A DNA stretch of 64,000 nt from Arthrobacter stackebrandtii. Its GTDB lineage: Bacteria; Actinomycetota; Actinomycetes; Actinomycetales; Micrococcaceae. The position numbers and the translations under genes are program-made. The stretch lies in NCBI RefSeq assembly GCF_017876675.1, contig NZ_JAGIOI010000001.1, positions 1,240,001 to 1,304,000 on the forward strand, in the 5' to 3' direction. Positions 1-64,000 of the stretch are shown one piece after another. The number at the start of each line of letters is the position of its first letter. The stretch's first letter is position 1. The notes under the pieces were generated by a model. The model was not told the origin of the DNA. It ran no database searches and saw only the letters and a list, made by a program, of their open reading frames with translations.

Positions 1-363
1 ATCGGCCAGGTCCAGGGTGTTTGCCTCGTCAACGCTGAACCAGGCGATTTCGTCATGTTCATCCGGTGCAGCATTGACCACGTCACCATCCCAGTCATCA
101 ATCCGCCACACCTCCACGAAGAGACCACCATCGCGGCGAGTATGAACTGCACTGCCGGCCGGCGGACTGATTGCCACGTTCAGTTCTTCCCTCAGTTCGC
201 GAACAAGTGCCTGCCTGCCACTCTCGCCGGGCTGCCGATGCCCGCCAGGAAGGTCCCAGACATTGGGGTGGGAAGGCTTGGTTGGCGACCGGTGCACGAG
301 CAACACGCGCCCAGCCCGAACCAGCAATCCGCACGAAACCTGGTGCCCCACGGCCTGATCCAT
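1..363 (-). CDS. Nudix hydrolase (C-terminus cut by window edge)
   Basis: The first 121 residues of a Nudix-fold pyrophosphohydrolase are visible; the frame is still open at base 1, so the C-terminus lies outside the window. The Nudix box is clear at about residues 41-63: G-x5-E-x7-R-E-L-R-E-E-L-N-V. The usual G before the last hydrophobic position is N here. The box glutamates that bind the metal are intact. The ATG at 363 gives a standard short N-terminal strand before the box. Family members hydrolyse nucleoside diphosphates linked to another moiety (for example 8-oxo-dGTP, ADP-ribose or NDP-sugars); the substrate cannot be read from this fragment. No operon partner is visible downstream. 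Confidence 0.85.
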   Translation of the reverse strand, partial: MDQAVGHQVSCGLLVRAGRVLLVHRSPTKPSHPNVWDLPGGHRQPGESGRQALVRELREELNVAISPPAGSAVHTRRDGGLFVEVWRIDDWDGDVVNAAPDEHDEIAWFSVDEANTLDLAD

Positions 364-467
364 GAAACGAGTCTACGGACTTCTGAGCTGCCCGGGCCAT
401 GCGGATCCCCCGCCCCGCCTTTCGTATCTGGTCCGTGCAGGAGTGCCGCCACCCCACGATGGTGCAG

Positions 468-821
468 CTAGCGTGCCAGTTGGCGAAGTTGGTCCTCCGC
501 AACCGGGAACGGCAAGGTGTAGTAGATCTGGGGTGCGGTCATGTCGCCCCAGTCGTCCTTCTTGACACGGACGGCTGTGGGCGACACCTCGGCGATTCGT
601 ACGCGCAGCCATCCGCCGTCGTCCTGGCGCAGCTCATGTGGTTCGGCAAGGTAGGCCAAGCCAAGTTCATCAAGGGTCTCTTCGGCGTGCAGCCAGTCCA
701 CCGCGCCTGTCCGCCGGCGTCCCAGCAGGTCGATGGCGACAAATCCTTCCCCGTGGGGCACCATCCATCCGACGCGCTCCCCGTCACCGGTTCTGCGATG
801 TTCTATCCAGCCCTCTTCCAT
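468..821 (-). CDS. conserved hypothetical protein, 117 aa
   Basis: I do not recognise a named family. It is a soluble, Trp-rich, mixed-charge protein of 117 residues with no signal peptide or membrane segment. The composition and third-position GC match neighbouring genes, and the reading frame is free of the Arg/Pro/Ser bias of antisense reading frames, so I take it as real. The ATG at 821 is used; another ATG two bases upstream is in a different frame. It lies between the Nudix gene (same strand, about 100 bases apart) and a divergent VOC gene. No function is proposed. Confidence 0.6.
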   Translation of the reverse strand: MEEGWIEHRRTGDGERVGWMVPHGEGFVAIDLLGRRRTGAVDWLHAEETLDELGLAYLAEPHELRQDDGGWLRVRIAEVSPTAVRVKKDDWGDMTAPQIYYTLPFPVAEDQLRQLAR

Positions 822-1014
822 CCATCCACTCTATAGATCCCGCGCCCCTGTTGCCGGGCATGTCACTGGGGCGTCCCGGCTCGCGGGATACCCCTGTCCT
901 GCCACCGCCAGGCCGGTGGAGCACCATCGACACAACGTCGGGCAATCGCCTTGGACTGTCGGCCGCCATCGGAGCGGTTGTAGAGTCAAATCAATCGAGA
1001 AGACAGGGGAACCC

Positions 1015-1404
1015 ATGAGGCTGCATCACGTGCAAGTTTCAATGCCCAAAGACGGCGAAGACCAAGCCCGGATGTTCTACGGGCAGGCCCTGGGGCTGAC
1101 AGAGGTTGAAAAGCCGCCATCGCTGGCTGGCCGCGGCGGCTGTTGGTTCCGGGCGTTTGAGGGTTCCTCCGTCGTGGCGGAAATCCACTTGGGCGTCGAG
1201 TCTGTGTTCATGCCGGCCCAAAAAGCCCACCCCGGCCTTGTGGTTGCCTCCACGGCCGAGTTGGAGGAACTGGCGGACAACATTCAGTCGGCTGGCCTGG
1301 AGCTTTCATGGGAAGAGCGGTACACCTTTGAGGGCTACGAGCGGTTCCATTGCCGGGATCCCTTCGGCAACCGGGTTGAAATTCTCACCGCACTGAGCGA
1401 CTGA
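1015..1404 (+). CDS. VOC / glyoxalase-like superfamily protein
   Basis: A 129-residue single-domain protein of the vicinal-oxygen-chelate fold (glyoxalase, bleomycin-resistance and extradiol-dioxygenase superfamily). It opens with the typical first strand (H4/H5), has an E-x-H strand near residues 56-58, and ends with the family signature DPFGNRVEI at 115-123, where the Glu is a usual metal ligand. An AGGGGA ribosome site about 5 bases upstream fixes the ATG at 1015, although the frame stays open further upstream. The reaction is unknown; members range from isomerases to antibiotic-binding proteins. It stands alone. Confidence 0.85.
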   Translation: MRLHHVQVSMPKDGEDQARMFYGQALGLTEVEKPPSLAGRGGCWFRAFEGSSVVAEIHLGVESVFMPAQKAHPGLVVASTAELEELADNIQSAGLELSWEERYTFEGYERFHCRDPFGNRVEILTALSD

Positions 1405-1446
1405 CGCCCGGAAAAGCCGCCCGCCACCTCCAGCACGCCCGCATAT

Positions 1447-1962
1447 TCAATCACTGAACACAGACCAACAGATGTCATTGCGGCGTGCCTGGTCTTCGAG
1501 TATGAGGTCATAAAGGCCGCCGGGAAGCTGCCTGCGCTGCCAGTCACGCTCGGCGCGGCCCGCCTCTTTGGCCCGCACGCTGGGTGCCGCGGCCTGAACG
1601 GCCTTGATGGCGTAGGCGGCAGCGCCGAGGTCGTGCTCCGGCACATGGGCGACGCAGGCTGCCTGGCCGGCCGCATAGGCGGCAAACCGTGCGGCGCCCC
1701 GCAGCGGGCGCGCTGCCCCCATGGCGTGCCCGCCCAACGCTCGGGTCGCCATCATCTTGGCCTGGCCGAGGGCCCAGGCACGCGCGGCCCCGATTGCCTC
1801 GCGGGGACGGGTGTCGCCGCCGCAGGCCTCCTCAAAGAAGTGCAGGACGTGTTCAGCACAGTCGGCCGCCCACAGCGCGAGAAGCCAGTGGTCGCCATCG
1901 CCCAGAGTCCCGCCACGGCGGATGCCCACGAGCCGCGGGTCTCGAACATCAGGGAGAATCAT
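1447..1962 (-). CDS. Imm-5-like domain protein (putative immunity protein)
   Basis: A 171-residue, Ala-rich, all-helical protein. The series LALWAADCAEHVLHFFE, then RPREAIGAARAWALGQ, then repeated Ala-rich helices ending AAYAIKA matches the Imm-5-like family, whose members are often annotated as putative immunity protein or SbcC-like protein. In polymorphic-toxin systems this fold is proposed to neutralise a toxin, but no toxin gene is adjacent, so a solitary immunity or unrelated housekeeping role is equally possible. No signal peptide or membrane segment is visible. The start at 1962 opens directly with the family N-terminus. Confidence 0.65.
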   Translation of the reverse strand: MILPDVRDPRLVGIRRGGTLGDGDHWLLALWAADCAEHVLHFFEEACGGDTRPREAIGAARAWALGQAKMMATRALGGHAMGAARPLRGAARFAAYAAGQAACVAHVPEHDLGAAAYAIKAVQAAAPSVRAKEAGRAERDWQRRQLPGGLYDLILEDQARRNDICWSVFSD

Positions 1963-2128
1963 GCGGCCACTTTACGCCGCCACGGCGCCTGAAAGGGGAA
2001 CCCTGCGTGTTGATGACGGCCGGGGCGCCTGTTCATTTGCCGTTGGCCTGCCCCTCATGCAGCACGGAACCAACGTTTGCAAACCACCGCTACCGTGTTG
2101 GGCTGAATCCAAACGGGAAAGGTTGTCA

Positions 2129-3202
2129 ATGAACCAGGTGTCACGCAGGAGCGTTGTTCGAGGAATTGCCGGAGCTGCGGCGTTGGGGGCGTTGTCGGCA
2201 GCAGGAGCCGGCTCCGCCGCCGCGGCAGCCCCCGACAGGAACCCGTTGAAGGTGCTGGTCCTCAACGCCTGGCACGGCGGCAAACAGGTCCCGGGCGGCG
2301 TTGGCATGGTTGCGGACATCATCAGGGAATCGGGGGCCACGCTGGCCTTCATCCCGGAAGCCAACGAGACAACACCTGACATAGTGGCCAGGCTCAACGC
2401 CTCGGGGCTGAACTACCAGTACAAGATCACCGGCGACAATGCGATCATCTCCGCCCACCCCATCAGCGAAGCAACCGCCATGCCGTACATGACCAAGGCC
2501 GTCGTGACCGTCGGTTCCGTCGAGGTTGCCGCCTACGCAGCCCACCTGCAGTACCAGTGGTACGCCACTTATCTGCCGCGCGGCTACGGCGCAGGCGTGC
2601 CCAACGGCGAGTTTTCCGAGTTCGGCTGGAACAAGATGCCCGGCGGCCCGGTGACGGATGCCGCGGCCGTCGCCCGCGTCAACGACGCCTCCGGACGGCC
2701 GCAGGTCATCGCCCGGTTCATCGAGGATGCACGCAAGGAGCGGCAGCTGGGGCGCGCAGTCATCCTCGGCGGTGACTTCAACGAGCCCTCAACCCTGGAC
2801 TGGACACGCCGCACGTCGCGGCTGTTCGACCACAACGGTGTTGTCCTGCAGTGGGGCACAACGCAGGCGTTGCAGGAGGCCGGTTTCGTCGATGCGTACC
2901 GGCGCCAGCACCCCAACCCCGTCACGCACCCCGGATTCACCTGGCCTTCGGACAACCCCCACGTCACCACCGGGCAGCTGACGTGGGCCCCGGAGGCGGA
3001 CGAGCGCGACAGGATCGACTACATCTTCCACCATCCAGACCCGCGCCTGAAGTTGCAGGACGCCCAGGTCGTCGGCCCCCAGACATCGATCGTGCGGAAC
3101 CAGCGGGTCGCCGAATCGGGCAAGGACCCTTTCGTGCTGGCCGACATGCCCTGGCCCACGGACCACAAGGGGGTCCTGGCGAGCTACACAGTGCGCGGGT
3201 AG
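2129..3202 (+). CDS. Tat-exported endonuclease/exonuclease/phosphatase family protein
   Basis: A 357-residue secreted hydrolase of the EEP (DNase I-like) fold. The N-terminus carries a twin-arginine signal (SRRSVVRG, then an Ala-rich hydrophobic stretch to about residue 35 ending AAAAP). Catalytic landmarks are N46, E77 in a PEAN motif, GGDFNEP at about 214-220, DRIDYIF near 290, and the C-terminal PTDHKGVLA. These are the metal-binding and general acid-base residues of the fold. Substrates in the family include DNA, phosphoinositides and sphingomyelin, and cannot be chosen here. The frame is open upstream, but the ATG at 2129 begins the signal peptide directly. It is followed by a hairpin terminator and looks monocistronic. 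Confidence 0.88.
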   Translation: MNQVSRRSVVRGIAGAAALGALSAAGAGSAAAAAPDRNPLKVLVLNAWHGGKQVPGGVGMVADIIRESGATLAFIPEANETTPDIVARLNASGLNYQYKITGDNAIISAHPISEATAMPYMTKAVVTVGSVEVAAYAAHLQYQWYATYLPRGYGAGVPNGEFSEFGWNKMPGGPVTDAAAVARVNDASGRPQVIARFIEDARKERQLGRAVILGGDFNEPSTLDWTRRTSRLFDHNGVVLQWGTTQALQEAGFVDAYRRQHPNPVTHPGFTWPSDNPHVTTGQLTWAPEADERDRIDYIFHHPDPRLKLQDAQVVGPQTSIVRNQRVAESGKDPFVLADMPWPTDHKGVLASYTVRG

Positions 3203-3223
3203 GACCGCCGCGCGAAGGTGCCG

Positions 3224-3263
3224 GCCGCCGTCGAGCCTTGTAAAAGACAGGCACGACGGCGGC
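3224..3263. terminator. GC-rich hairpin after the EEP gene
   Basis: A 10-bp stem (left arm 3224-3233, right arm 3254-3263, core CCGCCGTCG/CGACGGCGG) lies about 20 bases after the stop at 3202. The inner loop can form a second small stem (GCCT/AGGC). There is no T-run, as is common for actinobacterial terminators. The CGACGGCGG base is shared with the terminators near 20491, 25874 and 36130. Confidence 0.6.
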
Positions 3264-3365
3264 ACACCGGCCGGGCGGTGATGGTCACCGGCGGCGCCGG
3301 CATCCTTGCCGCCCTCCGCCACGGATTTCGCCACCTGCCATCACAAGCGGTTTACCCTTAACCTC

Positions 3366-3701
3366 ATGGATGCGACAGGGACGAATCACCAACGCCGGCG
3401 TGAGTTGCTGGCTGGGAAAGTTGCCGGGCCGGGGGTCACTGATCCGCAGTTGCGGGCCGATGTGATGGCGCGTAGCGCGGGCGCCACCATATCCGTCGAG
3501 AACCCCTACGATGCCCTGGCCCGCCAGATCGGCGAGTCGTCGTATCGGGTAACGGACGCGCAGGTGGAAGCTGTGAAGGTTGCCGCCGGGAGCGACAAGG
3601 CCGCCTTTGAGATGGTTTTCGCGGCGAGTGTTGGCGCAGGCCTGGCTCGGTGGGACGCAGCATTGAGTGCCATTGAGGGGCTTGACGATGCGCCTGCATG
3701 A
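3366..3701 (+). CDS. hypothetical protein upstream of AhpD-like gene, 111 aa
   Basis: A short soluble protein starting at the ATG at 3366. Its 3' end overlaps the next gene by 14 bases, which points to translational coupling with the AhpD-like protein. It reads like the N-terminal helical part seen in some carboxymuconolactone-decarboxylase relatives (it ends in a run of helices with MVFAASVGAGLARWDAAL), but has no CxxC motif. I infer that it may form a hetero-oligomer with the downstream product. No firm family assignment is made. Confidence 0.6.
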   Translation: MDATGTNHQRRRELLAGKVAGPGVTDPQLRADVMARSAGATISVENPYDALARQIGESSYRVTDAQVEAVKVAAGSDKAAFEMVFAASVGAGLARWDAALSAIEGLDDAPA

Positions 3702-4272
3702 GATCGAGCGGGGAGACCGTCCCTCGAGCCGAATGCTGTTCAAACTTATTTCCGCCATGTCCGGAGTCCGGTTTCCGGACGCTGCGCGGGTGGCCTTTTA
3801 CCACCGTGATTTCGCCGGTCCGGCGCTCAACAATTGGACGCAGCAGGTCATGCGCGGCCCCAGCGAGTGGTCCGTGGGCGAACGGGAGCTGATGGCGGCC
3901 ATGGTGGCGCGGTTCAACTCCTGTCCGTTCTGTGTGGGCGCCCACGGCGCCGTTGCCGTCCACGGCCTCGGCTCTGAAGTTGTTGATGCAGCTTTGGGCG
4001 ACTACAAGTCGGCCCCGATTTCCGGCACCCTGCGGGCGGCCCTGGCGTTCATTGAAAAGATGACCCGCACACCCGATGCCCTGGGGACCGATGACGCCCG
4101 GGCAGCAATCGCTGCCGGCGTCAGCCGGAACCAGCTGCTCGACGCCGCTGCCGTCGCGACCGTCTTCAACATCGTCACCCGCTACGCGAACGCCCTGGAC
4201 TTCGAAATTCCGGGTCCCGACGACTTTGCCAAGTCTGCCAAGACGCTGCTGAAACGCGGATACGCGTCCTGA
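3688..4272 (+). CDS. carboxymuconolactone decarboxylase / AhpD-like protein
   Basis: A 194-residue AhpD-like protein. The alkylhydroperoxidase core motif E-x11-C-x2-C-x3-H is intact: E67, C79, C82 and H86 (sequence CPFCVGAH). In AhpD these residues form a thiol relay that reduces peroxides or peroxiredoxin. Residues from 90 to the C-terminus make the usual helical bundle. The ATG at 3688 was chosen because it begins the conserved N-terminus and overlaps the previous stop by 14 bases. The substrate is unknown. Twelve bases downstream, a convergent reductase gene ends. Confidence 0.85.
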   Translation: MRLHEIERGDRPSSRMLFKLISAMSGVRFPDAARVAFYHRDFAGPALNNWTQQVMRGPSEWSVGERELMAAMVARFNSCPFCVGAHGAVAVHGLGSEVVDAALGDYKSAPISGTLRAALAFIEKMTRTPDALGTDDARAAIAAGVSRNQLLDAAAVATVFNIVTRYANALDFEIPGPDDFAKSAKTLLKRGYAS

Positions 4273-4282
4273 TCCCTCGTTC

Positions 4283-4921
4283 CTACCGGCGATAGGTGAC
4301 GTGGATGGTGCCGCTTTCGGCGGTCTCGCTCGTGACGGTGTAGTCGTTTTCCAGGCCGCGGAGCTCATCCCACAACCGGATCCCACGGCCCAGCAGGATC
4401 GGGGTGATGCCAACATGCAACTGGTCGACCAGTCCGGCCTTGAGGAAGTCGCGCGCCGTCGTGGGGCCTCCCCCGATGCGCACATCCTTGCCGCGCGCCG
4501 CCTCAACTGCCCGCCCAAGTGCTGCGTCGGGGCTGGCATCGATGAAGGTGAAGGTCGTGTCGGCAACTGTGATGGCCGGGCGGGGTTTGTGGGTCAGGAC
4601 AAAAACGGGGACATGGAACGGCGGTTCGTCGCCCCACCAGCCTCGCCAGTCGGGGTCATCAGGGTAATTGTGGAGCCCGAACATGCCGGCCCCCATGATC
4701 TCCGCCCCGATCCCCTCGAAGTAGGCAGCCGCATACTTGTCGTCAACGCCCGTGGTGCCTTCGCCGCTGCTCTCATGCAGAACCCGCTCGCGAAAAGTGC
4801 GGGTCGCCGTGTAGGCCTCAACAAGGCGGCCCCAGTCCAGCCCAAACGAGTTATCCGGGGTTGCATCCGTGGTCGTGGCGAACCCGTCCAGCGAGATATT
4901 CAGGTCAACTCGAACGGCCAT
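4283..4921 (-). CDS. dihydrofolate reductase family protein (RibD C-terminal-like)
   Basis: A 212-residue reductase of the DHFR-like / RibD C-terminal family. It opens with strand VRVDLNISLDGFAT, has a MGAGMFG segment near the middle, and a nucleotide-binding loop VRIGGGPTTARDFLKAGLVDQLHVGITPILLGRG in the last third (glycine-rich phosphate loop, then LGRG). Such proteins use NADPH, but most are not folate enzymes and their substrates are unknown. The ATG at 4921 starts the conserved first strand; the frame extends upstream without homology. It stands alone, convergent with the AhpD-like gene. Confidence 0.85.
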   Translation of the reverse strand: MAVRVDLNISLDGFATTTDATPDNSFGLDWGRLVEAYTATRTFRERVLHESSGEGTTGVDDKYAAAYFEGIGAEIMGAGMFGLHNYPDDPDWRGWWGDEPPFHVPVFVLTHKPRPAITVADTTFTFIDASPDAALGRAVEAARGKDVRIGGGPTTARDFLKAGLVDQLHVGITPILLGRGIRLWDELRGLENDYTVTSETAESGTIHVTYRR

Positions 4922-5127
4922 GGTGCAGGTCCCCTCACATGAAATGGTGGCGGTGTTGCCGGCATCAGGATATGTCCGGCAGGCCCCCGGCGGAACCCCT
5001 CGGGCACATTTTGGAACACGCCCGACGGCGGCAGGCCGGTTGGGTGCCCTCGGCCGCGCGGCGCCGTGGGTACTGTGGGACAACCGACTTACCGGACTTT
5101 CTGGACACCACATGGCAGGAGCCATCC

Positions 5128-5295
5128 ATGAACATCGACGAAAATGCACGACTGGCCGCAGAGTACGCCAACAAGGCGTCCGAGGTTGCCGGCAAACTGA
5201 AGCCTGGCACCTATGACGCCGTCCAGTCCCTGGCCCTTCTGTCAATTGCCCACAGCCTCATCGCCCAGAACAACGCTGACAAACCCACTCCCTGA
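5128..5295 (+). CDS. small conserved hypothetical protein, 55 aa
   Basis: A 55-residue hydrophilic, probably helical protein (NARLAAEYANKASEVAGKL, then LSIAHSLIAQNNAD). The ATG at 5128 follows a GCAGGAGCC ribosome-binding stretch at good spacing. Helical proteins of this size and composition occur as stand-alone genes in Micrococcaceae. There is no membrane segment and no catalytic motif. Function unknown. Confidence 0.6.
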   Translation: MNIDENARLAAEYANKASEVAGKLKPGTYDAVQSLALLSIAHSLIAQNNADKPTP

Positions 5296-5438
5296 GAGGG
5301 CTCCGCATGGCGGCACCGTCCAGCCCCTTCGGACAGTCAGCGCGAGTCACCGGATCGAGTGGAACCCGCCAGCGGCATCAGTGGCTGCGTCCGTGCAGGC
5401 ATGGCACCACGCCAGCCCTGAATGCTCCATCGCGCGGG

Positions 5439-5966
5439 TCAGCGCCGGAACGCCCGCCAAATCCGGGCGCCCGCCAGGAAGGCCACAAGGACGATCGCCG
5501 CCGGCACCATCAGCCACGCCCAACCTCCGGTCCAGCCGATGCCAAACCCTTCCGGCGAAGAGAATGCCTGGACGGGAATGAACAAGAACTGCGAGGTGGC
5601 GCTGCCGACAGATGCGCCGTCGACCACGGCGAGCATGCCAAGGGCATAAGTCAAAAACAGTATCCAGTAGACCAAGAGGGCAGCCCCTGCCGTGACAATC
5701 CCGATCGACCACAGCGGGCGCAGCGCCCCTTCATCGGTGTAGCGCGCTGCCAATGTCCGCGGCGTCCCCAGGTCGCGCAGTGCAGCGCCCGTCTCCCGGG
5801 GATCCGCCGCGAGTTCCTCCCGCAGCCCCTTGACGACGGCCTTGCGCTCCCCGCCTGGCAGGCCGCCCTCAAGGTGCCACTCAAACCTGGTCATATAGGC
5901 ATCGATGCGAAGGCGGTCGGCAATGGACCTCCGCGAACGGATGGCCGGCGCAATGGCATCAGTCAT
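5439..5966 (-). CDS. HAAS-type membrane protein paired with PadR regulator
   Basis: A 175-residue protein. Residues 1-75 form a helical HAAS-like domain (YMTRFEWHLEG, then AVVKGLREELAADPRETGAALRDLGTP), followed by about three membrane segments (near 87-110, 118-140 and 148-168). This layout is typical of the membrane partner encoded next to PadR regulators (DUF1700/DUF1129-like proteins). The start at 5966 overlaps the PadR stop by 8 bases, so the two are co-transcribed and coupled. Its role is probably sensing or envelope related; that is inference from the pairing. Confidence 0.75.
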   Translation of the reverse strand: MTDAIAPAIRSRRSIADRLRIDAYMTRFEWHLEGGLPGGERKAVVKGLREELAADPRETGAALRDLGTPRTLAARYTDEGALRPLWSIGIVTAGAALLVYWILFLTYALGMLAVVDGASVGSATSQFLFIPVQAFSSPEGFGIGWTGGWAWLMVPAAIVLVAFLAGARIWRAFRR

Positions 5967-6309
5967 GGTCTTTTCCTTCATTGGTGAGGGCACTGTCGAC
6001 GGCGCATGAGACCAGGTGCCACTGCTCCCGCGCCGCATTGCGCGCCTTTTGTCCGGCTTCGGTGATGGCAAAGTACTTGCGCGGCGGCCCGTTCGGCGAC
6101 GCGACAGGGCGGGTTGTGACCTGGCCGTCCCGTTCGAGCCGGGCAAGCACCGGGTAGATGAGCCCCGTGCTGACGTCCAGGCCCAGGGCACCAAGCCGCT
6201 CAAGAATCTCATAGCCGTACGACTCGCGCTCCCCGATCAGGGTAAGAGTGAGCAGCGGCAGCGCCGCACGGACTATTTGGGCATCCTGTTGGGCCTGTAT
6301 TCGTGACAC
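5959..6309 (-). CDS. PadR family transcriptional regulator
   Basis: A 116-residue winged-helix repressor. The PadR signature is clear: LPLLTLTLIGERESYGYEILERL, then STGLIYPVLARLERDGQV and the wing with GPPRKYFAITEAGQKA. The protein is short, so it has only the DNA-binding domain and one C-terminal dimer helix. It is the first gene of a two-gene operon with the membrane protein. AT-rich palindromes just upstream of its start (6313-6331) are the likely autoregulatory operator. PadR proteins usually respond to phenolics or envelope stress; the ligand here is unknown. Confidence 0.9.
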   Translation of the reverse strand: MSRIQAQQDAQIVRAALPLLTLTLIGERESYGYEILERLGALGLDVSTGLIYPVLARLERDGQVTTRPVASPNGPPRKYFAITEAGQKARNAAREQWHLVSCAVDSALTNEGKDHD

Positions 6310-6312
6310 ACT

Positions 6313-6331
6313 ACTAGTAAACTATTAATAG
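6313..6331. promoter_or_regulatory. palindromic operator region upstream of padR
   Basis: Three overlapping palindromes lie within 19 bases immediately before the PadR start: ACTAGT (6313-6318), TAGT-AA-ACTA (6315-6324) and a perfect 10-bp CTATTAATAG (6322-6331). The segment is strikingly AT-rich in a GC-rich region, as expected for a promoter with a regulator site. It lies between divergent genes, so it may also control the DNA methyltransferase to the right. Confidence 0.5.
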
Positions 6332-6365
6332 CAAGAAGGCGCAACCATCCCTCAATCCCCCAGCA

Positions 6366-7112
6366 TTGACGGGTAAACTACGCCAGATGAAGGGCCTGGA
6401 ATCTCAATTGCTCGGCAGCACGCCACCATCGTCCCCGCTGGACGCCCAACTCAGCGCAACAATCGACACTTTCCTGGCGGAACGCCCTCCGGGCGCCGAC
6501 GAAGATGTCCACATGGTCTCAGCCCTCGCGGACCACATCATTGAACGCTGCACCAAACCGGGAGACCTGGTGTTCGACCCCTTCGCCGGCTTCGGCACAA
6601 CCCTCGGCCGCGCCGTCGCACTGGGCCGAAGGGCCCTCGGCATCGAGCTGTTGCCCGAGCGCGCGGACTACCTGCAGGAGCGCATTCCGGGGGCGCGCAT
6701 CATCGAAGGCGACGCCCGGGAGCTGCTCCGGCTTGTCCTCAGCATGGAGCCGCCCGGCGCCGTCACCAGCGTGGACATGGTCCTGGCGTCCCCGCCCTAC
6801 ATGACCTCCACGTTCCACGAGCCCGACCCCCTCACCGGTTACGAGGAAAACAACGGGGACTACAACCGGTACCTGTCCGAGCTCGGCCTCGTGGCAGCCC
6901 AGTGCGCCAGCCTCGTGGTGCCCGGCGGCTACGTGGTCTGGAACCTCTCCGACATCCACCACATGGGCCGAACCACCCACCTGATCAGCGACTGCGCACA
7001 CGTGCTCGCCCAGCACCTCACCCCTGTCGGCATCACCGAGATTGTGTGGGACGAGTACCCGCACGATCTCATCGCCGACGCCCTGCTCGTCTTCCAGCGC
7101 CCGCACTCGTAG
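6366..7112 (+). CDS. stand-alone DNA methyltransferase (DPFxGxGTT, SPPY)
   Basis: A 248-residue AdoMet-dependent methyltransferase. The AdoMet-binding motif DPFAGFGTT lies at about 71-79, before the catalytic SPPY at about 142-145. SPPY is typical of N4-cytosine methylases, although amino-methyltransferases acting on RNA have similar motifs. The motif order differs from the common beta class, in which the catalytic motif comes first. The longest frame starts at a TTG (6366); an ATG at 6387 would remove only seven residues, and neither has a strong ribosome site. No restriction gene is adjacent, so this looks like an orphan enzyme with an epigenetic or RNA-modifying role. Confidence 0.8.
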   Translation: MTGKLRQMKGLESQLLGSTPPSSPLDAQLSATIDTFLAERPPGADEDVHMVSALADHIIERCTKPGDLVFDPFAGFGTTLGRAVALGRRALGIELLPERADYLQERIPGARIIEGDARELLRLVLSMEPPGAVTSVDMVLASPPYMTSTFHEPDPLTGYEENNGDYNRYLSELGLVAAQCASLVVPGGYVVWNLSDIHHMGRTTHLISDCAHVLAQHLTPVGITEIVWDEYPHDLIADALLVFQRPHS

Positions 7113-7609
7113 TTGCCCACGGTTGGGAAGCAGCTCCACGTCCACAACCAGCTCCGATTCAAAATTCCTGGTCGACTCGAGGCTGTCCCACACTGGTTGG
7201 CATTTCCTGCCCGTGGTGGAGGTGGTCGTTGTGGCGAAGAGAAGGGGTGGTCAGATCTCGCCGCGGGACGCTACGGCGACATTGCCGATGAGAACCTCGA
7301 TGGCTTCATCGGACAGCTCGGTGCCCACGCAGCACGGGCCGGTTGATGGCGCGATACCGTCAGACCCACGTCGCTCAGACCGATATCAGCCGGTGGCCCT
7401 CAACTTGGGAATTGCGGGCTGAGCTGTGTCGCGTACGACCCGCTGGCATTCAAGACCGGTGAAGCGGCCGCCATGCAGGGCAGGCTTTCCACCTGGGATG
7501 GGTCGTTTCGGGGACGCCACGGACCTCTCCCGAATTCCAGCCGTCCCGCCAGCCTGCCGCGGGCAAATTATTCGTGCAATTCCTTGAGCAGCAAGGGATA
7601 ATCTTCTCC
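7113..7609. other. gene-poor stretch of about 500 bases
   Basis: I see no gene I can support here. Short open frames exist on both strands, but none has a ribosome site, a recognisable domain or normal codon use. No tRNA-like fold and no strong terminator hairpin was found. It may hold gene debris; a short minus-strand frame ending near 7250 (peptide ...TELSDEAIEVLIG...) reads protein-like but has no start codon. Confidence 0.4.
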
Positions 7610-8104
7610 ATGACCAGCCGTGAGCCTGACAACCCTGAATCCGCACAACAATCGTCGGACCCTGCAGCGCAAACCGACGTTGCCTTCACGCTGCCGGAAG
7701 CCATGACCGGCAGGGCCAGCCCGGCAAAGGCGGCAGTCGGCGACAAGCCCGTCTTCACGTACATCGCCAGCCTGCCGCAGCCGCAGCGCGGCATCGCCGA
7801 AGCTGTCGATGCGCTGGCGGCCAGAACGTTGCCGGACCTCCAACGCTCGGTGAAATGGGGCATGGCCTACTACGGCGTCGGGGACGGCTGGTGCTTCAGC
7901 TGCGGCGGCTTCGCCAGCCACGTCAAGCTCATGTTTGTGAACGGGGCTTCGCTTGAGCCGGTCCCGCCGGTGACGCCGGTGGGGATGGGCAAGTTGACCC
8001 GGGGCGTGGACCTCAAGTCCATAAACGACATCGATGAACAGCAACTCGCTGCGTGGATGAAGCAAATCACGTCCGTGCCGGGTGTTGGCGGCAAGAAACG
8101 CTGA
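7610..8104 (+). CDS. DUF1801 (YdhG-like) protein
   Basis: A 164-residue protein of the DUF1801 / YdhG fold. After a low-complexity N-terminus of about 45 residues comes the core: FTYIASLPQPQRGIAEAVDAL, then LQRSVKWGMAYYGV and WCFSCGGFASHVKLMFVNG, which follow the family pattern (W-G-x-x-x-Y, then K-x-x-F). The family fold resembles frataxin and its biochemical role is unknown. The ATG at 7610 was chosen over an upstream start because it follows AAGGGA at fair spacing and the extra residues look non-native. Confidence 0.75.
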   Translation: MTSREPDNPESAQQSSDPAAQTDVAFTLPEAMTGRASPAKAAVGDKPVFTYIASLPQPQRGIAEAVDALAARTLPDLQRSVKWGMAYYGVGDGWCFSCGGFASHVKLMFVNGASLEPVPPVTPVGMGKLTRGVDLKSINDIDEQQLAAWMKQITSVPGVGGKKR

Positions 8105-8174
8105 AGCGGAGTCCTGATGCCAGGGAACGCACCCGCCCAGGGGATCACGGTGATGCTGTCCATGGCAGCCACGA

Positions 8175-10067
8175 TCACCGCCGCGGCAGCATGATCCCGT
8201 CAAAGAACGCAGAGAGCCCCGCAGTCTCCGCCAGCGGCAGCACGTTGGCCACGTACTGGTCCGGGCGGACCACCACCACGGCTCCGCCGCGCGAAATCCC
8301 GCGCTCCGCAAAAATGTCCCGCAGGGGATCGGCAGCGTAGACCAGCTCGTAGTCAATGAGCCCAAAGGGGCCCGTCCGCGGCATGAAAAGAGCAGGCACG
8401 CGACCCAACGGGACACCCTCAAAGTCCTGCTGGGCAACAAGTTTCACGTCAAACACGGCGTCAATGTCTGCGTCCGGCGGCGTGTAGCGAAGCAGCGGCG
8501 AATCCGGTGAAGTGGACATCCACGCCGCCCAGTCCGAGAGCAGGGACGGTTCCCCCACTGCCGGCGCATCCGCGAAGGCGTAGATGCGCCAGCGCCCGTC
8601 GGCCCGGTGGTGGTGGCCCAACTGGACAGGATTGGCGTCGGCCACGCGCACCACCGGCGCCGACTTGAACCGCTTGCCAACCGGAAAGCCCGTGGCCAAC
8701 TCCTGGTGCACGGCAGTGCCAGTGATCATGGACGGCTGGTATTCCGTCATGAAGCCGGCCGGAAACTCAAACGTCCGCACATAGAAGTTTTCCAGCTCGG
8801 TGGGGTCCTCCATGTCCTCAGGCCGCATGGCCATGAGCGTGGACCACTCCAGGTCAAAGTCAATGAGGTTCTTCGCAATGACCTGCCGCTCGGCCGAGTA
8901 CGTGGCCAGCAGGCTCGCGGGACTGCGCCCCTCCAGCACATGCGCAATTTTCCACGCCACGTTGAACCCGTCCTGCATGGACACATTCATGCCCTGCCCG
9001 GCCTTGGCGCTGTGCGTGTGGCAGGCGTCGCCCGTGATGAACACCCGCGGCAGCCGCCCGCCGCACTCGGCGAGGGGGACGTCGTCGAACCTGTCCGTCA
9101 GGCGGTGCCCCACCTCGTAAACGCTGGTCCAGGCGACGCTGCGCACATCGAGCGTGTACGGGTGCAGGATCTTGTTCGCCTTGGCGATGATCTCCTCGAT
9201 GGTGGTGCCCCGGACCGCCTCCGAGCCCCCTTGGGGCACCTCGCCGAGGTCCACATACATGCGGAACAGCGAGCCGCCCTCGCGCGGAATCAGCAGAATG
9301 TTCCCGCCGTCCTCCGACTGGATGGCGCACTTGGACCGGATGTCGGGAAAATCGGTGACGGCCAGGACATCCATGACACCCCACGCGTGGTTGGCGTGGA
9401 CGCTGGTGTGCTTGGCGCCGATGCATTCCCGCACCCGGCTGTGCGCTCCGTCCGCACCCACCACATACTTTGCCTGCACCACACGTTCGACGCCGGCCCC
9501 CTCACCTTGGGTGCGCGCCAGCGTCACGGCCACCGGATACTCCCCTGATTCGGCGATGGACAGGCTGCGGAACTCCCAGCCATAATCCGGCTTGATGCGC
9601 GCGGGCGAATAGGCCATAACCTCGGCAAAGTAGTCAAGCACGCGGGCCTGGTTGACGATCAGGTGCGGGAATTCGCTGATCCCTGTGGTGTCGTCCGGGG
9701 CGCGGGCCGCACGGGCGATCTTCGTCCGGTCTGCCGGGTCCGGCTTCCAAAAGACAGTGGCCGTGATCCGGTAGGCCTCCGTGATGATGCGCTCGGCGAA
9801 GCCAAAGGCCTGGAACGTCTCCACGCTGCGGGCCTGGATGCCGTCGGCCTGGCCAATCTCCAGCCGCCCGCCGCGCCGCTCGATGATGCGGGTGTTGATG
9901 CCCGGGAACGCAGCCAGCTGGGCGGCCGCGATCATTCCCGCGGGGCCGGTGCCCACGACGAGCACGTCCATGGTGTCCGGCAGCTCCGCCGGGCGGTCGA
10001 TCCCGGTCCCTGCAGCCGCCTTGATCCGCGGGTCGCCTGAGACATATCCGTGCTGGTGGAACTGCAT
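8175..10067 (-). CDS. FAD-dependent aromatic hydroxylase (PheA/TfdB family, 3-hydroxybenzoate 4-monooxygenase-like)
   Basis: A 630-residue flavin monooxygenase. The N-terminus (MQFHQHGYVSGDPR) and the Rossmann motif VVGTGPAGM near 36-44, the DG motif VVGADGAHSRVR near 210-220, and the second FAD motif GDACHTHSAKAGQGMN are all present. The C-terminal thioredoxin-like domain (about 440-630) marks the phenol 2-monooxygenase group. The N-terminal signature is closest, from memory, to 3-hydroxybenzoate 4-monooxygenase (MobA-type), which makes protocatechuate with NADPH and O2. A GGAGGG site six bases before ATG 10067 sets the start. It follows the SDR/acyl-CoA dehydrogenase operon but is separated by a hairpin. 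The substrate is an inference. Confidence 0.85.
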   Translation of the reverse strand: MQFHQHGYVSGDPRIKAAAGTGIDRPAELPDTMDVLVVGTGPAGMIAAAQLAAFPGINTRIIERRGGRLEIGQADGIQARSVETFQAFGFAERIITEAYRITATVFWKPDPADRTKIARAARAPDDTTGISEFPHLIVNQARVLDYFAEVMAYSPARIKPDYGWEFRSLSIAESGEYPVAVTLARTQGEGAGVERVVQAKYVVGADGAHSRVRECIGAKHTSVHANHAWGVMDVLAVTDFPDIRSKCAIQSEDGGNILLIPREGGSLFRMYVDLGEVPQGGSEAVRGTTIEEIIAKANKILHPYTLDVRSVAWTSVYEVGHRLTDRFDDVPLAECGGRLPRVFITGDACHTHSAKAGQGMNVSMQDGFNVAWKIAHVLEGRSPASLLATYSAERQVIAKNLIDFDLEWSTLMAMRPEDMEDPTELENFYVRTFEFPAGFMTEYQPSMITGTAVHQELATGFPVGKRFKSAPVVRVADANPVQLGHHHRADGRWRIYAFADAPAVGEPSLLSDWAAWMSTSPDSPLLRYTPPDADIDAVFDVKLVAQQDFEGVPLGRVPALFMPRTGPFGLIDYELVYAADPLRDIFAERGISRGGAVVVVRPDQYVANVLPLAETAGLSAFFDGIMLPRR

Positions 10068-10140
10068 CTGCTGCCCTCCGTACCTGCCAACCCTCCGCCC
10101 GCGCCAAGGGGGCGCTGCACCTTCATCATGTGCCACCCGG

Positions 10141-10160
10141 GCACCCCAATCAAGGGGTGC
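10141..10160 (-). terminator. hairpin after the phosphotransferase-like gene
   Basis: A perfect 7-bp stem GCACCCC/GGGGTGC with a 6-base loop lies about 70 bases beyond the stop at 10231 and about 75 bases before the start of the flavin hydroxylase at 10067. It would end the SDR/acyl-CoA dehydrogenase operon before the hydroxylase promoter. There is no T-run, so the call is moderate. Confidence 0.45.
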
Positions 10161-10230
10161 GGCGGGACACCCGGGGCGGCAGGCCGGCGTCGTGCATCAT
10201 TGTCCGGGACACCGCAACGGGACACAGGAG

Positions 10231-11310
10231 TTACGGCAGCCGGGCGGCGTGGGCGGCGGCGATTTCCAGCAGCCGCGGCACTCCTGTTTCCAGCGCGGCC
10301 CCGAAGTCCCCGCCGTCGGCACGTTCCCCGTTCTGCCAGCGGGTGTAGATGGCCTCGCTGAAAACGGCGGCCTTCCACAGCGCGAGCGCCTGGTACCAGG
10401 GCAGCGCGGACAGGTCCAGGCCAAAGTGCGCGTTGTAGCGCTGCGCCAGTTCGCCGCGGTCCAGGTAGCCGGGCTGCGCCGTCACGGGCGTGAGTTCCAG
10501 CAGGGTGGAGGGCGCGCCGGCCTGGGCGTACGTGGCCGTCAGGTAGCCAAAATCTGCCAGCGGGTCTCCCAATGTGGCCATCTCCCAGTCGAGCACGCTC
10601 TTCACATGCGCGGGGCCCTGCCGCGCGAACATCAGGTTCCCGAGCCGGTAGTCGCCGTGGATGACGGCGTTGCGCTGCGTGTCCGGCCGGTTCAACTCCA
10701 GCCACCCTGTCAGCTCCGCCACCTGCGGCAAATCCCGGGTGGCGCCCATGTCCCACAGCGCCGCAAACCGCGAGACCTGCCGTTTCAGGTACCCGTCCGG
10801 GCGCCCGATTCCGGCAATGCCGCCGCTGCCGGCATCCACCGAGTGCAGCCGCACCAACATGTCGACGGCGGCTTCGCTCGTGGCGCGGCGCTGGGCGGGC
10901 GCGTCCAGGTGCGCCGGAATTTCATCCGTGATGACGTCTCCCTCCACGTGGCTCATCACATAGAACGGCACGCCCAGCACGTGCTCGTCAGCGCACACGG
11001 CCAGAATTTTCGGCACCGGAATGCCCAGCGGCGCCAGCAGCGACTGGATGTGCGCCTCCCGGACCATGTCGTGCGTGGACGGCGGCAGAGGCGGCCGCGG
11101 ACCCCTGCGAAGCACGACGTCGGACCCCTTCCGTTTGATCCGGAACGTCACGTTGGACTGTCCCCCGCCGATGCGCCGGGCGTGCACAGGGCCGGAGCCG
11201 ATGCCGGCCGCGTCCAGGAATTCCGCCACGCGCTCGAGCACCAACAGCGGCGGTGCGTCCTGCCGGGCCGCTTCCCCGGTGGTCTGCACGATGTCCTGGC
11301 CGGCGCCCAT
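10231..11310 (-). CDS. aminoglycoside phosphotransferase-like protein (ACAD10/11 partner type)
   Basis: A 359-residue APH/choline-kinase fold protein. The catalytic loop HGDYRLGNLMF (H-x-D-x4-N) and the metal-binding LDWEMATLGDPLADFGYL (DWE) are intact, and a glycine-rich loop (RRIGGGQSNVTFRI) sits near residue 47. Proteins of this type are encoded beside, or fused to, acyl-CoA dehydrogenases as in ACAD10/11, where they phosphorylate 4-hydroxyacyl-CoA before its conversion. The ATG at 11308-11310 shares one base with the stop of the upstream acyl-CoA dehydrogenase (TGATG), so the two are coupled. A role in hydroxyacyl-CoA breakdown is inferred from this pairing. Confidence 0.88.
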   Translation of the reverse strand: MGAGQDIVQTTGEAARQDAPPLLVLERVAEFLDAAGIGSGPVHARRIGGGQSNVTFRIKRKGSDVVLRRGPRPPLPPSTHDMVREAHIQSLLAPLGIPVPKILAVCADEHVLGVPFYVMSHVEGDVITDEIPAHLDAPAQRRATSEAAVDMLVRLHSVDAGSGGIAGIGRPDGYLKRQVSRFAALWDMGATRDLPQVAELTGWLELNRPDTQRNAVIHGDYRLGNLMFARQGPAHVKSVLDWEMATLGDPLADFGYLTATYAQAGAPSTLLELTPVTAQPGYLDRGELAQRYNAHFGLDLSALPWYQALALWKAAVFSEAIYTRWQNGERADGGDFGAALETGVPRLLEIAAAHAARLP

Positions 11311-12605
11311 CAGCGTTCCCCTTCGTAAATTCTGGCTGTGCCCTGGAATGGTTCCCCTGCTGCAACTGCGCGGCGGCGTTCCGATGCCGCACGGCGGGCG
11401 ATGGCCCATTTGTGGGTCTCGGTGGAGCCGTCGTAGATGCGGAACGGGCGGACCTCGTTCAGATATTGGGCCAGGGGAAGGCCGTCGGAGACGCCGTCGC
11501 CGCCGCAGAGCTGCACGGCCCTGTCGATGACGCGGTACACGGCTTCGGAGACGTGCACCTTGGCCACGGACGACAGTGCGGACCCGGCCTTTGCATCGAC
11601 GGCGAGCAGTGCCGCACACTTGGCGATGATGGCGTCTGAGGTTTCGATGTCGATGACGGACTGGGCGATCAAGTCCTGGGCTATGCCCAGCTGTGAGAGG
11701 TGTGCACCGAAAATTTCCCGGGTGTTGGCGCGGTCCAGCATGATGTCCATGGCGCGGCGGGCCAGTCCCAGCCAGCGCATGCAGTGGGTCAGCCGGGCCG
11801 GGCCCAGCCGCACCTGGGCGTACTTGAAGCCGAGGCCGGCCTCGCCCAGGACAGCGGAGCCGGGGACGCGGACGCCGTCGAAATGCACGTTGGGGTGCCC
11901 GCCGGGTAGATAGCTGTCCACCGTGTGGATGGGGTTCCCGATCCGCACCCCGGGTGTGGCCATGGGCACCAGGAACATGGTGGCTCCGGCGGGGGCTGAC
12001 GCTGCCGTGCCCGCAGCCGCCGGGTCCGGCGCGCCTTCCGTGCCGGCCCCGTCCGCCCCTGTGCGCGCCATGACGATGGCAAAGGAGGCGAAGGTGGCGC
12101 CGCTGGTGAAGCGTTTGTGCCCGGTGATCAGCCAGCCGCTGCCGTCACGGACGGCGGTGGTGGCCAGCGCGTCGGGGTCGGATCCGGCGCCGGGGTGCGG
12201 CTCGCTCATGGCAAAGCACGAGCTGATCTCGCCGGCGGCAAGGGGCCCCAGAAAGTCCCGCTTCTGCGCGTCGGTGCCGATCAGGTTCAGCATGTGCATG
12301 TTGCCCTCGTCCGGTGCCATGCAGTTCAGCACTGCCGGGCCGATCGGCGAATAGCCGGCCTCCTGGAACACAGTCGACCAGTGCTCCAAGGCCAGCCCCT
12401 GCCCGCCAAATTCCTCGGGCACGTGCGGGGCGAACACGCCGGCGTCTCGCGCGGCAGCCTGCAGCTCGCGCCGGACGGCCAGGTTCAGTGCCTGGCCAGG
12501 CCGCGGTTCGGCCGGGACCACTATCTCGCGGATGAAGGCCCGCGTGCGCACCCGCAGTTCTTCAACGGACGACGGGTGGAGGCCGGCCGGAGGAACGCTG
12601 TTCAT
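11310..12605 (-). CDS. acyl-CoA dehydrogenase family protein
   Basis: A 431-residue flavoprotein. It has the N-terminal helical domain, the FAD-binding middle strand region (CFAMSEPHPGAGSDP near 130-145, then GSGWLITGHKRFTSGA), and the C-terminal helical domain with LCGGDGVSDGLPLAQYLNEVR and IYDGSTETH. In classical short/medium-chain enzymes the catalytic base is the Glu of IYEGT; the equivalent here reads IYDG, as in the ACAD10/11-like group. A low-complexity Ala-rich insert lies near 190-205. It overlaps the upstream SDR gene by 4 bases (ATGA). With the phosphotransferase-like partner it probably handles hydroxyacyl- or branched acyl-CoA. Confidence 0.92.
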   Translation of the reverse strand: MNSVPPAGLHPSSVEELRVRTRAFIREIVVPAEPRPGQALNLAVRRELQAAARDAGVFAPHVPEEFGGQGLALEHWSTVFQEAGYSPIGPAVLNCMAPDEGNMHMLNLIGTDAQKRDFLGPLAAGEISSCFAMSEPHPGAGSDPDALATTAVRDGSGWLITGHKRFTSGATFASFAIVMARTGADGAGTEGAPDPAAAGTAASAPAGATMFLVPMATPGVRIGNPIHTVDSYLPGGHPNVHFDGVRVPGSAVLGEAGLGFKYAQVRLGPARLTHCMRWLGLARRAMDIMLDRANTREIFGAHLSQLGIAQDLIAQSVIDIETSDAIIAKCAALLAVDAKAGSALSSVAKVHVSEAVYRVIDRAVQLCGGDGVSDGLPLAQYLNEVRPFRIYDGSTETHKWAIARRAASERRRAVAAGEPFQGTARIYEGER

Positions 12606-13396
12606 CCCAGGCCTCCCGCGTTGCGCAGGCCGCCGTCGAGCGTGAGCACCTGCCCCGTCACCCAGGAGGCGTCGGCGGAGGCGAGGAAGGCAACCGCGGA
12701 GGCAACGTCGTCGGGCTCCCCCAGCCGCCCCAGCGGATAGGCCGCGGCCACCTCCGCCTCACGCCCCTCATAGAGGGCAGCGGCAAAACGGGTCTTGACC
12801 ACCGCCGGCGCCACGGCGTTCACCCGGACTTCCGGCGCCAGCTCCATGGACAGCGTGCGCGTCAGGTGCGCGACGGCGGCCTTGCTGACCCCGTAAAGTC
12901 CCAGGCCGGGTGCGGGGACGTCGCCGCTGATGGAGCCCACGTTCACCACATTCCCGTGCCGCGCCCGGAACCGCAGCCCGGGATGCGCCAGCACGGCCTG
13001 GGTCCAGGCGAGCGTGCCGATCACGTTGACCTCAAAGATCTTGCGCGCCGCGTCCAGGTCTGCTGTTTCCAGCGGCCCGTAGACCGGGTTGATGCCGGCG
13101 TTGTTGACCAGGATGTCCAGCCCGCCAAAATGATGTTCGACGGCGGCCAGCACCTCCGCGCGGTGGGCGGGGTCGTCCGCGTGCCCGGCAACGGCAAGTG
13201 CACTGCCGCCGAGGGTGGACAGGGCCGCATCGAGGGGTTCCTGGCGGCGTGCGGTGATGAGGACGCGGGCCCCCTCGGCCGCCAGGCGTTGCGCGACCGC
13301 CAGCCCGATCCCCCGGCTGGCACCGGTGACAATGGCGTTCTTGCCGGTGAACCTCCGGCCCGGGCGCGTCGTTGCAGGCATGCTGTCTTGGGGCAT
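12602..13396 (-). CDS. SDR family oxidoreductase
   Basis: A 264-residue classical short-chain dehydrogenase/reductase. The cofactor loop TGASRGIG lies at 24-31, NNAG near 95, and the catalytic S and Y-x-x-x-K (SISGDVPAPGLGLYGVSK) near 150-165. The C-terminal DGGLRN is standard. The first gene of a three-gene coupled operon (4-base overlap with the acyl-CoA dehydrogenase), it probably oxidises a 3-hydroxyacyl-CoA or an alcohol in the same pathway. The ATG at 13396 is preferred over an in-frame TTG 12 bases upstream because GAGGA stands seven bases before it. Confidence 0.9.
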   Translation of the reverse strand: MPQDSMPATTRPGRRFTGKNAIVTGASRGIGLAVAQRLAAEGARVLITARRQEPLDAALSTLGGSALAVAGHADDPAHRAEVLAAVEHHFGGLDILVNNAGINPVYGPLETADLDAARKIFEVNVIGTLAWTQAVLAHPGLRFRARHGNVVNVGSISGDVPAPGLGLYGVSKAAVAHLTRTLSMELAPEVRVNAVAPAVVKTRFAAALYEGREAEVAAAYPLGRLGEPDDVASAVAFLASADASWVTGQVLTLDGGLRNAGGLG

Positions 13397-13521
13397 GGCG
13401 GTCCTCAATCGTTGAGCCTCGCGATTACCTGGCAGTAACCAATGCCAGCATGCTGCGGTTTTCGGCAGCGGTCAAGGGATCGCGGCCCGGACGCCACGGG
13501 TCCGCGCGCCCGGCTGGGGCC

Positions 13522-14040
13522 TCAGCCCTTGTCGCGAAGGGCGTTTCGGTTTGCCACCGTGGTGACGGTTGAGACGTGCAACTGCTCGGGTGTCAGCCCG
13601 TCGCGGTTGAAGGGTGGGCGGAGTTCGGCGCGCATGGCGTCTTCAATGCCGGCCATGCTGTCCGTATCCTGAAACACGCAAAACGACGTGCCAAGGTTGC
13701 TGGCCATCCAGACGCTCAGAAGCTCCTCGTCGGTGTCGGTCAGCCGCGGATGCGCGGACCTGCCGTGCCACTGGGCCTGGAGCCCCAGGACGGCCGCCAG
13801 CGAACGGCGAAAAGTGGACTTTGACGTCTGTGTGTCATGGTGCCGTGCCCGGCTGCGCAGGTTCGTCGCCCGCCCCACGTAGATCAGGCCTCCGCGTTTC
13901 AGGGGCTGCAACTCGGCAGGCCATTCAACGTTTTTGGGCAGGCCTCCGGTCAGGTAGTACTTGTAGATGCCGGGACCAAGGGGCATCTGCTGCCACGCGG
14001 TCTTGGCAGGTGCGGTCTTTGTCCATTTGAGTGCTTCCAT
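13522..14040 (-). CDS. GIY-YIG domain protein
   Basis: A 172-residue protein with the GIY-YIG nuclease fold at the N-terminus: PGIYKYYL near 23-30 (GIY), LIYVGRATNLRSRARHH near 52-68 (YVG in place of YIG, with the catalytic Arg), and a helix with a conserved E (DTDEELLSVWMASNLG) at about 110. The C-terminal part (EDAMRAELRPPFN, about 130-145) resembles the end of the UvrC-type domain, where the Glu and Asn help bind metal. Such stand-alone proteins are structure-specific nucleases, or are inactive. It follows the acidic DMP19-like gene on the same strand, but a strong hairpin separates them. Confidence 0.8.
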   Translation of the reverse strand: MEALKWTKTAPAKTAWQQMPLGPGIYKYYLTGGLPKNVEWPAELQPLKRGGLIYVGRATNLRSRARHHDTQTSKSTFRRSLAAVLGLQAQWHGRSAHPRLTDTDEELLSVWMASNLGTSFCVFQDTDSMAGIEDAMRAELRPPFNRDGLTPEQLHVSTVTTVANRNALRDKG

Positions 14041-14054
14041 GCGTTGACCTTACG

Positions 14055-14098
14055 GCACGGTTGCGGCGAACCGTCCTTCCGGTTCGCCGCAACCGTGC
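14055..14098 (-). terminator. strong 18-bp stem-loop between acidic protein and GIY-YIG genes
   Basis: A perfect 18-bp inverted repeat (14055-14072 and 14081-14098, beginning GCACGGTTGCGGCG) with an 8-base loop stands 28 bases after the stop at 14127 and just before the GIY-YIG start at 14040. No T-run follows. It would end the acidic-protein transcript, or serve as a 5' leader structure of the GIY-YIG gene. Confidence 0.75.
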
Positions 14099-14126
14099 GG
14101 CAGGCTGCGTCTGGCTCCAGCCGGCT

Positions 14127-14966
14127 TTAGGCCTCGGCGAAGTCCTCTTCAAGCTCAAACTCCACGCTGGCAAGCACGTCATGTGTCAGGGGGTCGATCA
14201 TGACCGCCTCCTCGTCACCGTCGATCATGATGAATGCGCCCTGGTCGGTGGTGAAGTGCCAGGCCAGGACAGTCTCGCCGTTGTGCTCGTGGTTGGGGTC
14301 GCCCATGGTGATCTTCACGAGCTCGTGGCCGGAGACATCGCAGAGCTCGCGGATGATCAGCTCGAACTCCGGGGCGTCCTCCAACTCCGCCTCGGCCCGG
14401 CGCTCCTCGAGGTCCTCGATCAGTGCCACACGGTCAGCGATGTGCGCGGCAAGTTCAGCTTCTTCCAACACGAGCATCCCGAGCTGGCTGCGCAGCCAGG
14501 CGGCGTTGAGGCCGGTGACGTCCTCGGCCTCGAACAGGTCCTCGAACTCGGCGTCGAGGGCATCCATGGCGACGGCGCCGTCGGCACGGTTTCCTTCCAT
14601 GTCCGTACCCTCGTCGAGGTAGTCCTGCAGTTCCGTTTCGGTGAGCAGCTCGTACAGTGCGGCGGTCCGGTTGAACAATTCAAGGTGGGCTGTGGCGCCC
14701 ATGGCCTCGAGCCCCTCGCGGATGTACGTGTCCAGTTCCTCGCGGTCGGGGGTCATGAAAACATACTGGGCGAAACCGCCGTCGAGCGCCTGGGTCAGGT
14801 AAAAGTCCACGAAGTAGCTGCGCAGGGCGTTGGGCGCGATTTCATCGGCGTTCAGCAGGGAACGGTACATTTCATTGACGACGGAGACGTTGTCGCCGAC
14901 AACGTCCTCGTTGTTGCCGGCAGCGCCCGCAGCGGTCAGGACGACGGGAATGTGGTGCGTGGTCAT
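14127..14966 (-). CDS. highly acidic DMP19/DUF4375-like protein
   Basis: A 279-residue, very acidic protein (dense E/D runs such as LFEAEDVTG, LEDLEERRAEAELED and FELEEDFAEA). The region at about 45-95 (SYFVDFYLTQALDGGFAQYVF, then EGLEAMGATAHLELFNRTAALYE) follows the DUF4375 pattern of DMP19, the Neisseria DNA-mimic protein: a Y-x-x-x-x-x-x-G-G-F-x-Q-x-x loop followed by a helix ending in the (L)GA step. The C-terminal 80 residues form a separate beta-rich part (TVLAWHFTTDQGAFIMIDGDEEA). By family analogy it may bind DNA-binding proteins or histone-like proteins; this is inference. It has a single promoter and ends at the 14055-14098 hairpin. Confidence 0.65.
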   Translation of the reverse strand: MTTHHIPVVLTAAGAAGNNEDVVGDNVSVVNEMYRSLLNADEIAPNALRSYFVDFYLTQALDGGFAQYVFMTPDREELDTYIREGLEAMGATAHLELFNRTAALYELLTETELQDYLDEGTDMEGNRADGAVAMDALDAEFEDLFEAEDVTGLNAAWLRSQLGMLVLEEAELAAHIADRVALIEDLEERRAEAELEDAPEFELIIRELCDVSGHELVKITMGDPNHEHNGETVLAWHFTTDQGAFIMIDGDEEAVMIDPLTHDVLASVEFELEEDFAEA

Positions 14967-15163
14967 GGAGGTTCCTTAGCGTTCGGGGCCATTGGTGCTG
15001 ACGCCTTCACGCTATGCGGCCGATTGGGACGCACGACACATGTTCGGGTGAACGTCCGGCGAAGAACCGGGGAACGTTTCCTGCTAACTCAACGGCCCTG
15101 CCCGTGCATCGATTGCCGCAGCACGCTGATCTCCACCCGGTTGCACGCGAGTAGTGTTGAGGG

Positions 15164-15625
15164 ATGGAAATAAGGGCTGGGGTGTCCGGCAAAGACGAAG
15201 TATCCAGCGTCAAGCTCTGGCTTGACGCTTTGGCCGCGAGGGACGGCGAGGTGGATTCCGAGTCCGTCGGAGCGCGTGCCCGCGAGAAATTCAACGAACA
15301 GATCGTCCGATTCGCTGTGCTGGGCCGTGGAGTGGATGGGTTTGCCCTGACCACCAACCCGGATTGGGGCGTGGCCCGTTTGGAGATGCTTGCCATCTCT
15401 CCGCACACGTCCATCCGTGGCGGGGGCCGTGCTCTCTTGACCGATGCCATCAGCCACGCCGGAAGGGCCGGCTTCCACCGCTTCGAACTTCAGGTTCGCG
15501 ACGGCAACTCCAAGGCGATCGGCCTCTACGAATCAGCTGGACTGAAGCAGGAAGGAGTAGGGCAAAAACATCCGTTGGGCGGCCGGCCCATGCTGACTTT
15601 TTCCCTATCCCTTGCCGTGATTTAG
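15164..15625 (+). CDS. GNAT family N-acetyltransferase
   Basis: A 153-residue single-domain GNAT protein. Strand 4 with the acetyl-CoA pyrophosphate loop is at about 70-90 (ARLEMLAISPHTSIRGGGRALL; the loop is RGGGRALL in place of the usual Q/R-x-x-G-x-G/A). Motif B follows near 125 (NSKAIGLYESAGLKQEGV). The ATG at 15164 follows a GAGGG site closely. The acceptor is unknown. It converges with the ramB-like gene, whose stop lies 22 bases downstream. Confidence 0.85.
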   Translation: MEIRAGVSGKDEVSSVKLWLDALAARDGEVDSESVGARAREKFNEQIVRFAVLGRGVDGFALTTNPDWGVARLEMLAISPHTSIRGGGRALLTDAISHAGRAGFHRFELQVRDGNSKAIGLYESAGLKQEGVGQKHPLGGRPMLTFSLSLAVI

Positions 15626-15647
15626 CTGCCGTGGAACGCCGCCAGAA

Positions 15648-17144
15648 CTAACGCCCTTCATGGGCCGCCAGGAACTTGTACACCTCCGTCTCATCAACCC
15701 CGGGGAAGGCGCCCTGCGGCATGGCGGCCAGCAGGTGGGAGTTGGCGCGCGTGGACGGCCACGCATTGCCTGCCCACTGGGCCGAAAGCTCCGACGGCGG
15801 CCGGCGGCAGCAGTCCGGGTCCGGGCACCGCGACTGCGAGCGCTCGGTGGTTTCCCGGCCGCGGAACCACTTCACGTGCGCGTACGGCACCCCGATGCTC
15901 AACGAGTATTCGCCCGATGAGTGGCGCTCCGTTCTGGCCGTGCACCAGTATGTTCCCACGGCCGTGTCGGTGTATTGGTTGAAGGCGCGGAACTTGTCCG
16001 GCACCTCAAAGACGGCGCGTGAGGTCCAGAACCGGCACACGGCCTGGCCCTCGATGGCACCGGTATGGTCGGCGGGGAAGTTCACTCCGTCGTTCTCGTA
16101 GGCCTTGTGGATGATCCCGGATTCGTGCACCTTCTGAAAGTGCGTGGTGATGCCCAGGTGCTCCGTGGCCAGGTTCGTGAAGCGGTGGGCGGCCGTTTCA
16201 TAGGAGACGGCGAAGGCGTCGCGGATGTCCTCAATGGCCAGCTCCTTTGCCGCCTTGGCCTCCTTGAGGAAGTCCACCGTGGCCCGTTCGGGCATGAGCA
16301 GCGACGCAGCAAAGTAGTTGGTGTACACGCGCTGGCGCAGGAAGTCGGCGTAGTTGCGCGGCGTCTGGTGCCCCAGGACGTAGTGCCCGAGCGCCTGCAG
16401 GAGCACCGACCGCGGATCATGGTCGGAGCGCTGCCCGTGCGTGAGGTAAATTCGGCGGTTCTTCAAATCCGTCACAGACCGGGTCGAATGCGGCAAATCC
16501 CCCACGTAATGCAGGTCAAAACCAAGGTGCTCGGCAACGTCGGCGGCTACGTGGTGGGACAGCGGCCCGTGGTCATGCCCCACCGCCTTCAGCAGCTCCT
16601 GCGCCTGGCGTTCAATCTCCGGGTAGTAGTTGTTGCGCCCGCGCATTTCCATGCGGATTTCATTGTTGGCCCGCCGCGCCTCCTCCGGCGTGGCCGACTG
16701 CTCATCCAGCCGCCGCTCCAGCTCGTGCTGCAGCCCCACCAATGACTCAAGCACTTCCGTGGAAAGCCGCGAGTTCACGCGGACTGTGGGCAGTCCCAGA
16801 GACTGGTAGAGCGGCCCGCGCTGCGCCCTTTCCAGCTCAATCTCCAGCGCCGCGCGCCTGCTGGGAGGCTCGTTTCCCAGCATCTGGTCAAGCCCGACGC
16901 CGAGTGCACCGGACAGTGCCTGGAGCAGCCCCAGCTTGGGCTCCCGTTTCCCATTTTCAATCAAGGAAAGTTGCGACGGCGCAGCACCCACCTTGGCGCT
17001 CAAATCATCCAGGGTCATGCCCAGATTTTTGCGCAGGTGCCGCACCCTCCTCCCAAGTGAAATGATGTCCAGCTCCCCGGAACCGGCAGCTTCCTTGCCG
17101 CGCTTGCCCTGCACATCGCCTGTGTTCCAGCCCACATTAGTCAT
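15648..17144 (-). CDS. ramB: RamB-like regulator of acetate/glyoxylate metabolism (XRE + ImmA/IrrE-like)
   Basis: A 498-residue regulator with an N-terminal XRE helix-turn-helix (LGRRVRHLRKNLGMTLDDLSAKVGAAPSQLSLIENGKREPK, about 30-75), a middle ImmA/IrrE-like domain, and the C-terminal short-chain fatty-acyl regulator domain with a Cys cluster (CPDPDCC near 440). This is the architecture of RamB, which controls acetate and glyoxylate genes in Corynebacterium. The peptidase-like motif reads LGHYVLGH, without the Glu of HExxH, so peptidase activity is unlikely. It is divergent from aceA, which it probably controls. The ATG at 17144 is preferred over an upstream TTG. The symbol is by homology and context. 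Confidence 0.85.
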   Translation of the reverse strand: MTNVGWNTGDVQGKRGKEAAGSGELDIISLGRRVRHLRKNLGMTLDDLSAKVGAAPSQLSLIENGKREPKLGLLQALSGALGVGLDQMLGNEPPSRRAALEIELERAQRGPLYQSLGLPTVRVNSRLSTEVLESLVGLQHELERRLDEQSATPEEARRANNEIRMEMRGRNNYYPEIERQAQELLKAVGHDHGPLSHHVAADVAEHLGFDLHYVGDLPHSTRSVTDLKNRRIYLTHGQRSDHDPRSVLLQALGHYVLGHQTPRNYADFLRQRVYTNYFAASLLMPERATVDFLKEAKAAKELAIEDIRDAFAVSYETAAHRFTNLATEHLGITTHFQKVHESGIIHKAYENDGVNFPADHTGAIEGQAVCRFWTSRAVFEVPDKFRAFNQYTDTAVGTYWCTARTERHSSGEYSLSIGVPYAHVKWFRGRETTERSQSRCPDPDCCRRPPSELSAQWAGNAWPSTRANSHLLAAMPQGAFPGVDETEVYKFLAAHEGR

Positions 17145-17243
17145 TTCTTGAGGATACGCGAAGAAATACAATTCTTTCCACCATTGCCCCCTAGAAACCC
17201 CTTGAAAAGCCCTGAATAGTAGAAATCACAAAGAAGAACCCCT

Positions 17244-17275
17244 TCCGGACAGACTCGGTCCCCGATCAGTCCGGA
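17244..17275. promoter_or_regulatory. inverted repeat in the aceA leader
   Basis: Arms TCCGGAC (17244-17250) and GTCCGGA (17269-17275) flank 18 bases that can extend the pairing imperfectly. It lies 45-76 bases before the aceA ATG and between the divergent ramB-like gene and aceA. It could be an operator or a leader hairpin. I did not find an exact copy of the corynebacterial RamB box (TTTGCAAA) in this gap. Confidence 0.4.
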
Positions 17276-17319
17276 TACCCCCACCAATGGCGGTGGGGAC
17301 AAACACAAGGAGCTCCATC

Positions 17320-18642
17320 ATGACTGCAGCATTCGAACCCGCAAAGACGCCGGAACAGATTCGCACCGAAGCTGTGGCCGCCCTCGAACTCGAGTGGGCC
17401 GCAGACTCCCGCTGGAACGGCGTGGATCGCTCCTTCAGCGCAGATGATGTCATCCGGCTCCGCGGCCGCGTCAACGAGGAACACACCCTGGCCCGCCGCG
17501 GTTCCGAGAAACTCTGGAACCAGCTGCGCAATGCGGCTCCCGGCGGCTACACCAACGCCCTGGGTGCACTCACCGGCAACCAGGCCGTCCAGCAGGTCAA
17601 GGCCGGGCTGAAGGCCATCTACCTCTCCGGCTGGCAGGTCGCCGCCGATGCCAATTCCAACGGCAACACCTACCCTGACCAGTCCCTCTACCCCGTGGAT
17701 TCGGTGCCCAAGGTTGTCCGCCGCATCAACAACGCCCTCCTGCGGGCAGACCAGATTGAATTCTCCGAGGGCCTGCAAACCGTCGAGGACTGGCTCGTCC
17801 CGATCGTGGCCGACGCCGAGGCCGGCTTTGGCGGCCCGCTCAACGCCTACGAGCTCATGAAGTCCATGATCACCTCCGGCGCCGCCGGCGTGCACTGGGA
17901 AGACCAGCTCGCCAGCGAAAAGAAGTGCGGGCACCTGGGCGGCAAGGTCCTCATCCCCACGGCCCAGCATGTCCGCACGCTGAACGCCGCAAGGCTCGCG
18001 GCCGACGTCGCCGGCGTCCCCTCGGTGATCATCGCCCGCACCGATGCCGAGGCTGCAACGCTGATCACCTCCGATGTTGACGAGCGCGACCAGCCGTTCC
18101 TCACCGGCGAGCGCACCGCCGAAGGTTTCTACCACGTGAAGAACGGGATCGAGCCGTCCATCGCCAGGGCCCGCGCCTACGCCCCCCACTCCGACCTCAT
18201 CTGGATGGAGACCGGAACCCCCGACCTCGAGCACGCCAAGAAGTTTGCCGAGGGCGTGAAGTCCGAGTTCCCCGACCAGATGCTCGCCTACAACTGCTCA
18301 CCGTCGTTCAACTGGAAAAAGCACCTGGACGACGCAACGATCGCCAAGTTCCAACGAGAGCTCGGCGCCATGGGATACACCTTCCAGTTCATCACGCTGG
18401 CCGGCTTCCACTCCCTGAACTACTCGATGTTTGATCTTGCCCATGGTTACGCCCGCAACGGCATGAGTTCCTACGTCGAACTGCAAGAGCGTGAATTTGA
18501 CGCTGAAGACCGCGGCTACACCGCAACCAAGCACCAGCGCGAAGTAGGCACAGGCTACTTCGACCTGGTGGCGACCGCCCTGAACCCAAACAGCGGCACC
18601 CTCGCACTGGCCGGCTCCACCGAAGCCCAGCAGTTCCACTAA
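17320..18642 (+). CDS. aceA: isocitrate lyase
   Basis: A 440-residue isocitrate lyase, normal length for the bacterial enzyme. It cleaves isocitrate to succinate and glyoxylate, the first step of the glyoxylate shunt. The active-site signature KKCGH lies at 201-205 with the catalytic Cys at 203; the Mg-binding segment [10 protein letters not shown] (about 163-172) and the C-terminal NCSPSFNW (residues of the succinate pocket) are present. A perfect AAGGAG site stands 7 bases before ATG 17320. It is followed by aceB after a 115-base gap containing a large inverted repeat, and it is divergent from the ramB-like gene. Confidence 0.97.
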
Positions 18643-18667
18643 CCCTCCTTCCTTCCCCTTCACATCC

Positions 18668-18730
18668 ATGACGCAGTTGTTGCACCGAAACAGGCCAAAT
18701 TGGTTGAAATTGGTACAACAACTGCGTCAT
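18668..18730. promoter_or_regulatory. large inverted repeat between aceA and aceB
   Basis: Arms of 19 bases (18668-18686 and 18712-18730, ATGACGCAGTTGTTG... and its complement) pair with one mismatch across a 25-base spacer. The spacer contains CCAAATTGG and two direct copies of AAATTGGT. It starts 25 bases after the aceA stop and ends 27 bases before the aceB start. It may be an aceA terminator/attenuator or an operator for aceB; the AT-rich spacer favours a protein site. Confidence 0.6.
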
Positions 18731-18757
18731 AGATGAATCCAGACTTGGAGAACTCCC

Positions 18758-20407
18758 ATGAACTCGACCAACAGCCTGAACGGAATCACGTTCAACGGCA
18801 TCACCATGACGGCACCGCCCATCCACCGCCAGGAAGAAATCCTCACCCCCGAGGCCCTGGACTTCATCGCCGCCCTCAACCGCACCACCACCGCGCGCCG
18901 GCAGGAACTGCTCGAAGCCCGCAGCACCCGCCGCTCCCAGATCCTCGGCGGCACCGACCCCCGCTACCTGCGCGAAACCCAGGCCATCCGGGAGGACCAC
19001 CGCTGGCGTGTCGCTCCCCCGGCCCCCGGGCTGGAGGACCGCCGCGTGGAAATCACCGGCCCCGTTGACCGCAAGATGACCATCAACGCCCTGAACTCCG
19101 GCGCCAAGGTCTGGCTCGCCGACATGGAAGACTCCTCCACACCCACCTGGGGCAATGTCATCCGCGGACAGCTCAACTTGATCGACGCACTCGAACGCCG
19201 CATCGACTTCACCAGCCCCGAGGGCAAGGAGTACAAGCTGGCCCCGGCGGAGGAACTGCCCACCATCGTGGTCCGTCCCCGCGGTTGGCACCTGCCGGAG
19301 AAGCACCTGCTGATCAACGGCAAGCCCATGGCCGGCGGAGTTGTTGACTTCGGCCTGTACTTCTTCCACAACGCCCGCCGCCTCATCGCCCAGGGCAAGG
19401 GCCCGTACTTCTACCTGCCGAAGATCGAAAACCATCTCGAGGCTCGCCTCTGGAACGACATCTTCATCCAGGCACAGGACCTGCTCGGCATTCCGCAGGG
19501 CACCATCCGCGCAACTGTCCTCATCGAGACCATCACGGCCGCCTTCGAAATGGAGGAAATCCTCTACGAACTGCGCGACCACGCCGCCGGCCTGAACGCC
19601 GGGCGCTGGGACTACCTGTTCTCAGTCATCAAGAACTTCCGCACCCGCGGCCCCCGCTTCGTGCTCCCGGACCGCAACCAGATCACCATGACGGCACCGT
19701 TCATGCGCGCCTACACCGAACAGCTGGTCCGGGCCTGCCACACCCGCGGCGCCATGGCGATCGGCGGCATGGCCGCCTTCGTGCCCAACCGCCGCGACCC
19801 CGAAGCCAACGCCAACGCGATGGCCAAGGTCCGTGCCGACAAGACCCGCGAGGCCAACGACGGCTTCGACGGTTCCTGGGTGGCACACCCGGACTTGGTC
19901 CCCGTTGCCATGGAGGTCTTCGACGAGGTCCTGGGCTGGAACCCCAACCAGATCAGCCGCACCCGCGAAGAGGTCGAGCTCGATGACCGTGCCCTGTTGA
20001 ACATCGCCGGCACGGAAGGGAAAATAACCGAACAAGGCATCCGCGACAACATCTGGGTGGGCATCCAGTACATCGAATCCTGGCTGCGCGGCCACGGCGC
20101 CGTCGCCCTGAACAACCTCATGGAGGACGCCGCCACCGCGGAAATCTCCCGCTCGCAAATCTGGCAGTGGATCCACAGCCAGGCCATCACGGACACCGGC
20201 GAACTCATCACCTACGACTGGGTCCGCGAAATGCTCGAGGAGGAATTCATCAAGCTCCCCCGCTTCGAGGGCGACCGATTCGACGACGCCCTGGAGATCT
20301 TCACCGACGTGGCCATGGGCGAGACCTTCCCCGCCTTCCTGACCACCTCGGCCTACGCGAACTACCTGCACGCCGAGCAGACCGAACGGCAGCTCGCGGC
20401 GGCTTAA
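18758..20407 (+). CDS. aceB: malate synthase A
   Basis: A 549-residue malate synthase of the A type (G-type enzymes are over 700). It condenses glyoxylate with acetyl-CoA to malate, the second step of the glyoxylate shunt. The family signature is present at about 275-290 ([17 protein letters not shown]), preceded by the acidic residue of [11 protein letters not shown], and [12 protein letters not shown] near 170. The start ATG at 18758 follows TTGGAGAA. It lies in the same direction as aceA, and a strong hairpin ends it at 20491-20536. Confidence 0.97.
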
Positions 20408-20490
20408 GTTTGGTTGCCGCACCGGATGCGACGCCACTGCAGGCCCGAGATCCGGGTTCCGGTGAGGCAGCCTTAGTTTCACCCACAGTA

Positions 20491-20574
20491 CGACGGCGGT
20501 TGGCGGGTTTCACACGGAACCCGTCAACCGCCGTCGAACTTTGTGCGAGCCGGCCACCCCTGGCAGGGGCCGGC
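20491..20574. terminator. bidirectional terminator after aceB (two hairpins)
   Basis: The first hairpin has a 19-bp stem (20491-20509 and 20518-20536, one G-T wobble, base CGACGGCGG). A second imperfect hairpin (GCCGG ... CCCC / GGGG ... CCGGC) spans 20549-20574. Together they separate convergent aceB and the DUF2630 gene and can serve both. The CGACGGCGG base recurs in other terminators of this window. Confidence 0.8.
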
Positions 20575-20585
20575 TGCTGTGCCGG

Positions 20586-20828
20586 CTACTGCCGGTAGCC
20601 CTCGACCTCGTCGACCGGGCGCACCTGCGCCTCGTCGGGGCTTAGTCCAGCATGGAGCTTCGCCTGCCGCTGGCGCAGCAGGTCCCAGCACTGGTCCAGC
20701 TGGACCTCAATGGCTTTCAGCTGTGCGGCGCGCTCGGGCAGCTTCGCCTGGTCCGGGGCGGAATCGCGCAATTCCTGCTCAGCCTTGACCAGTTCCTCGA
20801 TTTTGTGGTGCACCTGGTTGTTGTCCAT
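20586..20828 (-). CDS. DUF2630 family protein
   Basis: An 80-residue helical protein of the actinobacterial DUF2630 family. Hallmarks are HHKIEELVKAEQELR at the N-terminus, AIEVQLDQCWDLLRQRQAK in the middle and the C-terminal VRPVDEVEGYRQ. The short length and ending are exact for the family. Function is unknown. The ATG at 20828 begins the conserved first helix; the frame is open further upstream without homology. It is divergent from the DsbA-like gene. Confidence 0.88.
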   Translation of the reverse strand: MDNNQVHHKIEELVKAEQELRDSAPDQAKLPERAAQLKAIEVQLDQCWDLLRQRQAKLHAGLSPDEAQVRPVDEVEGYRQ

Positions 20829-20966
20829 GCCGCATCTCCTCAGCTGCTGTCCGGCCGCATTTTCACTGTCCAGTCCCACGTTAGTGCTGTTTTGGCCCAT
20901 CGGCGAGGGATGCGCCCGAGGCCAGCACCGTGGAATAACCGGCGCGCCCACCCCGTTGGCGAAAGT

Positions 20967-21683
20967 ATGAAGATTGAAATTTGGTCCGATGTGGCCTGCC
21001 CCTGGTGCTACATTGGCAAGCGCCGTTTTGAAACTGCCCTGGACAGCTTCGCCCACAAGGATTCCGTGGAGGTGCAGTGGCGCAGCTACCAGCTGGACCC
21101 CACCATCCCCGAGCACTACGACGGCACCGAGCTGAGCTACCTTTCCGAGCGCAAGGGCATGGACCCGGCCCAGGTTGCCGGCATGTTTGAGCATGTGACC
21201 GCGCAGGCTGCGGGTGAGGGCCTGAACTACAAGTTCGACGACGTGGTGGTCGCCAACAGCTTCAACGCACACCAGCTGCTGCACCTGGCCGCGGCTCATG
21301 GCAAGGGTGACGCCGTGAAGGAAGCGCTGCTGTCGGGCCACTTTGAGCACGGCATGGACATCGGCTCGCGCGAGGCACTCGTGGAGCTCGGCACCGGGGC
21401 AGGATTGTCTGCTGCCGAGATCAACGAGGCGCTGGACACCGACAAGTACGCCGACGACGTCCGCCACGACTTTGCCGAGGCCCGCGCCATCGGCGTCACC
21501 GGAGTGCCGTTCTTTGTCCTGGACCGCAAGTACGGCATCTCAGGCGCACAACCGGCCGAGGTGTTCAGCCAGGCCCTCGAACAGGCCTGGCAGGAAGCCA
21601 ACCCGCTGACGATGGTTGCCGCCGGATCCACGGACGGCTCCTCCGACGCCGAGGTGTGCGGCCCGGACGGCTGCGCCATCTAG
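20967..21683 (+). CDS. DsbA family oxidoreductase (FrnE-like)
   Basis: A 238-residue cytoplasmic DsbA-fold protein of the FrnE type. The thioredoxin motif CPWC is at 11-14 after strand IEIWSDVA; the helical insertion covers about 65-165, and the cis-Pro loop (GVTGVPFFVLDRKYGISGAQ) is near 180. The C-terminal tail carries a second Cys pair (CGPDGC). There is no signal peptide, so it acts in the cytoplasm, probably as a thiol oxidoreductase or isomerase in stress response. The start at 20967 opens the first strand. Confidence 0.9.
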   Translation: MKIEIWSDVACPWCYIGKRRFETALDSFAHKDSVEVQWRSYQLDPTIPEHYDGTELSYLSERKGMDPAQVAGMFEHVTAQAAGEGLNYKFDDVVVANSFNAHQLLHLAAAHGKGDAVKEALLSGHFEHGMDIGSREALVELGTGAGLSAAEINEALDTDKYADDVRHDFAEARAIGVTGVPFFVLDRKYGISGAQPAEVFSQALEQAWQEANPLTMVAAGSTDGSSDAEVCGPDGCAI

Positions 21684-21775
21684 AGATTTTCCCCCGGCAC
21701 GGCCGGCCGCCACAAAGCATGCCGTAGCATGGGCCTTGACGCCGCGTTCGCGGCCGTCCTTGATTGGGGTCCCAC

Positions 21776-22867
21776 ATGACTGCTCAGCAAGATACCGCCT
21801 GGTTCAGGCGGCTCCCGTTGTCCACCTGGATTGCCGCCGCCGTGGCCCTGGCCCTCGTCGCCGGGCTGTTGGGCGGCTGGATCGGCAGCCTGCTGACGCG
21901 CCCCGCGGCCACGTCCGCCGCATTGTCCGGCAGCTGCGACGCCACCGATGTGGCCCAGGGCGTGCTGCCCGGCGTCGTCACTGTCTCCGTCAGCAACGGT
22001 GACGCGTCCGGCGTCGGAAGTGGTGTGATTGTGCGCCGCGAGGGCTACATCATGACCAACAACCATGTCATCTCCCCGGCGGCCTCCGGCGGCAAGATCG
22101 AGGTGCTGTTCAGCGACGGCAACTCCGCGCAGGCGGAGCTGGTGGGCCGTGACCCCAAGTCGGACCTTGCTGTCCTGAAGGTCAAGTCCAGCAAGGGCCT
22201 GCCCACTGTTGAGCTGGGCAAGTCTGCGGCGGTTCTGGTGGGCCAGCCTGTTGTGGCGCTCGGCGCTCCCCTGGGACTCTCCAGCACGGTGACCTCCGGC
22301 ATCGTCAGCGCACTGGGCCGCAACGTGCCCGTGCCCAGCGACGACGACTCCACTGCTGTCCTTGTTGGTGCCATCCAGACCGACGCCTCCATCAATCCCG
22401 GAAACTCCGGCGGCGCGCTGGTTGACTGCGGCGGGAAACTGATTGGCATCAACAGCGCCATTGCCACCATTCCCAACGAGGCCGACGTCTCCACCGGCAG
22501 TGTGGGGATCGGCTTCGCCATCCCCGTGGACCTGGCGGCCCGGATCACGGACCAGCTCATTGAGACAGGCAAGGTGGCCTATCCCTACTTCGGCGTGAGC
22601 GCCGTCCCGCTGCCGCCCGAGGCGGCAGCGCACTTTGGCGTGGAGGACGGCCTATATCTGCAGTCGGTGGCGCCAGGTGGCCCCGCCGACAAGGCCGGGC
22701 TGCGGCGCAGCGACATCGTCACCCTCCTGGATGGCCGGCCGGCCACCAGCATCGCCGTCCTGACGGAAGTCACGCTGGCCAAAAAGGCCGGGGACACCCT
22801 TAAAGTGACCTACGTGCGCGGTGGCAAGACGGCCACCACTAACCTCACGCTGGGGATCATTCCGTAG
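21776..22867 (+). CDS. membrane-anchored HtrA/DegP-like serine protease with PDZ domain
   Basis: A 363-residue trypsin-like protease. One N-terminal membrane segment (about 17-40, TWIAAAVALALVAGLLGGW) anchors it with the protease outside. The catalytic triad is His in MTNNHVIS (near 99), Asp in DPKSDLAVLKV (near 128) and Ser in NPGNSGGAL (near 210). A PDZ domain occupies about 265-355 (GLYLQSVAPGGPADKAGLRRSDIV). The family degrades or refolds damaged envelope proteins. An ATG at 21776 is preferred to a TTG 12 bases upstream. Its last 11 bases overlap the convergent TolB-like gene. Confidence 0.92.
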   Translation: MTAQQDTAWFRRLPLSTWIAAAVALALVAGLLGGWIGSLLTRPAATSAALSGSCDATDVAQGVLPGVVTVSVSNGDASGVGSGVIVRREGYIMTNNHVISPAASGGKIEVLFSDGNSAQAELVGRDPKSDLAVLKVKSSKGLPTVELGKSAAVLVGQPVVALGAPLGLSSTVTSGIVSALGRNVPVPSDDDSTAVLVGAIQTDASINPGNSGGALVDCGGKLIGINSAIATIPNEADVSTGSVGIGFAIPVDLAARITDQLIETGKVAYPYFGVSAVPLPPEAAAHFGVEDGLYLQSVAPGGPADKAGLRRSDIVTLLDGRPATSIAVLTEVTLAKKAGDTLKVTYVRGGKTATTNLTLGIIP

Positions 22868-23798
22868 CCTTCTCCATCGGGTAGGCGACCATCGCAATCC
22901 TGCGGCCGTCTGGCGACCAGCTCGGAACATTCATGGTGCCCTGCCCGCCAAAGACGCGGGCGAGGTCGCGGATGCTGCCGTCTGCCTCCAAAAGGCGAAC
23001 GACGACTGGCACGTCGGCCGGGTGCCCCAGCGTCCCCGGTGGGAAGCTGACATAGGCGATTCGGGTGCCGTCGGGCGAGGGGTGCGGGAACCAGTTGACG
23101 CGTTCGTCAAAGGTCAGCTGCTCGGGTTCGCCGCCCCCGGCGGGCATGCGGAACAACTGGGCGTGCCCGGGTTTCGATGAACCGCGTTCCGAGTTGAAGT
23201 AAATCCACTGCCCGTCCGGTGAGAACTCGGCGCCGTCGTCGGGAAACCTGTCATTTGTCAGCTGCCGGTCCGGGCCGCCGACGGCCGGGATGGTGTAGAC
23301 GTTGGTGCACACTTGTCCACCGTTCACCTCGAGGCCGATGTAGGCCAGCGTGGTGCCGTCCGGGGAGACCCCGTGCAGGTAGTGCCTGAAGTTCGGGCCG
23401 TTGTCGTTCGTGACCCGGCGGGGTGCCTGGCCGGCCGTTGCCCGTTGGGTTGCCGCGTCCACTCCAGCAAGATCCACGGCGTAGATGTGGCCGTCGTCGC
23501 TGGAGACGTAGGCCGTGCCGCCGTCCGGGCTGATGACGTGGTCGTTGTTGATCCCGGCAATGCCTCCCAGATCTATCTCTTCCAGTCCTGCGCCGTTGTC
23601 CGCCGAATCCGCACCACGGTGCCCATCCGCGTGGACGGGCAGCCGGAATAGCTTGCCGCCGCCGTTGATGATCAGGTTCCCGCCGTCGGGGCTCCAGTTC
23701 GGCGCCTCGAAGTGCAGTGTTCTCGATGTGTATCGAACTGTGGGCGCACCGGTCGCCACATCGAGCAGCTGTAGTTCAGCACGTTGTTTCGGATGCAT
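22857..23798 (-). CDS. TolB-like beta-propeller protein
   Basis: A 313-residue WD40/TolB-type propeller. Five or six blade motifs of the form SPDG-x-x-(I/L/W)-x-(Y/F/V) are seen (WSPDGGNLIING, SPDGGTAYVSS, SPDGTTLAYIG, SPDGQWIYFNS, SPDGTRIAYVS and WSPDGRRIAMVA). No signal peptide is present, so it is not the periplasmic TolB itself. Similar proteins occur beside sugar catabolic genes such as the ThuA/ThuB pair upstream here; a binding or lyase role is possible. The ATG at 23798 follows GGAGGG at 7 bases and is preferred to an ATG at 23813. Confidence 0.8.
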   Translation of the reverse strand: MHPKQRAELQLLDVATGAPTVRYTSRTLHFEAPNWSPDGGNLIINGGGKLFRLPVHADGHRGADSADNGAGLEEIDLGGIAGINNDHVISPDGGTAYVSSDDGHIYAVDLAGVDAATQRATAGQAPRRVTNDNGPNFRHYLHGVSPDGTTLAYIGLEVNGGQVCTNVYTIPAVGGPDRQLTNDRFPDDGAEFSPDGQWIYFNSERGSSKPGHAQLFRMPAGGGEPEQLTFDERVNWFPHPSPDGTRIAYVSFPPGTLGHPADVPVVVRLLEADGSIRDLARVFGGQGTMNVPSWSPDGRRIAMVAYPMEKATE

Positions 23799-23891
23799 CC
23801 TTTTGCCCTCCATTTTCGCGAGGACGTGGCAAGGCGGCGAGTGTCGGGGAAATTTGCCCTACGATCGCCAGCTTGCCACGTCACCGGTGAG

Positions 23892-24635
23892 TCAGGCGAG
23901 GAAGGATTCCCTGGCCGGATTGGTCACTGCCGGCTGCTGGCGGTGCTGTTGCGGCTGGGCCACCCAGCCGACGCCGTTGGCGAGGACCCTCTGCACCTGA
24001 GGATGGTGGTAAACAGGGTACTCCTGGTCGCCGGGGCTGAAGTAGAAGATCCGCCCCTTGCCGCGGGAGAACGTGACGCCGGAGCGGAACACCTCGCCGC
24101 CGGTGAAGGAACTGATGAAGATCAGGTCGTCCGGATCCGGGATGTCGAACAGCTCGCCGTACATCTCCTGCTCCGGGATGACGATGGGGCTCTCCACCCC
24201 GGCGGCGATGGGGTGCGACGGCTTGACCGTCCACACCAGTTCGCGCTCGCCCTCGTTCCGCCATTTCAGGGAACAGGTTGTGCCCAGCAGTTTCGTGAAG
24301 ATCTTGGCGAAGTGTGCCGAGTGGAGGGCCACCAGCCCCATCCCGCCCAACACATGGCGCTGGACCCGTTCCACCACCTCATCGGGCACGTCGTCGTGGG
24401 CCATGTGCCCCCACCACAGCAGCACGTCGGTGGAGGCCAAGGTTTCCTCGTCCAGGCCAAATCCCGGGGATGCCAGTGTGGCGGTGGTGATGGCGGCATC
24501 CGGGTAATAACGCTGCAGCGCGTCTGCGATGGCTCCGTGCATCCCGTCCGGGTACATGTCCGCCATGGTGGCTGGGTCGTTGTTGCGTTCGTGGACGCCT
24601 TCGTTCCACACCAGGATGTTGAGTTTTTGGGTCAA
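23892..24635 (-). CDS. ThuA domain-containing protein (trehalose utilisation type)
   Basis: A 247-residue protein of the ThuA/type 1 glutamine amidotransferase-like fold. Seen are ILVWNEGVHE at the N-terminus, VLLWWGHMAHDDVPDEVVERV near 73-95, and LVALHSAHFAKIF near 105-118, where the nucleophile position of amidotransferases is Ser or Ala (ALHSAH) and so not a classical Cys. ThuA proteins act in 3-keto-glycoside breakdown with ThuB. It lies directly after the Gfo/Idh/MocA gene (one base between them), a ThuA/ThuB pair. The C-terminal tail is Gln-rich and atypical. Confidence 0.88.
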   Translation of the reverse strand: MTQKLNILVWNEGVHERNNDPATMADMYPDGMHGAIADALQRYYPDAAITTATLASPGFGLDEETLASTDVLLWWGHMAHDDVPDEVVERVQRHVLGGMGLVALHSAHFAKIFTKLLGTTCSLKWRNEGERELVWTVKPSHPIAAGVESPIVIPEQEMYGELFDIPDPDDLIFISSFTGGEVFRSGVTFSRGKGRIFYFSPGDQEYPVYHHPQVQRVLANGVGWVAQPQQHRQQPAVTNPARESFLA

Positions 24636-24636
24636 T

Positions 24637-25734
24637 CTAGAGCCTCACTTCTCGTTGTTCACGGGCTGACTGGTAGCAGGCGTCGATGATCAGGGCCCGG
24701 GTGAGCGCCACTGATCCGTCATGGCTGCCCCATTCGTCCGCACCCGCGCGGATGGCCGCGACAAAGTCGTCCACCACGGCTTGGTGTTCCCCGTCCTCCA
24801 ACGGCTCCGCCATATAGTCGGTGTTGGCGCCGTCCTTGTCGGCAAAAATGCGAAGGCTCGATGCCGCGGCGTCGGGTGAATCGACGACCCGCAGCTCGGC
24901 CCCGCCTTCCGTGCCGAAAACACTGAAGTCCATGAGGTCGGCCGGGTCCCGGTAGCCGGCCCAACCGGCCTCCACCACCAGCGTCACCCCGCCCTCGAGC
25001 CGGATGAATGCGGAGGCCAGGTCCTCCACCTCAAAGGCAAGGCCCGACGCCGCAGCGGTAAATCCCTCACTGCCGCCCCTGCCCCTCGGCCCCAGTTCGG
25101 CATAGGTGGACGCCGACACCGAAATCACTTTTGGTTCGCCGAGCAGGTGCAGGGAGTAGTCGATCACGTGCACCCCGATGTCGGCCATGGGCCCGCCGCC
25201 GGCCAGCTCAGGGCTGGTGAACCAGCTGCCCAGCGTGGGGATGCCGCTGCGCCGCAGCCACGAGGCCTTGGCGTAGTAGGGGCGGCCCAAGCCGCCGTCG
25301 TCAATGATGGACTTGAGCTTCCTGATGTCCCCGCGCCGCCGGTGGTTGAACACCACGTCCAGCACGCGCCCGGCCCCGCGGGCGGCAGCGACCATGGCCG
25401 CGCCCTCCTCGCCGTTGCGGGCAAGCGGCTTTTCACTGAGCACGTGCAGTCCACGTTCCAGGGCTCCCACGGCAATGGGTGCGTGCAGGAACGTGGGCAC
25501 GGCGACGCTGATGGCATCCAGGCCTTCCAGTTCCAGCAGGTCCTCCCACCGGGCGAAGCCGTGCGGAATGCCGTACTCGACCCGGAGCGATTCCAGCAGT
25601 TCGCTCTCCATGCCCGCCACGGCCACAATCTCCACGCCGTCAATGGCACGGAACGCCTTGAGGTGTTGCTGCCCGGCCCAGCCGACGCCGACAACACCCA
25701 CCTTCAGCGGTTCCGGCACGATTTCATTGCTCAC
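24637..25734 (-). CDS. Gfo/Idh/MocA family oxidoreductase (ThuB-like)
   Basis: A 365-residue NAD(P)-dependent dehydrogenase. The Rossmann loop GVGWAG is near 15-20 and the EKP catalytic Lys is in SEKPLARN near 122. The C-terminal domain carries GGPMADIGVHVIDYSLHLLGEP (the conserved D-x-G-x-H segment, near 178-195). In Rhizobiaceae ThuB oxidises disaccharides at C3 to 3-keto sugars. It forms an operon with ThuA downstream. An ABC importer and a second sugar operon upstream fit a role in glycoside catabolism. The substrate is unknown. Confidence 0.9.
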   Translation of the reverse strand: MSNEIVPEPLKVGVVGVGWAGQQHLKAFRAIDGVEIVAVAGMESELLESLRVEYGIPHGFARWEDLLELEGLDAISVAVPTFLHAPIAVGALERGLHVLSEKPLARNGEEGAAMVAAARGAGRVLDVVFNHRRRGDIRKLKSIIDDGGLGRPYYAKASWLRRSGIPTLGSWFTSPELAGGGPMADIGVHVIDYSLHLLGEPKVISVSASTYAELGPRGRGGSEGFTAAASGLAFEVEDLASAFIRLEGGVTLVVEAGWAGYRDPADLMDFSVFGTEGGAELRVVDSPDAAASSLRIFADKDGANTDYMAEPLEDGEHQAVVDDFVAAIRAGADEWGSHDGSVALTRALIIDACYQSAREQREVRL

Positions 25735-25873
25735 AAGGGCACCTTTTCCTGGGTTGTAGGACTTGCCTGAATCTTTCGCGGACCGCCCGCAAATGAGAGC
25801 CGGCGCACACTGTCCAAGCTAATGGAACTTTGGTGGCCGTTCAATCAGCCACGGCCCTGCCAATTTTTGATGG

Positions 25874-25925
25874 ACGACGGCGGCACCCGGGTGAGAAGGA
25901 AATCCCACCCGGGTGCCGCCGTCGT
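25874..25925 (-). terminator. 20-bp stem-loop ending the ABC importer operon
   Basis: A perfect 20-bp stem (25874-25893 and 25906-25925, ACGACGGCGGCACCCGGGTG) with a 12-base loop lies 55 bases after the stop of the last permease gene (25980). In the sense direction of that operon it is almost the same as the hairpin at 36130-36183, with one base pair changed on both arms. Confidence 0.85.
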
Positions 25926-25979
25926 ACCGTTCAGGCGCAATTTCCGGGCCCGCGCATCGCAGCCCGGCCGGCGCGCCTG

Positions 25980-26819
25980 CTACTTCACGGCGCCGGCTGT
26001 CAGGCCTGCCACGAAGTTCTTTTGCAGCAGCAGGAAGCCGATCACGATGGGGATGCTGACCACTACGGAGGCAGCCATGATCTGGTTCCAGTAGACGTTG
26101 GTCTGCGTCGAATACAGCTGCAGGCCCACGGCCAGTGTGCGGTTGGCGTCAGTGGTCATGACCGAGGCGAACAGGACCTCGCCCCAACTGGTCATGAAGC
26201 TGTAGATGGCGACGGCCACCAGGCCCGGGCGGGCGGTTGGCAGGATCACCTTGAACAGGGCGCGCATGGGGCCGCAGCCATCGACCTTGGCGGCCTCGTC
26301 GAGCTCACGCGGGATGCCGTTGAAATAGCCGGCGAGCATCCAGATGGAGAACGGCAGCGAGAACGTCAGATAGGTGATGATCAGTCCCGTGCGGGTGCCC
26401 ACCAGCTGCAGGCCGAAGTTCGTGTTGATGTTCACGAAGATCAGGAACAGCGGCAGCAGGAACAGCACGCCCGGGAGCATCTGGGTGGAGAGCACCGTGG
26501 TGGAGAATATTGTGCGCCCGCGGAACGAGTACCGGGAGATGGCGTAAGAGGCGAAGATCGCGATGATCAGCGAAAGCACCGTGGCCACGGAGGAGACAAT
26601 TACCGAGTTCACAAAGTAGTCGGCCAGCGGGACGGTCTTCCACATGTCGATGTACGGCTGGATCGTCAGGGTTGAAGGCCACCACGAGAACGCCCCCTGA
26701 ACATCCTGAAGCGGCTTCAGGCCGGAGATGACCATGACGTAGATGGGCACGATCGTGAAAATGCTCAGCAGCGTGATGGTGGTGATGCGGAAAATCTTGG
26801 TGCCGGTTGTGTCATGCAT
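25980..26819 (-). CDS. sugar ABC transporter permease (MalG type)
   Basis: A 279-residue inner-membrane permease with about six membrane segments. The EAA loop that docks the ATPase is at about 180-200 (ELDEAAKVDGCGPMRALFKVILPTARPG). The family is carbohydrate uptake transporter-1. The start at 26819 overlaps the upstream permease stop by 8 bases. There is no ATPase gene in the operon, so it probably uses a shared MsiK-like ATPase encoded elsewhere, as is usual in actinobacteria. Confidence 0.93.
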   Translation of the reverse strand: MHDTTGTKIFRITTITLLSIFTIVPIYVMVISGLKPLQDVQGAFSWWPSTLTIQPYIDMWKTVPLADYFVNSVIVSSVATVLSLIIAIFASYAISRYSFRGRTIFSTTVLSTQMLPGVLFLLPLFLIFVNINTNFGLQLVGTRTGLIITYLTFSLPFSIWMLAGYFNGIPRELDEAAKVDGCGPMRALFKVILPTARPGLVAVAIYSFMTSWGEVLFASVMTTDANRTLAVGLQLYSTQTNVYWNQIMAASVVVSIPIVIGFLLLQKNFVAGLTAGAVK

Positions 26820-27795
26820 TGTCTTTCCTCCGGTTCATGGCGAGAAGGTAGATTCCGCTGACAACCAGCAGGAACAGCAGGAGCAGCACTGACATCGCGG
26901 CGCCGGAGCCGAAGTTCCAGGTCAGGAACGAGGCGTTGTAGATGTGGAACGAGATCAGGTCGCCGGCCGGGGGCTGCGAACCACCGAAGAGGACGAAAGG
27001 GGTGTTGAAGTCGTTGAAGGTCCACAGGAACATGACCAGGACCAGGACCATGTTGACGGGGCGCAGCATGGGCAAGGTGATGGCCCACCACTGGCGCAGC
27101 GGCTTGGCACCGTCCACGGCAGACGCCTCGTAGACGTCGTTCGGGACGGACTGCAGGCCCGCCATCAGCATGAGGAAGGCGAAGGGCCACAGGCGCCAGA
27201 TGGCAACAATGACGACGGACAGAAAGGCGTTGTCGCCAATCAGCCAAAACGGCTTGTCGCCCGGGAGCCCCAGGTTGTCGAACAGGAAGTGGTTGAGCGC
27301 ACCATTGTCCTTCTGAAGCATGAACTTCCAGGCGATGACGCCGGCGTACATGGGAAGGGCGTAGGGGATCAGGAACAGGGTGCGGAAAATGGCGCGGCCC
27401 TTGAATGCCTTTTGCAGGGCGACGGCGGCAGCCATGCCCAGCCCCCAGGACAGGCCCACCACAAGGATGGTGAAGGCTACCGTGATGCCGAAGGACTTCA
27501 GCAGTCCCATCCCGACGGCGGAGTCAAAGTCGAGGGCGACCTGGTAGTTCTTCAGGCCGATGAATGGTGCATTGCCCCAGTTGGCGATGAACATCTTGGT
27601 GAGCTTGAGGAAGCTCATCCAGATGCCCGTCACCATCGGGATGACGTGAATAACAAGTTCAAAGACGACGGCGGGGGCCAGCAGGGCGTACGGCAGCCAC
27701 CACCCGGCGCGGCGGGGCTTGCCAGCCCTTCTCTTGGGCGCCCCGGCTGCGGGACCGGATTTCTTCAGGGCGGTGGGAGCAGACACTGCAAACAC
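26812..27795 (-). CDS. sugar ABC transporter permease (MalF type)
   Basis: A 327-residue permease with a cationic N-terminus (about 1-28) and six membrane segments; the EAA loop is VPNDVYEASAVDGAKPLRQWWAITLPMLRPV near 218-248. It pairs with the MalG-type permease downstream (8-base overlap) and is preceded by the substrate-binding protein gene. The longest frame begins at GTG 27795; a GTG at 27786 would fit the AAAGGTGAG site better. A strong hairpin lies between this gene and the binding-protein gene. Confidence 0.92.
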   Translation of the reverse strand: MFAVSAPTALKKSGPAAGAPKRRAGKPRRAGWWLPYALLAPAVVFELVIHVIPMVTGIWMSFLKLTKMFIANWGNAPFIGLKNYQVALDFDSAVGMGLLKSFGITVAFTILVVGLSWGLGMAAAVALQKAFKGRAIFRTLFLIPYALPMYAGVIAWKFMLQKDNGALNHFLFDNLGLPGDKPFWLIGDNAFLSVVIVAIWRLWPFAFLMLMAGLQSVPNDVYEASAVDGAKPLRQWWAITLPMLRPVNMVLVLVMFLWTFNDFNTPFVLFGGSQPPAGDLISFHIYNASFLTWNFGSGAAMSVLLLLFLLVVSGIYLLAMNRRKDNA

Positions 27796-27825
27796 TCACC
27801 TTTCATGTGTAGGGGTTGAAGAAGC

Positions 27826-27861
27826 GGCCGGGAGGCGTCCCATGCGGGACGCCTCCCGGCC
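27826..27861 (-). terminator. intercistronic hairpin between binding protein and permease genes
   Basis: A perfect 16-bp stem (27826-27841 and 27846-27861, GGCCGGGAGGCGTCCC and its complement) with a 4-base ATGC loop stands 8 bases after the binding-protein stop (27870) and about 30 bases before the permease start (27795). Such hairpins stabilise the upstream mRNA and damp permease expression, giving more binding protein than permease. Confidence 0.75.
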
Positions 27862-27869
27862 AGGGATGA

Positions 27870-29174
27870 TCAGCCTGCTGCTTCAACTGCCTGCTGTGCG
27901 GTGGTCAGTGCTGCCTTGATGTCGGCCTTGCTGACGGTGCCTCCGGAGGCGACTGTGGCGAACATCTGGTTCATGGCCTTGCCGACCGTGCTCTCAAACT
28001 GGTCCTCGGCGGGAACCAGGGGAAGGGGCTTGGACTTGTTCTCGTAGATGTCGGAGAAGGTCTTGGCCAGTTCCGCGTTGTCGGTGAAGCTCGGCGTCAC
28101 GCCTGCCAGCACGGGAAGGGCTGCGAAGGGCTTGTCCAGGGTGGCCTGGGTTTCCTCGCTGGTCATGAACTTCACGAATTCCAGGGCGGAGTCCTTGTTC
28201 TTCGTGTTCTTGAAGATGGACATGTTGATGCCGGCCACCATGGTGGCAATGTCCTTGCCGCCTTCGGGTGCGGGGAAGGCCACGACGCCGAAGGCATCCT
28301 CGGCCATGCCCTGCGAGGCGATGGAGCTGTTGGCGTTGTTCTGGCTCAGGACCATGGCCGCCTTGCCGTTGGCAAAGTCATTGATGGCGTTGGTGGCGTT
28401 GTCGTACTGGGCATCGGCCGGGTCCACCACCTTGTCCGTCTGCATCAGGTCGAGGTAGCGGGAGATGCCGTCCACGATGCCGTCCGAGGTGAACGTGGGC
28501 TTGCCGTCGGCGTCGAAGAATTCGGCACCGTTCTGGGCGGCGTTGATGAAGGCGAAGTGCGAATTCTCGGTGTAGCTGCCGGCCGCCAGGGCGAAGCCGT
28601 GAACGTCACCTGTGGTCAGCTTCTTCGCGGCCGCCACCATTTCCTCCCACGTGGTGGGCGGGGTGATGCCGGCATCCTTGAACATGGCCTTGTTGTAGTA
28701 CAGCCCATACGCGAGGCCGTACAGGGGCACCGAGGTGGGATCCTCGCCGGGGATGCCGCCGGTGTCCATGGCGGTCTTGACGAACTTGTCCTTGCCACCG
28801 ATCGCGGTGAAGGCGGCATCGTCGAAGGGCATGAAGGCTCCGGTGGACTGCAGCGAAGCGGCCCACGTATTGCCGATGTTCAACACATCGGGCGCCTGTC
28901 CGGACGTGACCGCGGTCTGGATTCGGGTCTGCAGGTCATTCCAGCCGATGACTTCGAGGTTGACCTTGATTCCGGTCTGCTCCTCGAACTTCTTCAGCTC
29001 CGGGGTGAGGACTTCCTTGTCATTGTCCAGGCTGGTGCCCTGGTTGCTGGCCCAGTAGGTCAGGGTCTTGCCACCGGCATCGGTGGATCCGCCGCCTGAC
29101 CCTCCGCTGCAGCCGGTGGCCGTGACGGCAAGGGCTGCGATCGCCGCAGCCGCGGCAAAAGTACGTAATTTCAC
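27870..29174 (-). CDS. sugar ABC transporter substrate-binding lipoprotein
   Basis: A 434-residue family 1 solute-binding protein. The signal peptide ends in a lipobox with C22 (VTATGC), followed by a Gly/Ser linker, so it is lipid-anchored outside the membrane. The mature part has the usual two-lobe features: TLTYWASNQGT, APDVLNIGNTWAASLQ near 95-110, GLAYGLYYNK near 155 and FVKFMTSEETQATL near 320. The ligand is probably an oligosaccharide or glycoside given the neighbours. It is the first gene of the importer operon; operator-like inverted repeats lie upstream (29292-29314 and 29447-29460). Confidence 0.93.
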   Translation of the reverse strand: MKLRTFAAAAAIAALAVTATGCSGGSGGGSTDAGGKTLTYWASNQGTSLDNDKEVLTPELKKFEEQTGIKVNLEVIGWNDLQTRIQTAVTSGQAPDVLNIGNTWAASLQSTGAFMPFDDAAFTAIGGKDKFVKTAMDTGGIPGEDPTSVPLYGLAYGLYYNKAMFKDAGITPPTTWEEMVAAAKKLTTGDVHGFALAAGSYTENSHFAFINAAQNGAEFFDADGKPTFTSDGIVDGISRYLDLMQTDKVVDPADAQYDNATNAINDFANGKAAMVLSQNNANSSIASQGMAEDAFGVVAFPAPEGGKDIATMVAGINMSIFKNTKNKDSALEFVKFMTSEETQATLDKPFAALPVLAGVTPSFTDNAELAKTFSDIYENKSKPLPLVPAEDQFESTVGKAMNQMFATVASGGTVSKADIKAALTTAQQAVEAAG

Positions 29175-29291
29175 TTGGATGACTTCCTTGTCTGTGGGGA
29201 ACTATGCGCAATTATTGGACGTTTGCGAACGCCGAAAGTGCGTTGCGCCCGGCGTGATTCCAAACCTAGAACAACTTATGCCGGTCGTCAA

Positions 29292-29314
29292 TCAAAAGTA
29301 CGAACTACTTTTGA
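29292..29314. promoter_or_regulatory. inverted repeat upstream of the binding-protein gene
   Basis: Perfect 9-bp arms TCAAAAGTA and TACTTTTGA are spaced by 5 bases; overlapping it, AAAGTACG/CGTACTTT form another inverted pair reaching 29328. The site is 118-140 bases before the binding-protein start. The CAAAAGT half-site recurs upstream of the isomerase operon at 31986-32013, so both may bind the same regulator (I suggest the ROK protein). The rest of the 29175-29614 gap holds the LacI-type palindrome and no gene. Confidence 0.55.
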
Positions 29315-29446
29315 AACTTACGTACTTTCGACATGAAGAACGGCCTCACGAAACTCGACAGAGCCACCGTTTCATCAGCCAAAATCGCTCAACCATGCCG
29401 AAAAGACGCGTATTTTCGGTCAGTCAAGGTGGTGTAACCAGAATAA

Positions 29447-29460
29447 CTGAACCGGTTCAG
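29447..29460. promoter_or_regulatory. LacI-type operator palindrome
   Basis: CTGAACCGGTTCAG is a perfect 14-bp palindrome with a central CG, the usual form for LacI-family operators. It stands between the end of the lacI-like gene (29615) and the importer operon it probably controls, about 275 bases before the binding-protein start. Confidence 0.6.
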
Positions 29461-29614
29461 CACATGAGCTAAGTTACCAAGTTGTTATGAATGGTTGGCG
29501 GTCCTGGCCGGCGGCAGCAGGGCAGTCCCATGACTGGCCGAAAGCACCGCCGGCCCGCGCGCCTGCACTGGAACGCCGCGTCGGCCAGCAGTTTAATTCG
29601 AACGGCGCGCCGCC

Positions 29615-30694
29615 CTAAAAGGTGTTGCGCCCCAGGCTCTCACGGACGCTCAGGACGCCGGGAGCGGCTTCCAGGTTGCGGGGCGCGTGTCCGGCGATCA
29701 GCTCCAGCAGCAGCTGGGCGGAGTTGCGCCCGAGCTCGGGGACGTTCCGGGCGATGGCGGCAATGCCCGGAGAGCTCAGCCGGCACAGGATGGAATCGTC
29801 CCAGCTGACCACCGAGACCTGCCCGGGGACGCTGAGGTTCAGGCGGCCAAGCGCCTGCAGTCCACCAATGGCCATGAGGTCGTTGCCGTAGATGATGGCC
29901 GTAGGGAACTCAGGCGCCCCCGGGACCAGGCCGGCCATCAGCGCAATGGTGGCCAATCCGCCGTCGTCCGCGGAATAGTCGGAAGAGCTCAGCGCCACCG
30001 TCATGCCCAGCCGTGCGGCATGGGCCAGGATCTCCGCTGTCTTCACCTCCTCGTGGACCAACCCCACCGGTCCGGAAACAAAGGCGATGCGCCGGTGCCC
30101 CCGTTCGTGCAAGGCATCCACCACCGTGGCCGCGCCCAGGGCCTGTGACACGGTCAGGTTGGAATTGCGGGGCCCCGGCGGGGTGTCGATGCCGGCACCG
30201 AGTCGCACGTAGGGCATCCGGAATCGGTCCAGCACGGCGGGCCGCGGGTCGTCGCGCACCAGGTCGAAGAGGATGATCCCGTCCACGCGCCCCTCCCCCG
30301 CCCACCGTTCGTACACGGCCAGGTCCCGGCGCTGTGGACCGGCAACCGTACGCGGGTCCATGATCCGCAACAGCAGGTTCATGTCGTGGGCGCCCAGCAC
30401 GGCCTCGATGCCGGCGAGAACGCTCATGTAAAACGGTTCTTCACCGATCTGTTCCGGATCACGGTACAGCACAATCCCCACAGCCTCGGTGCGCGACTGC
30501 GAGAGGGCCCGGGCACTTGAGCTGGGGTACCAGCCCAGTTCTCCGGCCAGGGCCAGGACGCGTGCCCGGGTGGATTCGCTGACGCCGGGCTGGCCGTTGA
30601 GCGCATAGGAAACCGATGCCTTGGAGATGCCCAGCCTGCGGGCCAGGTCGCTGATGGTCACCTTGCCAGCCGGGCCGGAGTCCACGGGGCTCAC
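29615..30694 (-). CDS. LacI family transcriptional regulator
   Basis: A 359-residue repressor. The LacI helix-turn-helix is at about 12-60 (TISDLARRLGISKASVSYALNGQPGVSESTRARVLALAGELGWYPSS), followed by the periplasmic-binding-like ligand domain (DGIILFDLVRDD, GHRRIAFVSGP and AIIYGNDLMAIGGLQAL). It starts with GTG at 30694, overlapping the ROK gene stop by 4 bases, so both regulators form one transcript. The nearest target is the importer operon downstream, with a palindrome at 29447-29460. The ligand is probably a sugar. Confidence 0.92.
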   Translation of the reverse strand: MSPVDSGPAGKVTISDLARRLGISKASVSYALNGQPGVSESTRARVLALAGELGWYPSSSARALSQSRTEAVGIVLYRDPEQIGEEPFYMSVLAGIEAVLGAHDMNLLLRIMDPRTVAGPQRRDLAVYERWAGEGRVDGIILFDLVRDDPRPAVLDRFRMPYVRLGAGIDTPPGPRNSNLTVSQALGAATVVDALHERGHRRIAFVSGPVGLVHEEVKTAEILAHAARLGMTVALSSSDYSADDGGLATIALMAGLVPGAPEFPTAIIYGNDLMAIGGLQALGRLNLSVPGQVSVVSWDDSILCRLSSPGIAAIARNVPELGRNSAQLLLELIAGHAPRNLEAAPGVLSVRESLGRNTF

Positions 30695-31923
30695 CCTTGC
30701 GGCTGTGCTGCGACGAGCCGGTCCACGGACGCAGGCGCCAGGACGTGGTCAACCACCATGCGGCCGGCGCCCAGCACGCCGGCGTGGTCTGCGGCCATGG
30801 ACTGGACAATCCGCAGGCGCGCCGTGGCCAGTGGCAGCGAGCGCTGGTAGACAATCTCACGGACTCCGGCCATGAGGTATTCGCCGGCCGAGGACAGGCC
30901 TCCGCCAATGACAATGACGGAAGGGTTGAGAAGGTTGACGGACGCAGCCAGCACGTCGCCGATGTCGCGCCCGGCCTGGCGCATGGCCTGGATCGCGGCG
31001 AGATTTCCGCGGCGGGCCAATTCCAGCACCTCCTCGCCAGTTTGGGCGGGGACGCCGGCCGCGGACAGCGTTGCTGCCACGGCGGGGCCGGAAGCCATGG
31101 CTTCAAGGCAGCCGTAGTTTCCGCAGCGGCACAGCACGTCCCCGCCCCGGGGCACGCGGACGTGGCCGATGTCGCCGGCGGTGCCGTCGGCCCCCCGCTG
31201 CAGCAGTCCACCGCTGATGATGCCGGCCCCAATGCCCGTGGCGACCTTGATGAACAGAAGGTCCTGCGCTTCGGGCCAGAAGTTTGCGCGCTCTCCCAGC
31301 GCCATGATGTTCACGTCATTGTCCACAAGCACGTCAGTCGCGTACCGCTGTTGCACATAGCCCGGAACGTCAAAACCGTCCCAGCCGGGCATGATGGGCG
31401 GGCTGGCCGGGCGTCCCGAGGAATGTTCAACGGGCCCGGGCAGGCCAATCCCAATTCCCACCAGCTCCCGCTCATGGCGGCCGGCCTGTGCCAGCACGGT
31501 GCTGCACAGTTCCAGCACCGCATCAAGCACGGGTGTGGGCCCGGCCGCGATGTCGATGTTCTCACGCAGTTCGCTCAGCACCCGCCCGCCAAGGTCCGTC
31601 AGGGCGATGAGGACGTGTGTGGCGCCGACATCCACAGCCAATATCACCCGGGAAGATGGATGAAAGGCAAAGCGCGACGGCGGTCGCCCGCCTGAGGAGA
31701 CGGCCTCGCCTGCCGGACCTATAAGCCCCACCGCGCTGAGCGCCTCGATCCGGGCAGCTACGGTGGAGCGGGCCAGCCCGGTGATCTCCGCCAGTTCCGC
31801 GCGCGTGCGCGCCTGCCCGTCACGCAGGACTTGGAAAACGTCACCGGCCCTGGAGTGGCTGAACGGCTCGGCGGCCGTTGGGCCCGCGGATCGCGAATGT
31901 TGCTGAACTGGTGACTTTGACAT
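30691..31923 (-). CDS. ROK family transcriptional regulator
   Basis: A 410-residue protein with an N-terminal winged helix (about 20-75, VFQVLRDGQARTRAELAEITGLARSTVAARIEAL) and a sugar-kinase-like ROK domain. Seen are the ATP/phosphate loop VDVGATHVLIALTDL, the VDNDVNIMALGE segment and the ROK zinc motif CRCGNYGCLEA near 270. Proteins of this layout are XylR/NagC-type repressors. The ATG at 31923 is chosen; an upstream in-frame ATG (31977) would lie in promoter-like DNA. It is divergent from the isomerase operon and translationally coupled to the LacI gene, an unusual double-regulator pair. Confidence 0.9.
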   Translation of the reverse strand: MSKSPVQQHSRSAGPTAAEPFSHSRAGDVFQVLRDGQARTRAELAEITGLARSTVAARIEALSAVGLIGPAGEAVSSGGRPPSRFAFHPSSRVILAVDVGATHVLIALTDLGGRVLSELRENIDIAAGPTPVLDAVLELCSTVLAQAGRHERELVGIGIGLPGPVEHSSGRPASPPIMPGWDGFDVPGYVQQRYATDVLVDNDVNIMALGERANFWPEAQDLLFIKVATGIGAGIISGGLLQRGADGTAGDIGHVRVPRGGDVLCRCGNYGCLEAMASGPAVAATLSAAGVPAQTGEEVLELARRGNLAAIQAMRQAGRDIGDVLAASVNLLNPSVIVIGGGLSSAGEYLMAGVREIVYQRSLPLATARLRIVQSMAADHAGVLGAGRMVVDHVLAPASVDRLVAAQPQG

Positions 31924-31985
31924 TCCCAATAAATAACACACAGGCTTCCATCTGTCACAATTCAAAGGATCGGCCATTTCGGGTC

Positions 31986-32013
31986 AACTTTTGCTTGACG
32001 CTCGTCAAAAGTT
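31986..32013. promoter_or_regulatory. nested inverted repeat in the divergent ROK/isomerase promoter
   Basis: Outer arms AACTTTTG (31986-31993) and CAAAAGTT (32006-32013) enclose an inner repeat TTGACG-CT-CGTCAA (31995-32008). The inner TTGACG may also be a -35 element for the isomerase operon (ATG 32061). The outer half-site matches the one upstream of the importer binding protein (29292-29314). Confidence 0.55.
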
Positions 32014-32060
32014 CCCATAGGTTGATGTGGAACACACTTTCATGCCCGCTAGGAGCTCCA

Positions 32061-32795
32061 ATGACGTATTCCCTGCAGTTGTACACCGTCCGCACGCCAC
32101 TCGAGGCGGACCTGCCCGGCACCATCGCCCGGGTGGCGGAGCTGGGCTTCACCAAGGTTGAGCCCTACAACTTTGTGGCCACGGCCGATGAACTGGCCAA
32201 GGCCTTTGCCGAAAACGGCATCACCGCCCCTTCCGGCCATGCACCCCTGCTGAGTGCCGACCAGGACGAAATCTTTGCCGCGGCCAACAAGCTGGGCATC
32301 ACCACCGTCATAGACCCCTTCGTCCCGGCCGACCGGTGGCAGAGCGCAGAAGACATCCAGAAGATTGCGGACGGCCTTAACGCGGCCGCAAAGAAGGGTG
32401 CCGGGTACGGCGTCCACGTCGGCTACCACAACCATGCGTGGGAGCTTGAGTCGAAGGTCAACGGCACCACGGCACTGGAGTACCTTGAATCCCTGCTGGA
32501 CCCTGAGCTGGTGTTGGAGGTCGACACCTATTGGGTCTCCGTCGGCGGGGCAAACGCCGTCGACATCCTGACCAGCCTCGGCGAGCGGGTCAAATACATC
32601 CATATCAAGGACGGCCCCTTGAACAATGACACCAAGGCCCAGCTGCCCGCCGGCCAGGGCGAAGTTCCCGTCTGGGACGTCATTGGCGCGGCAAAGCACA
32701 TGGAAGTCGGGGTCGTGGAGTTCGACGACTACGCCGGAGACATCTTTGAAGGCATCGCCGCAAGCCTTGCCTTCCTCAATGCTGGAAAGGCCTAA
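32061..32795 (+). CDS. sugar phosphate isomerase/epimerase (TIM barrel)
   Basis: A 244-residue xylose-isomerase-like TIM barrel of the IolE/hydroxypyruvate-isomerase group. Metal-site segments are HVGYHNHAWELE near 118-129, LEVDTYWVSVGG near 150, YIHIKDG near 180 and VGVVEFDDY near 218. Such proteins act as isomerases, epimerases or 3-keto-glycoside-cleaving enzymes. The start at 32061 follows AGGAGC at the right distance. It is the first gene of a four-gene plus-strand operon with two Gfo/Idh/MocA dehydrogenases and a second TIM-barrel protein. Confidence 0.9.
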   Translation: MTYSLQLYTVRTPLEADLPGTIARVAELGFTKVEPYNFVATADELAKAFAENGITAPSGHAPLLSADQDEIFAAANKLGITTVIDPFVPADRWQSAEDIQKIADGLNAAAKKGAGYGVHVGYHNHAWELESKVNGTTALEYLESLLDPELVLEVDTYWVSVGGANAVDILTSLGERVKYIHIKDGPLNNDTKAQLPAGQGEVPVWDVIGAAKHMEVGVVEFDDYAGDIFEGIAASLAFLNAGKA

Positions 32796-32800
32796 GCACC

Positions 32801-33907
32801 ATGGCAAAAAACGGACCCGTTGGAATCGCCTTCATTGGCGCCGGCAACATCTCCAAGCAGTACCTGGACAATCTCACTTCCTTCCCCGACGTCAAGGTGC
32901 TGGTCATCGCTGACCTCTTCGAGGAGGCAGCGGCAGCCCGTGCAGCCGAATACGGCATTGAGGTTTCCGGCGGAGTGGATGCAGCACTGAACCACCCGGA
33001 TGTGGAAATCATCGTCAACCTGACCATCCCGGCCGCCCACGTGGAGGTGGCCACCGCGGCTGTCCGCGCCGGCAAGCACGTGTGGACGGAGAAGCCGTTC
33101 TCCTTGGACAGGGAAAGCGGGCTCGGCCTGCTGAAGGAGGCGCAGGCTGCGGGAGTCCGCCTTGGCTGCGCCCCCGACACCTTTCTCGGGGCGGGCCTGC
33201 AGACGGCCCGCCGACTGATCGATGCCGGGGAAATCGGCACGCCGCTGACGGCCCTGACCATGTTCCAGTCCCCCGGTCCGGAATCCTGGCACCCCAACCC
33301 GGCATTCCTGTTCCAGGAAGGCGCCGGCCCGCTCTTTGACATGGCCCCCTACTACCTGACCACGCTTGTCCAGGCTTTCGGTTCCATCGACAAGGTGGCC
33401 GCCGTGGGCAATACAGCCTTTCCGACCCGCACCATCGGTTCCGGGCCCAAGGAGGGCGAGGTGTTCGACGTCGAGGTTCCCACCCATGTCAGCGCCATCG
33501 TCCAGTTTGCCTCCGGCGCGTCGTCGCACAGCGTCTACAGCTTCGAGTCGCCCAAGGCCCGGATGGGGTTTGTGGAGATCACCGGAACCCAGGGCACCAT
33601 TTCGCTGCCGGATCCCAACAACTTCGACGGCGACATCAAGCTGTGCCGCCGCGGCGAGGACGACTGGACCACCATTGCCGCCGAGGGTCCTGACAACGGC
33701 CGCGGCCTGGGCGTGCTGGACATGGCCCGCGCCATCCGTGCCGGGGTTCCGCACCGTGCCACGGGCGAGCTTGCCTACCACGTGCTCGACGCCATGGTCT
33801 CGATCAGCGAGTCCGTGGACAGCGGTGAATTTGTCGCCGTCAGCAGCACCGCCCCGACCTCCGAGCCGGTCCCCGTTGACTGGGCACCGACCGCAGCAAC
33901 CCTCTAG
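32801..33907 (+). CDS. Gfo/Idh/MocA family oxidoreductase
   Basis: A 368-residue NAD(P)-dependent sugar dehydrogenase. The Rossmann loop is GAGNIS near 12-17, the catalytic EKP is in TEKPF near 97-101, and GPLFDMAPYYLTTLVQAFG near 168-186 is the substrate-domain helix (D-x-x-P-Y-Y in place of the common D-x-G-x-H). It lies 5 bases after the isomerase gene and 9 bases before the next dehydrogenase, in one operon. Together with the isomerases it fits oxidation of a sugar ring to a keto form followed by isomerisation or cleavage. Confidence 0.92.
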   Translation: MAKNGPVGIAFIGAGNISKQYLDNLTSFPDVKVLVIADLFEEAAAARAAEYGIEVSGGVDAALNHPDVEIIVNLTIPAAHVEVATAAVRAGKHVWTEKPFSLDRESGLGLLKEAQAAGVRLGCAPDTFLGAGLQTARRLIDAGEIGTPLTALTMFQSPGPESWHPNPAFLFQEGAGPLFDMAPYYLTTLVQAFGSIDKVAAVGNTAFPTRTIGSGPKEGEVFDVEVPTHVSAIVQFASGASSHSVYSFESPKARMGFVEITGTQGTISLPDPNNFDGDIKLCRRGEDDWTTIAAEGPDNGRGLGVLDMARAIRAGVPHRATGELAYHVLDAMVSISESVDSGEFVAVSSTAPTSEPVPVDWAPTAATL

Positions 33908-33916
33908 GAACCTCCC

Positions 33917-35104
33917 ATGACCTCCCCCCAATCCAACAGCCCCGGCACCCGCCCCCTGGGTGTCGCCGCCATCGGCTACGCCTTCATGGGCCAGGCCCAC
34001 TCCAACGCGTGGCGTTCGGTGGCAAACCACTTCGACGTCCCCGCTTTCGAGCAAAAGGTCTTGGTGGGCCGGGATGCCGGGGCCGTGGCCGCCGCCGCCG
34101 CCAAGTACGGCTGGAGCGAATCTGCCACGGATTGGCGGGAGGTCATTGCACGCGAGGACATCGACATCATCGACATCTGCGCCCCCGGCTGGCTGCATGC
34201 TGAAATTGCGACGGCGGCCCTCGCCGCCGGCAAGCATGTGCTGGTTGAGAAGCCCCTCGCCAACTCCATGGCCGAGTCCGTGTCCATGGTCGCCGCCGCG
34301 CAGGCCGCCCGTGAGATTGGCGTCCGGTCCATGGTGGGCTTCAACTACCGCCGGATCCCCGCACTGGCCCTGGCCCGCAAGCTCATCGCCGACGGCGAGC
34401 TGGGCACGGTCCGGCAGGTCCGGGCGTCGTACCTGCAGGACTGGCTGGCCGATCCGGAGTCCCCCATGACGTGGCGGCTGCGCAAGGAAACCGCAGGCTC
34501 CGGTGCGCTGGGAGACATCGCCTCCCACGCCGTCGACCAGGTCCAGCACCTCCTGGGCGACACCGTCATCGCGGCCTCCGGCAAGCTTCACACCTTCACC
34601 ACTGAGCGCCCGGGTCCGGACGGCCCCGAGCCGGTCACGGTCGACGACGCAGCCTGGGCCACGCTGGAAATGGCCGGCGGTGCCGTGGCCAGCGTGGATG
34701 TTTCGCGGGTGGCCCTGGGCCAGAAGAATGCGCTGCGGGTGGAGGTTTACGGCACGAACGGGGCCCTGACATTCAACCTGGAGAACCCCAACGAACTGTT
34801 CTACCTCAATGCCCGGGAGCCCATCGAAGTGCAGGGGTTCCGGCGCATCCTGGTCACCGAACCCGTGCATCCGTACATTTCCGGCTGGTGGCCGCAAGGG
34901 CATGTCCTGGGCTGGGAGCACAGCTTCACGCACCAGATCAGGGACTTCCTGCTGAACATTGCCGACGGAACTGACCCCTCGCCGTCGTTCGAGGAGGGGC
35001 TCGGCGTCCAGCAGGTCCTGGCCGCGATCGAGGACTCCTCCGCCGCCGGCGGCGCAACCGTCACGCTGGCCGAGCCCGCCATATCCACCACCCGCACTTC
35101 CTAA
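33917..35104 (+). CDS. Gfo/Idh/MocA family oxidoreductase
   Basis: A 395-residue dehydrogenase, second of its family in the operon. The N-terminus reads [16 protein letters not shown] (near 14-29), with G-Y-A-F-M-G in place of the classical G-x-G-x-x-G; the EKP motif is VEKPLANS near 112 and [21 protein letters not shown] near 193-213 carries the D-x-x-x-H pair. The close spacing (9 bases before, 11 after) places it in the operon. The paired dehydrogenases may perform an oxidation and a reduction, as in keto-sugar pathways; this is inference. Confidence 0.92.
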
Positions 35105-35115
35105 GGACTGAATTC

Positions 35116-36117
35116 ATGGCACGCCCCTACACCCTGTTCACCGGCCAGTGGGCCGACCTCCCCTTCGAGGAAGTTGCCCGGCTGGCTTCCGAATGGGGCT
35201 ACGACGGACTGGAGATTGCCTGCTCGGGCGACCACCTGGACCCGTGGCGCTGGGACGAGCCCGGCTACGTTGCCGGCAAGCTCGCCACCCTGGAGAAGTA
35301 CGGCCTGAAGGTCTGGGCCATCTCCAACCATCTCAAGGGCCAGGCGGTGTGCGATGACCCCATCGACTTCCGCCACCAGGCGATCGTCGGCACCAAGGTG
35401 TGGGGCGACGGCAATCCCGAGGGAGTGCGCCAGCGAGCCGCCGAGGAGATGAAGCTGACCGCACGGCTGGCCCAGGCACTCGGCGTGAAGACAGTTGTGG
35501 GCTTCACGGGCTCGTCCATATGGCAGTATGTGGCGATGTTCCCACCCGTCCCGGAATCGGTCATCGAGGCCGGATACCAGGACTTTGCCGACCGCTGGAA
35601 CCCCATCCTGGACGTCTTTGACGAGTGCGGCGTACGCTTCGCCCACGAGGTGCACCCCTCCGAAATCGCCTACGACTACTGGACTACCGTCCGCTCACTG
35701 GAGGCGATCGGCCACCGGCCGGCGTTCGGGCTGAACTGGGATCCGAGCCACTTCATGTGGCAGGGCATCGACCCGGTCTCCTTCATCTGGGACTTCAAGG
35801 ACAGGATCTACCACGTTGACTGCAAGGACACGAAGCTGCGCCCCACCGGCCGCAACACGGTCATGGGCTCGCACCTGCCGTGGGGCGATCCGCGCCGCGG
35901 CTGGGACTTTGTCTCCGCAGGGCGGGGCGACGTGCCCTGGGAATCCTCCTTCCGCGCGCTGACCGCCATCGGCTATGACGGCCCCATTTCCATCGAATGG
36001 GAGGACGCCGGCATGGACCGCCTGCAGGGGGCGCCCGAGGCACTTGCGGCACTGAAGAAGTTCGACTTCGCCCCCTCGGCCTTGTCTTTCGACGCCGCCT
36101 TCAGCAACCAGGACTGA
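35116..36117 (+). CDS. sugar phosphate isomerase/epimerase (TIM barrel)
   Basis: A 333-residue xylose-isomerase-like TIM barrel. Metal-ligand segments are visible: [13 protein letters not shown] near 175-187, [13 protein letters not shown] near 207-219, IYHVDCKDT near 233-241 and [11 protein letters not shown] near 291. It is longer than the first isomerase, with an added loop around [22 protein letters not shown]. Last gene of the operon, ending 12 bases before a strong terminator. The reaction is probably keto-sugar isomerisation or 3-keto-glycoside handling. Confidence 0.9.
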
Positions 36118-36129
36118 TTCTTTTTAACC

Positions 36130-36183
36130 AACGACGGCGGCACCTGGGTGGGATTTTCTTCCCACCCAGGTGCCGCCGTCGTT
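36130..36183. terminator. 24-bp stem-loop terminator, shared by convergent operons
   Basis: A perfect 24-bp stem (36130-36153 and 36160-36183) with a 6-base loop follows the isomerase gene by 12 bases and is followed by a T-rich run (CTTGTTTTTTCC). On the other strand it lies 11 bases after the SDR stop at 36195, so it serves both. Its core is nearly the same as the element at 25874-25925, in inverted orientation. Confidence 0.92.
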
Positions 36184-36194
36184 CTTGTTTTTTC

Positions 36195-36953
36195 CTAGGC
36201 AGCTTCGCGGCGGTCGAAGGTCAGGCCCCCGGGGACCTGGAAGGTGGGCATGAGTTCCAGCATGCCCACGTTAACGTGGCGCGGTGTCTCAACGGCATAG
36301 TCCAGGGCGTTGACGATGTCGTCGGTGGTGAGCGATTCGTACCCTTCGTAGTACGTCTCCCACGCTTCCTGCATGGCCTCCGGCGAGCCGCCCATGTTGC
36401 GTCCGAAGATCTCGGTTTCAACACGTCCCGGGCAAATTTCCGTCACACGGATCCGCTTGCCCAGGGTGTCGTTGCGCAGCTGCCGCGACACCTGGTGAAC
36501 GGCCGCCTTGGTGGCGTGGTAGGCGGTGTGACCGAAGAAGTTGTAGAGGCCGGCGATGGAGCTGATGTTGACGATGTGCCCCAGATCCCGCTCAACCATG
36601 CCCGGCAGGACCAGGCGGGTCAGCTGGAGCAGGCCGCGAAGGTTGACGTCGATGAGCTCGTCAATGTCGTTTTCGGACGAGGTCAGGATGTTGCCCGGCC
36701 GCGAGACTCCAGCACAGTTCACCAGGACATCCACCTTCAGCTCCGACACCATTGCTGTGAGCGCGGCAGTGTCTGTCAGGTCGAGAACGTGCGGGATGGC
36801 GCCCGTCCGGTCGGCCAGTTCCGCGAGCCGTTCCTCGTTCCGGGCCACGGCATGGACCGTCAGGCCGCGCTTCGTAAGGCGCTCCGCAATGGCGGCGCCC
36901 ATTCCTGTTGACGCCCCGGTGACAAGAGCCGTTGAGTAGTCGGAAAATGACAT
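36195..36953 (-). CDS. SDR family oxidoreductase
   Basis: A 252-residue short-chain dehydrogenase. TGASTGMG near 12-19 binds the cofactor; VNCAG near 80 replaces NNAG; the catalytic Ser is in NISSIAG (near 132) and Y-x-x-x-K in AYHATKAA (near 147). The C-terminus is typical of the YdfG/serine-dehydrogenase-like group that acts on small hydroxy acids and amino acids such as serine and 3-hydroxy acids. As last gene of the PxpA-B-C-MFS unit it may oxidise or reduce a hydroxylated intermediate. The substrate is inferred from context only. Confidence 0.88.
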   Translation of the reverse strand: MSFSDYSTALVTGASTGMGAAIAERLTKRGLTVHAVARNEERLAELADRTGAIPHVLDLTDTAALTAMVSELKVDVLVNCAGVSRPGNILTSSENDIDELIDVNLRGLLQLTRLVLPGMVERDLGHIVNISSIAGLYNFFGHTAYHATKAAVHQVSRQLRNDTLGKRIRVTEICPGRVETEIFGRNMGGSPEAMQEAWETYYEGYESLTTDDIVNALDYAVETPRHVNVGMLELMPTFQVPGGLTFDRREAA

Positions 36954-37029
36954 GGTTGTCTCCCAATATGTGTAGTGAATCGTCTATTTGGTACCCGCCG
37001 GACGGCTGTTGGGCTGCCCGTCTTGCTGC

Positions 37030-38373
37030 CTATTCGTCGCGCAGCGGCAAGTGGGCCCTGTCCTGGACCGTGCTGACTGCCAGCAGGGTTCCCAGTGCCG
37101 TGATGACCGCATAAAAAGCCGGCATGTAGATGTTGCCCGTGGAGGCAATGAGCCAGGTCATCAGCAGCGGTGCCGTTCCACCAAAAAGTGCCGATGACAC
37201 GTTGTAGCCGAGACCGTACGCCGAGTACCGCACCCGTGTTGGGAACAGTTCCACGATGAGGATGTGGATTACGGCGGTGTGTCCGGAGAATGCGATCGCC
37301 ATGATGCAGGCGCCCAGGATGGCCAGGCCCATCTCCCCCGTGGCGATGAGCGCATAGGACGGGATGCCCACAATGGCCATGGCGATGGCGGACCCGGCAA
37401 TGACCTTCTTACGGCCAATCCGGTCTGAAAGGCTGCCCATGATGGGGATGGCAATGCAGATGACCACCAGGCTGCACGCCGTGACCAGCAGCGCCTGGCC
37501 TATGCCAAAGTTGAGCTGCTCTCCCTTCAGGAACGTTGGCATGAAAGAGAACAGGACGTAGTACCCGGAGCCGTTCATCAGGGGAATGAAGAGCGCCAGC
37601 AGCATGGCCCGCCGGTGGACGGGGGTGGCGAACGCTTCCTTCAGCGGGTTCTTGGACAGCCCGCCTTCCTCCTTGAGCTTCTCAAAGTTGGGGGTGTCGG
37701 TGATCGACTTCCTGATGTACCAGCCAATGAAGCCCATCGGGATGGCCACCAGGAACGGGATGCGCCAGGCAAACGCACCAAATCCGCCGCCGTTGATGGC
37801 TTCCTCGGTGAGCCATGGCGACATGGAGTAGGCCACCAGTGTGCCTGTGAGGAGTGCCGCAAAAGAGGCGATTTGGGCATACGAGGTAATGATGCCGCGT
37901 CTGCCCTCGGGTGCGTGTTCGGCCAGAAACGTCATGGCACCGGCCGATTCGCCGCCGACCGAGAAGCCTTGGAGAAGGCGCAGGGTGATCAGAAGGATGG
38001 GTGCTGCGATGCCGATGGCGGCATAGCCGGGCAGCATGCCGATGCCGGCAGTGGCCACACTGATCAAAAGAATGACGAAGACCAGGAGACGTTGGCGCCC
38101 GATCCGGTCTCCGAGATAGCCGCAGACGACGGCTCCCAGCGGGCGGACCAGGAAGGAAATGGCGTAGCCGGCAAAGACGAACAGCAAGGCGTTGTCAGGG
38201 TTGCCCGGCGCCAGGAAGACCAGGGCCAGGGTCCCGGCCATGAAGGCAAAGATGCCGTTGTCGTAAAGCTCGACAAAGATCCCTACGCACCCGGCGGTGA
38301 CGACCTTCCGGGTTTGTGCCGCGTTGAGCGGTGCCTCTGGCGTGCTTTCAACACGCATTGTTGTGCTTGTCAT
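37030..38373 (-). CDS. MFS transporter, metabolite:H+ symporter (KgtP/ShiA-like)
   Basis: A 447-residue permease with twelve membrane segments. Family marks are GYLGDRIGRQR in the loop after segment 2 (near 85-95), LRLLQGFSVGGESAGAMTFLAEHAP (near 132-156), the long central loop with ITDTPNFEKLKEEGG, and SDRIGRKK near 315. Members import dicarboxylates, osmolytes or aromatic acids (KgtP, ProP, ShiA). It stands between PxpC and the SDR gene on the same strand, so it likely moves the substrate or a product (for example a 2-oxoglutarate analogue) of this operon. Confidence 0.92.
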   Translation of the reverse strand: MTSTTMRVESTPEAPLNAAQTRKVVTAGCVGIFVELYDNGIFAFMAGTLALVFLAPGNPDNALLFVFAGYAISFLVRPLGAVVCGYLGDRIGRQRLLVFVILLISVATAGIGMLPGYAAIGIAAPILLITLRLLQGFSVGGESAGAMTFLAEHAPEGRRGIITSYAQIASFAALLTGTLVAYSMSPWLTEEAINGGGFGAFAWRIPFLVAIPMGFIGWYIRKSITDTPNFEKLKEEGGLSKNPLKEAFATPVHRRAMLLALFIPLMNGSGYYVLFSFMPTFLKGEQLNFGIGQALLVTACSLVVICIAIPIMGSLSDRIGRKKVIAGSAIAMAIVGIPSYALIATGEMGLAILGACIMAIAFSGHTAVIHILIVELFPTRVRYSAYGLGYNVSSALFGGTAPLLMTWLIASTGNIYMPAFYAVITALGTLLAVSTVQDRAHLPLRDE

Positions 38374-38426
38374 CTATATTCCTCATTGAATTCATGGACG
38401 GGCCGTGGCTGGGGTGGTTCATAGCC

Positions 38427-39449
38427 TCAGGCCGTTTGATTGCTCTCGAGAGCGTTGGCTCCGCTCCCGGTGGTTCCGCTCTGCAAGCCGAGCAGGCCGA
38501 ATACTGTATTGACGCGGGTCCGCAGCTTATCCAGCTCACGCATTGCGGAGCGGTGGTTCGCAGTGGCTTCGGCAACTGTCGTGTGGCGAAAGGTGATGAG
38601 ATGTCCTGGCCGGGCTTGCGCCAGGGCATCGAGAGAAAGGCTTGTGACCACTGCCATCACGGGATATCCCGCGGTCACTCCGCGTCCTCGGTGCAGCACC
38701 AGCAGTTCGTCCCGCGAGGGGACTTCGACGGCCCCCACGGGCACTCCGCGTGAGAGCACCTCTGAGGTGAGCTGCCGCTCGGGCAGGTCGCCGCGGAGCC
38801 GGAGCCCTATGTGGTTGCTGCGGTCACCGACAGTGTAGGAACCGCTGAACAGCTTTTGGGCTGTTTCGCCAAACTCCTCGATGTCCGGGCCGTCCGTGAC
38901 CTCAATGACCGGATGCGTGCTGATGCCGGGCCTGGACAGTCCGAGCCGGAACAGCGGCAGGTCAAAATAGGGCTGGCGGATGGGTCGTACGCTCCGCCTC
39001 GTTGCCAGGGAGTCCCCGTCCATGAGCCGGTGGCCGAAGCCAACCACCGTGTCGGGCGCGCAACTGCCAAGAAGGGTGGGTGTTTCGACGGAGCCATGGA
39101 TTGCAAGGTACGCACGCAGGCCGCCCCTCATGGCGCGAATGGAAATCGTTTCCCCTGCTGCCACCGAGACCGGCTCCCACTGCGGGCATTCCCTGCCTCC
39201 CACGGTCAAGGTCAGGGACGCCCCCGTCACGGATATCAGGATGTCCTCGGTGCTGCGCAGCCGGACATCCAATGCGGTGATTTCCAGCAGCGGCTCATTG
39301 TCATGGTTTCCCACGAGAATGTTCGCCGCACGTGCAGAAAACTGGTCCAGGGCACCGTTGACGGGCAGGCCGTAGCGCGGGCCGCGGACACGGCCAAGGT
39401 CGGTGACGACGCTGTGGCCGCCTTGTTGAACCAGAAGTGTCCCAGTCAT
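38427..39449 (-). CDS. pxpC: 5-oxoprolinase subunit C-like (KipA / biotin-dependent carboxyltransferase family)
   Basis: A 340-residue protein of the PxpC/KipA family. Marks are the N-terminal GGHSVVTDLGRVRGPRYGLPVNGALDQFSARAANILVGN and the middle RAMRGGLRAYLAIHG, with the last third carrying VLHRGRGVTAGYPVMAVV. With PxpA and PxpB it makes the ATP-dependent 5-oxoprolinase that opens 5-oxoproline to glutamate. The start overlaps the PxpB stop by 4 bases. The C-terminal 30 residues extend past the usual end. The clustering with an aldolase and aminotransferase suggests a substituted substrate; see findings. Confidence 0.9.
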   Translation of the reverse strand: MTGTLLVQQGGHSVVTDLGRVRGPRYGLPVNGALDQFSARAANILVGNHDNEPLLEITALDVRLRSTEDILISVTGASLTLTVGGRECPQWEPVSVAAGETISIRAMRGGLRAYLAIHGSVETPTLLGSCAPDTVVGFGHRLMDGDSLATRRSVRPIRQPYFDLPLFRLGLSRPGISTHPVIEVTDGPDIEEFGETAQKLFSGSYTVGDRSNHIGLRLRGDLPERQLTSEVLSRGVPVGAVEVPSRDELLVLHRGRGVTAGYPVMAVVTSLSLDALAQARPGHLITFRHTTVAEATANHRSAMRELDKLRTRVNTVFGLLGLQSGTTGSGANALESNQTA

Positions 39450-40162
39450 GGCAAAGCCTCCAGCGGTTGGCCGTCGTAGCGTGCGAAGTCCTCGGGTGAA
39501 ATCCGGTGAAAGCGCAGGACATCCCCGGGCAGGTAGGGCACCAGTGGTTCCCTGGATGCGTCAAGCAGCGTCAGTGGTGTCTGTCCGATGACGCACCAGC
39601 CGCCCGGAGCGGAGGCCGGCGCGATGACCGCCTGCCGGCCGGCCACCGAAACGGCACCTGCCGGTACTGAGATGCGTGGGTCCTTCAGCCGCGGAACCGG
39701 CAGGGGAAAGTCGGGACCGTCCATCATGGGTGAACCGGCGGGTGCGCCCAGGCAGCGGATGACATAAGACTTGGCTGTGTGAAGCCGGATGATTTCCTCA
39801 ACGCCAAGGCCTTCATGGTCGGCCACGCGTGCCAGGTCCGGGCCGAACTGCCCGCCATAGACCACGGGTACTTCAAATTGCCGAGGGGTGCGGGAGGTGG
39901 CGCCGACGAAGTCGATCTGGCGCATCGCCAGGAGCACAATGGCACGCACCTGGCGCGCCGAGGTGAGGTGGGAGTCAAACTCCACGAGCAGCGAATCATA
40001 GGTGGGGACGGCCCCGTGGATGCCGTCCATGCCTGACGAGTCAAGCCAGCCGGCCAGGGCATGGACTGTCTTCCAGTCATGCTCCCGGTCGCCGGTGGTG
40101 GCGACGACCCGCAGGGCCGCGTCACCAGCTTCATGCACCTCGATGGTGGTGGATGCACCCAT
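39446..40162 (-). CDS. pxpB: 5-oxoprolinase subunit B-like (KipI family)
   Basis: A 238-residue protein of the PxpB/KipI family. It contains the cyclophilin-like core with VPVVYGGQFGPDLARVADHEGLGVEEIIRLHTAKSYVIRCLGAPAGSPMM (near 107-155) and the C-terminal GGWCVIGQTPLTLLDASREPLVPYLPGDVLRFHRI. It begins at ATG 40162, one base after the PxpA stop, and overlaps PxpC by 4 bases, so A, B and C are translated together. As in PxpB, it should form the catalytic complex with PxpC. Confidence 0.92.
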   Translation of the reverse strand: MGASTTIEVHEAGDAALRVVATTGDREHDWKTVHALAGWLDSSGMDGIHGAVPTYDSLLVEFDSHLTSARQVRAIVLLAMRQIDFVGATSRTPRQFEVPVVYGGQFGPDLARVADHEGLGVEEIIRLHTAKSYVIRCLGAPAGSPMMDGPDFPLPVPRLKDPRISVPAGAVSVAGRQAVIAPASAPGGWCVIGQTPLTLLDASREPLVPYLPGDVLRFHRISPEDFARYDGQPLEALP

Positions 40163-40163
40163 G

Positions 40164-40952
40164 TCAGGCCACCAGCCGCTTGTTCTCAAGGACCTTGCGG
40201 AGCGGCGCAATGCGCACGCCGGAGGCCGTCAGTTCGGTGCGTATAAGCCTCGCAAGGTCCACGGCACCCGGGTTGTCTCCGTGCAGCAGCACCGTGTCTG
40301 CAGTGATCGGGAGGTCAGTTCCGTCCACGGCCCGGATCAGTCCTTCACAGACCATTCGAATGGTCCGGTCAACGATTGCCTTGGCGTCGCGGATGACCGC
40401 ACCCGGCTGGCTGCGGGGAACGAGCGTGCCGTCAGGCATGTAGGCGCGGTCGATGATTCCCACAATTCCGACTGGCAGCCCACGCTCCGAGCCGGCCTTG
40501 GACAGCTCCCCGTCCTGCGCCACCAGGATGAGGTCCGGGCGCACGCGGGCCGCCGCATCGGCCACCGCATCGGCGTAGTCCGCCCTGGTGGCCACGAGGT
40601 TGCCCAGGCGGCCATGGGGGGCAATGTGTGAAATTTCGGTACCGTGGTAGGCGGCGAAGCCGTTCAGGGCGCCGAGCTGGTATAGGACGTCGTTGCGGAC
40701 TTCGGCGGCGGTCAGGTCCATGGCACGGCGGCCAAATCCCCTGAGGTCTGGAAAACTGGGGTGTGCCCCGATGCTGACTCCGCGGCGGACACATTCGGCA
40801 ACGGTGGCCTCCATGATGTCGGGGTCCCCGGCGTGAAATCCGCAGGCGATGTTGGCGCTGGAGACGATGTCCAGCAGCGCCTTGTCGTCCCCCATGCTCC
40901 AGGCGCCGAATCCTTCGCCGAGATCTGCGACAAGATCAATTGTGGGCCCCAT
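40164..40952 (-). CDS. pxpA: 5-oxoprolinase subunit A-like (LamB/YcsF family)
   Basis: A 262-residue LamB/YcsF protein. Family marks are VADLGEGFGAW at the N-terminus (D-L-x-E-G-F-G; DLNEGFG in most members, N to G here), SANIACGFHAGDP near 32-44, GAHPSFPDLRGFGRR near 63-77 and LHGDNPGAVDLARLI near 223-237. PxpA supplies the phosphorylation/ring-opening part of 5-oxoprolinase. It is the first gene of the pxpA-pxpB-pxpC-MFS-SDR operon. A TAGGTCTTTG-type motif (41040-41053) lies about 90 bases before its start. Confidence 0.92.
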   Translation of the reverse strand: MGPTIDLVADLGEGFGAWSMGDDKALLDIVSSANIACGFHAGDPDIMEATVAECVRRGVSIGAHPSFPDLRGFGRRAMDLTAAEVRNDVLYQLGALNGFAAYHGTEISHIAPHGRLGNLVATRADYADAVADAAARVRPDLILVAQDGELSKAGSERGLPVGIVGIIDRAYMPDGTLVPRSQPGAVIRDAKAIVDRTIRMVCEGLIRAVDGTDLPITADTVLLHGDNPGAVDLARLIRTELTASGVRIAPLRKVLENKRLVA

Positions 40953-41039
40953 TGCTGCCTTCCTATACGTTGTTTGGCGTTCCGTGCCGGGAGCTGTTTC
41001 CCGGTTTCATGTCATTGAGTCTGTCACCGAGAGTTGGCT

Positions 41040-41053
41040 CACACAAAGACCTA
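41040..41053 (-). promoter_or_regulatory. LysR-regulon motif copy upstream of pxpA
   Basis: The 14 bases CACACAAAGACCTA are identical to the left arm plus spacer of the palindrome at 45341-45361 near the LysR gene. The right arm is absent here. The copy lies about 90 bases upstream of the PxpA start in the only promoter region for that operon. Confidence 0.6.
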
Positions 41054-41099
41054 AAAACTGTCATGAGACAGCTTCGGCTTATGACCCACGCCACGGAAA

Positions 41100-41132
41100 T
41101 GGCGGGTGCCGGGCATCCGCCGACACCCGCCA
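41100..41132 (-). terminator. stem-loop after the polyamine-type importer operon
   Basis: A perfect 9-bp stem TGGCGGGTG/CACCCGCCA with a 15-base loop lies 7 bases after the stop at 41140 of the last permease gene. It should end the four-gene importer transcript. Confidence 0.7.
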
Positions 41133-41139
41133 AGGGGTT

Positions 41140-41955
41140 CTAATTGAGGGCTTTGCGGAGCCCCATGACACGTTCCACCACAACGACGACGGCCAGGGAG
41201 ATCAGGATAAGGATCACCGAGAGTGCGGCCACGGCCGCATCGGCCGAGTTTTCCACATACCGAAGGACCTGGACGGGAAGTGTCGGGAGCCCGGATTCGG
41301 CGACGAAGAGCGAGATCACCGCTTCGTCGAAAGAGACGATGAAGGCGATGACTCCGCCGGCAATGACACCGGGGCGGATGATCGGCAGGGTGACCCTGCG
41401 AAACACCGTCCAGGGGCCGGCACCGAGGATGCGTGCCGCATCCTCGCACGAGGTGTCGGCGGTGGCCAGGCTCATGATGGTGGTCCGGATGACGAAGGGG
41501 ATGGTGATGGCCACGTGCCCAATGATGATCCCTGTGTATGTGTTGTTCAGGTTCAACGGCCCAAACAGAAGGACCATGCCCAATGCCAGGACGATGCTGG
41601 GCGTCAGCAGCGGCGAAAGAAAGAACGCTTCCATCGCCGGCTTGGACTTGAATTCGAACCGTTGCAGGGCCATCGCCGCGGGAACGCCGATGGCCAGGAC
41701 AACCACCGTGACGAACGCGGCCACAATGAGGCTGACCTTCATGCCTTCCACGAAGATGGTTTCCGAGGGAAGCGCCTGGTACCACTTCAGCGTGAAGCCC
41801 TCGGGCGGGAAGGAGAGGTATTGGTTGGATGCGAAGGACACCACGAAGACGATGATCAGCGGCGCCAGCAGGAAGAGGTAGAGAAGAAAGACGACGATGT
41901 TGAATATCGGCTTCGCGGGATTGAACCGCGGTTTGAAAAGGCGGAGTTCACTCAT
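41140..41955 (-). CDS. ABC transporter permease (PotC type)
   Basis: A 271-residue permease of the spermidine/putrescine (PotC) class with six membrane segments and the EAA loop CEDAARILGAGPWTVFRRVTLPIIRPGV near 170-197. The ATG at 41955 lies 2 bases beyond the stop of the PotB-type gene, so they are coupled. It is the last gene of the importer operon SBP-ATPase-PotB-PotC. The frame is open far upstream but only this part has membrane-protein composition. Confidence 0.92.
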   Translation of the reverse strand: MSELRLFKPRFNPAKPIFNIVVFLLYLFLLAPLIIVFVVSFASNQYLSFPPEGFTLKWYQALPSETIFVEGMKVSLIVAAFVTVVVLAIGVPAAMALQRFEFKSKPAMEAFFLSPLLTPSIVLALGMVLLFGPLNLNNTYTGIIIGHVAITIPFVIRTTIMSLATADTSCEDAARILGAGPWTVFRRVTLPIIRPGVIAGGVIAFIVSFDEAVISLFVAESGLPTLPVQVLRYVENSADAAVAALSVILILISLAVVVVVERVMGLRKALN

Positions 41956-41957
41956 GG

Positions 41958-42881
41958 TCAGCCTCCGATCTTTTGGACGATGCGCTGGTATATGGCAATG
42001 ATGGTGCCGAACAGGACCAGCAGGATGACGGACAGGGCAGCAGCAAACGGCCAGTTCAGCAGGCCCGTGGTTTGGTCGTAGATTTCCGTGGCCAGCACTT
42101 GCACACTGCCGCCGCCAAGGAGTCGCGGGGTGATGAACGTGCTGATGGCCATGACAAAGACCAGTAGGAACGCAGTGAAAACACCGGGAAGGCTCAGCGG
42201 CAGGGTGATCCGCATGAATACCTTGAACTTGCTCGCACCCAGTGATCCGGCCGCTTCCTCCAGTTGCGGGCTGAGCCGCCCAAATCCGGAGATCATGGCC
42301 AGGATCGCATAGGGCATGAAGATCTCGACCAGGCCTATGGTCACGCCAGTCATGTTGTTGGTCAGTTTCAGCGGTGAGCCAATGAGGCCCATGGATTCCA
42401 GTGAAGTGTTGACGAGGCCGTTGGTGCCCAAAATGACCATCCAGCCGTAGGTGCGCACAACAGCGGATGTCAGGAGCGGTGCAATGGCGATGGCGAGCAG
42501 TAGCCCCTTGTATTTGCTGGTGCTGCGCACGAGGAACAGTGCGATCGGGTAGGACACAACCAGGCACAGCACGCCGACGGTCAGGCCCATCCTGAACGTG
42601 TCGAGCGTGACCCGCCAGTAGTAGGGGTCGGTGAGGGGCTTGATGTAGGTCTGGAATGTGAAGGTGTCGATGACGACGCCGTCCGGCGCTCCTTCGTTGA
42701 AGGACATCCTGACCATATAGAGCAGCGGAAAGACGAAGCTGACCAGCAGTCCGAGAATCCCCGGTATCAGCAAGGCCAGGTAGGCGCGCTTGCGCCGCTT
42801 GTTCGCAGCCGCTTCAAGAACGCCCGATTCCAGGCCCTTGCGGATTCCGGGAACAGGGTTTTCTGTCTTGATCATTGTCAT
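41958..42881 (-). CDS. ABC transporter permease (PotB type)
   Basis: A 307-residue permease with a basic N-terminus, six membrane segments and the EAA loop LEEAAGSLGASKFKVFMRITLPLSLPGV near 215-242. It belongs with PotB/AfuB-type permeases for polyamines, opines or modified amino acids. The ATG at 42881 overlaps the ATPase stop by 4 bases. The periplasmic loop after segment 1 (MSFNEGAPDGVVIDTFTFQTY) is typical. Confidence 0.92.
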   Translation of the reverse strand: MTMIKTENPVPGIRKGLESGVLEAAANKRRKRAYLALLIPGILGLLVSFVFPLLYMVRMSFNEGAPDGVVIDTFTFQTYIKPLTDPYYWRVTLDTFRMGLTVGVLCLVVSYPIALFLVRSTSKYKGLLLAIAIAPLLTSAVVRTYGWMVILGTNGLVNTSLESMGLIGSPLKLTNNMTGVTIGLVEIFMPYAILAMISGFGRLSPQLEEAAGSLGASKFKVFMRITLPLSLPGVFTAFLLVFVMAISTFITPRLLGGGSVQVLATEIYDQTTGLLNWPFAAALSVILLVLFGTIIAIYQRIVQKIGG

Positions 42882-43996
42882 GCCGCAACCGCTTTCGCAT
42901 GCTCCGGGAGGATGTACGCGTGCTCGGGGTCCCACGACAGGTATGCCGTGTCACCGGTGTGCGGCAGGCTGCCGCTGGTGGTGTGGAGCTGCGATTGCAG
43001 GATTTCATCGCCGACCCTGACGGCGATCGTCAGGGTGTCACCTGTGTAACTGACCTGTTCAACGGTGCCCTTGAGTTCCTGGGCGGAAGTTGACGGCTGC
43101 AGGGAAGCCCTGAGGCGGTGCGGGCGGATGAGCACGGGCAGGCTGTTGCCGGTCAGTCCGGGGGCGCCCACGGCGCCGAACTGTCCCAGCCCCGGCACCT
43201 CGATCTTGTAGTTCCGCTCCCCGGCCGCGGAGGCCTGGCCGACGTCTTCGCCAACTGTGATGGTGAGGAAGTTTGCCTGGCCGATGAAGTTGGCAACAAA
43301 GTGTGTGCGGGGACGTTCGTAGACATCGACGGGCGAGCCGAACTGCTCAATGAGGCCGCCGTTCATGACGGCGATGCGGTCGGCCATGTCCAGGGCCTCG
43401 TCCTGGTCGTGCGTTACGAACAGGGTGGTGGCCCGGGTGCGCTGCTGGATGGACCTGATTTCCGTGCGCATCGTGTCGCGAAGCTTGGCGTCCAGGTTGG
43501 ACAGCGGCTCATCGAGCAGCAGCAGGGTGGGTTCGACGACAAGCGCCCGCGCGAGAGCGATGCGCTGTTGCTGGCCACCGGAGAGCGCCTTGGTGGCCCG
43601 CTTGCCAAGGTGGCCCAACTGGACCATGTCCAAGGCTTCGGCGACACGGACCTTTTGTTCGGCTTTGGGAACCTGGCGCATCTGGAGCCCGAAGGCCACA
43701 TTCTGCTCAACGTTCATGTGCGGGAAGAGTGCATAGGACTGAAAAACCATTCCCATGCCGCGCTTGTTGACGGGTTCCTGGGTGATTTCGCGGCCGTCGA
43801 CCATGATGGACCCGGCGGTGGGATCCATCAGGCCGGCAACCATTCGCAGCGTTGTTGTCTTGCCGCAGCCGGACGGTCCCAGAAGTGCCACCAGGTGCCC
43901 TTCCTCCACTTCCATGTTGAGGCGGTCGACGGCGGGCGCCAGGCCTGCAGCGTACTTCTTCGTTAGATCAACGATCGACAGTTTTGATTCAGTCAT
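42878..43996 (-). CDS. ABC transporter ATP-binding protein (PotA type)
   Basis: A 372-residue ATPase. Walker A is GPSGCGKTT near 37-45, the ABC signature LSGGQQQR near 135-142, Walker B LLLLDEPLSNLD near 155-166 and the H-loop VTHDQDEA near 196. A C-terminal TOBE domain (about 240-370) gives the CUT1/PotA architecture. It energises the adjacent PotB/PotC-type permeases. Unlike the sugar importer at 26-29 kb, this operon has its own ATPase. Confidence 0.95.
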   Translation of the reverse strand: MTESKLSIVDLTKKYAAGLAPAVDRLNMEVEEGHLVALLGPSGCGKTTTLRMVAGLMDPTAGSIMVDGREITQEPVNKRGMGMVFQSYALFPHMNVEQNVAFGLQMRQVPKAEQKVRVAEALDMVQLGHLGKRATKALSGGQQQRIALARALVVEPTLLLLDEPLSNLDAKLRDTMRTEIRSIQQRTRATTLFVTHDQDEALDMADRIAVMNGGLIEQFGSPVDVYERPRTHFVANFIGQANFLTITVGEDVGQASAAGERNYKIEVPGLGQFGAVGAPGLTGNSLPVLIRPHRLRASLQPSTSAQELKGTVEQVSYTGDTLTIAVRVGDEILQSQLHTTSGSLPHTGDTAYLSWDPEHAYILPEHAKAVAA

Positions 43997-44043
43997 GGTT
44001 TGGTTCTCCTGGAGCGGTAAGTGTGAAGGGCACCTGGGTGCAG

Positions 44044-45123
44044 TTACTTGATGATCTGGCGCTTCCAGGTGTCAGTCCACTTATCTCTTGCGGATGACAG
44101 GAAGTCCACGTCAAGCGGGACGATGTTCAAGGAACCGTCAGTGGGTACAACACGATTCTTGACGTCCTCCGGCAGCTCCGCGTTGGTGACGGACGGAGCA
44201 TAGAAGAGCTTTTCGGCAAACGCTGCCTGCGCTTCGGCTGACAGCGCGTAGTCGATGAACGTCTTGGCTGCTGCGGAGTGCGGGGCGTCCTTGACCAGGT
44301 TGATGGTGTTGATCTGGTAGACGGTGCCTTCCTTGGGGAATGTCACGCCCATCTTCTTGTTGCTCTGGTCGCTGTAGAACTGGCCTCGCGCGTTCTGCCC
44401 CAGGCCGAGCACCGTCTGACCGGTGATGATGCTTTGGTATTCGTCGGGGTTCGGGGCGAACGTCTGGACGGCCGGCGCCAATTCCTTCAGGCGGGCCACC
44501 GCCTTGTCGATGCTCTTCGTGTAGTCCTCACCCTCCATTTTGGAGGTGATGGCGGTCAGCGAAAGGCCCAGCAGTGATGGCGGCGCATTCACGTTGATCT
44601 TGCCTGCGTAGGCCGGATCCCACAGCACATTCCAGCTCTCAGGGGCTGTTGGGAATGTGGCGGTGTCGTAGACCAGGCCAATGGCATCGAGCATTACGAC
44701 CGGGCCGAATCCGTCCTTGTTCTGGAACTCATCAGCGACGTTGGCCAGGTTGGGAACTCCCGCTGCGTCGATTTTCTCAAACAATCCCTGCTTGTTGCCT
44801 GAGGTTGAGACGGAATTGTCCATGATCGCAACGTCCGTGGCCGGCTTGCCCTTTTGGCCTTGCAGCGCACTGAGCATCTCGGCGGACGAGCGCTTGGATG
44901 AGTATGTGATCTTGATGTCGGGGTATTTGGCCTTGAAGGGCTCGATGACGGCAGCGTTGTACTGGTCCTGCCAGACACCCGAGTACGCGATGAGGCTCAC
45001 TTCGCCCGACGTCGGGCTGTCGCCGCCGGCGGCACTGCCGGACCCGCCGCATGAGGCCAGTGCCAGCGCCATTGCGGAGACCGTCGTCACTGCAGCAATC
45101 TTGCCCATAATTGATTTCTTCAT
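44044..45123 (-). CDS. ABC transporter substrate-binding lipoprotein (PotD/AfuA-like)
   Basis: A 359-residue binding protein. The lipobox is LALASCGGS with C25 and a Gly/Ser linker. The mature part has family features: VSLIAYSGVWQDQYNAAVIEPFKAKYPDIKITY, KGKPATDVAIMDNS and GLVYDTATFPTAPESWNVLWDPAYAGKIN (near 150-180). These match binding proteins for polyamines, iron, phosphonates and amino-acid derivatives; the ligand cannot be read directly. It is the first gene of the importer operon and is divergent from the LysR gene, with a palindrome at 45341-45361 between them. Confidence 0.92.
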   Translation of the reverse strand: MKKSIMGKIAAVTTVSAMALALASCGGSGSAAGGDSPTSGEVSLIAYSGVWQDQYNAAVIEPFKAKYPDIKITYSSKRSSAEMLSALQGQKGKPATDVAIMDNSVSTSGNKQGLFEKIDAAGVPNLANVADEFQNKDGFGPVVMLDAIGLVYDTATFPTAPESWNVLWDPAYAGKINVNAPPSLLGLSLTAITSKMEGEDYTKSIDKAVARLKELAPAVQTFAPNPDEYQSIITGQTVLGLGQNARGQFYSDQSNKKMGVTFPKEGTVYQINTINLVKDAPHSAAAKTFIDYALSAEAQAAFAEKLFYAPSVTNAELPEDVKNRVVPTDGSLNIVPLDVDFLSSARDKWTDTWKRQIIK

Positions 45124-45340
45124 TTGCAGATTCCTTCTACTTGGCAAGGCACCAGCCTTGCAGTGGACTATTCAAAAAAGCAGGTTTCAGCATTTTCTGC
45201 CGATCGGCCAGCGACACTTCCATGTGCAACTACGGCGACAATCCCGGATTGAAGAAGTTTTCATCCCGATCGCCGCAGGATAGAATTGGCGCGGCGTCGG
45301 AATTTCCGTCTCAGATCAACCTATTATGCGAGACGTGGAT

Positions 45341-45361
45341 CACACAAAGACCTATTGTGTG
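45341..45361. promoter_or_regulatory. LysR operator candidate (CACACAA-N7-TTGTGTG)
   Basis: Perfect 7-bp arms CACACAA and TTGTGTG flank the spacer AGACCTA. It lies 68 bases before the LysR start and about 220 bases before the divergent binding-protein gene. Left arm plus spacer recur exactly at 41040-41053, and the spacer core recurs at 48472-48480. The rest of the 45124-45428 gap shows no gene. Confidence 0.7.
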
Positions 45362-45428
45362 TCCCTCCATACATTTCAGATATGACCCCTGACCCGACAC
45401 CCAGGAGCCATCAGGAAAGAAGAGCACC

Positions 45429-46358
45429 ATGGACACGCGCAGGCTTGCCTATTTTGTGAAGATCGTTGACTCCGGCAGCATCACCAAGGCCGCGGCGGCC
45501 CTGCATGTGGCCCAGCCGGCACTCAGCCAGCAAGTCTCTGCATTGGAGAAGGACCTCAAGCAGCGGCTCCTGATCAGGAGCAAGCAAGGCGTCTCCCCCA
45601 CCGCCGCCGGATACACCCTGTACCGGCACGCCCAAACCATCTTGCGCCTCGTGGAACAGGCCCGCTCGGACGTTTCCGCCTCGGGTGCCGCACCATCCGG
45701 GCGCGTCTCCATCGCGATCGCACCCTACAGCATGGCGTCGACCCTGACACCGCGGATCATGAGTGAGGTCAGCCGGAGATATCCCGACATTGTGCTTCAT
45801 TTGACGGAGATATATGGTGGCGTGCTCAGTGACGCCATCCGCAACGGCCGCCTGGACATGGCCCTCATTTATGAGCCCGGGCCCATTCGGGGTGTCCAAT
45901 TCACCACTTTGAGCATCGAAGAACTTTATCTGGTGGCAAACGCCAAGCGCGTGTCAGCGGCCGTTGCGGAAAGCGGCATGACAACGTTGCAGGAAGCCGC
46001 CAGCTTTGGCATGATCCTTCCGGAACAGAACCACACCCTGCGGCAAATCGTCGAGGAAGGTTTCAAGGACAAGGGTCTGGAACTTCAGCTGGTGGGCGAA
46101 GTCGAGTCCTCCCCCACCCTAAGGCAACTGCTTCGCGCCGATCTGGGAGCCACCATCCTTCCCCGTTCAGCCGCCGAGTCCCTTTTTGACGACGAGGATT
46201 TCGTCTTCCTGCGTATCACCGATCCCACATTGTCATGCAAGATTGCATTGTGCACCCCGGACCACGAGCCGTTGTCAGAGGCAGCATCCGCCGTTCTGAG
46301 AATTCTCAATGAGATGTTCCATGAAATGCTCACCGAAAATGGAGTGCAAAACGCGTAA
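45429..46358 (+). CDS. LysR family transcriptional regulator
   Basis: A 309-residue LysR protein. The winged helix lies at about 1-60 (LAYFVKIVDSGSITKAAAALHVAQPALSQQVSALEKDL), with the effector domain from about 90. It is divergent from the importer operon and stands between importer and aldolase/aminotransferase genes, and shared motifs upstream of three operons make it the likely activator of all of them. The closest named type is the Nac/CynR-like group with short-chain nitrogen compounds as effectors; this is only a suggestion. Confidence 0.92.
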   Translation: MDTRRLAYFVKIVDSGSITKAAAALHVAQPALSQQVSALEKDLKQRLLIRSKQGVSPTAAGYTLYRHAQTILRLVEQARSDVSASGAAPSGRVSIAIAPYSMASTLTPRIMSEVSRRYPDIVLHLTEIYGGVLSDAIRNGRLDMALIYEPGPIRGVQFTTLSIEELYLVANAKRVSAAVAESGMTTLQEAASFGMILPEQNHTLRQIVEEGFKDKGLELQLVGEVESSPTLRQLLRADLGATILPRSAAESLFDDEDFVFLRITDPTLSCKIALCTPDHEPLSEAASAVLRILNEMFHEMLTENGVQNA

Positions 46359-46410
46359 TTAGTCCATTTGCATTTCTAATTCCAATTTCGAACGTTTTCA
46401 TCGGACCGGT

Positions 46411-46445
46411 CTGCCCCTCAAAATAGAATTCATTTTGAGGGGCAG
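46411..46445. terminator. bidirectional stem-loop between lysR and rraA-like genes
   Basis: A perfect 14-bp stem CTGCCCCTCAAAAT/ATTTTGAGGGGCAG with a 7-base loop lies 52 bases after the LysR stop and 34 bases after the stop of the aldolase gene on the other strand. Confidence 0.8.
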
Positions 46446-46479
46446 GCTGCTGCGTGGACAATTTATCCAGGCCTCTTGG

Positions 46480-47157
46480 CTACGCGTCCTCAACCAGGAG
46501 ACCCTTGGCCTTGAGCACCTCCGTGAGGTTGCACAGCTCAATGGTTGTGCCGCCTGCCAGGTACCTGCCCATGAGTTCGCGCTCTTCGTCGTCGCGCTGC
46601 TGGGACAGGCGGATGACATCTTCGATTTCTTCACGGCGAATGACGACGACGCCGTCGGCGTCGCCCTTGAGGATGTCGCCGGGGTAGATGATCTCGTCGC
46701 CGAAGACCACCGGGTGGTTGATGGGGCCGATCGTCTCCTTGACGGTTCCCTTGATGCAGACGTTGGCCGAGAAGACGGGCAACCCCAGTTCGATGAGGTC
46801 CTGGGTGTCCCGGACGCCGGAATCAGTCACCATCGCGGCCAATCCCTTGGCCTTCATGGCGGTTCCCAGCACGTCACCGAACGTTCCGGCTTCACCGTAT
46901 TCGCCGGCTGACACCAGGACGACGTCCCCGGCTTCGGCATAGTGGATGGCCACCTGCAGCATGAGGTTGTCCTTGGGCGCGCAGCGCACGGTCACGGCCG
47001 GACCGCAGAAGGACATGTTCCGGTCGATCGGCTTGATCTTGGAATTGAGTGCGCCCTTGCGGCCCTGCGCCTCGTGAATGGTGGCGGATGAAAACTTGGC
47101 CAGCCTGGCAACGGCTTCGGCGGTGGGGCGCTCAAACTTGGTTTTGACATGAATCAT
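46480..47157 (-). CDS. RraA-like 4-hydroxy-4-methyl-2-oxoglutarate aldolase family protein
   Basis: A 225-residue RraA-fold protein. The pyruvate aldolase signature is present: GEAGTFGDVLGTAMKAKGLAAMVTDSGVRD near 92-121, with G-x-x-x-G and the D-x-G-x-R-D metal/substrate pair, then GLPVFSANVCIKG. This points to an HMG/CHA aldolase-type enzyme (Mg-dependent cleavage of 4-hydroxy-4-substituted 2-oxoglutarates to pyruvate, with oxaloacetate decarboxylase activity) and not to an RNase E inhibitor, which lacks these residues. It forms an operon with the aminotransferase upstream (31 bases between). Confidence 0.88.
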   Translation of the reverse strand: MIHVKTKFERPTAEAVARLAKFSSATIHEAQGRKGALNSKIKPIDRNMSFCGPAVTVRCAPKDNLMLQVAIHYAEAGDVVLVSAGEYGEAGTFGDVLGTAMKAKGLAAMVTDSGVRDTQDLIELGLPVFSANVCIKGTVKETIGPINHPVVFGDEIIYPGDILKGDADGVVVIRREEIEDVIRLSQQRDDEERELMGRYLAGGTTIELCNLTEVLKAKGLLVEDA

Positions 47158-47188
47158 GGCAGTGCTCCTTGGGTGTTTGGTGTGGAAA

Positions 47189-48397
47189 CTAGCTAAGTGC
47201 CATGACGGATTTTTCAATGGCGGCAAGCGCCTCATTGATGACTTCCACGCTGGTGGCGTAGGAAATCCGGAAGTACGGGCCGACCCCGTAGGCGGATCCC
47301 TGAATGACCGCCACTGAGGCGCTGTCGAGCAGGTACATGGTGAAATCCTCATCGTTGCTGATGACGGCACCGTCGGGGGTTGTCTTGCCAACGACGCCGG
47401 CACAGTTGACGTAGGCGTAAAAGGCGCCGTCGGGCGTCCTGCAGGCCAGGCCGTCGATGGCGTTGAGACCGGCCACGGCAATGTCGCGGCGGGAGCGGTA
47501 CACGTCCCGGCTTTCCAGCACGAATGTCTGGTCCCCGATCAGGGCTTCGGCGGCGGCAGCCTGGCTGACGGATGAAGGGCATGAGGAAATCTGTGACTGC
47601 AGCTTGTTGATGGCGGCAATCACGGGCTTTGGCCCAACCGCATAACCCAGTCGCCAGCCGGTCATGGCGTACGACTTGGACACTCCGTTGACCATGAGGA
47701 CGCGCCCGTCCAGTTCCGGTGCCACCCTGAGCAGGCAGGCCGGGCGTTCGGTGCCAAAGTAGATTTCATCGTAGATTTCGTCCGTCAGGACATGAACCTG
47801 GGGGAAATCAGCCAGGACCCGGGCCAGTCCGCGCAGTTCCTCTGCAGTATAAACGGCACCGGTGGGGTTGGAGGGAGTGTTCAGGATCAGCCATTTGCTC
47901 CGGTCCGTCAGTGCAGCGGCCAGCGACTCGGGTGTCAGCTTGAAGCCGGCGTCTTCACCGCACTCCACAATGACGGGCGTTCCTTCGTTGGCCAGGACCA
48001 TGTCGGGGTAGGACACCCAGTAGGGGGCGGGGATGACCACTTCGTCGCCTTCGCCCAGTGAGGCCATGAAGGCCGTGAAGATGACCTGCTTGGCGCCGCC
48101 GCCAATGGTGATCCGATCTGGCGTGTAGCGGACGCCGGTCCGGGATTCCATGGAGTGGATGATCGCAGCCTGCAATGCAGGCGTCCCTGCAACCGCGGTG
48201 TACCTGGTCTCACCGTTACGGACAGCCGCGATGGCGGCTTCCTTGATGTTCGCCGGGGTGTCGAAGTCGGGCTCGCCGACTGTCAGGTCAAGAATCCTCC
48301 GGCCCTCTGCCTTGAGCTCGCGGACACGTCCTGCGGCTGCAACGCTGGGCGAAGATTTGATGCGGGTCACCCGAGATGCGGGCACAAATTCAGTCAT
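47189..48397 (-). CDS. class I pyridoxal-phosphate aminotransferase (AspC/AraT-like)
   Basis: A 402-residue fold-type I aminotransferase. PLP-site residues are the catalytic Lys in NGVSKSYAMTGWRLGYAVGPK (near 235-255), the N-P pair in LNTPSNPTGAVY (near 170-181), D-E-I-Y in LTDEIYDEIYFG (near 200-211) and the Arg near FRISYA at the C-terminus, which binds the alpha-carboxylate. The likely amino donor/acceptor pair involves glutamate-like substrates. It begins at ATG 48397 (GTG at 48412 is an alternative) and is followed by the aldolase gene. The TAGGTCTTGG motif lies about 75 bases upstream. Confidence 0.93.
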   Translation of the reverse strand: MTEFVPASRVTRIKSSPSVAAAGRVRELKAEGRRILDLTVGEPDFDTPANIKEAAIAAVRNGETRYTAVAGTPALQAAIIHSMESRTGVRYTPDRITIGGGAKQVIFTAFMASLGEGDEVVIPAPYWVSYPDMVLANEGTPVIVECGEDAGFKLTPESLAAALTDRSKWLILNTPSNPTGAVYTAEELRGLARVLADFPQVHVLTDEIYDEIYFGTERPACLLRVAPELDGRVLMVNGVSKSYAMTGWRLGYAVGPKPVIAAINKLQSQISSCPSSVSQAAAAEALIGDQTFVLESRDVYRSRRDIAVAGLNAIDGLACRTPDGAFYAYVNCAGVVGKTTPDGAVISNDEDFTMYLLDSASVAVIQGSAYGVGPYFRISYATSVEVINEALAAIEKSVMALS

Positions 48398-48471
48398 TGG
48401 AATTCCAAGCACTAGGACCGGATGGGGGGTTTCACTTCCTTTGAGCCTAGGTACCCCGGGTGGCCTGTGAC

Positions 48472-48480
48472 CAAGACCTA
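48472..48480 (-). promoter_or_regulatory. LysR-regulon motif copy upstream of the aminotransferase
   Basis: CAAGACCTA (preceded by GTGAC) matches the core of the motif at 41040-41053 and 45341-45361. It lies about 75 bases before the aminotransferase ATG. The flanking gap to 48646 otherwise shows no gene. Confidence 0.45.
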
Positions 48481-48646
48481 AACCGCGTGGAACTATAAGC
48501 GGATCTTATGGCCTGCGTCACGGAACCTGCTTCCGCCGCTTTCTTATGGCGGCACGCATTTTAGGTATGTCCCCGCCAGACCATTTTCTGAGTAGCCTCC
48601 TAGTGAGGCAACAACCCAACCCCTGCAACTGAATCGAGCAATCGCA

Positions 48647-49231
48647 TTGTCCCGCAGCCAGGATGTCCGCCACCGACCAGCATTCTCAACATCCGCGCCG
48701 GCGGCGCCGGGATCCTCCGCTGCCGGATATCGATACCGCGGCAATTCCGGTTTGGACCAAAATGCCGCACAGCTTGACCAACTCAGGAGCAGGTTCCAGC
48801 AGCAACGCCAGCTTCTTGCTTTCAAGTCCGCCAGACTCCGCGGAGTGACGTCAACGCTGAACCGGCAGCTGGCACTGGCGTTGGAAGACGGCGTGAAAGC
48901 CGGGGCGCTGGCGGAGGCCGCCCAGCTCTCACGCAAGGAAGTGATGCATGCGGGGCTGGCGTTCGAGGAGCTCCACCCAACAGGGACGCCGGCCCGACAC
49001 CACTTGGCGGCTGTTCACAACCTGGGCGACGAGCTTTCCTCGATGAAGCTCTCCAAGGCGGCGACCGAGGCCGACCAGTTGGAGCTGCTTGCGGCTACCC
49101 GGAGGCAGGGCATCATGGACGACTTCGAGCTGGCACGCCTGACAGGTCTTCGGCATGACCAGATTCGACGGTTGGCATGGGGCGTAGGTACACACGGCGC
49201 AACCTCCCGGCGATCCGGCGGGCCGCAGTAG
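48647..49231 (+). CDS. hypothetical helical protein with repeated HTH-like segment, 194 aa
   Basis: I do not recognise a named family. A low-complexity N-terminus of about 35 residues is followed by a helical core with two similar segments: LALALEDGVKAGALAEAAQLSRKEVMHAGLAF (near 75-105) and LLAATRRQGIMDDFELARLTGLRHDQIRRLAWG (near 147-179). Both have the shape of an AraC/sigma-like helix-turn-helix, so DNA binding is possible. A TTG at 48647 is the only reasonable start; no ATG occurs before the core. It precedes the S4 protein by 12 bases and may share its transcript. Confidence 0.55.
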   Translation: MSRSQDVRHRPAFSTSAPAAPGSSAAGYRYRGNSGLDQNAAQLDQLRSRFQQQRQLLAFKSARLRGVTSTLNRQLALALEDGVKAGALAEAAQLSRKEVMHAGLAFEELHPTGTPARHHLAAVHNLGDELSSMKLSKAATEADQLELLAATRRQGIMDDFELARLTGLRHDQIRRLAWGVGTHGATSRRSGGPQ

Positions 49232-49243
49232 ACTCAAGACATT

Positions 49244-49627
49244 ATGAGCATTCCCAAAAGTTCACCGGCGTCGGTGCGCATTGACGCTTGGCTCTGGTCC
49301 ATCCGCGCCTACAAGACCCGGTCCATGGCAACGGCAGCCTGCCGCGCCGGCCACGTGAAACTGAACGACGTCAACGCCAAGGCCGCCCACACCGTGGTCC
49401 CAGGGGATACCATCCGCGTCCGCCAGCCCGGGTACGAGCGAGTCCTGGAAGTCCGGGCCCTGATCAACAAGCGGGTGGGCCCCGAGGCCGCGTCGCACTG
49501 CTTCACCGACCACACTCCCCCACGCCCCGTCTTGCCCGCGCTCGGCCTGCCCCAGCGCGACCGCGGCGCCGGCCGTCCCACCAAAAAGGACCGCCGCAAG
49601 ATGGACAGGCTCCGCGGGGAGCACTGA
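49244..49627 (+). CDS. S4-domain RNA-binding protein (Hsp15-like)
   Basis: A 127-residue protein. The S4 domain is at about 11-70 (VRIDAWLWSIRAYKTRSMATAACRAGHVKLNDVNAKAAHTVVPGDTIRVR), the RNA-binding alpha-L fold. The C-terminal 45 residues are basic (GRPTKKDRRKMDRLRG). This layout is that of Hsp15/YlmH-like ribosome-associated proteins, which help rescue stalled 50S subunits. It starts at ATG 49244 and is a single gene before the flavin monooxygenase. Confidence 0.9.
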   Translation: MSIPKSSPASVRIDAWLWSIRAYKTRSMATAACRAGHVKLNDVNAKAAHTVVPGDTIRVRQPGYERVLEVRALINKRVGPEAASHCFTDHTPPRPVLPALGLPQRDRGAGRPTKKDRRKMDRLRGEH

Positions 49628-49749
49628 GTCGGTTTCCTTGGTCGCGTGCTTTTTCCAAGCACGACCGCGGCATTTCCCTCGCGCGGCCGGGCGCCGCGTG
49701 GCGCGTCGCGGGTCTATGCTGGAAAAAAGTGCAGCATCGAGGTGTCGAC

Positions 49750-50928
49750 GTGAAAATCTTGATAGTCGGGGCCGGCATTGCCGGACCAGCCGTGGCATAT
49801 TGGCTCAACCGAGCCGGACACCAAACCACGATCGTGGAGCACGCCTCTGAGTTGCGAGGCGGCGGGTATATCGTTGATTTTTGGGGCGCCGGTTTTGATG
49901 TGGCGAAAAAGATGGGCATCGTTCCGCAGCTGATGCGACGCGGGTACGTCATGACCGAGGCCCGGACGGTCAACCGCAACGGGCACCGGCTGGCCACCTT
50001 GAAGACCGAGAAAATCCTGGAGGCGGCCGGGAGATACGTCAGCGTGGCCCGTTCAGATCTGGCGTCCGTCATTTGCGACGCCCTGGACGGCAACACGGAA
50101 TTGATTTTTGATGACACGGTGATGCATCTTGACGACGACGACCAACGTGTCCGCGTGACCTTTCGCAGCGGCACAACGCAAGATTTCGATTTGGTCGTTG
50201 GCGCCGACGGACTGCATTCCCGTGTGCGGCAGCTGGCTTTTGGTCCGGACGCGGACTTTGAAAAGTATCTGGGCATGGTGGTGGCCTGCTTCGAGACCAC
50301 CTCCTACTGGAGACGCAACGAGCTCGCCGCGATCATGTATGCCGGGGTTGGTTTCCAGGCGACCCGGCTTTCCCTCCGCGATGACTCCACCATGATCCTG
50401 TTCAGCCTGCGGCACGACGGCGAACTGCCCGCCACCCGCGTGGAGCAGGAACGGCTGGTGCGCGCGAAGCTGGCGGACCAGGGGTGGGAGCTGCCTGCCA
50501 TGCTGGAGCTGATGTCGAAAGCAAAAGACTTCTACTTCGACGCGGTGAGCCAGATCCGCATGCCGCAGTGGTCATCCGGCCGGGTGGCGTTGGTGGGGGA
50601 CGCGGCAGCCTGTCCGTCGTTTCTGGCCGGTCAGGGTTCGGCGCTGGCGGTGGTGGAGGCCTACACCCTGGCGGCCGAACTCGCCGCAACACAGGACCAC
50701 CGGCTCGCCTTCAGCCGTTACCACGATCGCTTGGCTGCGTTCCTGCTCTCCAAGCAGGATGCGGCGGTTGGCCTGGGCCTCGCCTTCGCACCCAAGAACC
50801 GGTTGCAACTGGCCACCCGAAACGTGGTCATGAAACTGATGGCGCTGCCCAAGGTTGCCGACTTGGCGATGGGCAAAAGCTTTCACGACGCCGTCGAACT
50901 GCCGCACTTTGCCGCGCACGAACAATGA
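49750..50928 (+). CDS. FAD-dependent monooxygenase (UbiH/TetX-like)
   Basis: A 392-residue class A flavin monooxygenase. GAGIAGPAVAYWLNRAG near 6-22 is the FAD-binding Rossmann loop, VVGADGLHSRVRQLAFG near 155-171 the DG motif, and VALVGDAAACPSFLAGQGSALAVVEAY near 280-306 the second FAD motif. Related enzymes oxidise aromatic or polyketide compounds, including tetracyclines. The GTG at 49750 has GAGGT at good spacing; the frame extends far upstream but without homology. There are no obvious partner genes. Confidence 0.9.
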   Translation: MKILIVGAGIAGPAVAYWLNRAGHQTTIVEHASELRGGGYIVDFWGAGFDVAKKMGIVPQLMRRGYVMTEARTVNRNGHRLATLKTEKILEAAGRYVSVARSDLASVICDALDGNTELIFDDTVMHLDDDDQRVRVTFRSGTTQDFDLVVGADGLHSRVRQLAFGPDADFEKYLGMVVACFETTSYWRRNELAAIMYAGVGFQATRLSLRDDSTMILFSLRHDGELPATRVEQERLVRAKLADQGWELPAMLELMSKAKDFYFDAVSQIRMPQWSSGRVALVGDAAACPSFLAGQGSALAVVEAYTLAAELAATQDHRLAFSRYHDRLAAFLLSKQDAAVGLGLAFAPKNRLQLATRNVVMKLMALPKVADLAMGKSFHDAVELPHFAAHEQ

Positions 50929-51007
50929 CACCGCTTCACTCCCGGTGACCGCGATGCGGTGACGGAAGGCGATGCGGTGCCATTGTTGACGGTCCTCACG
51001 GTGCGGT

Positions 51008-51874
51008 CTACCCAGGGATCTGCACCCGGGCCACCTGCTGCAGCAGCTGATCCGTTACGCCAACGGTCACCGGGCCGGGTGCGATGTCGAAGGCCACGAA
51101 ACCGCGGGACTTGTCGCCGGCCACCACGTCGCCCGAGGGCAGCAGGTCATCGGCGAAGAACGCGAAGTCGCCCTCGCGCCCGTCCGCGTCCTTGGCAGTG
51201 AAGTACAGCGGGTTGGAGGAGGTTGTTCCTGACTCGGTCTCCCAGAGCACATCGAGCAGCAGGTACCCGCCGTTCTTGGCGTCGGTGGCCAAGACATTCG
51301 TGCTGACAACATCCGTGCGGACGGTGGAGAGGATGGTGATTTTTGCGACGTTGCCGTTCTTCAAATCCACCATGAAGGGAACACCCACGGCGGGCTCTGC
51401 CGCGGTCGGTGCCTCGGCCTTCTCCGCCGGTGCCTCGGCTTTGTCCACCGGATCGGCCGGAGCCGCAACGGGAGCAACTGCGGCCGGCTTGTCTGCCACT
51501 GAATCCGAGGATCCGCCCGCCCCCGCACCACCTGACACCGAACCGATGACCAGCAGCACAGCGGTGACAATCCAGGCCACCACCTTGTGCTTGGCATATC
51601 CCGCAAGCGGCCTCCCCTGCTTGTCCGTCTGTTTGCCGGCCAGCGTGATCACCAGATCCACCAGCATCCACACGCCCGCACCGCCAAGTGTGACGAGCTT
51701 GAGAATGCCGGTCCCCATCTTGCCCAGGTAGAAGCGGTCCACGCCAAAGACCCCGAGAAACAGGGACAACAGCCACGTGGTGACGAAGGATTTGCTGCCG
51801 GCGGATTCCGTCATGGGCAGGTTCGACGGCGGCATCGGCTGCGCGTCCTTGTAAATGTTGTGCGTCATTTTCAT
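51008..51874 (-). CDS. TM2 domain protein with extracellular C-terminal domain
   Basis: A 288-residue membrane protein. The TM2 domain is at about 28-90 ([48 protein letters not shown]), with the DRFYLGK loop. A third membrane segment is at about 96-113, followed by an Ala/Pro/Glu-rich linker (about 115-160) and a beta-rich outer domain (160-288) of the DUF4352 type. Function is unknown. The ATG at 51874 follows GAGAAAGAC. It is transcribed after the coiled-coil membrane protein on the same strand (48 bases apart), a possible operon. Confidence 0.82.
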
Positions 51875-51921
51875 GTCTTTCTCTAGGTGCCCGCACCGTT
51901 TCCGGCACGGCGTGAGTGTGT

Positions 51922-52710
51922 CTACTGCTTGGTCCAACTCCCGCAGCGGCTGGACTTGAAGTCCTGCCCTTCGCTGAGTGTCACGGATGGCCGGCCTCCG
52001 CCCGGAAGGTCGTTGTCAACGATGTCCGAACCATTTGTCCCCGTGGTCAGAATGGCCCAGTAGCAGGATGAGCCGACGTCGGCCGTGGGAATGTAGCTGC
52101 CGGGTTCGATGTCGCGGCCCACTGTCCGGGTGCCGTCGCCGAAGGTGTTCTTGGCCTTGACGGCCTCGGCACCGGCTACGGCCTCCTCGCGCTTCTTCAC
52201 GGCAGCCTCCGCCTCGGCGACCTTCTTTTCGGCTCCCGCCACGGCTGATTCACGCGCCGTTGCATCGTCGTCCCGGGCTTTCAGGGTTCCCTGCAGGTCG
52301 GCATACTTTTCATCCAGCTTTCGAAATGAAACCCTGGAATTCTCAAGGTCCTGTTCCACGGATGACTTCTCCGACGCCAGTTGAACGTAGGCGTCGCTCG
52401 TGGCCGGGTCCGGCAAAGTGGTGCCCAGAAATGTTCCCCCGCCAAAAAGTGCGACGGCGGCCAGCCCTCCCGCCAGCACCTTGGACTTCCAGCGGCGCTT
52501 CGAACCCGCAGCCGGCTTTTTGGCCGGCGCACTCTTTGGGGCCGCCCCACTTTTCTTGGCCGCGCTCCCCTTGGGTCCGGGACTCTCCTTCGGCGCCGCG
52601 CTTCCTTTGGGCGGCACAGGCTTTCCGGTGGCCGGCGGCACAACCTTTCCAGGTGGCGCGGCCGTGCTTGCCGGCGTCTCGCTGCCGGACTTCCGTTCCT
52701 CATCTGTCAT
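51922..52710 (-). CDS. membrane-anchored coiled-coil protein, 262 aa
   Basis: A 262-residue protein. A Pro/Ala/Lys-rich cytoplasmic part (about 1-70) leads to one membrane segment ([22 protein letters not shown], about 72-95). A coiled coil follows at about 105-180 (heptads of E/K/A), then a small outer domain at 185-262 with [30 protein letters not shown], a motif common in actinobacterial surface proteins. Two Cys in the outer domain may form a disulfide. The ATG at 52710 follows GAGGAAGG. Role unknown; its neighbour the TM2 protein has a similar topology. Confidence 0.75.
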
Positions 52711-52915
52711 GGCGACCTTCCTCTTTTCCTTCTCCAGTTCCTTCGTCATCAGGCACATCAGGGGCACCGGCGCCAGCTGGGGCGCCGATGGGAAGGGCCG
52801 CCGGGATTGGCGGGGTGCCAAAGAGCTGCCCGTGAGCCAGTCCCAGCGGGTAGCCGGCGCTGCTGAAAATCAGCTTCTGTCCGGTCTTTCCCGTGCCAGC
52901 GTTTTTGCTGCCCAT
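52700..52915 (-). CDS. possible small protein upstream of the coiled-coil gene, 71 aa
   Basis: A 71-residue frame with an excellent GGGGGAAG ribosome site 6 bases before ATG 52915. Its stop overlaps the start of the next gene by 11 bases, so it may act as a coupled leader. The composition (Gly/Pro-rich, ending in acidic residues) does not match any family I know. It could also be untranslated leader. Confidence 0.4.
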   Translation of the reverse strand: MGSKNAGTGKTGQKLIFSSAGYPLGLAHGQLFGTPPIPAALPIGAPAGAGAPDVPDDEGTGEGKEEGRHDR

Positions 52916-53001
52916 GATGTGCTTCCCCCAAACGATTGATGCTTTCCGGATGCTGACAGGAACACGCTATGGCCTAAAAATTCCAACATTCAGAAACCAA
53001 C

Positions 53002-53045
53002 TGATAAGAGGACTTATCAACATGTTGTGCACAGATTGTGGACAA
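53002..53045. promoter_or_regulatory. operator palindrome and DnaA-box-like sites upstream of the type I RM operon
   Basis: A perfect 7-bp inverted repeat TGATAAG-AGGA-CTTATCA (53002-53019) is followed by TTATCAACA (53014-53022), TTGTGCACA (53025-53033) and, on the other strand, TTGTCCACA (53037-53045, an exact actinobacterial DnaA box). The region is AT-rich and ends 40 bases before ATG 53086. The palindrome is the likely site for the HTH protein that follows. Confidence 0.5.
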
Positions 53046-53085
53046 CGCCCTAAACTGTTCACAGGTCAAAAGAACGGGAGGGCAC

Positions 53086-55128
53086 ATGAGCGGGCAGTCG
53101 AACACCCTGCGCATCTCCCTGGCCGAAATTGCCGCCCTGACCCGGGTGAAACGCCCGGTGGTGTCCATGTGGCGGCGCCGCAGCGAAGACACGGAGACAC
53201 CGTTCCCGGAAGCTGTCCAGCTCAAGGGCGGCCAGCAATTGTTCGACGCCGGCCAGGTCCAGGACTGGCTCGCGGCCACCGGGCACGGCAACAATCCCCA
53301 GGCGGTGCAGGACATGGCCGCCTTCGCCCGCCACGACTCCTCACGCACGGATCCGGCAGCAGCCTTTGCCGCCACGACCGCGCTCATTACGCTGCGCCGC
53401 CTGAACGGCGGCCCGCTTGGGGAGCTGGGCACCGATGACCTGCTCGACGCTGCCGACGAAAACGATCCCGACGACGAGTTCCTGTACTCCGAAATCGAGA
53501 ACCTGGGCGCGGCCGTCGTGGACTTCGCCCTCCGCGCCGACCAGCTGGTGGAAGCCGCCTACTCCCCCGAAGCAGCCTTCGAAACCCTCATGCGGGATCG
53601 CTTCCGCGCCGGCCTGCGGGACCACGCGGACACGGCACTGGCCGGGGCGGCCATCGAGCTCGCCGCACGCGCCGCCGTCGAACTTTCCCGAAACGGCGGA
53701 ACGGAGGCGCCGGTCTTTGTCGACGCCAGCAGCGGCGGCAGCGACCTGCTCGTGGCCGTGGTGCACACGCTTCCCGAGGACGCCGATCCGCGGCTGCTCA
53801 CCTCCAATGACGGTGGCCAGGCGTCGCGGACGGCCCTGCGCCGGCTGCTGGTCCATGGCGCCCGCCGCGAACATCTCCAGGTCACGGAGTCGGGCGCATT
53901 CGGCGTGTCCGAGCCCGCCGTGCACGTGGCCTCGTACCCGCCACCCGGTGCGCCGGGGATGCGGCCGGCGCAGATGCTCGCCGCCATTGAAAACACCGTG
54001 CTGCAGATGGACGATTCGCAACGCGGCGTGGTGGTGGCCCCGGCGGCAGCGTTGACGGATGCCGTGGAGGACCCGGCCGCGGTGGCGGTGCGGTCGGACC
54101 TGTTGCGTTCGGGCCGGGTGCGCGCCATTGTCCGCCTCCCGTCCGGGCTGGTTCCGGCGAAGACGCGGCAGGCACTGGCCCTGTGGGTGCTGGGTCCGGC
54201 CCACGCCTCGGTGCCGATTGCCGAGCGCTGGACCATGGTGGCGGACCTGTCCGGCACTGCCCTGACCGCCGACGCCGTCCAGGATCTGGTGGGCGATCTT
54301 GCCGTCTCGATGGAGTCGGCCGCCACCATCCGCGCCCACGCCATGCGCTTTGCCCGTGTTGTCCCCACGTCCCGGCTGCTGGCCAGCCGGGGCGCGCTGG
54401 TCAAGCCTGCCTCGGGGCGCGGTCCTGGCAGGGATGCCGCCGAGCAGGCGGTGCGGGCGGATGCACTGCTGGCCCGGCTCAACGCCCCGTCAGCCACCCC
54501 CTCGGGCCTGCCGTTGGCGGTGTCTTTGGGGCACGGCGCCCCGGCCACTGCCTCCGTGGAGGAACAGTTGTCCCGGGGGCACCTGCGCTACGTCAAGGGT
54601 GCGCGCCTGCTGGCCGCCCTTCCTGCCACGGACGACGGCGGAGCCCGGGTTTTGGGGCTGCCGGAGCTTGGGCTCGCGGAGGCTTCCGGAACGGGCGCCC
54701 CCGGGGAGCGGCGCGTTGACCGGCTGGTGCTGGCAGCGAATCATCCGCATGCCCGCCTGAGCGAGCCGGGCGACGTCGTCTTCGCCACGGCTCCCACTCC
54801 GGCGGCGATGGTGGATGTGGAAGGCGGGTCCGTCGTCGAATATCCGGCCCGGGTGCTGCGCATCAGCGGCGCCGATCCCGGCGGGCTCATGCCGGAGTTG
54901 CTGGCCGCTGACATCAACGCGGCCGCCTCCAAGAACTGGCGGGGCTGGGCGCTGCGCCTGGTGCCGCATGCCACGGCGCAGCAATTGCGCCCCGTTCTGG
55001 ACCTCCTGGACCAGGAAGAGGCTGCCGCCCGGCTCCGGCTGGCGCAGCTCACCGAACTCACCGCGCTCCTGCGGGACGGCGTCAGTGCCGGTTCCCTCGT
55101 TGTGGACGCTACGATCGATTTAACGTAA
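53086..55128 (+). CDS. HTH protein resembling a degenerate N6-adenine methylase, first gene of the type I RM operon
   Basis: A 680-residue protein. The N-terminus carries an HTH (ISLAEIAALTRVKRPVVSMWRRR, about 9-31). The middle aligns by eye with HsdM-type methylases, but the motifs are ruined: FVDASSGGSDLL stands for DPACGSGG (near 210-222), ASYPPPG for NPPF (near 283), and IVRLPSGLVPAKTRQALALWVLG for the VALPxxLF...WFF segment (near 347-369). The C-terminal 150 residues resemble a specificity-subunit-like part. It is 14 bases before hsdM. I infer a regulatory or structural subunit. Confidence 0.65.
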   Translation: MSGQSNTLRISLAEIAALTRVKRPVVSMWRRRSEDTETPFPEAVQLKGGQQLFDAGQVQDWLAATGHGNNPQAVQDMAAFARHDSSRTDPAAAFAATTALITLRRLNGGPLGELGTDDLLDAADENDPDDEFLYSEIENLGAAVVDFALRADQLVEAAYSPEAAFETLMRDRFRAGLRDHADTALAGAAIELAARAAVELSRNGGTEAPVFVDASSGGSDLLVAVVHTLPEDADPRLLTSNDGGQASRTALRRLLVHGARREHLQVTESGAFGVSEPAVHVASYPPPGAPGMRPAQMLAAIENTVLQMDDSQRGVVVAPAAALTDAVEDPAAVAVRSDLLRSGRVRAIVRLPSGLVPAKTRQALALWVLGPAHASVPIAERWTMVADLSGTALTADAVQDLVGDLAVSMESAATIRAHAMRFARVVPTSRLLASRGALVKPASGRGPGRDAAEQAVRADALLARLNAPSATPSGLPLAVSLGHGAPATASVEEQLSRGHLRYVKGARLLAALPATDDGGARVLGLPELGLAEASGTGAPGERRVDRLVLAANHPHARLSEPGDVVFATAPTPAAMVDVEGGSVVEYPARVLRISGADPGGLMPELLAADINAAASKNWRGWALRLVPHATAQQLRPVLDLLDQEEAAARLRLAQLTELTALLRDGVSAGSLVVDATIDLT

Positions 55129-55141
55129 AGAAAGCTGGATC

Positions 55142-56878
55142 ATGCCCGCACCAAAGAGAAGTACAGCGAGGAAAGTGGACGCCGCCCCGTCCACCATGAA
55201 GGAACTGAAGGACACGTTGTGGAAGGCCGCGGACAAGCTGCGCGGGTCCATGGACGCCTCACAGTACAAGGATGTCATTTTGGGGCTGGTGTTCCTGAAG
55301 TACGTCTCGGACGCCTTCGACGAGCGGCGTGAGCAGATCCGCACCGAGCTGCTGGCCGAGGGGCTGGACGAGGACCAGATCGGCCAGCTCATTGACGACA
55401 CCGACGAATACACCGGCCGCGGCGTGTTCTGGGTGCCGGCCCGTGCCCGGTGGCAGTATTTGGCGCAGAATGCCAAGGGCGCGCAGGCCACACTCGATGA
55501 GCATGCCAAGAGCATTGGCGAACTGATCGACGACGCGATGGCGTTCGTGATGGGGGCGAACCCGTCGCTGGCGGCCACGCTGCCGATGATCTTCAACAAG
55601 GACAACATTGACCAGCGGCGCCTGGGCGAGCTGCTGGATTTGTTCAACTCGGCCAAGTTCACCGGCCAGGGCGCCACCAAGGCGCGCGACCTGCTGGGCG
55701 AGGTCTACGAATACTTCCTGGAGAAGTTCGCCCGCGCGGAGGGCAAGCGCGGCGGCGAGTTCTACACGCCGGCCGGCGTGGTGCGGGTTCTGGTGGAGGT
55801 GCTGCGTCCGGACCATGGCCGTGTGTACGACCCCGCGTGCGGTTCGGGCGGCATGTTTGTGCAGGCCGAGAAGTTCCTCGAAGCGCACAACAAGGAAGGC
55901 TCGGAGATTTCGGTCTACGGGCAGGAACTCAACGAGCGCACCTGGCGGATGGCGAAGATGAACCTTGCCATCCACGGGCTCAACGGCAACCTGGCTTCGC
56001 GTTGGGGCGACACCTTTGCCCGCGATCAGCACCCGGACATGCAGGCCGATTTCGTCATGGCCAACCCCCCGTTCAACATAAAGGACTGGGCCCGTTCGGA
56101 GAGCGACCCCCGCTGGAAGTACGGCGTTCCGCCGGCCGGCAACGCGAACTATGCGTGGATCCAGCACATCATTTCCAAGCTGGCCCCGGGCGGCACGGCC
56201 GGTGTGGTCATGGCGAACGGCTCCATGTCCTCCAACTCCGGCGGCGAGGGCGAGATCCGTGCCCAGCTGGTCGAAGCCGACCTGGTTTCCTGCATGGTCG
56301 CACTGCCCACTCAGCTGTTCCGCTCCACCGGCATCCCCGTGTGCACGTGGTTCTTCGCCAAGGACAAGACCACCGGGGCTGGCGGGTCCGTGGACCGGAC
56401 CGGGCAGGTCCTCTTCATTGACGCCCGCAACCTGGGACACATGGTGGATCGTGCGGAGCGTGCGCTGAGCGATGAGGACATCGCGCTGATTGCGGACACC
56501 TTCCACGCCTGGCGCGGCACCCCGCCGGTCGAGACCCCTTCGCTGGTCGAGCCTGTCGAGACCCCTTCGCTGGTCGAGACCCCTCCGCTTGTCGAGACCC
56601 CTTCGCTGGTCGAGCCCGTCGAGACCCCTCCGCTGGTCGAGCCTGTCGAGACCTACGCCGACATCCCCGGCTTCTGCAAGTCCGCCACCCTCGCGGAAAT
56701 CAAGGCCGCCGACTACGCCCTCACCCCCGGTCGCTACGTTGGTGCGGCAGAGGTTGAGGACGACGGCGAGCCGATCGAGGAAAAGATCGACCGGCTTTCT
56801 GCGGAGCTGTTTGAGCAGTTCGACGAGTCCGACCGGCTGGCAGCCGTTGTCCGCGAGCAGCTGGGGCGGGTTTCATGA
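55142..56878 (+). CDS. hsdM: type I restriction-modification methylase subunit M
   Basis: A 578-residue N6-adenine methylase. The N-terminal HsdM domain (about 15-150) contains LWKAADKLRGSMDASQYKDVILGLVFLKYVSDAFD. The AdoMet site is VYDPACGSGGMFVQAEKF (near 229-246) and the catalytic motif NPPF (near 309-312) follows. It methylates DNA together with HsdS. It starts 14 bases after the HTH gene and overlaps hsdS by 4 bases. Residues 463-504 are an in-frame repeat tract (VETPSL / VEP units) that is not part of the family and lies between the catalytic domain and the C-terminal helix. Confidence 0.95.
   Translation: MPAPKRSTARKVDAAPSTMKELKDTLWKAADKLRGSMDASQYKDVILGLVFLKYVSDAFDERREQIRTELLAEGLDEDQIGQLIDDTDEYTGRGVFWVPARARWQYLAQNAKGAQATLDEHAKSIGELIDDAMAFVMGANPSLAATLPMIFNKDNIDQRRLGELLDLFNSAKFTGQGATKARDLLGEVYEYFLEKFARAEGKRGGEFYTPAGVVRVLVEVLRPDHGRVYDPACGSGGMFVQAEKFLEAHNKEGSEISVYGQELNERTWRMAKMNLAIHGLNGNLASRWGDTFARDQHPDMQADFVMANPPFNIKDWARSESDPRWKYGVPPAGNANYAWIQHIISKLAPGGTAGVVMANGSMSSNSGGEGEIRAQLVEADLVSCMVALPTQLFRSTGIPVCTWFFAKDKTTGAGGSVDRTGQVLFIDARNLGHMVDRAERALSDEDIALIADTFHAWRGTPPVETPSLVEPVETPSLVETPPLVETPSLVEPVETPPLVEPVETYADIPGFCKSATLAEIKAADYALTPGRYVGAAEVEDDGEPIEEKIDRLSAELFEQFDESDRLAAVVREQLGRVS
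56528..56653. repeat. in-frame tandem repeat inside hsdM
   Basis: A 126-base tract built from 18-base units GTCGAGACCCCTTCGCTG (and a CCTCCGCTG/CTT variant) and 9-base units GTCGAGCCT/CCC, in the order 18-9-18-18-18-9-18-9 followed by GTCGAGACC. It encodes VETPSL/VETPPL and VEP repeats. The palindromic core GTCGAG...CTCGAC and the phrase GGTCGAGCCTGTCGAGACC match a dispersed repeat I recall from actinobacterial genomes. Confidence 0.9.
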
Positions 56879-58056
56879 GTTTGCCCCACGGGTGGAATAC
56901 GACGCCGATCGGCGAAGCTGGTAAGTGGCTCTCAGGTGGGACACCGAGCACTGGAAATTCCGAATACTGGAACGGTGATATCCCGTGGATCAGTTCCGGT
57001 AGTTTGACCAATTTCAGACTCACGACTTCGGACCGGAAGGTCACTGCTAAAGGTGCCGAAAACGGCACCCGAATGGTTCAGCCGAGGACCATCTTGATGG
57101 TCGTCCGCGGAATGTCATTGAAGAGTGAATTTCGCATTGGCGTGGCAATGCGGCCGATGACTTTCGGACAAGACTGCAAAGCCCTAGTAGCAGGGGAAAG
57201 CTTCGACCCAACTTTTTTGGCCTACGCAATTCTGGCCCAAACTCCGAAGATCTTAGGCATTGTCGACGAGGCCGGCCACGGCACTGGTCGTCTGAATTCT
57301 GACCAGCTTTATGCCGTAGAGATAGGCGTCCCACCGATGCCGGAGCAGCGCGCCATCGCAGAAGTCCTTGGCGCCCTCGACGACAAGATCGCCGCCAACA
57401 CTAAACTCGCTACAACGACAACGAGTCTAATGACGGAATTGATAGCATCTTATTCTGCGACGGTTCCCTTGTCTGACGTGGTTGATCATCGGAAAACATC
57501 CAGAAACCCAAGCGCTCTCTCTCGCGGCAGGGTTGCTCACTTCAGCCTCCCTGCCTTTGATCTAGACAAGAGCCCGGAAGTTTGCGAACCCTCGACGATC
57601 AAGAGCAACAAGTTCTTGATAGATAAGCCTTCGGTGCTAATTTCCAAGCTGAATCCGCGGTTCCCAAGAATTTGGGACGTAGCAACGTTGCCGGGCATGA
57701 TGTCTTTGGCCTCAACGGAGTTCTTGGTTCTGGAGCCGAAGTCGATTTCTACCGCCGTGCTCTTTGCCATCCTCTCGCAACCTTCATTCAGCGCTTCCTT
57801 GCAGACTCAAGTTGCGGGGACATCTAGCAGTCACCAACGAGTAAAACCAAGCGATCTGATGGCGACACGGATTCCGAACCCGGCAGCGATACCAGAATCT
57901 GTTCTGGCCCAGATCACTTCGCTGGGAGCGCATACTGCTTTGATGCGGTTGGAAAACAAGACATTGTCTGCCACCCGCGACGCGCTGCTGCCCCAGTTGA
58001 TGTCCGGCAAGCTGCGCGTCAAGGACGCCGAACCGCTCGTCTCAGCAGCGGTCTGA
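56875..58056 (+). CDS. hsdS: type I restriction-modification specificity subunit S
   Basis: A 393-residue specificity subunit with two target-recognition domains (about 1-150 and 205-345). Each is followed by a conserved helix: VPPMPEQRAIAEVLGALDDKIAANTKLAT (near 155-183) and ALMRLENKTLSATRDALLPQLMSGKLRV (near 355-382). The opening PxGWNTTPIGEAGKWLSGGTPST is typical. It overlaps hsdM by 4 bases. Base composition is more AT-rich than in hsdM, as usual for exchangeable recognition domains. No hsdR follows. Confidence 0.93.
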   Translation: MSLPHGWNTTPIGEAGKWLSGGTPSTGNSEYWNGDIPWISSGSLTNFRLTTSDRKVTAKGAENGTRMVQPRTILMVVRGMSLKSEFRIGVAMRPMTFGQDCKALVAGESFDPTFLAYAILAQTPKILGIVDEAGHGTGRLNSDQLYAVEIGVPPMPEQRAIAEVLGALDDKIAANTKLATTTTSLMTELIASYSATVPLSDVVDHRKTSRNPSALSRGRVAHFSLPAFDLDKSPEVCEPSTIKSNKFLIDKPSVLISKLNPRFPRIWDVATLPGMMSLASTEFLVLEPKSISTAVLFAILSQPSFSASLQTQVAGTSSSHQRVKPSDLMATRIPNPAAIPESVLAQITSLGAHTALMRLENKTLSATRDALLPQLMSGKLRVKDAEPLVSAAV

Positions 58057-58120
58057 AATAGGGGTGGCAATTGTGCAAGTATCACTTGCACAATTGGCCC
58101 CAAAGTAATTCGTTCCCTAA

Positions 58121-58531
58121 TTAGTCGGGGACCTGCTCATCGTCATCGTCCGGGAACGGTTCCACTTGAACCAGAGGCATGTATGCGGGCAGTTCCAAAG
58201 TCTCCCTTGTGAGAGAAATTGCCACAGAGCCAGCCATGCGGGCATACTCATACAGGGCTTCACAAGCATCTGAAGCCCCAAAGAGTCGCGAAAAATCCTC
58301 GTCTGCATACGGAATTCCAGTATCAACGACTAGAGCTCCCACTGAGACGGTCACCTGAACTCCTTCGCCAGCACCATGCAGCCAGCCGAGTGCGTATCGC
58401 GCACTTTCCTCAGCGTCTCGTTCACCGTAGGAGACTTCCCACATCAGGTCGTGCGCCGATTCATCACCAGCATGGACTTCGACGCCCACCACCCTGTGAT
58501 CGATACTAAGAAATAGTTGAGACTGGCTCAT
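58121..58531 (-). CDS. hypothetical acidic protein, third gene of the toxin-antitoxin set, 136 aa
   Basis: I do not recognise a family. It is an acidic protein (ends in PFPDDDDEQVPD) with no membrane segment. The start at 58531 overlaps the antitoxin stop by 4 bases, so it is the third gene of the HigB/HigA-like operon. Three-gene toxin-antitoxin units with a chaperone or accessory protein exist, but no SecB-like feature is seen here. Its stop lies 64 bases from that of the convergent hsdS gene. Confidence 0.65.
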   Translation of the reverse strand: MSQSQLFLSIDHRVVGVEVHAGDESAHDLMWEVSYGERDAEESARYALGWLHGAGEGVQVTVSVGALVVDTGIPYADEDFSRLFGASDACEALYEYARMAGSVAISLTRETLELPAYMPLVQVEPFPDDDDEQVPD

Positions 58532-58935
58532 TTCGCTACCCCCATTGCGCTAATCAAACGCTTTTCGGTGAGTTTTTTCGCCTGCGCAGGAGCAGTTTGG
58601 TGTGCCCGTTGAACCTGACGCGCTCGGTATTGCTCCATCTGCACTATTCGTCCGCGCGCGGCCTGCTGACTTTGGACAGAAAAGGTGGACCGCAGTTCAA
58701 GCTTTGCCCCCAAAACATGAAGGGTCTTGGCTAGGCTTCTAACAGTGATGTTTCGTTCACCAGCAAGTCGAGCAGTGACCTCGCTCTTGCTGACGTTCAG
58801 CGCCCGAGCAAGTTCACTTTTGGTCATTGCAGAGCGTTCAAGCGCATTGGCAATTAGTTCACTGGCGTCGACCATGGCTGCCTCTTCCGCGTACGCCACG
58901 GCATATCCAGCATTTTCGGTGTCAAAGATCCCCAT
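58528..58935 (-). CDS. HigA-like antitoxin (XRE helix-turn-helix)
   Basis: A 135-residue protein. After about 20 residues comes an XRE domain (ANALERSAMTKSELARALNVSKSEVTARLAGERNITVRSLAKTLHVLGAKLEL, about 28-80). The rest is basic and Gln/Ala-rich. Such HTH proteins are antitoxins for HigB/RelE-type toxins. It starts 15 bases after the stop of the toxin gene, which is upstream in the same operon, the usual toxin-first order of HigBA. Confidence 0.85.
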   Translation of the reverse strand: MGIFDTENAGYAVAYAEEAAMVDASELIANALERSAMTKSELARALNVSKSEVTARLAGERNITVRSLAKTLHVLGAKLELRSTFSVQSQQAARGRIVQMEQYRARQVQRAHQTAPAQAKKLTEKRLISAMGVAK

Positions 58936-58950
58936 GATCTCGCCTTTCTC

Positions 58951-59328
58951 TTAATGTCCGCATTCTCTGAAAATATCCAGTGCTTTTTCTATCTCGGCCG
59001 GCACTCTATTGTCCTTCGGCTTATCCCGTCCATGGGTCGCATACCAATAGATACCGGCGTTTACCAGGTACAGCCGATATTTATCGGCCTTCAACTCAGC
59101 GACAACCAGTCCGCTAGATTCACGCCGGAGCTGCCGATAATTCTCAGGCGACTTGATCGGCGTTCCGTCCCGAAGATACTCCAGGTACCTCTGGTATCTG
59201 GCCTGGAAACGTTTTTGTAGACCTTGAATAAACTCAACTGAATCACACCTCCCCGATGGCCGAATCAGCCCAAGGATCGTGCCACAGTCATCCAAGAGCT
59301 CGATCGAACTCCTCAGGTGTTCAGTCAT
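58951..59328 (-). CDS. HigB/RelE-like toxin (Gp49/DUF891 type)
   Basis: A 125-residue protein. The core (about 30-120) has QGLQKRFQARYQRYLEYLRDGTPIKSPENYRQL, ELKADKYRLYLVNAGIYWYATHG and the C-terminal helix VPAEIEKALDIFREC, matching the phage Gp49/HigB-type RelE fold. Members cut mRNA on the ribosome. A perfect 12-bp inverted repeat (59314-59341) overlaps the start codon ATG 59326-59328 and is a likely autoregulatory operator. It is the first gene of the three-gene set. Confidence 0.85.
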   Translation of the reverse strand: MTEHLRSSIELLDDCGTILGLIRPSGRCDSVEFIQGLQKRFQARYQRYLEYLRDGTPIKSPENYRQLRRESSGLVVAELKADKYRLYLVNAGIYWYATHGRDKPKDNRVPAEIEKALDIFRECGH

Positions 59329-59341
59329 AACTGAACACCTG
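59314..59341. promoter_or_regulatory. operator palindrome overlapping the HigB-like start
   Basis: CAGGTGTTCAGT and ACTGAACACCTG form a perfect 12-bp inverted repeat with a 4-base spacer that contains part of the ATG. An HTH antitoxin bound here would cover the translation start and the promoter region; in RNA it would fold over the start codon. Confidence 0.7.
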
Positions 59342-59349
59342 CTCTAAAT

Positions 59350-59538
59350 CTACCAGACCACGCATCCATAGGCATGCACGATAAAGGGAACCGAAAACTT
59401 CCATGAGCCGAACATAACAGCAGGGTACGACACGATCCCTTCCACATCAGAAAACTGCCCCTTGAACCAACCACATCGTCTCGCGGCCCGAGCGAGAGGT
59501 GAGATATCGCTGGCACGCAAGTGCCCGACGTCGTGCAT
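59350..59538 (-). CDS. possible small protein between PIN and HigB genes, 62 aa
   Basis: A 62-residue frame that starts 3 bases after the PIN gene stop and ends 21 bases before the HigB start. There is no clear ribosome site. The sequence (ends FIVHAYGCVVW) resembles no family I know and could be the remnant of a longer protein. Weak call. Confidence 0.3.
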   Translation of the reverse strand: MHDVGHLRASDISPLARAARRCGWFKGQFSDVEGIVSYPAVMFGSWKFSVPFIVHAYGCVVW

Positions 59539-59541
59539 GGA

Positions 59542-60147
59542 CTAGCGATTCGCTGCCCAGCGGGGTGAATCGAGAAGACCAGTCATCTCCAGGGGCAGGA
59601 GTCCGTCATCGAGAGACATCATCTGCACACACAGTTTACGAAGGGCCGCATGGTCAGGGAGATGGCGGCCGGCGATAGAACGCTCGAGCACGGTCACGCT
59701 CGTGATCATTTGCAGCTGCCCGGTCTGCGGTTCGGCAGTCCTAAGCCGGCCCAACCGGCGGGACTCGTGCGAGGCGAGGAGCTGCCCTCCACGATCGTCA
59801 ATGAGAACAGTGACGTCGTATCCTCGCTCAGCTTGAGTGGCAGCATGGGCCACCACCATCATTTCGCCCAGATCTTTGCCGTTCTTGATCCGGCCCGACA
59901 TGGGCATTTTCGCAATACGTTCAAAGCTCTCACTCAAGGGCCCGGCAGCATCGTCATTGAGGATTTCCAGTAACGCCCGCGGAAGCTTTCCAAGAACGCT
60001 CTGCGTGCGTGAAAAACGTTCATCGGTGCGAGCCTTGCGCGTCATTTCCGAATGGACCGTCTCGGGAACACATAGCGGCCCGAGCGCCTCAAACAACGTC
60101 CTCTCCCTATTGGATTAGAAGAAGTTCAGGCCGGGGCCCGCGTCCAT
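59542..60147 (-). pseudogene. PIN-like domain gene with in-frame stop (XRE-ImmA-PIN operon)
   Basis: Read from ATG 60147, the frame gives MDAGPGLNFF, then TAA at 60115-60117, then continues in the same frame as SNRERTLFEALGPLCVPETVHSEM to 59542. The MDAGPGLNF start (with the catalytic Asp) and the following helices match a PIN-like family found after XRE/ImmA genes. Later segments (KDLGEMMVVAHA, VTVLIDDRGGQLLA and SLDDGLLPLEMTGLL) are intact. Translation from a TTG at 60096 (RBS AGGGAGAGG) would give 184 residues without the Asp. Either a dead toxin or a readthrough product. Confidence 0.75.
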
Positions 60148-60161
60148 AATCGGAAGTGCCC

Positions 60162-61046
60162 TCACATCCCATCGATCCGTTCGCTTAGGGGTTCGTCCGG
60201 ATCGTCGAGTTCGTCCAGTGCTTCAAGGAAGAATCGATCTGATTCAATAGCTGGAAGGTCCTCGACACGTAACAATTCAGGTTCCACCGCCTTGGGTACG
60301 ATGCCAGCGGCATCCAATTCAGCTTTAACCTCGGACGCAGGGACGCCTCGAATGGATGCCACAGTCTCAACTGTGATCACGCCTTGCTCATAGCCGCGGA
60401 TGGCGCGAGTCAGCAGACGCTGCGGCGCACGGGTCCGGGAAGAATCAGCTTGAAGTGTCCGGTATTGGTCGAGCCAGCCGAATTGAGTGGCCAGCCTCGG
60501 AGTGCGGAGCGCCATCCATGCAGTCTTGGTTTGCGTGTTGATCAATCCCGCCGAGCAAAGCGCAATTGAAGCAATAGCAGGGGACACGAGGAATGTCTGT
60601 ACGACGGACGAAAGGTCCGACAGGGATATTTGCCCTGCTGTACGGGCTCGCAGAAACCACTGAAGAGAATCCTCAGGAACGAGCAGATGACGCGCAAAGG
60701 CATCGGCACGCGTTTCCCGGAATTCACGAACTACAGGCACCGACTGCTGGAAGTCCACCCAGTCACAGAATATTGCGTGGGAGAGTTCGTGGGCGAGCGT
60801 GCTCCGTTGCCGCATCGGGTGATTCGTTTTGGCGACGCCAATAAATGTCGCTTCGCTTTTCGGGTCGAACATTGTGAGGCCATGCTCTCCACCGTTGGTT
60901 TCAACTTCCAGAACAGCCACGTCGATGTCCAGGCTGGTTTCAATGAGTGCAACCAAATCGGTCAGGGGCTGCAAGCCGAGTCCGTAATCCCTGCGGAACT
61001 TGGCAGCTGCAGCCTTGCCCTCTTGTTCGGCCGAAGGCGTGCTCAT
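60162..61046 (-). CDS. ImmA/IrrE-type metallopeptidase
   Basis: A 294-residue protein with the zinc-peptidase motif HELSH at 86-90 (STLAHELSHAIFCD) and a downstream E in RETRADAFARHLLVPED near 106. This is the ImmA/IrrE (COG2856) domain; a helical C-terminal domain of about 150 residues follows. In family members it cleaves or inactivates the partner XRE repressor. It starts one base after the xre stop and stands before the PIN gene, so the three form one operon. Confidence 0.92.
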   Translation of the reverse strand: MSTPSAEQEGKAAAAKFRRDYGLGLQPLTDLVALIETSLDIDVAVLEVETNGGEHGLTMFDPKSEATFIGVAKTNHPMRQRSTLAHELSHAIFCDWVDFQQSVPVVREFRETRADAFARHLLVPEDSLQWFLRARTAGQISLSDLSSVVQTFLVSPAIASIALCSAGLINTQTKTAWMALRTPRLATQFGWLDQYRTLQADSSRTRAPQRLLTRAIRGYEQGVITVETVASIRGVPASEVKAELDAAGIVPKAVEPELLRVEDLPAIESDRFFLEALDELDDPDEPLSERIDGM

Positions 61047-61047
61047 C

Positions 61048-61371
61048 TCAAATCGCCTGGGCATCCAGGTAAGCGTTGAGATCTGCGAATTGCAGCAGCC
61101 TGTCACGCATAACGGTCATCTGAGATCCATCTGTGGCGCGCGGGGCATAGAGCACCCTTGAGGCTGCGCCTGATCCGGTCAATGCAGACACAGAAATACC
61201 AGTGGCACGGGCAATATCGACCAACTCGCCAGTCTTTGCCATTCGATCGCCTGACACGATCCGGGACAAAGTGGACTGCGAGATTTCCGTGAGGTCCGAG
61301 AGCTGCCGCTGAGTCAAGCCAGCGGCCTCATAGGCTGTTTTCACGCGCCGCCCCACGCTGGTTGCGTCCAT
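61048..61371 (-). CDS. XRE family regulator of the ImmA-PIN operon
   Basis: A 107-residue protein with an HTH at about 6-60 (VGRRVKTAYEAAGLTQRQLSDLTEISQSTLSRIVSGDRMAKTGELVDIARATGISVSALTG). A strong AAGGAGGTG site supports ATG 61371 against longer starts. A perfect inverted repeat (61384-61408) lies just upstream, the likely operator. It would repress its operon until ImmA acts on it. Confidence 0.9.
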   Translation of the reverse strand: MDATSVGRRVKTAYEAAGLTQRQLSDLTEISQSTLSRIVSGDRMAKTGELVDIARATGISVSALTGSGAASRVLYAPRATDGSQMTVMRDRLLQFADLNAYLDAQAI

Positions 61372-61383
61372 GGCACACCTCCT

Positions 61384-61408
61384 TGAATCAATTGCCTTTA
61401 TTGATTCA
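61384..61408. promoter_or_regulatory. XRE operator (TGAATCAAT-N7-ATTGATTCA)
   Basis: Perfect 9-bp arms with a 7-base spacer, centred about 25 bases before the xre ATG and just upstream of its ribosome site. AT-rich in a GC-rich setting. Typical of autorepression. Confidence 0.75.
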
Positions 61409-61614
61409 ATCGTAGCACCGCGCGCGCACACGGCAGTCAGAACCTTCCACCAGAACCGACCAGCGACCAGCGATCGCAACCACAAGGCACAGTGCGTGAC
61501 GCTGGAACGGAAGTGGCCGGCGTCGAACATGCCGCACATTTCATCCGAGGCGGAACAATCACTGGCTCTGCGCGGCACCCTGATGCACCTGTTCTCGAGT
61601 GCATTACTCAATTA

Positions 61615-61651
61615 CCGTGGTTATGTATCGAAATCAGGTACATAACCACGG
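61615..61651. promoter_or_regulatory. inverted repeat upstream of the hipB-like remnant
   Basis: Perfect 13-bp arms CCGTGGTTATGTA and TACATAACCACGG with an 11-base spacer. It lies 40 bases before the hipB-like frame, where HipB operators are expected. The rest of 61409-61690 shows no gene, except an eight-C run at 61683-61690. Confidence 0.65.
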
Positions 61652-61690
61652 CGTCGACAGGACTGCGCTGACCAGCACAACGCCCCCCCC

Positions 61691-62020
61691 GTGCGAATGA
61701 GTGCTTCGTTGCGCGCGCGAGGGATCAGCCTTGGCCTCTCGCAGGCGGAACTCTCCAATCAGCTGGGAATCTACTGTACAAGGATCAGCGCAATGGAGAA
61801 CGGCACTTTCGGCAGCGCCAGGCTTCTGTTTGACGTGTCCGAAGGCATCGGACCGGACGTTTTCCTTCTCACCCGGGACACGGGAGTCGCCCGCGAGATT
61901 CGCCACCGCCAAGAATCCGCTTTCGGCGCGTCAGTGGGAACCAGAGTCAAGAGAGCTGCCCGTTCATGTCATCCTGAATGTCTGGCTGGACGGTGTCTAC
62001 CGAGCTTTCCTAACCACTGA
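61691..62020 (+). pseudogene. hipB-like XRE gene, probably decayed
   Basis: A frame from GTG 61691 (or ATG 61697) gives SLRARGISLGLSQAELSNQLGIYCTRISAMENGTFGSARLLFDVSEGIGPDVFLLTRD, a HipB-type HTH. The C-terminal 45 residues run past the usual stop into the hipA remnant in another frame. There is no ribosome site, only an eight-C run. It may still make a DNA-binding protein. The partner hipA is broken, so I class it as decaying. Confidence 0.6.
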
Positions 62021-62527
62021 CGGTCCCGGTGGAGGAGCCGCGCTCACATATACAACCGAGAGCATCGAAAAGTGAGGTGCCGGATTCCCGCTTGTCTCAG
62101 TCCGACTGACCGTTTCGAAAGACATGTACCCCGCCAACAGGAACCGCGCCTTCATTGACGGTCTACTTCCGGAAGGCCACGTCAGGGTACTCCTCGCGGA
62201 CCGGGCCCGCGTCGCCGCCGACGACACGTTCGGCTTGCTGCGCGCCAACGGCATGGGCTGTGCCGGGGCCGTTCAAGGTGGCGGTGTTCGTGGGCTGACC
62301 GACACGGAACTTGCCGACGCCGTCGACGACCTTCCCTCAGCCCCCTGGGAGCCTCCGTGGACCCAGTTGTCCGGACAAGCTAGGGTGGGCTTCAGGGCAA
62401 GATGGTTGTCGCTGTTGGCGGCAACCGAATCGGCCTGCCGCTTAACGGCCTGCCCTCGTGCCACATTCTCAAAGCTTCAGCGAGCGCCGACTCCGAGATA
62501 GGCCGTTTGAGCAACTGTCACGGGTAG
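61953..62527 (+). pseudogene. hipA-like toxin kinase remnant (stop and frameshift)
   Basis: Three pieces of one HipA protein are visible. ELPVHVILNVWLDGVYRAFLTTDG leads to SIEK and TGA at 62073-62075 (a Trp codon is expected). The same frame goes on as GAGFPLVSVRL, then FIDGLLPEGHVRVLLADRARVAADDTFGLLRANGMGCAGAV (HipA N-subdomain). Near 62375-62390 the frame shifts, and LQGKMVVAVGGNRIGLPLNGLPSCHILK (the P-S-x-H-I-L-K loop) follows up to TAG at 62525-62527. The kinase domain beyond is lost. Confidence 0.75.
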
Positions 62528-62745
62528 TCGTCGATGCCGCATCAGCCAACGAGAATGCGAGTCTCTTACATCAGGCCGGACGCCTGCATAAGCAGGTTTC
62601 CGCCGACGGAATCTGTGTCCACGAAAATGCCAATATCGCTGCGCCCATGCGCCGTTCCGCGGGCAACCGAACCAAAGAGCTTCGGGTTCGTCGCCGCATA
62701 TTTCGCCAAGAGAGCTTGAAACTCGCCGCGGCGTGATTCGAGCAT
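62518..62745 (-). pseudogene. MNT-type nucleotidyltransferase remnant
   Basis: From ATG 62745 the minus strand reads MLESRRGEFQALLAKYAATN, then PKLFGSVARGTAHGRSDIGIF and VDTDSVGGNLLMQASGLM, then TAA (62566-62568). It continues in frame as ETRILVG-stop-CGIDDYP-stop, which matches the next part of the family. The GS-x-x-R-G...S-D-x-D pattern is that of the MNT/HEPN antitoxin or toxin-modifying enzymes, but the second Asp is Gly. Two added in-frame stops show decay. Confidence 0.65.
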
Positions 62746-62890
62746 CTTGCGGAGGGCAAGTGTCTAGGGCGTCGGGACAAGGTTGGACACACCCCAAAGA
62801 TACCAGGAGTGCTGGACGCTTCTCCCTACTGCATCAGACACTCCGGACGCACTTCCTCCAAATTCAAATGGTCTTTTGAGATGGCTGGTT

Positions 62891-62922
62891 GCCGGGGCGG
62901 CACTGGAAGACGCGGCCCCGGC
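62891..62922 (-). terminator. hairpin after the GmrSD-like gene
   Basis: GCCGGGGC (62891-62898) and GCCCCGGC (62915-62922) form a perfect 8-bp stem just downstream of the stop at 62930; outer bases GCTGGTT/AACCAGC can pair further. The gap from 62746 holds no gene. Confidence 0.55.
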
Positions 62923-62929
62923 GTCGTGC

Positions 62930-64000
62930 CTAACCAACCAGCACGGGCTCCTCCCAGCGCGCAGCCTCTTCAGTATCGGCGGCTGTTTGCACCAGAACGG
63001 GCTTGCCCATGGCTGCACCGATGACCTCCAGGAGCGCCTCCTTGCGGGCCTCGAAGAAGCCAGCAAAGTCATCGGCCTCAAGTTGCTCCACGGGGACCAG
63101 GTGCGCACGGATGGCATCACGGGTCTCGGCCAGGTCGAGCTGTGCCTTCTGCGCCAGCTCCCCCACATAACGGCTGGGCGCCTTGGCCGAAATGAAGCGG
63201 TTGGTGGCTGCCGAAATGGGCGTCTTGTTCACGATGCTCTGCACGTAGCGGTCATCAATACCGTTGTCGGCGCACCACTTTTGCGGGAAGATGTGGTGGA
63301 TGTCCACACCAAAGTCTTGGTAGGAGCCTTGGTTGATGGTCCGGTTGTAGACCCAGTCCTTGACGTCCCCGCCCATGGTCAAGGCATAGATCCCCTTGTA
63401 GGCTGCCGAATTGCGGGTGCGCAGCGTGAAGAGGCGAGAAGGGTCGAACGAGGCGGCAGCAACTGTGCCCGGCTCGTTGCCACCGTGCACCCACGCCTCA
63501 ACTTCACCCAAGTCCCTTGCAAAACGCGTCTCCACTGCCCCGCCATACAGCTCCCCGAGGACACCGCACCAGTACCACTGGACCAGCAGTTTTGACACAC
63601 CCATCAAGTCCGCGTCACTACCGAGAACCACGCGAAGTGCAGCAAGTGGCACCAACTGGGTGCGGTAGGGGATGTCCTTTCGTTTGAAAATGGACCGGGC
63701 ATTCAGGAACTGCCCCGCCCAGATAAATGCGTTGGATAGCGGCTCGGCCCACCTGCGGTAATCCTCCACGGTAAGTTTGAGGATGTCCTTGCGTTTGCAG
63801 CTGATGCCCGGGCGCTTCTCATCCGGTCCTGCATGGTCCAGGCGGCGCTGGCGGCTGGTCAGCAGGCTCACCGCCTGCATGAAGTCAGTGTTCTCCACCC
63901 CACCCAGCACCTCGTAGGCGTCAACCATGCGCTTTTTGCGTTCCTGCCAATCATCATTGAGCCTGAAATCCGAGCTTCCGGCGGCGAACGTGGCCGTGAG
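62930..64000 (-). CDS. GmrSD-like restriction protein, DUF262/DUF1524 (N-terminus beyond window edge)
   Basis: A 356-codon C-terminal part; the frame is open at base 64000, so the N-terminal DUF262 domain is outside the window. The C-terminal DUF1524 HNH-type nuclease domain is clear: FGVDIHHIFPQKWCADNGIDDRYVQSIVNKTPISAATNRFISAKAPSRY (D-x-x-H-I-F-P and N-x-x-x-x-x-x-x-x-N). GmrSD proteins are type IV enzymes that cut DNA with glucosylated hydroxymethylcytosine. The apparent ATG at 63928 is internal. It lies next to the toxin-antitoxin and type I RM genes. Confidence 0.85.
   Translation of the reverse strand, partial: LTATFAAGSSDFRLNDDWQERKKRMVDAYEVLGGVENTDFMQAVSLLTSRQRRLDHAGPDEKRPGISCKRKDILKLTVEDYRRWAEPLSNAFIWAGQFLNARSIFKRKDIPYRTQLVPLAALRVVLGSDADLMGVSKLLVQWYWCGVLGELYGGAVETRFARDLGEVEAWVHGGNEPGTVAAASFDPSRLFTLRTRNSAAYKGIYALTMGGDVKDWVYNRTINQGSYQDFGVDIHHIFPQKWCADNGIDDRYVQSIVNKTPISAATNRFISAKAPSRYVGELAQKAQLDLAETRDAIRAHLVPVEQLEADDFAGFFEARKEALLEVIGAAMGKPVLVQTAADTEEAARWEEPVLVG

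Follow-up and report, generated by a model that had tools for sequence, protein, structure and literature searches.

What would a bacterium degrade with a PxpABC-type enzyme, an aminotransferase and an RraA-family aldolase encoded together? The question is raised by positions 36195..48480 of the window, the 64,000-nucleotide stretch of Arthrobacter stackebrandtii DNA analysed here, where the original prediction had placed these genes beside two transporters, a LysR regulator and an SDR oxidoreductase; all of the named genes were indeed found there as open frames. Every gene but the regulator lies on the minus strand. At one end is a core gene for an SDR oxidoreductase (SDR1, 36195..36953; PF00106), YdfG- or 3-hydroxyacid-dehydrogenase-like, whose top NCBIfam model is YdfG (168 bits, below the cut-off of 411) and which matches, among other PDB entries, clavaldehyde dehydrogenase and sulfoacetaldehyde reductase. 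It is followed by an MHS-family MFS transporter (37030..38373) that scores 333 bits against the 2A0106 metabolite/H+ symporter model, below its cut-off of 443. The next three genes, of the CT_A_B, CT_C_D and LamB_YcsF families, are adjacent, so that all three PxpABC subunit families are encoded together: pxpC-like (38427..39449), whose product has YbgK (5dud) as its nearest solved structure; pxpB-like (39446..40162), with its start set at an internal ATG of a longer open reading frame (39446-40210); and pxpA-like (40164..40952). Four accessory genes encode an ABC importer that family searches describe as spermidine/putrescine/2-aminoethylphosphonate-like, with a PotC-like permease (permease 2, 41140..41955), a PotB-like permease (permease 1, 41958..42881, start set by alignment to a relative), an ATPase (42878..43996) and an SBP_bac_8 solute-binding protein (44044..45147) whose PDB matches are weak. 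Beyond the NAC-type LysR regulator (45429..46358, plus strand), which passes the PRK11233 cut-off at 313.9 bits against 309, are the RraA-family class II pyruvate aldolase (46480..47157) and the class I aminotransferase (47189..48412). The latter exceeds the PRK06107 cut-off for aspartate transaminase (683 bits against 617), and its nearest solved structures are aspartate aminotransferases B and A (6f35 and 6f77).

The same genes recur together in other genomes, as had been expected for pxpABC, the RraA-like aldolase, the aminotransferase and LysR. Relatives were chosen by RraA patterns as the best 80 of 211 RraA hits, representing 79 distinct loci, with genes called by a rough codon-usage method; these loci, like the promoters considered below, are non-independent samples. 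The aminotransferase gene adjoins the aldolase gene in 79/79 loci. Among the 56 full loci from these best 80 of 211 hits, defined by 9 kb or more of sequence to either side of RraA, the aminotransferase, pxpA, pxpB and pxpC are present in every one (56/56), which shows that the grouping is not chance, and LysR is present in 55/56, the SDR in 48/56 and the MFS transporter in 46/56; in the eight full loci without an SDR gene, the end of the stretch examined falls at pxpC or at the MFS gene. The importer, which the first description had counted with the rest, is present in the window and is not part of the core, being found in 13 of the 56 full loci. Gene order is shuffled between lineages across the Actinomycetota, and the aminotransferase and pxpABC are kept also in two alphaproteobacterial loci. 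As a control, 26 stretches flanking RraA homologs that share 35-44% identity were examined, and none had a pxpA match (0/12 and 0/14); they mostly covered about 10 kb on each side of the homolog, L022 and a few others being shorter; the set of 14 comprised 9 of 55 weaker alphaproteobacterial and 5 of 6 weaker phylum matches. A diverged version of the module, with MFS, pxpABC, SDR, aminotransferase and RraA at 28-49% identity, is present in two genomes. The cluster pxpA of one relative (G005) is broken across two frames.

A shared promoter motif accompanies this conservation. The dyad ATA-N9-TAT, which we take to be the consensus of NAC-type LysR sites, occurs in the window at 45369..45383, in the promoter region 45148-45428 between LysR and the importer-pxp genes, and at 48495..48509, upstream of the aminotransferase and RraA. 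Promoters could be compared in 68 loci, namely the window and 67 of the 79 loci from the best 80 of 211 RraA hits, the others having no usable LysR, aminotransferase or neighbor start, or a span outside 40-700 bases. The dyad is found in 62/68 LysR/importer-pxp regions, in 58/68 regions upstream of the aminotransferase and RraA, and before both transcription units in 58/68 loci (shuffle means 2.75 and 1.7). In Streptomyces-type loci no dyad is expected before the aminotransferase gene because it sits inside an operon. The cluster genes are probably under common control through a predicted NAC-type LysR site. A lack of co-regulation or of co-conservation would have spoken against the original prediction; given that the genes are co-conserved and that the predicted regulator site is common to both units, neither was found.

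If the genes act together, what does their PxpABC open? The cluster PxpA passes the PxpA model PRK05406.1-3 (321 bits against 226), whereas its partners miss the PxpB and PxpC equivalog cut-offs for PxpABC 5-oxoprolinase, PxpB scoring 126.6 against 145.55 for TIGR00370 and PxpC 147.4, far under the cut-off of 500, for NF045499. A further PxpA is encoded outside the cluster in all six cluster genomes compared, and the genome of the window has a second PxpABC, with a fused PxpBC beside the further PxpA. Residues N8, A54, K111, Y117, E164, F166 and C222 are invariant in 21/21 canonical PxpA rows, a set of 18 fetched and 3 PDB sequences in which a fetched PxpA was called canonical if it was its genome's other copy or came from a genome without the cluster, and from which 3 of 21 fetched further copies (L164-L166) were omitted. 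Of the omitted rows, L166 has the cluster signature, and the other two, L164 and L165, resemble the canonical rows at most positions, with Tyr at residue 166. The window's cluster PxpA, with the altered signature IAPHGRLGN, differs at all seven positions, and across cluster PxpA proteins K111 is replaced by Ala in 70/75, Y117 by Gly in 75/75, E164 by Val in 73/75 and F166 by Ile in 69/75; the alphaproteobacterial cluster PxpA shares the signature in part only. The cluster PxpABC is thus a paralogue of the other copy, and probably a specialised one, which would open a lactam other than 5-oxoproline.

The window's RraA passes the PRK09262 model for CHA aldolase (220.6 against 179) and falls below the LigK/PcmE model TIGR02798 (192.4 against 304.5). 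Among the HMG/CHA aldolase catalytic residues compared we counted D102, which we assume belongs with them. The remainder of the list comes from the available text of PMC5065237. The essential Arg123 and the metal ligands Asp124 and Glu199 are kept in 12/12 cluster RraA proteins, and His75 is Gln in 12/12. According to the same text, the HMG/CHA aldolase of Pseudomonas putida (3noj) performs the last step of protocatechuate and gallate breakdown (PMC5065237). By sequence the cluster RraA belongs to the same fold family, with catalytic residues kept; it differs in the substitution of His75 and in adjoining an aminotransferase gene and pxpABC. No protocatechuate or gallate ring-cleavage gene was recognised among the flanking proteins searched, and a role in that pathway was therefore set aside.

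Taken together, we would give even chances to the proposal that the cluster serves to degrade a 4-hydroxy-4-substituted pyroglutamate and that a single NAC-type LysR regulator controls it, the reactions, their order and the substrate being what we infer. Either the MHS symporter or the ABC importer would take up the substrate, and the specialised PxpABC would open its gamma-lactam with ATP to give 4-hydroxy-4-R-glutamate. The aminotransferase would convert this to the 2-oxo acid, RraA would split the 2-oxo acid into pyruvate and R-CO-COOH, and the SDR would reduce a further keto group. Lactam opening, transamination and aldol cleavage had been predicted in this order, and the chain stands as reasonable given the second PxpABC in the genome, the altered signature of the cluster PxpA and the kept catalytic residues of RraA; it implies that the substrate would need a hydroxyl at C4. 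In the mammalian hydroxyproline route, 4-hydroxyglutamate is likewise transaminated and the product is cleaved by HOGA aldolase to pyruvate, although that route uses another aldolase family and has no lactam step and no sugar-acid branch.

Clues to the second cleavage product come from many of the relatives, where genes for a 2-ketoacid reductase (2-hydroxyacid dehydrogenase), an idonate-5-dehydrogenase-like enzyme and a gluconate-5-dehydrogenase-like enzyme, all scoring under NCBIfam cut-offs, lie near the cluster. For the best 80 of 211 hits, at least one gene of this trio is present in 37/79 loci, and in 13/18 loci outside Arthrobacter sensu lato and Sinomonas; the remaining 42/79 have none within the stretch examined, many stretches ending first. 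One alphaproteobacterial locus has all three, a gluconokinase gene directly follows the idonate-like gene in one relative, and the idonate-like gene lies within 15 kb of RraA in 9/20 cluster genomes. By genome, idonate-dehydrogenase-like genes are found in 17/20 cluster genomes against 69/275, an enrichment confounded by kinship of the genomes and not significant within the window's genus (5/6 against 8/17, p 0.14). In the window the trio is not part of the cluster, but such a trio is present at another locus of the genome. A known route leads from 2-keto-L-gulonate through L-idonate and 5-ketogluconate to gluconate. In the available text on Aspergillus niger, enzymes from the three families to which the trio belongs (D-2-hydroxyacid dehydrogenase, alcohol dehydrogenase and SDR; GluD-GluE-GluF) perform this conversion in the use of D-glucuronate, and that text describes no lactam, aminotransferase or aldolase (PMC5306355, PMC5814732). 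Since the trio matches this route, cleavage to pyruvate and a C6 2-keto sugar acid may be proposed: in many relatives the 2-hydroxyacid dehydrogenase would reduce the sugar acid to L-idonate, the idonate-like enzyme would oxidise this to 5-ketogluconate, and the gluconate-like enzyme would reduce the latter to gluconate. It could also be that the trio and the cluster serve plant-litter use independently of each other and are merely often neighbors.

One compound, which we consider rather unlikely as the actual substrate, would give every core and accessory enzyme a step: the gamma-lactam of ascorbalamic acid (C9H13NO8), the adduct in which vitamin C is joined to a dehydroalanine unit. Ring opening by PxpABC would free a 4-hydroxy-4-acylglutamate, the aminotransferase would form its 2-oxo acid and RraA would yield pyruvate and 2,3-diketo-L-gulonate; the SDR would then reduce C3, the 2-ketoacid reductase would reduce C2 to give L-idonate, and the idonate- and gluconate-dehydrogenase-like enzymes would invert C5 to D-gluconate. 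To our knowledge, no pathway that degrades an ascorbate adduct has been described.

The smaller substrates originally suggested, 4-hydroxy-4-methylpyroglutamate, 4-hydroxypyroglutamate or a monatin-like compound, with two pyruvates, or pyruvate and either glyoxylate or indolepyruvate, as products and the trio as an unrelated neighbor, leave the core chemistry unchanged, fit a window cluster without the trio, and have a counterpart in HMG, which this aldolase family is known to use according to the available text of PMC5065237. They nevertheless give the conserved SDR no clear step and offer no reason why the trio and gluconokinase are repeatedly linked to the cluster, and for this reason we consider them less supported than the chain itself and, as the actual substrate, unlikely. 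Ordinary use of 5-oxoproline or of aspartate and glutamate, in which PxpABC would produce glutamate, the aminotransferase would move the amino group and RraA would decarboxylate oxaloacetate, agrees with the scores of the two enzymes as aspartate transaminase and aldolase/oxaloacetate decarboxylase, and with oxaloacetate decarboxylation by HMG/CHA aldolase (PMC5065237, available text). It was set aside as improbable on account of the other PxpABC and the altered PxpA signature, and it would make both SDR and trio superfluous. Equally improbable is the lactam of an amino sugar acid such as 5-amino-5-deoxygluconic acid, which the aminotransferase would convert to 5-ketogluconate for reduction by the gluconate-5-dehydrogenase-like enzyme: lactam opening, aminotransferase and trio are accounted for, but the aldolase that is beside the aminotransferase in 79/79 loci (best 80 of 211 hits) has no role, and by its score the aminotransferase belongs with aspartate-type enzymes acting on alpha-amino acids. 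Least probable is opine use, in which ring opening would turn agropinic acid (N-mannityl pyroglutamate) into mannopinic acid, to be cleaved to glutamate and a sugar; Arthrobacter can use mannopine-type opines and the importer's binding protein weakly matches agropine-binding protein (36.5 bits), but 11 other PDB sequences match it better, the importer is confined to 13/56 full loci (best 80 of 211 hits), and the aminotransferase and aldolase would be superfluous, so this candidate was rejected.

In the open-licence literature searched we found no paper that brings together RraA, oxoprolinase and aminotransferase, or HMG aldolase and 5-oxoprolinase. Among the closest known systems is pxpTABC of Corynebacterium glutamicum, which has the same three Pxp subunit families and, like the cluster, an uptake gene and a divergent regulator alongside them (PMC13274462). 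Its transporter is of the APC type and its regulator a GntR protein, and the available text mentions no aminotransferase, aldolase or SDR (PMC13274462); the cluster differs further in its diverged PxpA signature and the additional PxpABC elsewhere in the genome.

Automatic annotation would name this PxpABC subfamily 5-oxoprolinase, and it apparently opens a different lactam. Likewise, the findings point to one clade of RraA proteins that carry the name of aromatic-pathway aldolases but would act in a pathway of another kind. What such aldolases do in species lacking protocatechuate and gallate genes is described as not known in the available text of PMC5065237; the cluster makes this testable for one clade and provides a short list of candidate compounds. 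Our preferred reading of the module points to an undescribed nutrient of soil bacteria, possibly a vitamin C adduct, and if its sugar-acid branch holds, a nitrogen-containing and possibly plant-derived product of vitamin C would be linked to bacterial central metabolism.

The host genome is a single contig (C1) of 4.43 Mb, and within the window (C1:1240001-1304000) the cluster reads from right to left as a class I aminotransferase (AT; 47189-48412, minus strand, over the PRK06107 cut-off), an RraA-family aldolase (RraA; 46480-47157, minus strand, over the PRK09262 cut-off), a LysR regulator (45429-46358, plus strand, barely above the cut-off of the NAC model), an ABC importer (41140-45147, minus strand), pxpA-pxpB-pxpC (38427-40952, minus strand), an MHS-type MFS transporter (37030-38373, minus strand) and an SDR (36195-36953, minus strand). 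Family searches matched the gene names of the original prediction, with PxpA scoring over two PxpA subfamily models and PxpB and PxpC under the equivalog cut-offs. Adjoining the cluster, a sugar-type cluster at 29615-36117 contains a LacI gene, a ROK regulator, two xylose-isomerase-like TIM barrels and two GFO/IDH/MocA dehydrogenases; TIM-barrel genes of the same Pfam family also occur in some relatives' pxp clusters (loci L094, L097 and L129). Type I restriction-modification genes occupy 53038-58056 (HsdM at 55142-56878, specificity subunit at 56875-58056), and the 696-residue ORF ahead of HsdM has no Pfam match.

Among 118 relatives, six genomes, counting the window's own, have an RraA match of at least 80% identity, and all six carry AT, RraA, LysR and pxpABC together, pxpA lying in two frames in relative G005. 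MFS is present in five of the six. SDR is found in the window and in four of the five other genomes; in the fifth the fetched stretch stops short of SDR, and the same contig in another collection carries it. G005 has two pxpA copies (L017 11571-12358 and G005:C3:1428442-1429151), each split over two frames by a frameshift or sequencing error. Scanning a genome collection with an RraA alignment gave 79 loci from the best 80 of 211 matches, and the named relatives among these best matches are mostly Arthrobacter, Pseudarthrobacter and Paenarthrobacter. AT, pxpA, pxpB and pxpC are each present in 56/56 of the loci, drawn from those best 80 of 211, that have at least 9 kb either side of RraA, together with LysR in 55, SDR in 48, MFS in 46 and the ABC importer in 13; in the eight full loci without SDR, the fetched stretch stops at pxpC or MFS. 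As a control, no pxpA match turned up in any of 26 stretches surrounding RraA homologs that are 35-44% identical (12, L019-L030, and 14, L131-L135 and L139-L147, with none in either set), one of which, L022, has a distant AT at 31%. The gene set described in the original prediction is confirmed. Gene order varies by lineage, being LysR, pxpA, pxpB, pxpC, MFS, SDR, AT, RraA in Streptomyces and pxpABC, SDR, RraA, AT in Microbacterium.

Occurrence is patchy, with the cluster in 20 of 295 family genomes. In a phylum scan of 346 genomes, only the window's own genome scored above 400 bits; five others reached at most 240 bits, and pxpA is missing from the five loci fetched for them. Among 198 genomes from the family of a Paracoccus-labelled record, two stand out at 397 and 359 bits, the remaining 55 matches scoring 236 bits or less. 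The nearest relative (locus L031, genome G012; RraA 98%) has a record under the name Sporosarcina beigongshangi REN13, which looks wrong, as the genome-collection search places the contig in the window's genus.

A shared predicted regulator site links the two sides of the cluster. In a promoter set of 68 pairs (the window and 67 loci), an ATA-N9-TAT dyad, which we take to be the NAC consensus, lies between LysR and the importer/pxp unit in 62 and ahead of AT in 58, every one of the latter being among the 62; the 68 pairs are not independent because many come from close relatives. Twenty rounds of shuffling gave means of 2.75 (LysR side) and 1.7 (AT side) with maxima of 6 and 7, and other spacers, from 5 to 13, gave at most nine occurrences. 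The predicted LysR sites of the window are at 45369-45383 (LysR/importer side) and 48495-48509 (AT side). Immediately upstream of the former is an inverted repeat, CACACAA-N7-TTGTGTG (45341-45361), that is not among the repeats listed for three other loci (L032, L036 and L101).

RraA can be aligned to the Pseudomonas putida HMG/CHA aldolase (3noj), and G101, D102, R123, D124, G144, K147, R195 and E199 are kept in 12/12 diverse cluster members, with Arg40 changed to Lys in one of the 12 and His75 to Gln in all. A published study gives Arg-123 of the HMG/CHA aldolase as essential and Asp-124 and Glu-199 as metal binding, and describes as unknown what such aldolases do in species without protocatechuate and gallate genes (PMC5065237). 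Two more RraA-family genes of the window's genome (G000:C1:3959814-3960251 and G000:C1:1232648-1233136) are 36-38% identical to the cluster RraA.

Judged by sequence, the cluster PxpABC is a paralogue. Another PxpA is encoded in the window's genome at C1:2636118-2636831, adjoining a 557-residue ORF with matches to both PxpB and PxpC; identities between cluster and other copy are 49% for PxpA, 33% for part of PxpB and 28% for PxpC, and at least one further PxpA is present in 6/6 cluster genomes of the relatives set. We aligned 75 cluster PxpA rows with 21 canonical rows, the latter including the E. coli, Pyrococcus and Thermus structures. At seven positions where all canonical rows agree, the cluster rows are altered, namely N8 to V (71 of 75), A54 to C (73), K111 to A (70), Y117 to G (75), E164 to V (73), F166 to I (69) and C222 to L (75), so that the signature VKPHGALYN becomes IAPHGRLGN with the PHG core kept. 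If these positions line the pocket, as we infer, the small or neutral residues replacing Tyr, Phe, Lys and Glu point to one that is different and roomier. Two alphaproteobacterial rows have a partial signature (G117, L222, N at 111 and L at 164 and 166) and have the canonical residues N8 and A54. In a quick tree the cluster rows group together, with the diverged copy L166 inside, at a support of 85, or 97 when the two alphaproteobacterial rows are omitted. Biotin carboxylase and biotin-carrier genes lie beside pxp genes at L095 13044-14852, L103 8006-9774, L138 10537-14418 and L168 15740-17530, as if a split, urea-carboxylase-like biotin enzyme opened the lactam.

Locus L168, which holds the L166 PxpA copy, and L169, from another genome, each contain MFS, pxpA, pxpB, pxpC, SDR, AT and RraA, which are 28-49% identical to the genes of the window, and the parts list therefore holds over a long distance. 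A third variant, in two Sinomonas-side loci, comprises pxpABC, RraA (63%), an M24-like protein, an aldo-keto reductase and a distant AT. This pxpABC-RraA variant (L129 689-16368, L130 and L084 1-6680) adjoins the main cluster in Sinomonas and also includes a 3-hydroxyisobutyrate-dehydrogenase-like protein.

Within or beside the cluster in relatives are genes for a D-2-hydroxyacid dehydrogenase, an idonate-5-dehydrogenase-like zinc dehydrogenase and a gluconate-5-dehydrogenase-like SDR, all scoring under the NCBIfam cut-offs. At identities of at least 35% they occur in 32, 28 and 26, respectively, of the 79 loci from the best 80 of 211 matches; by our own count from the same matches, at least one is present in 37 of 79 loci and in 13 of the 18 outside Arthrobacter sensu lato and Sinomonas. 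L138, from the alphaproteobacterial sample, has matches to all three (42%, 32% and 57%) with RraA, pxpABC, SDR and AT, and a gluconokinase gene (TIGR01313, 190 bits against a cut-off of 114) comes after the idonate-like gene in Microbacterium. In the family sample the idonate-like gene lies no more than 15 kb from RraA in 9 of 20 cluster genomes; at genome level it is enriched, in 17/20 cluster genomes versus 69/275, an enrichment not significant inside the window's genus (5/6 versus 8/17). The window's own cluster lacks the trio; trio-like genes lie elsewhere in its genome (C1:3406299-3410294), and the gene that comes after them is assigned in a relative to the 6-phosphogluconate dehydrogenase family. 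In Aspergillus niger, according to two papers, the same three protein families run 2-keto-L-gulonate to L-idonate, 5-ketogluconate and gluconate (PMC5306355, PMC5814732). For grape ascorbate breakdown, the steps from 2-keto-L-gulonate through L-idonate to 5-ketogluconate are proposed (PMC11066805), the first being assigned there to an aldo-keto reductase (PMC6827314).

Retro-aldol cleavage of a 4-hydroxy-4-R-2-oxoglutarate would yield pyruvate and R-CO-COOH. Should R-CO-COOH be a C6 2-keto sugar acid, gluconate would be reached through the trio, and the lactam at the start would be C9, a C3 amino acid part plus a C6 sugar acid. Ascorbalamic acid, the C2 adduct of ascorbate and dehydroalanine, is a compound of that kind and, by our own reasoning, could close to a gamma-lactam. 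The SDR would then act at C3, the 2-ketoacid reductase at C2 and the trio's other two enzymes at C5, one step apiece. The formula of ascorbalamic acid is given as C9H13NO8 in a table of PMC9229034, which lists the compound as a putative match by mass spectrometry. Further uptake and control genes fit an acidic, sugar-like compound, namely TRAP transporter genes in the two alphaproteobacterial loci, an SBP_bac_1-type importer in Microbacterium and LacI regulators, and glutamate dehydrogenase genes in the loci of two relatives fit 2-oxoglutarate as amino acceptor. The open-licence literature searched yielded no paper joining these enzymes. The original prediction had proposed uptake, ring opening, transamination and aldol cleavage of a 4-hydroxylated pyroglutamate or glutamate, such as 4-hydroxy-4-methylpyroglutamate or monatin-like compounds. 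The head-to-tail chain of lactam opening, transamination and aldol cleavage is the best reading; those exact compounds are less likely as its substrate than one bearing a sugar acid.
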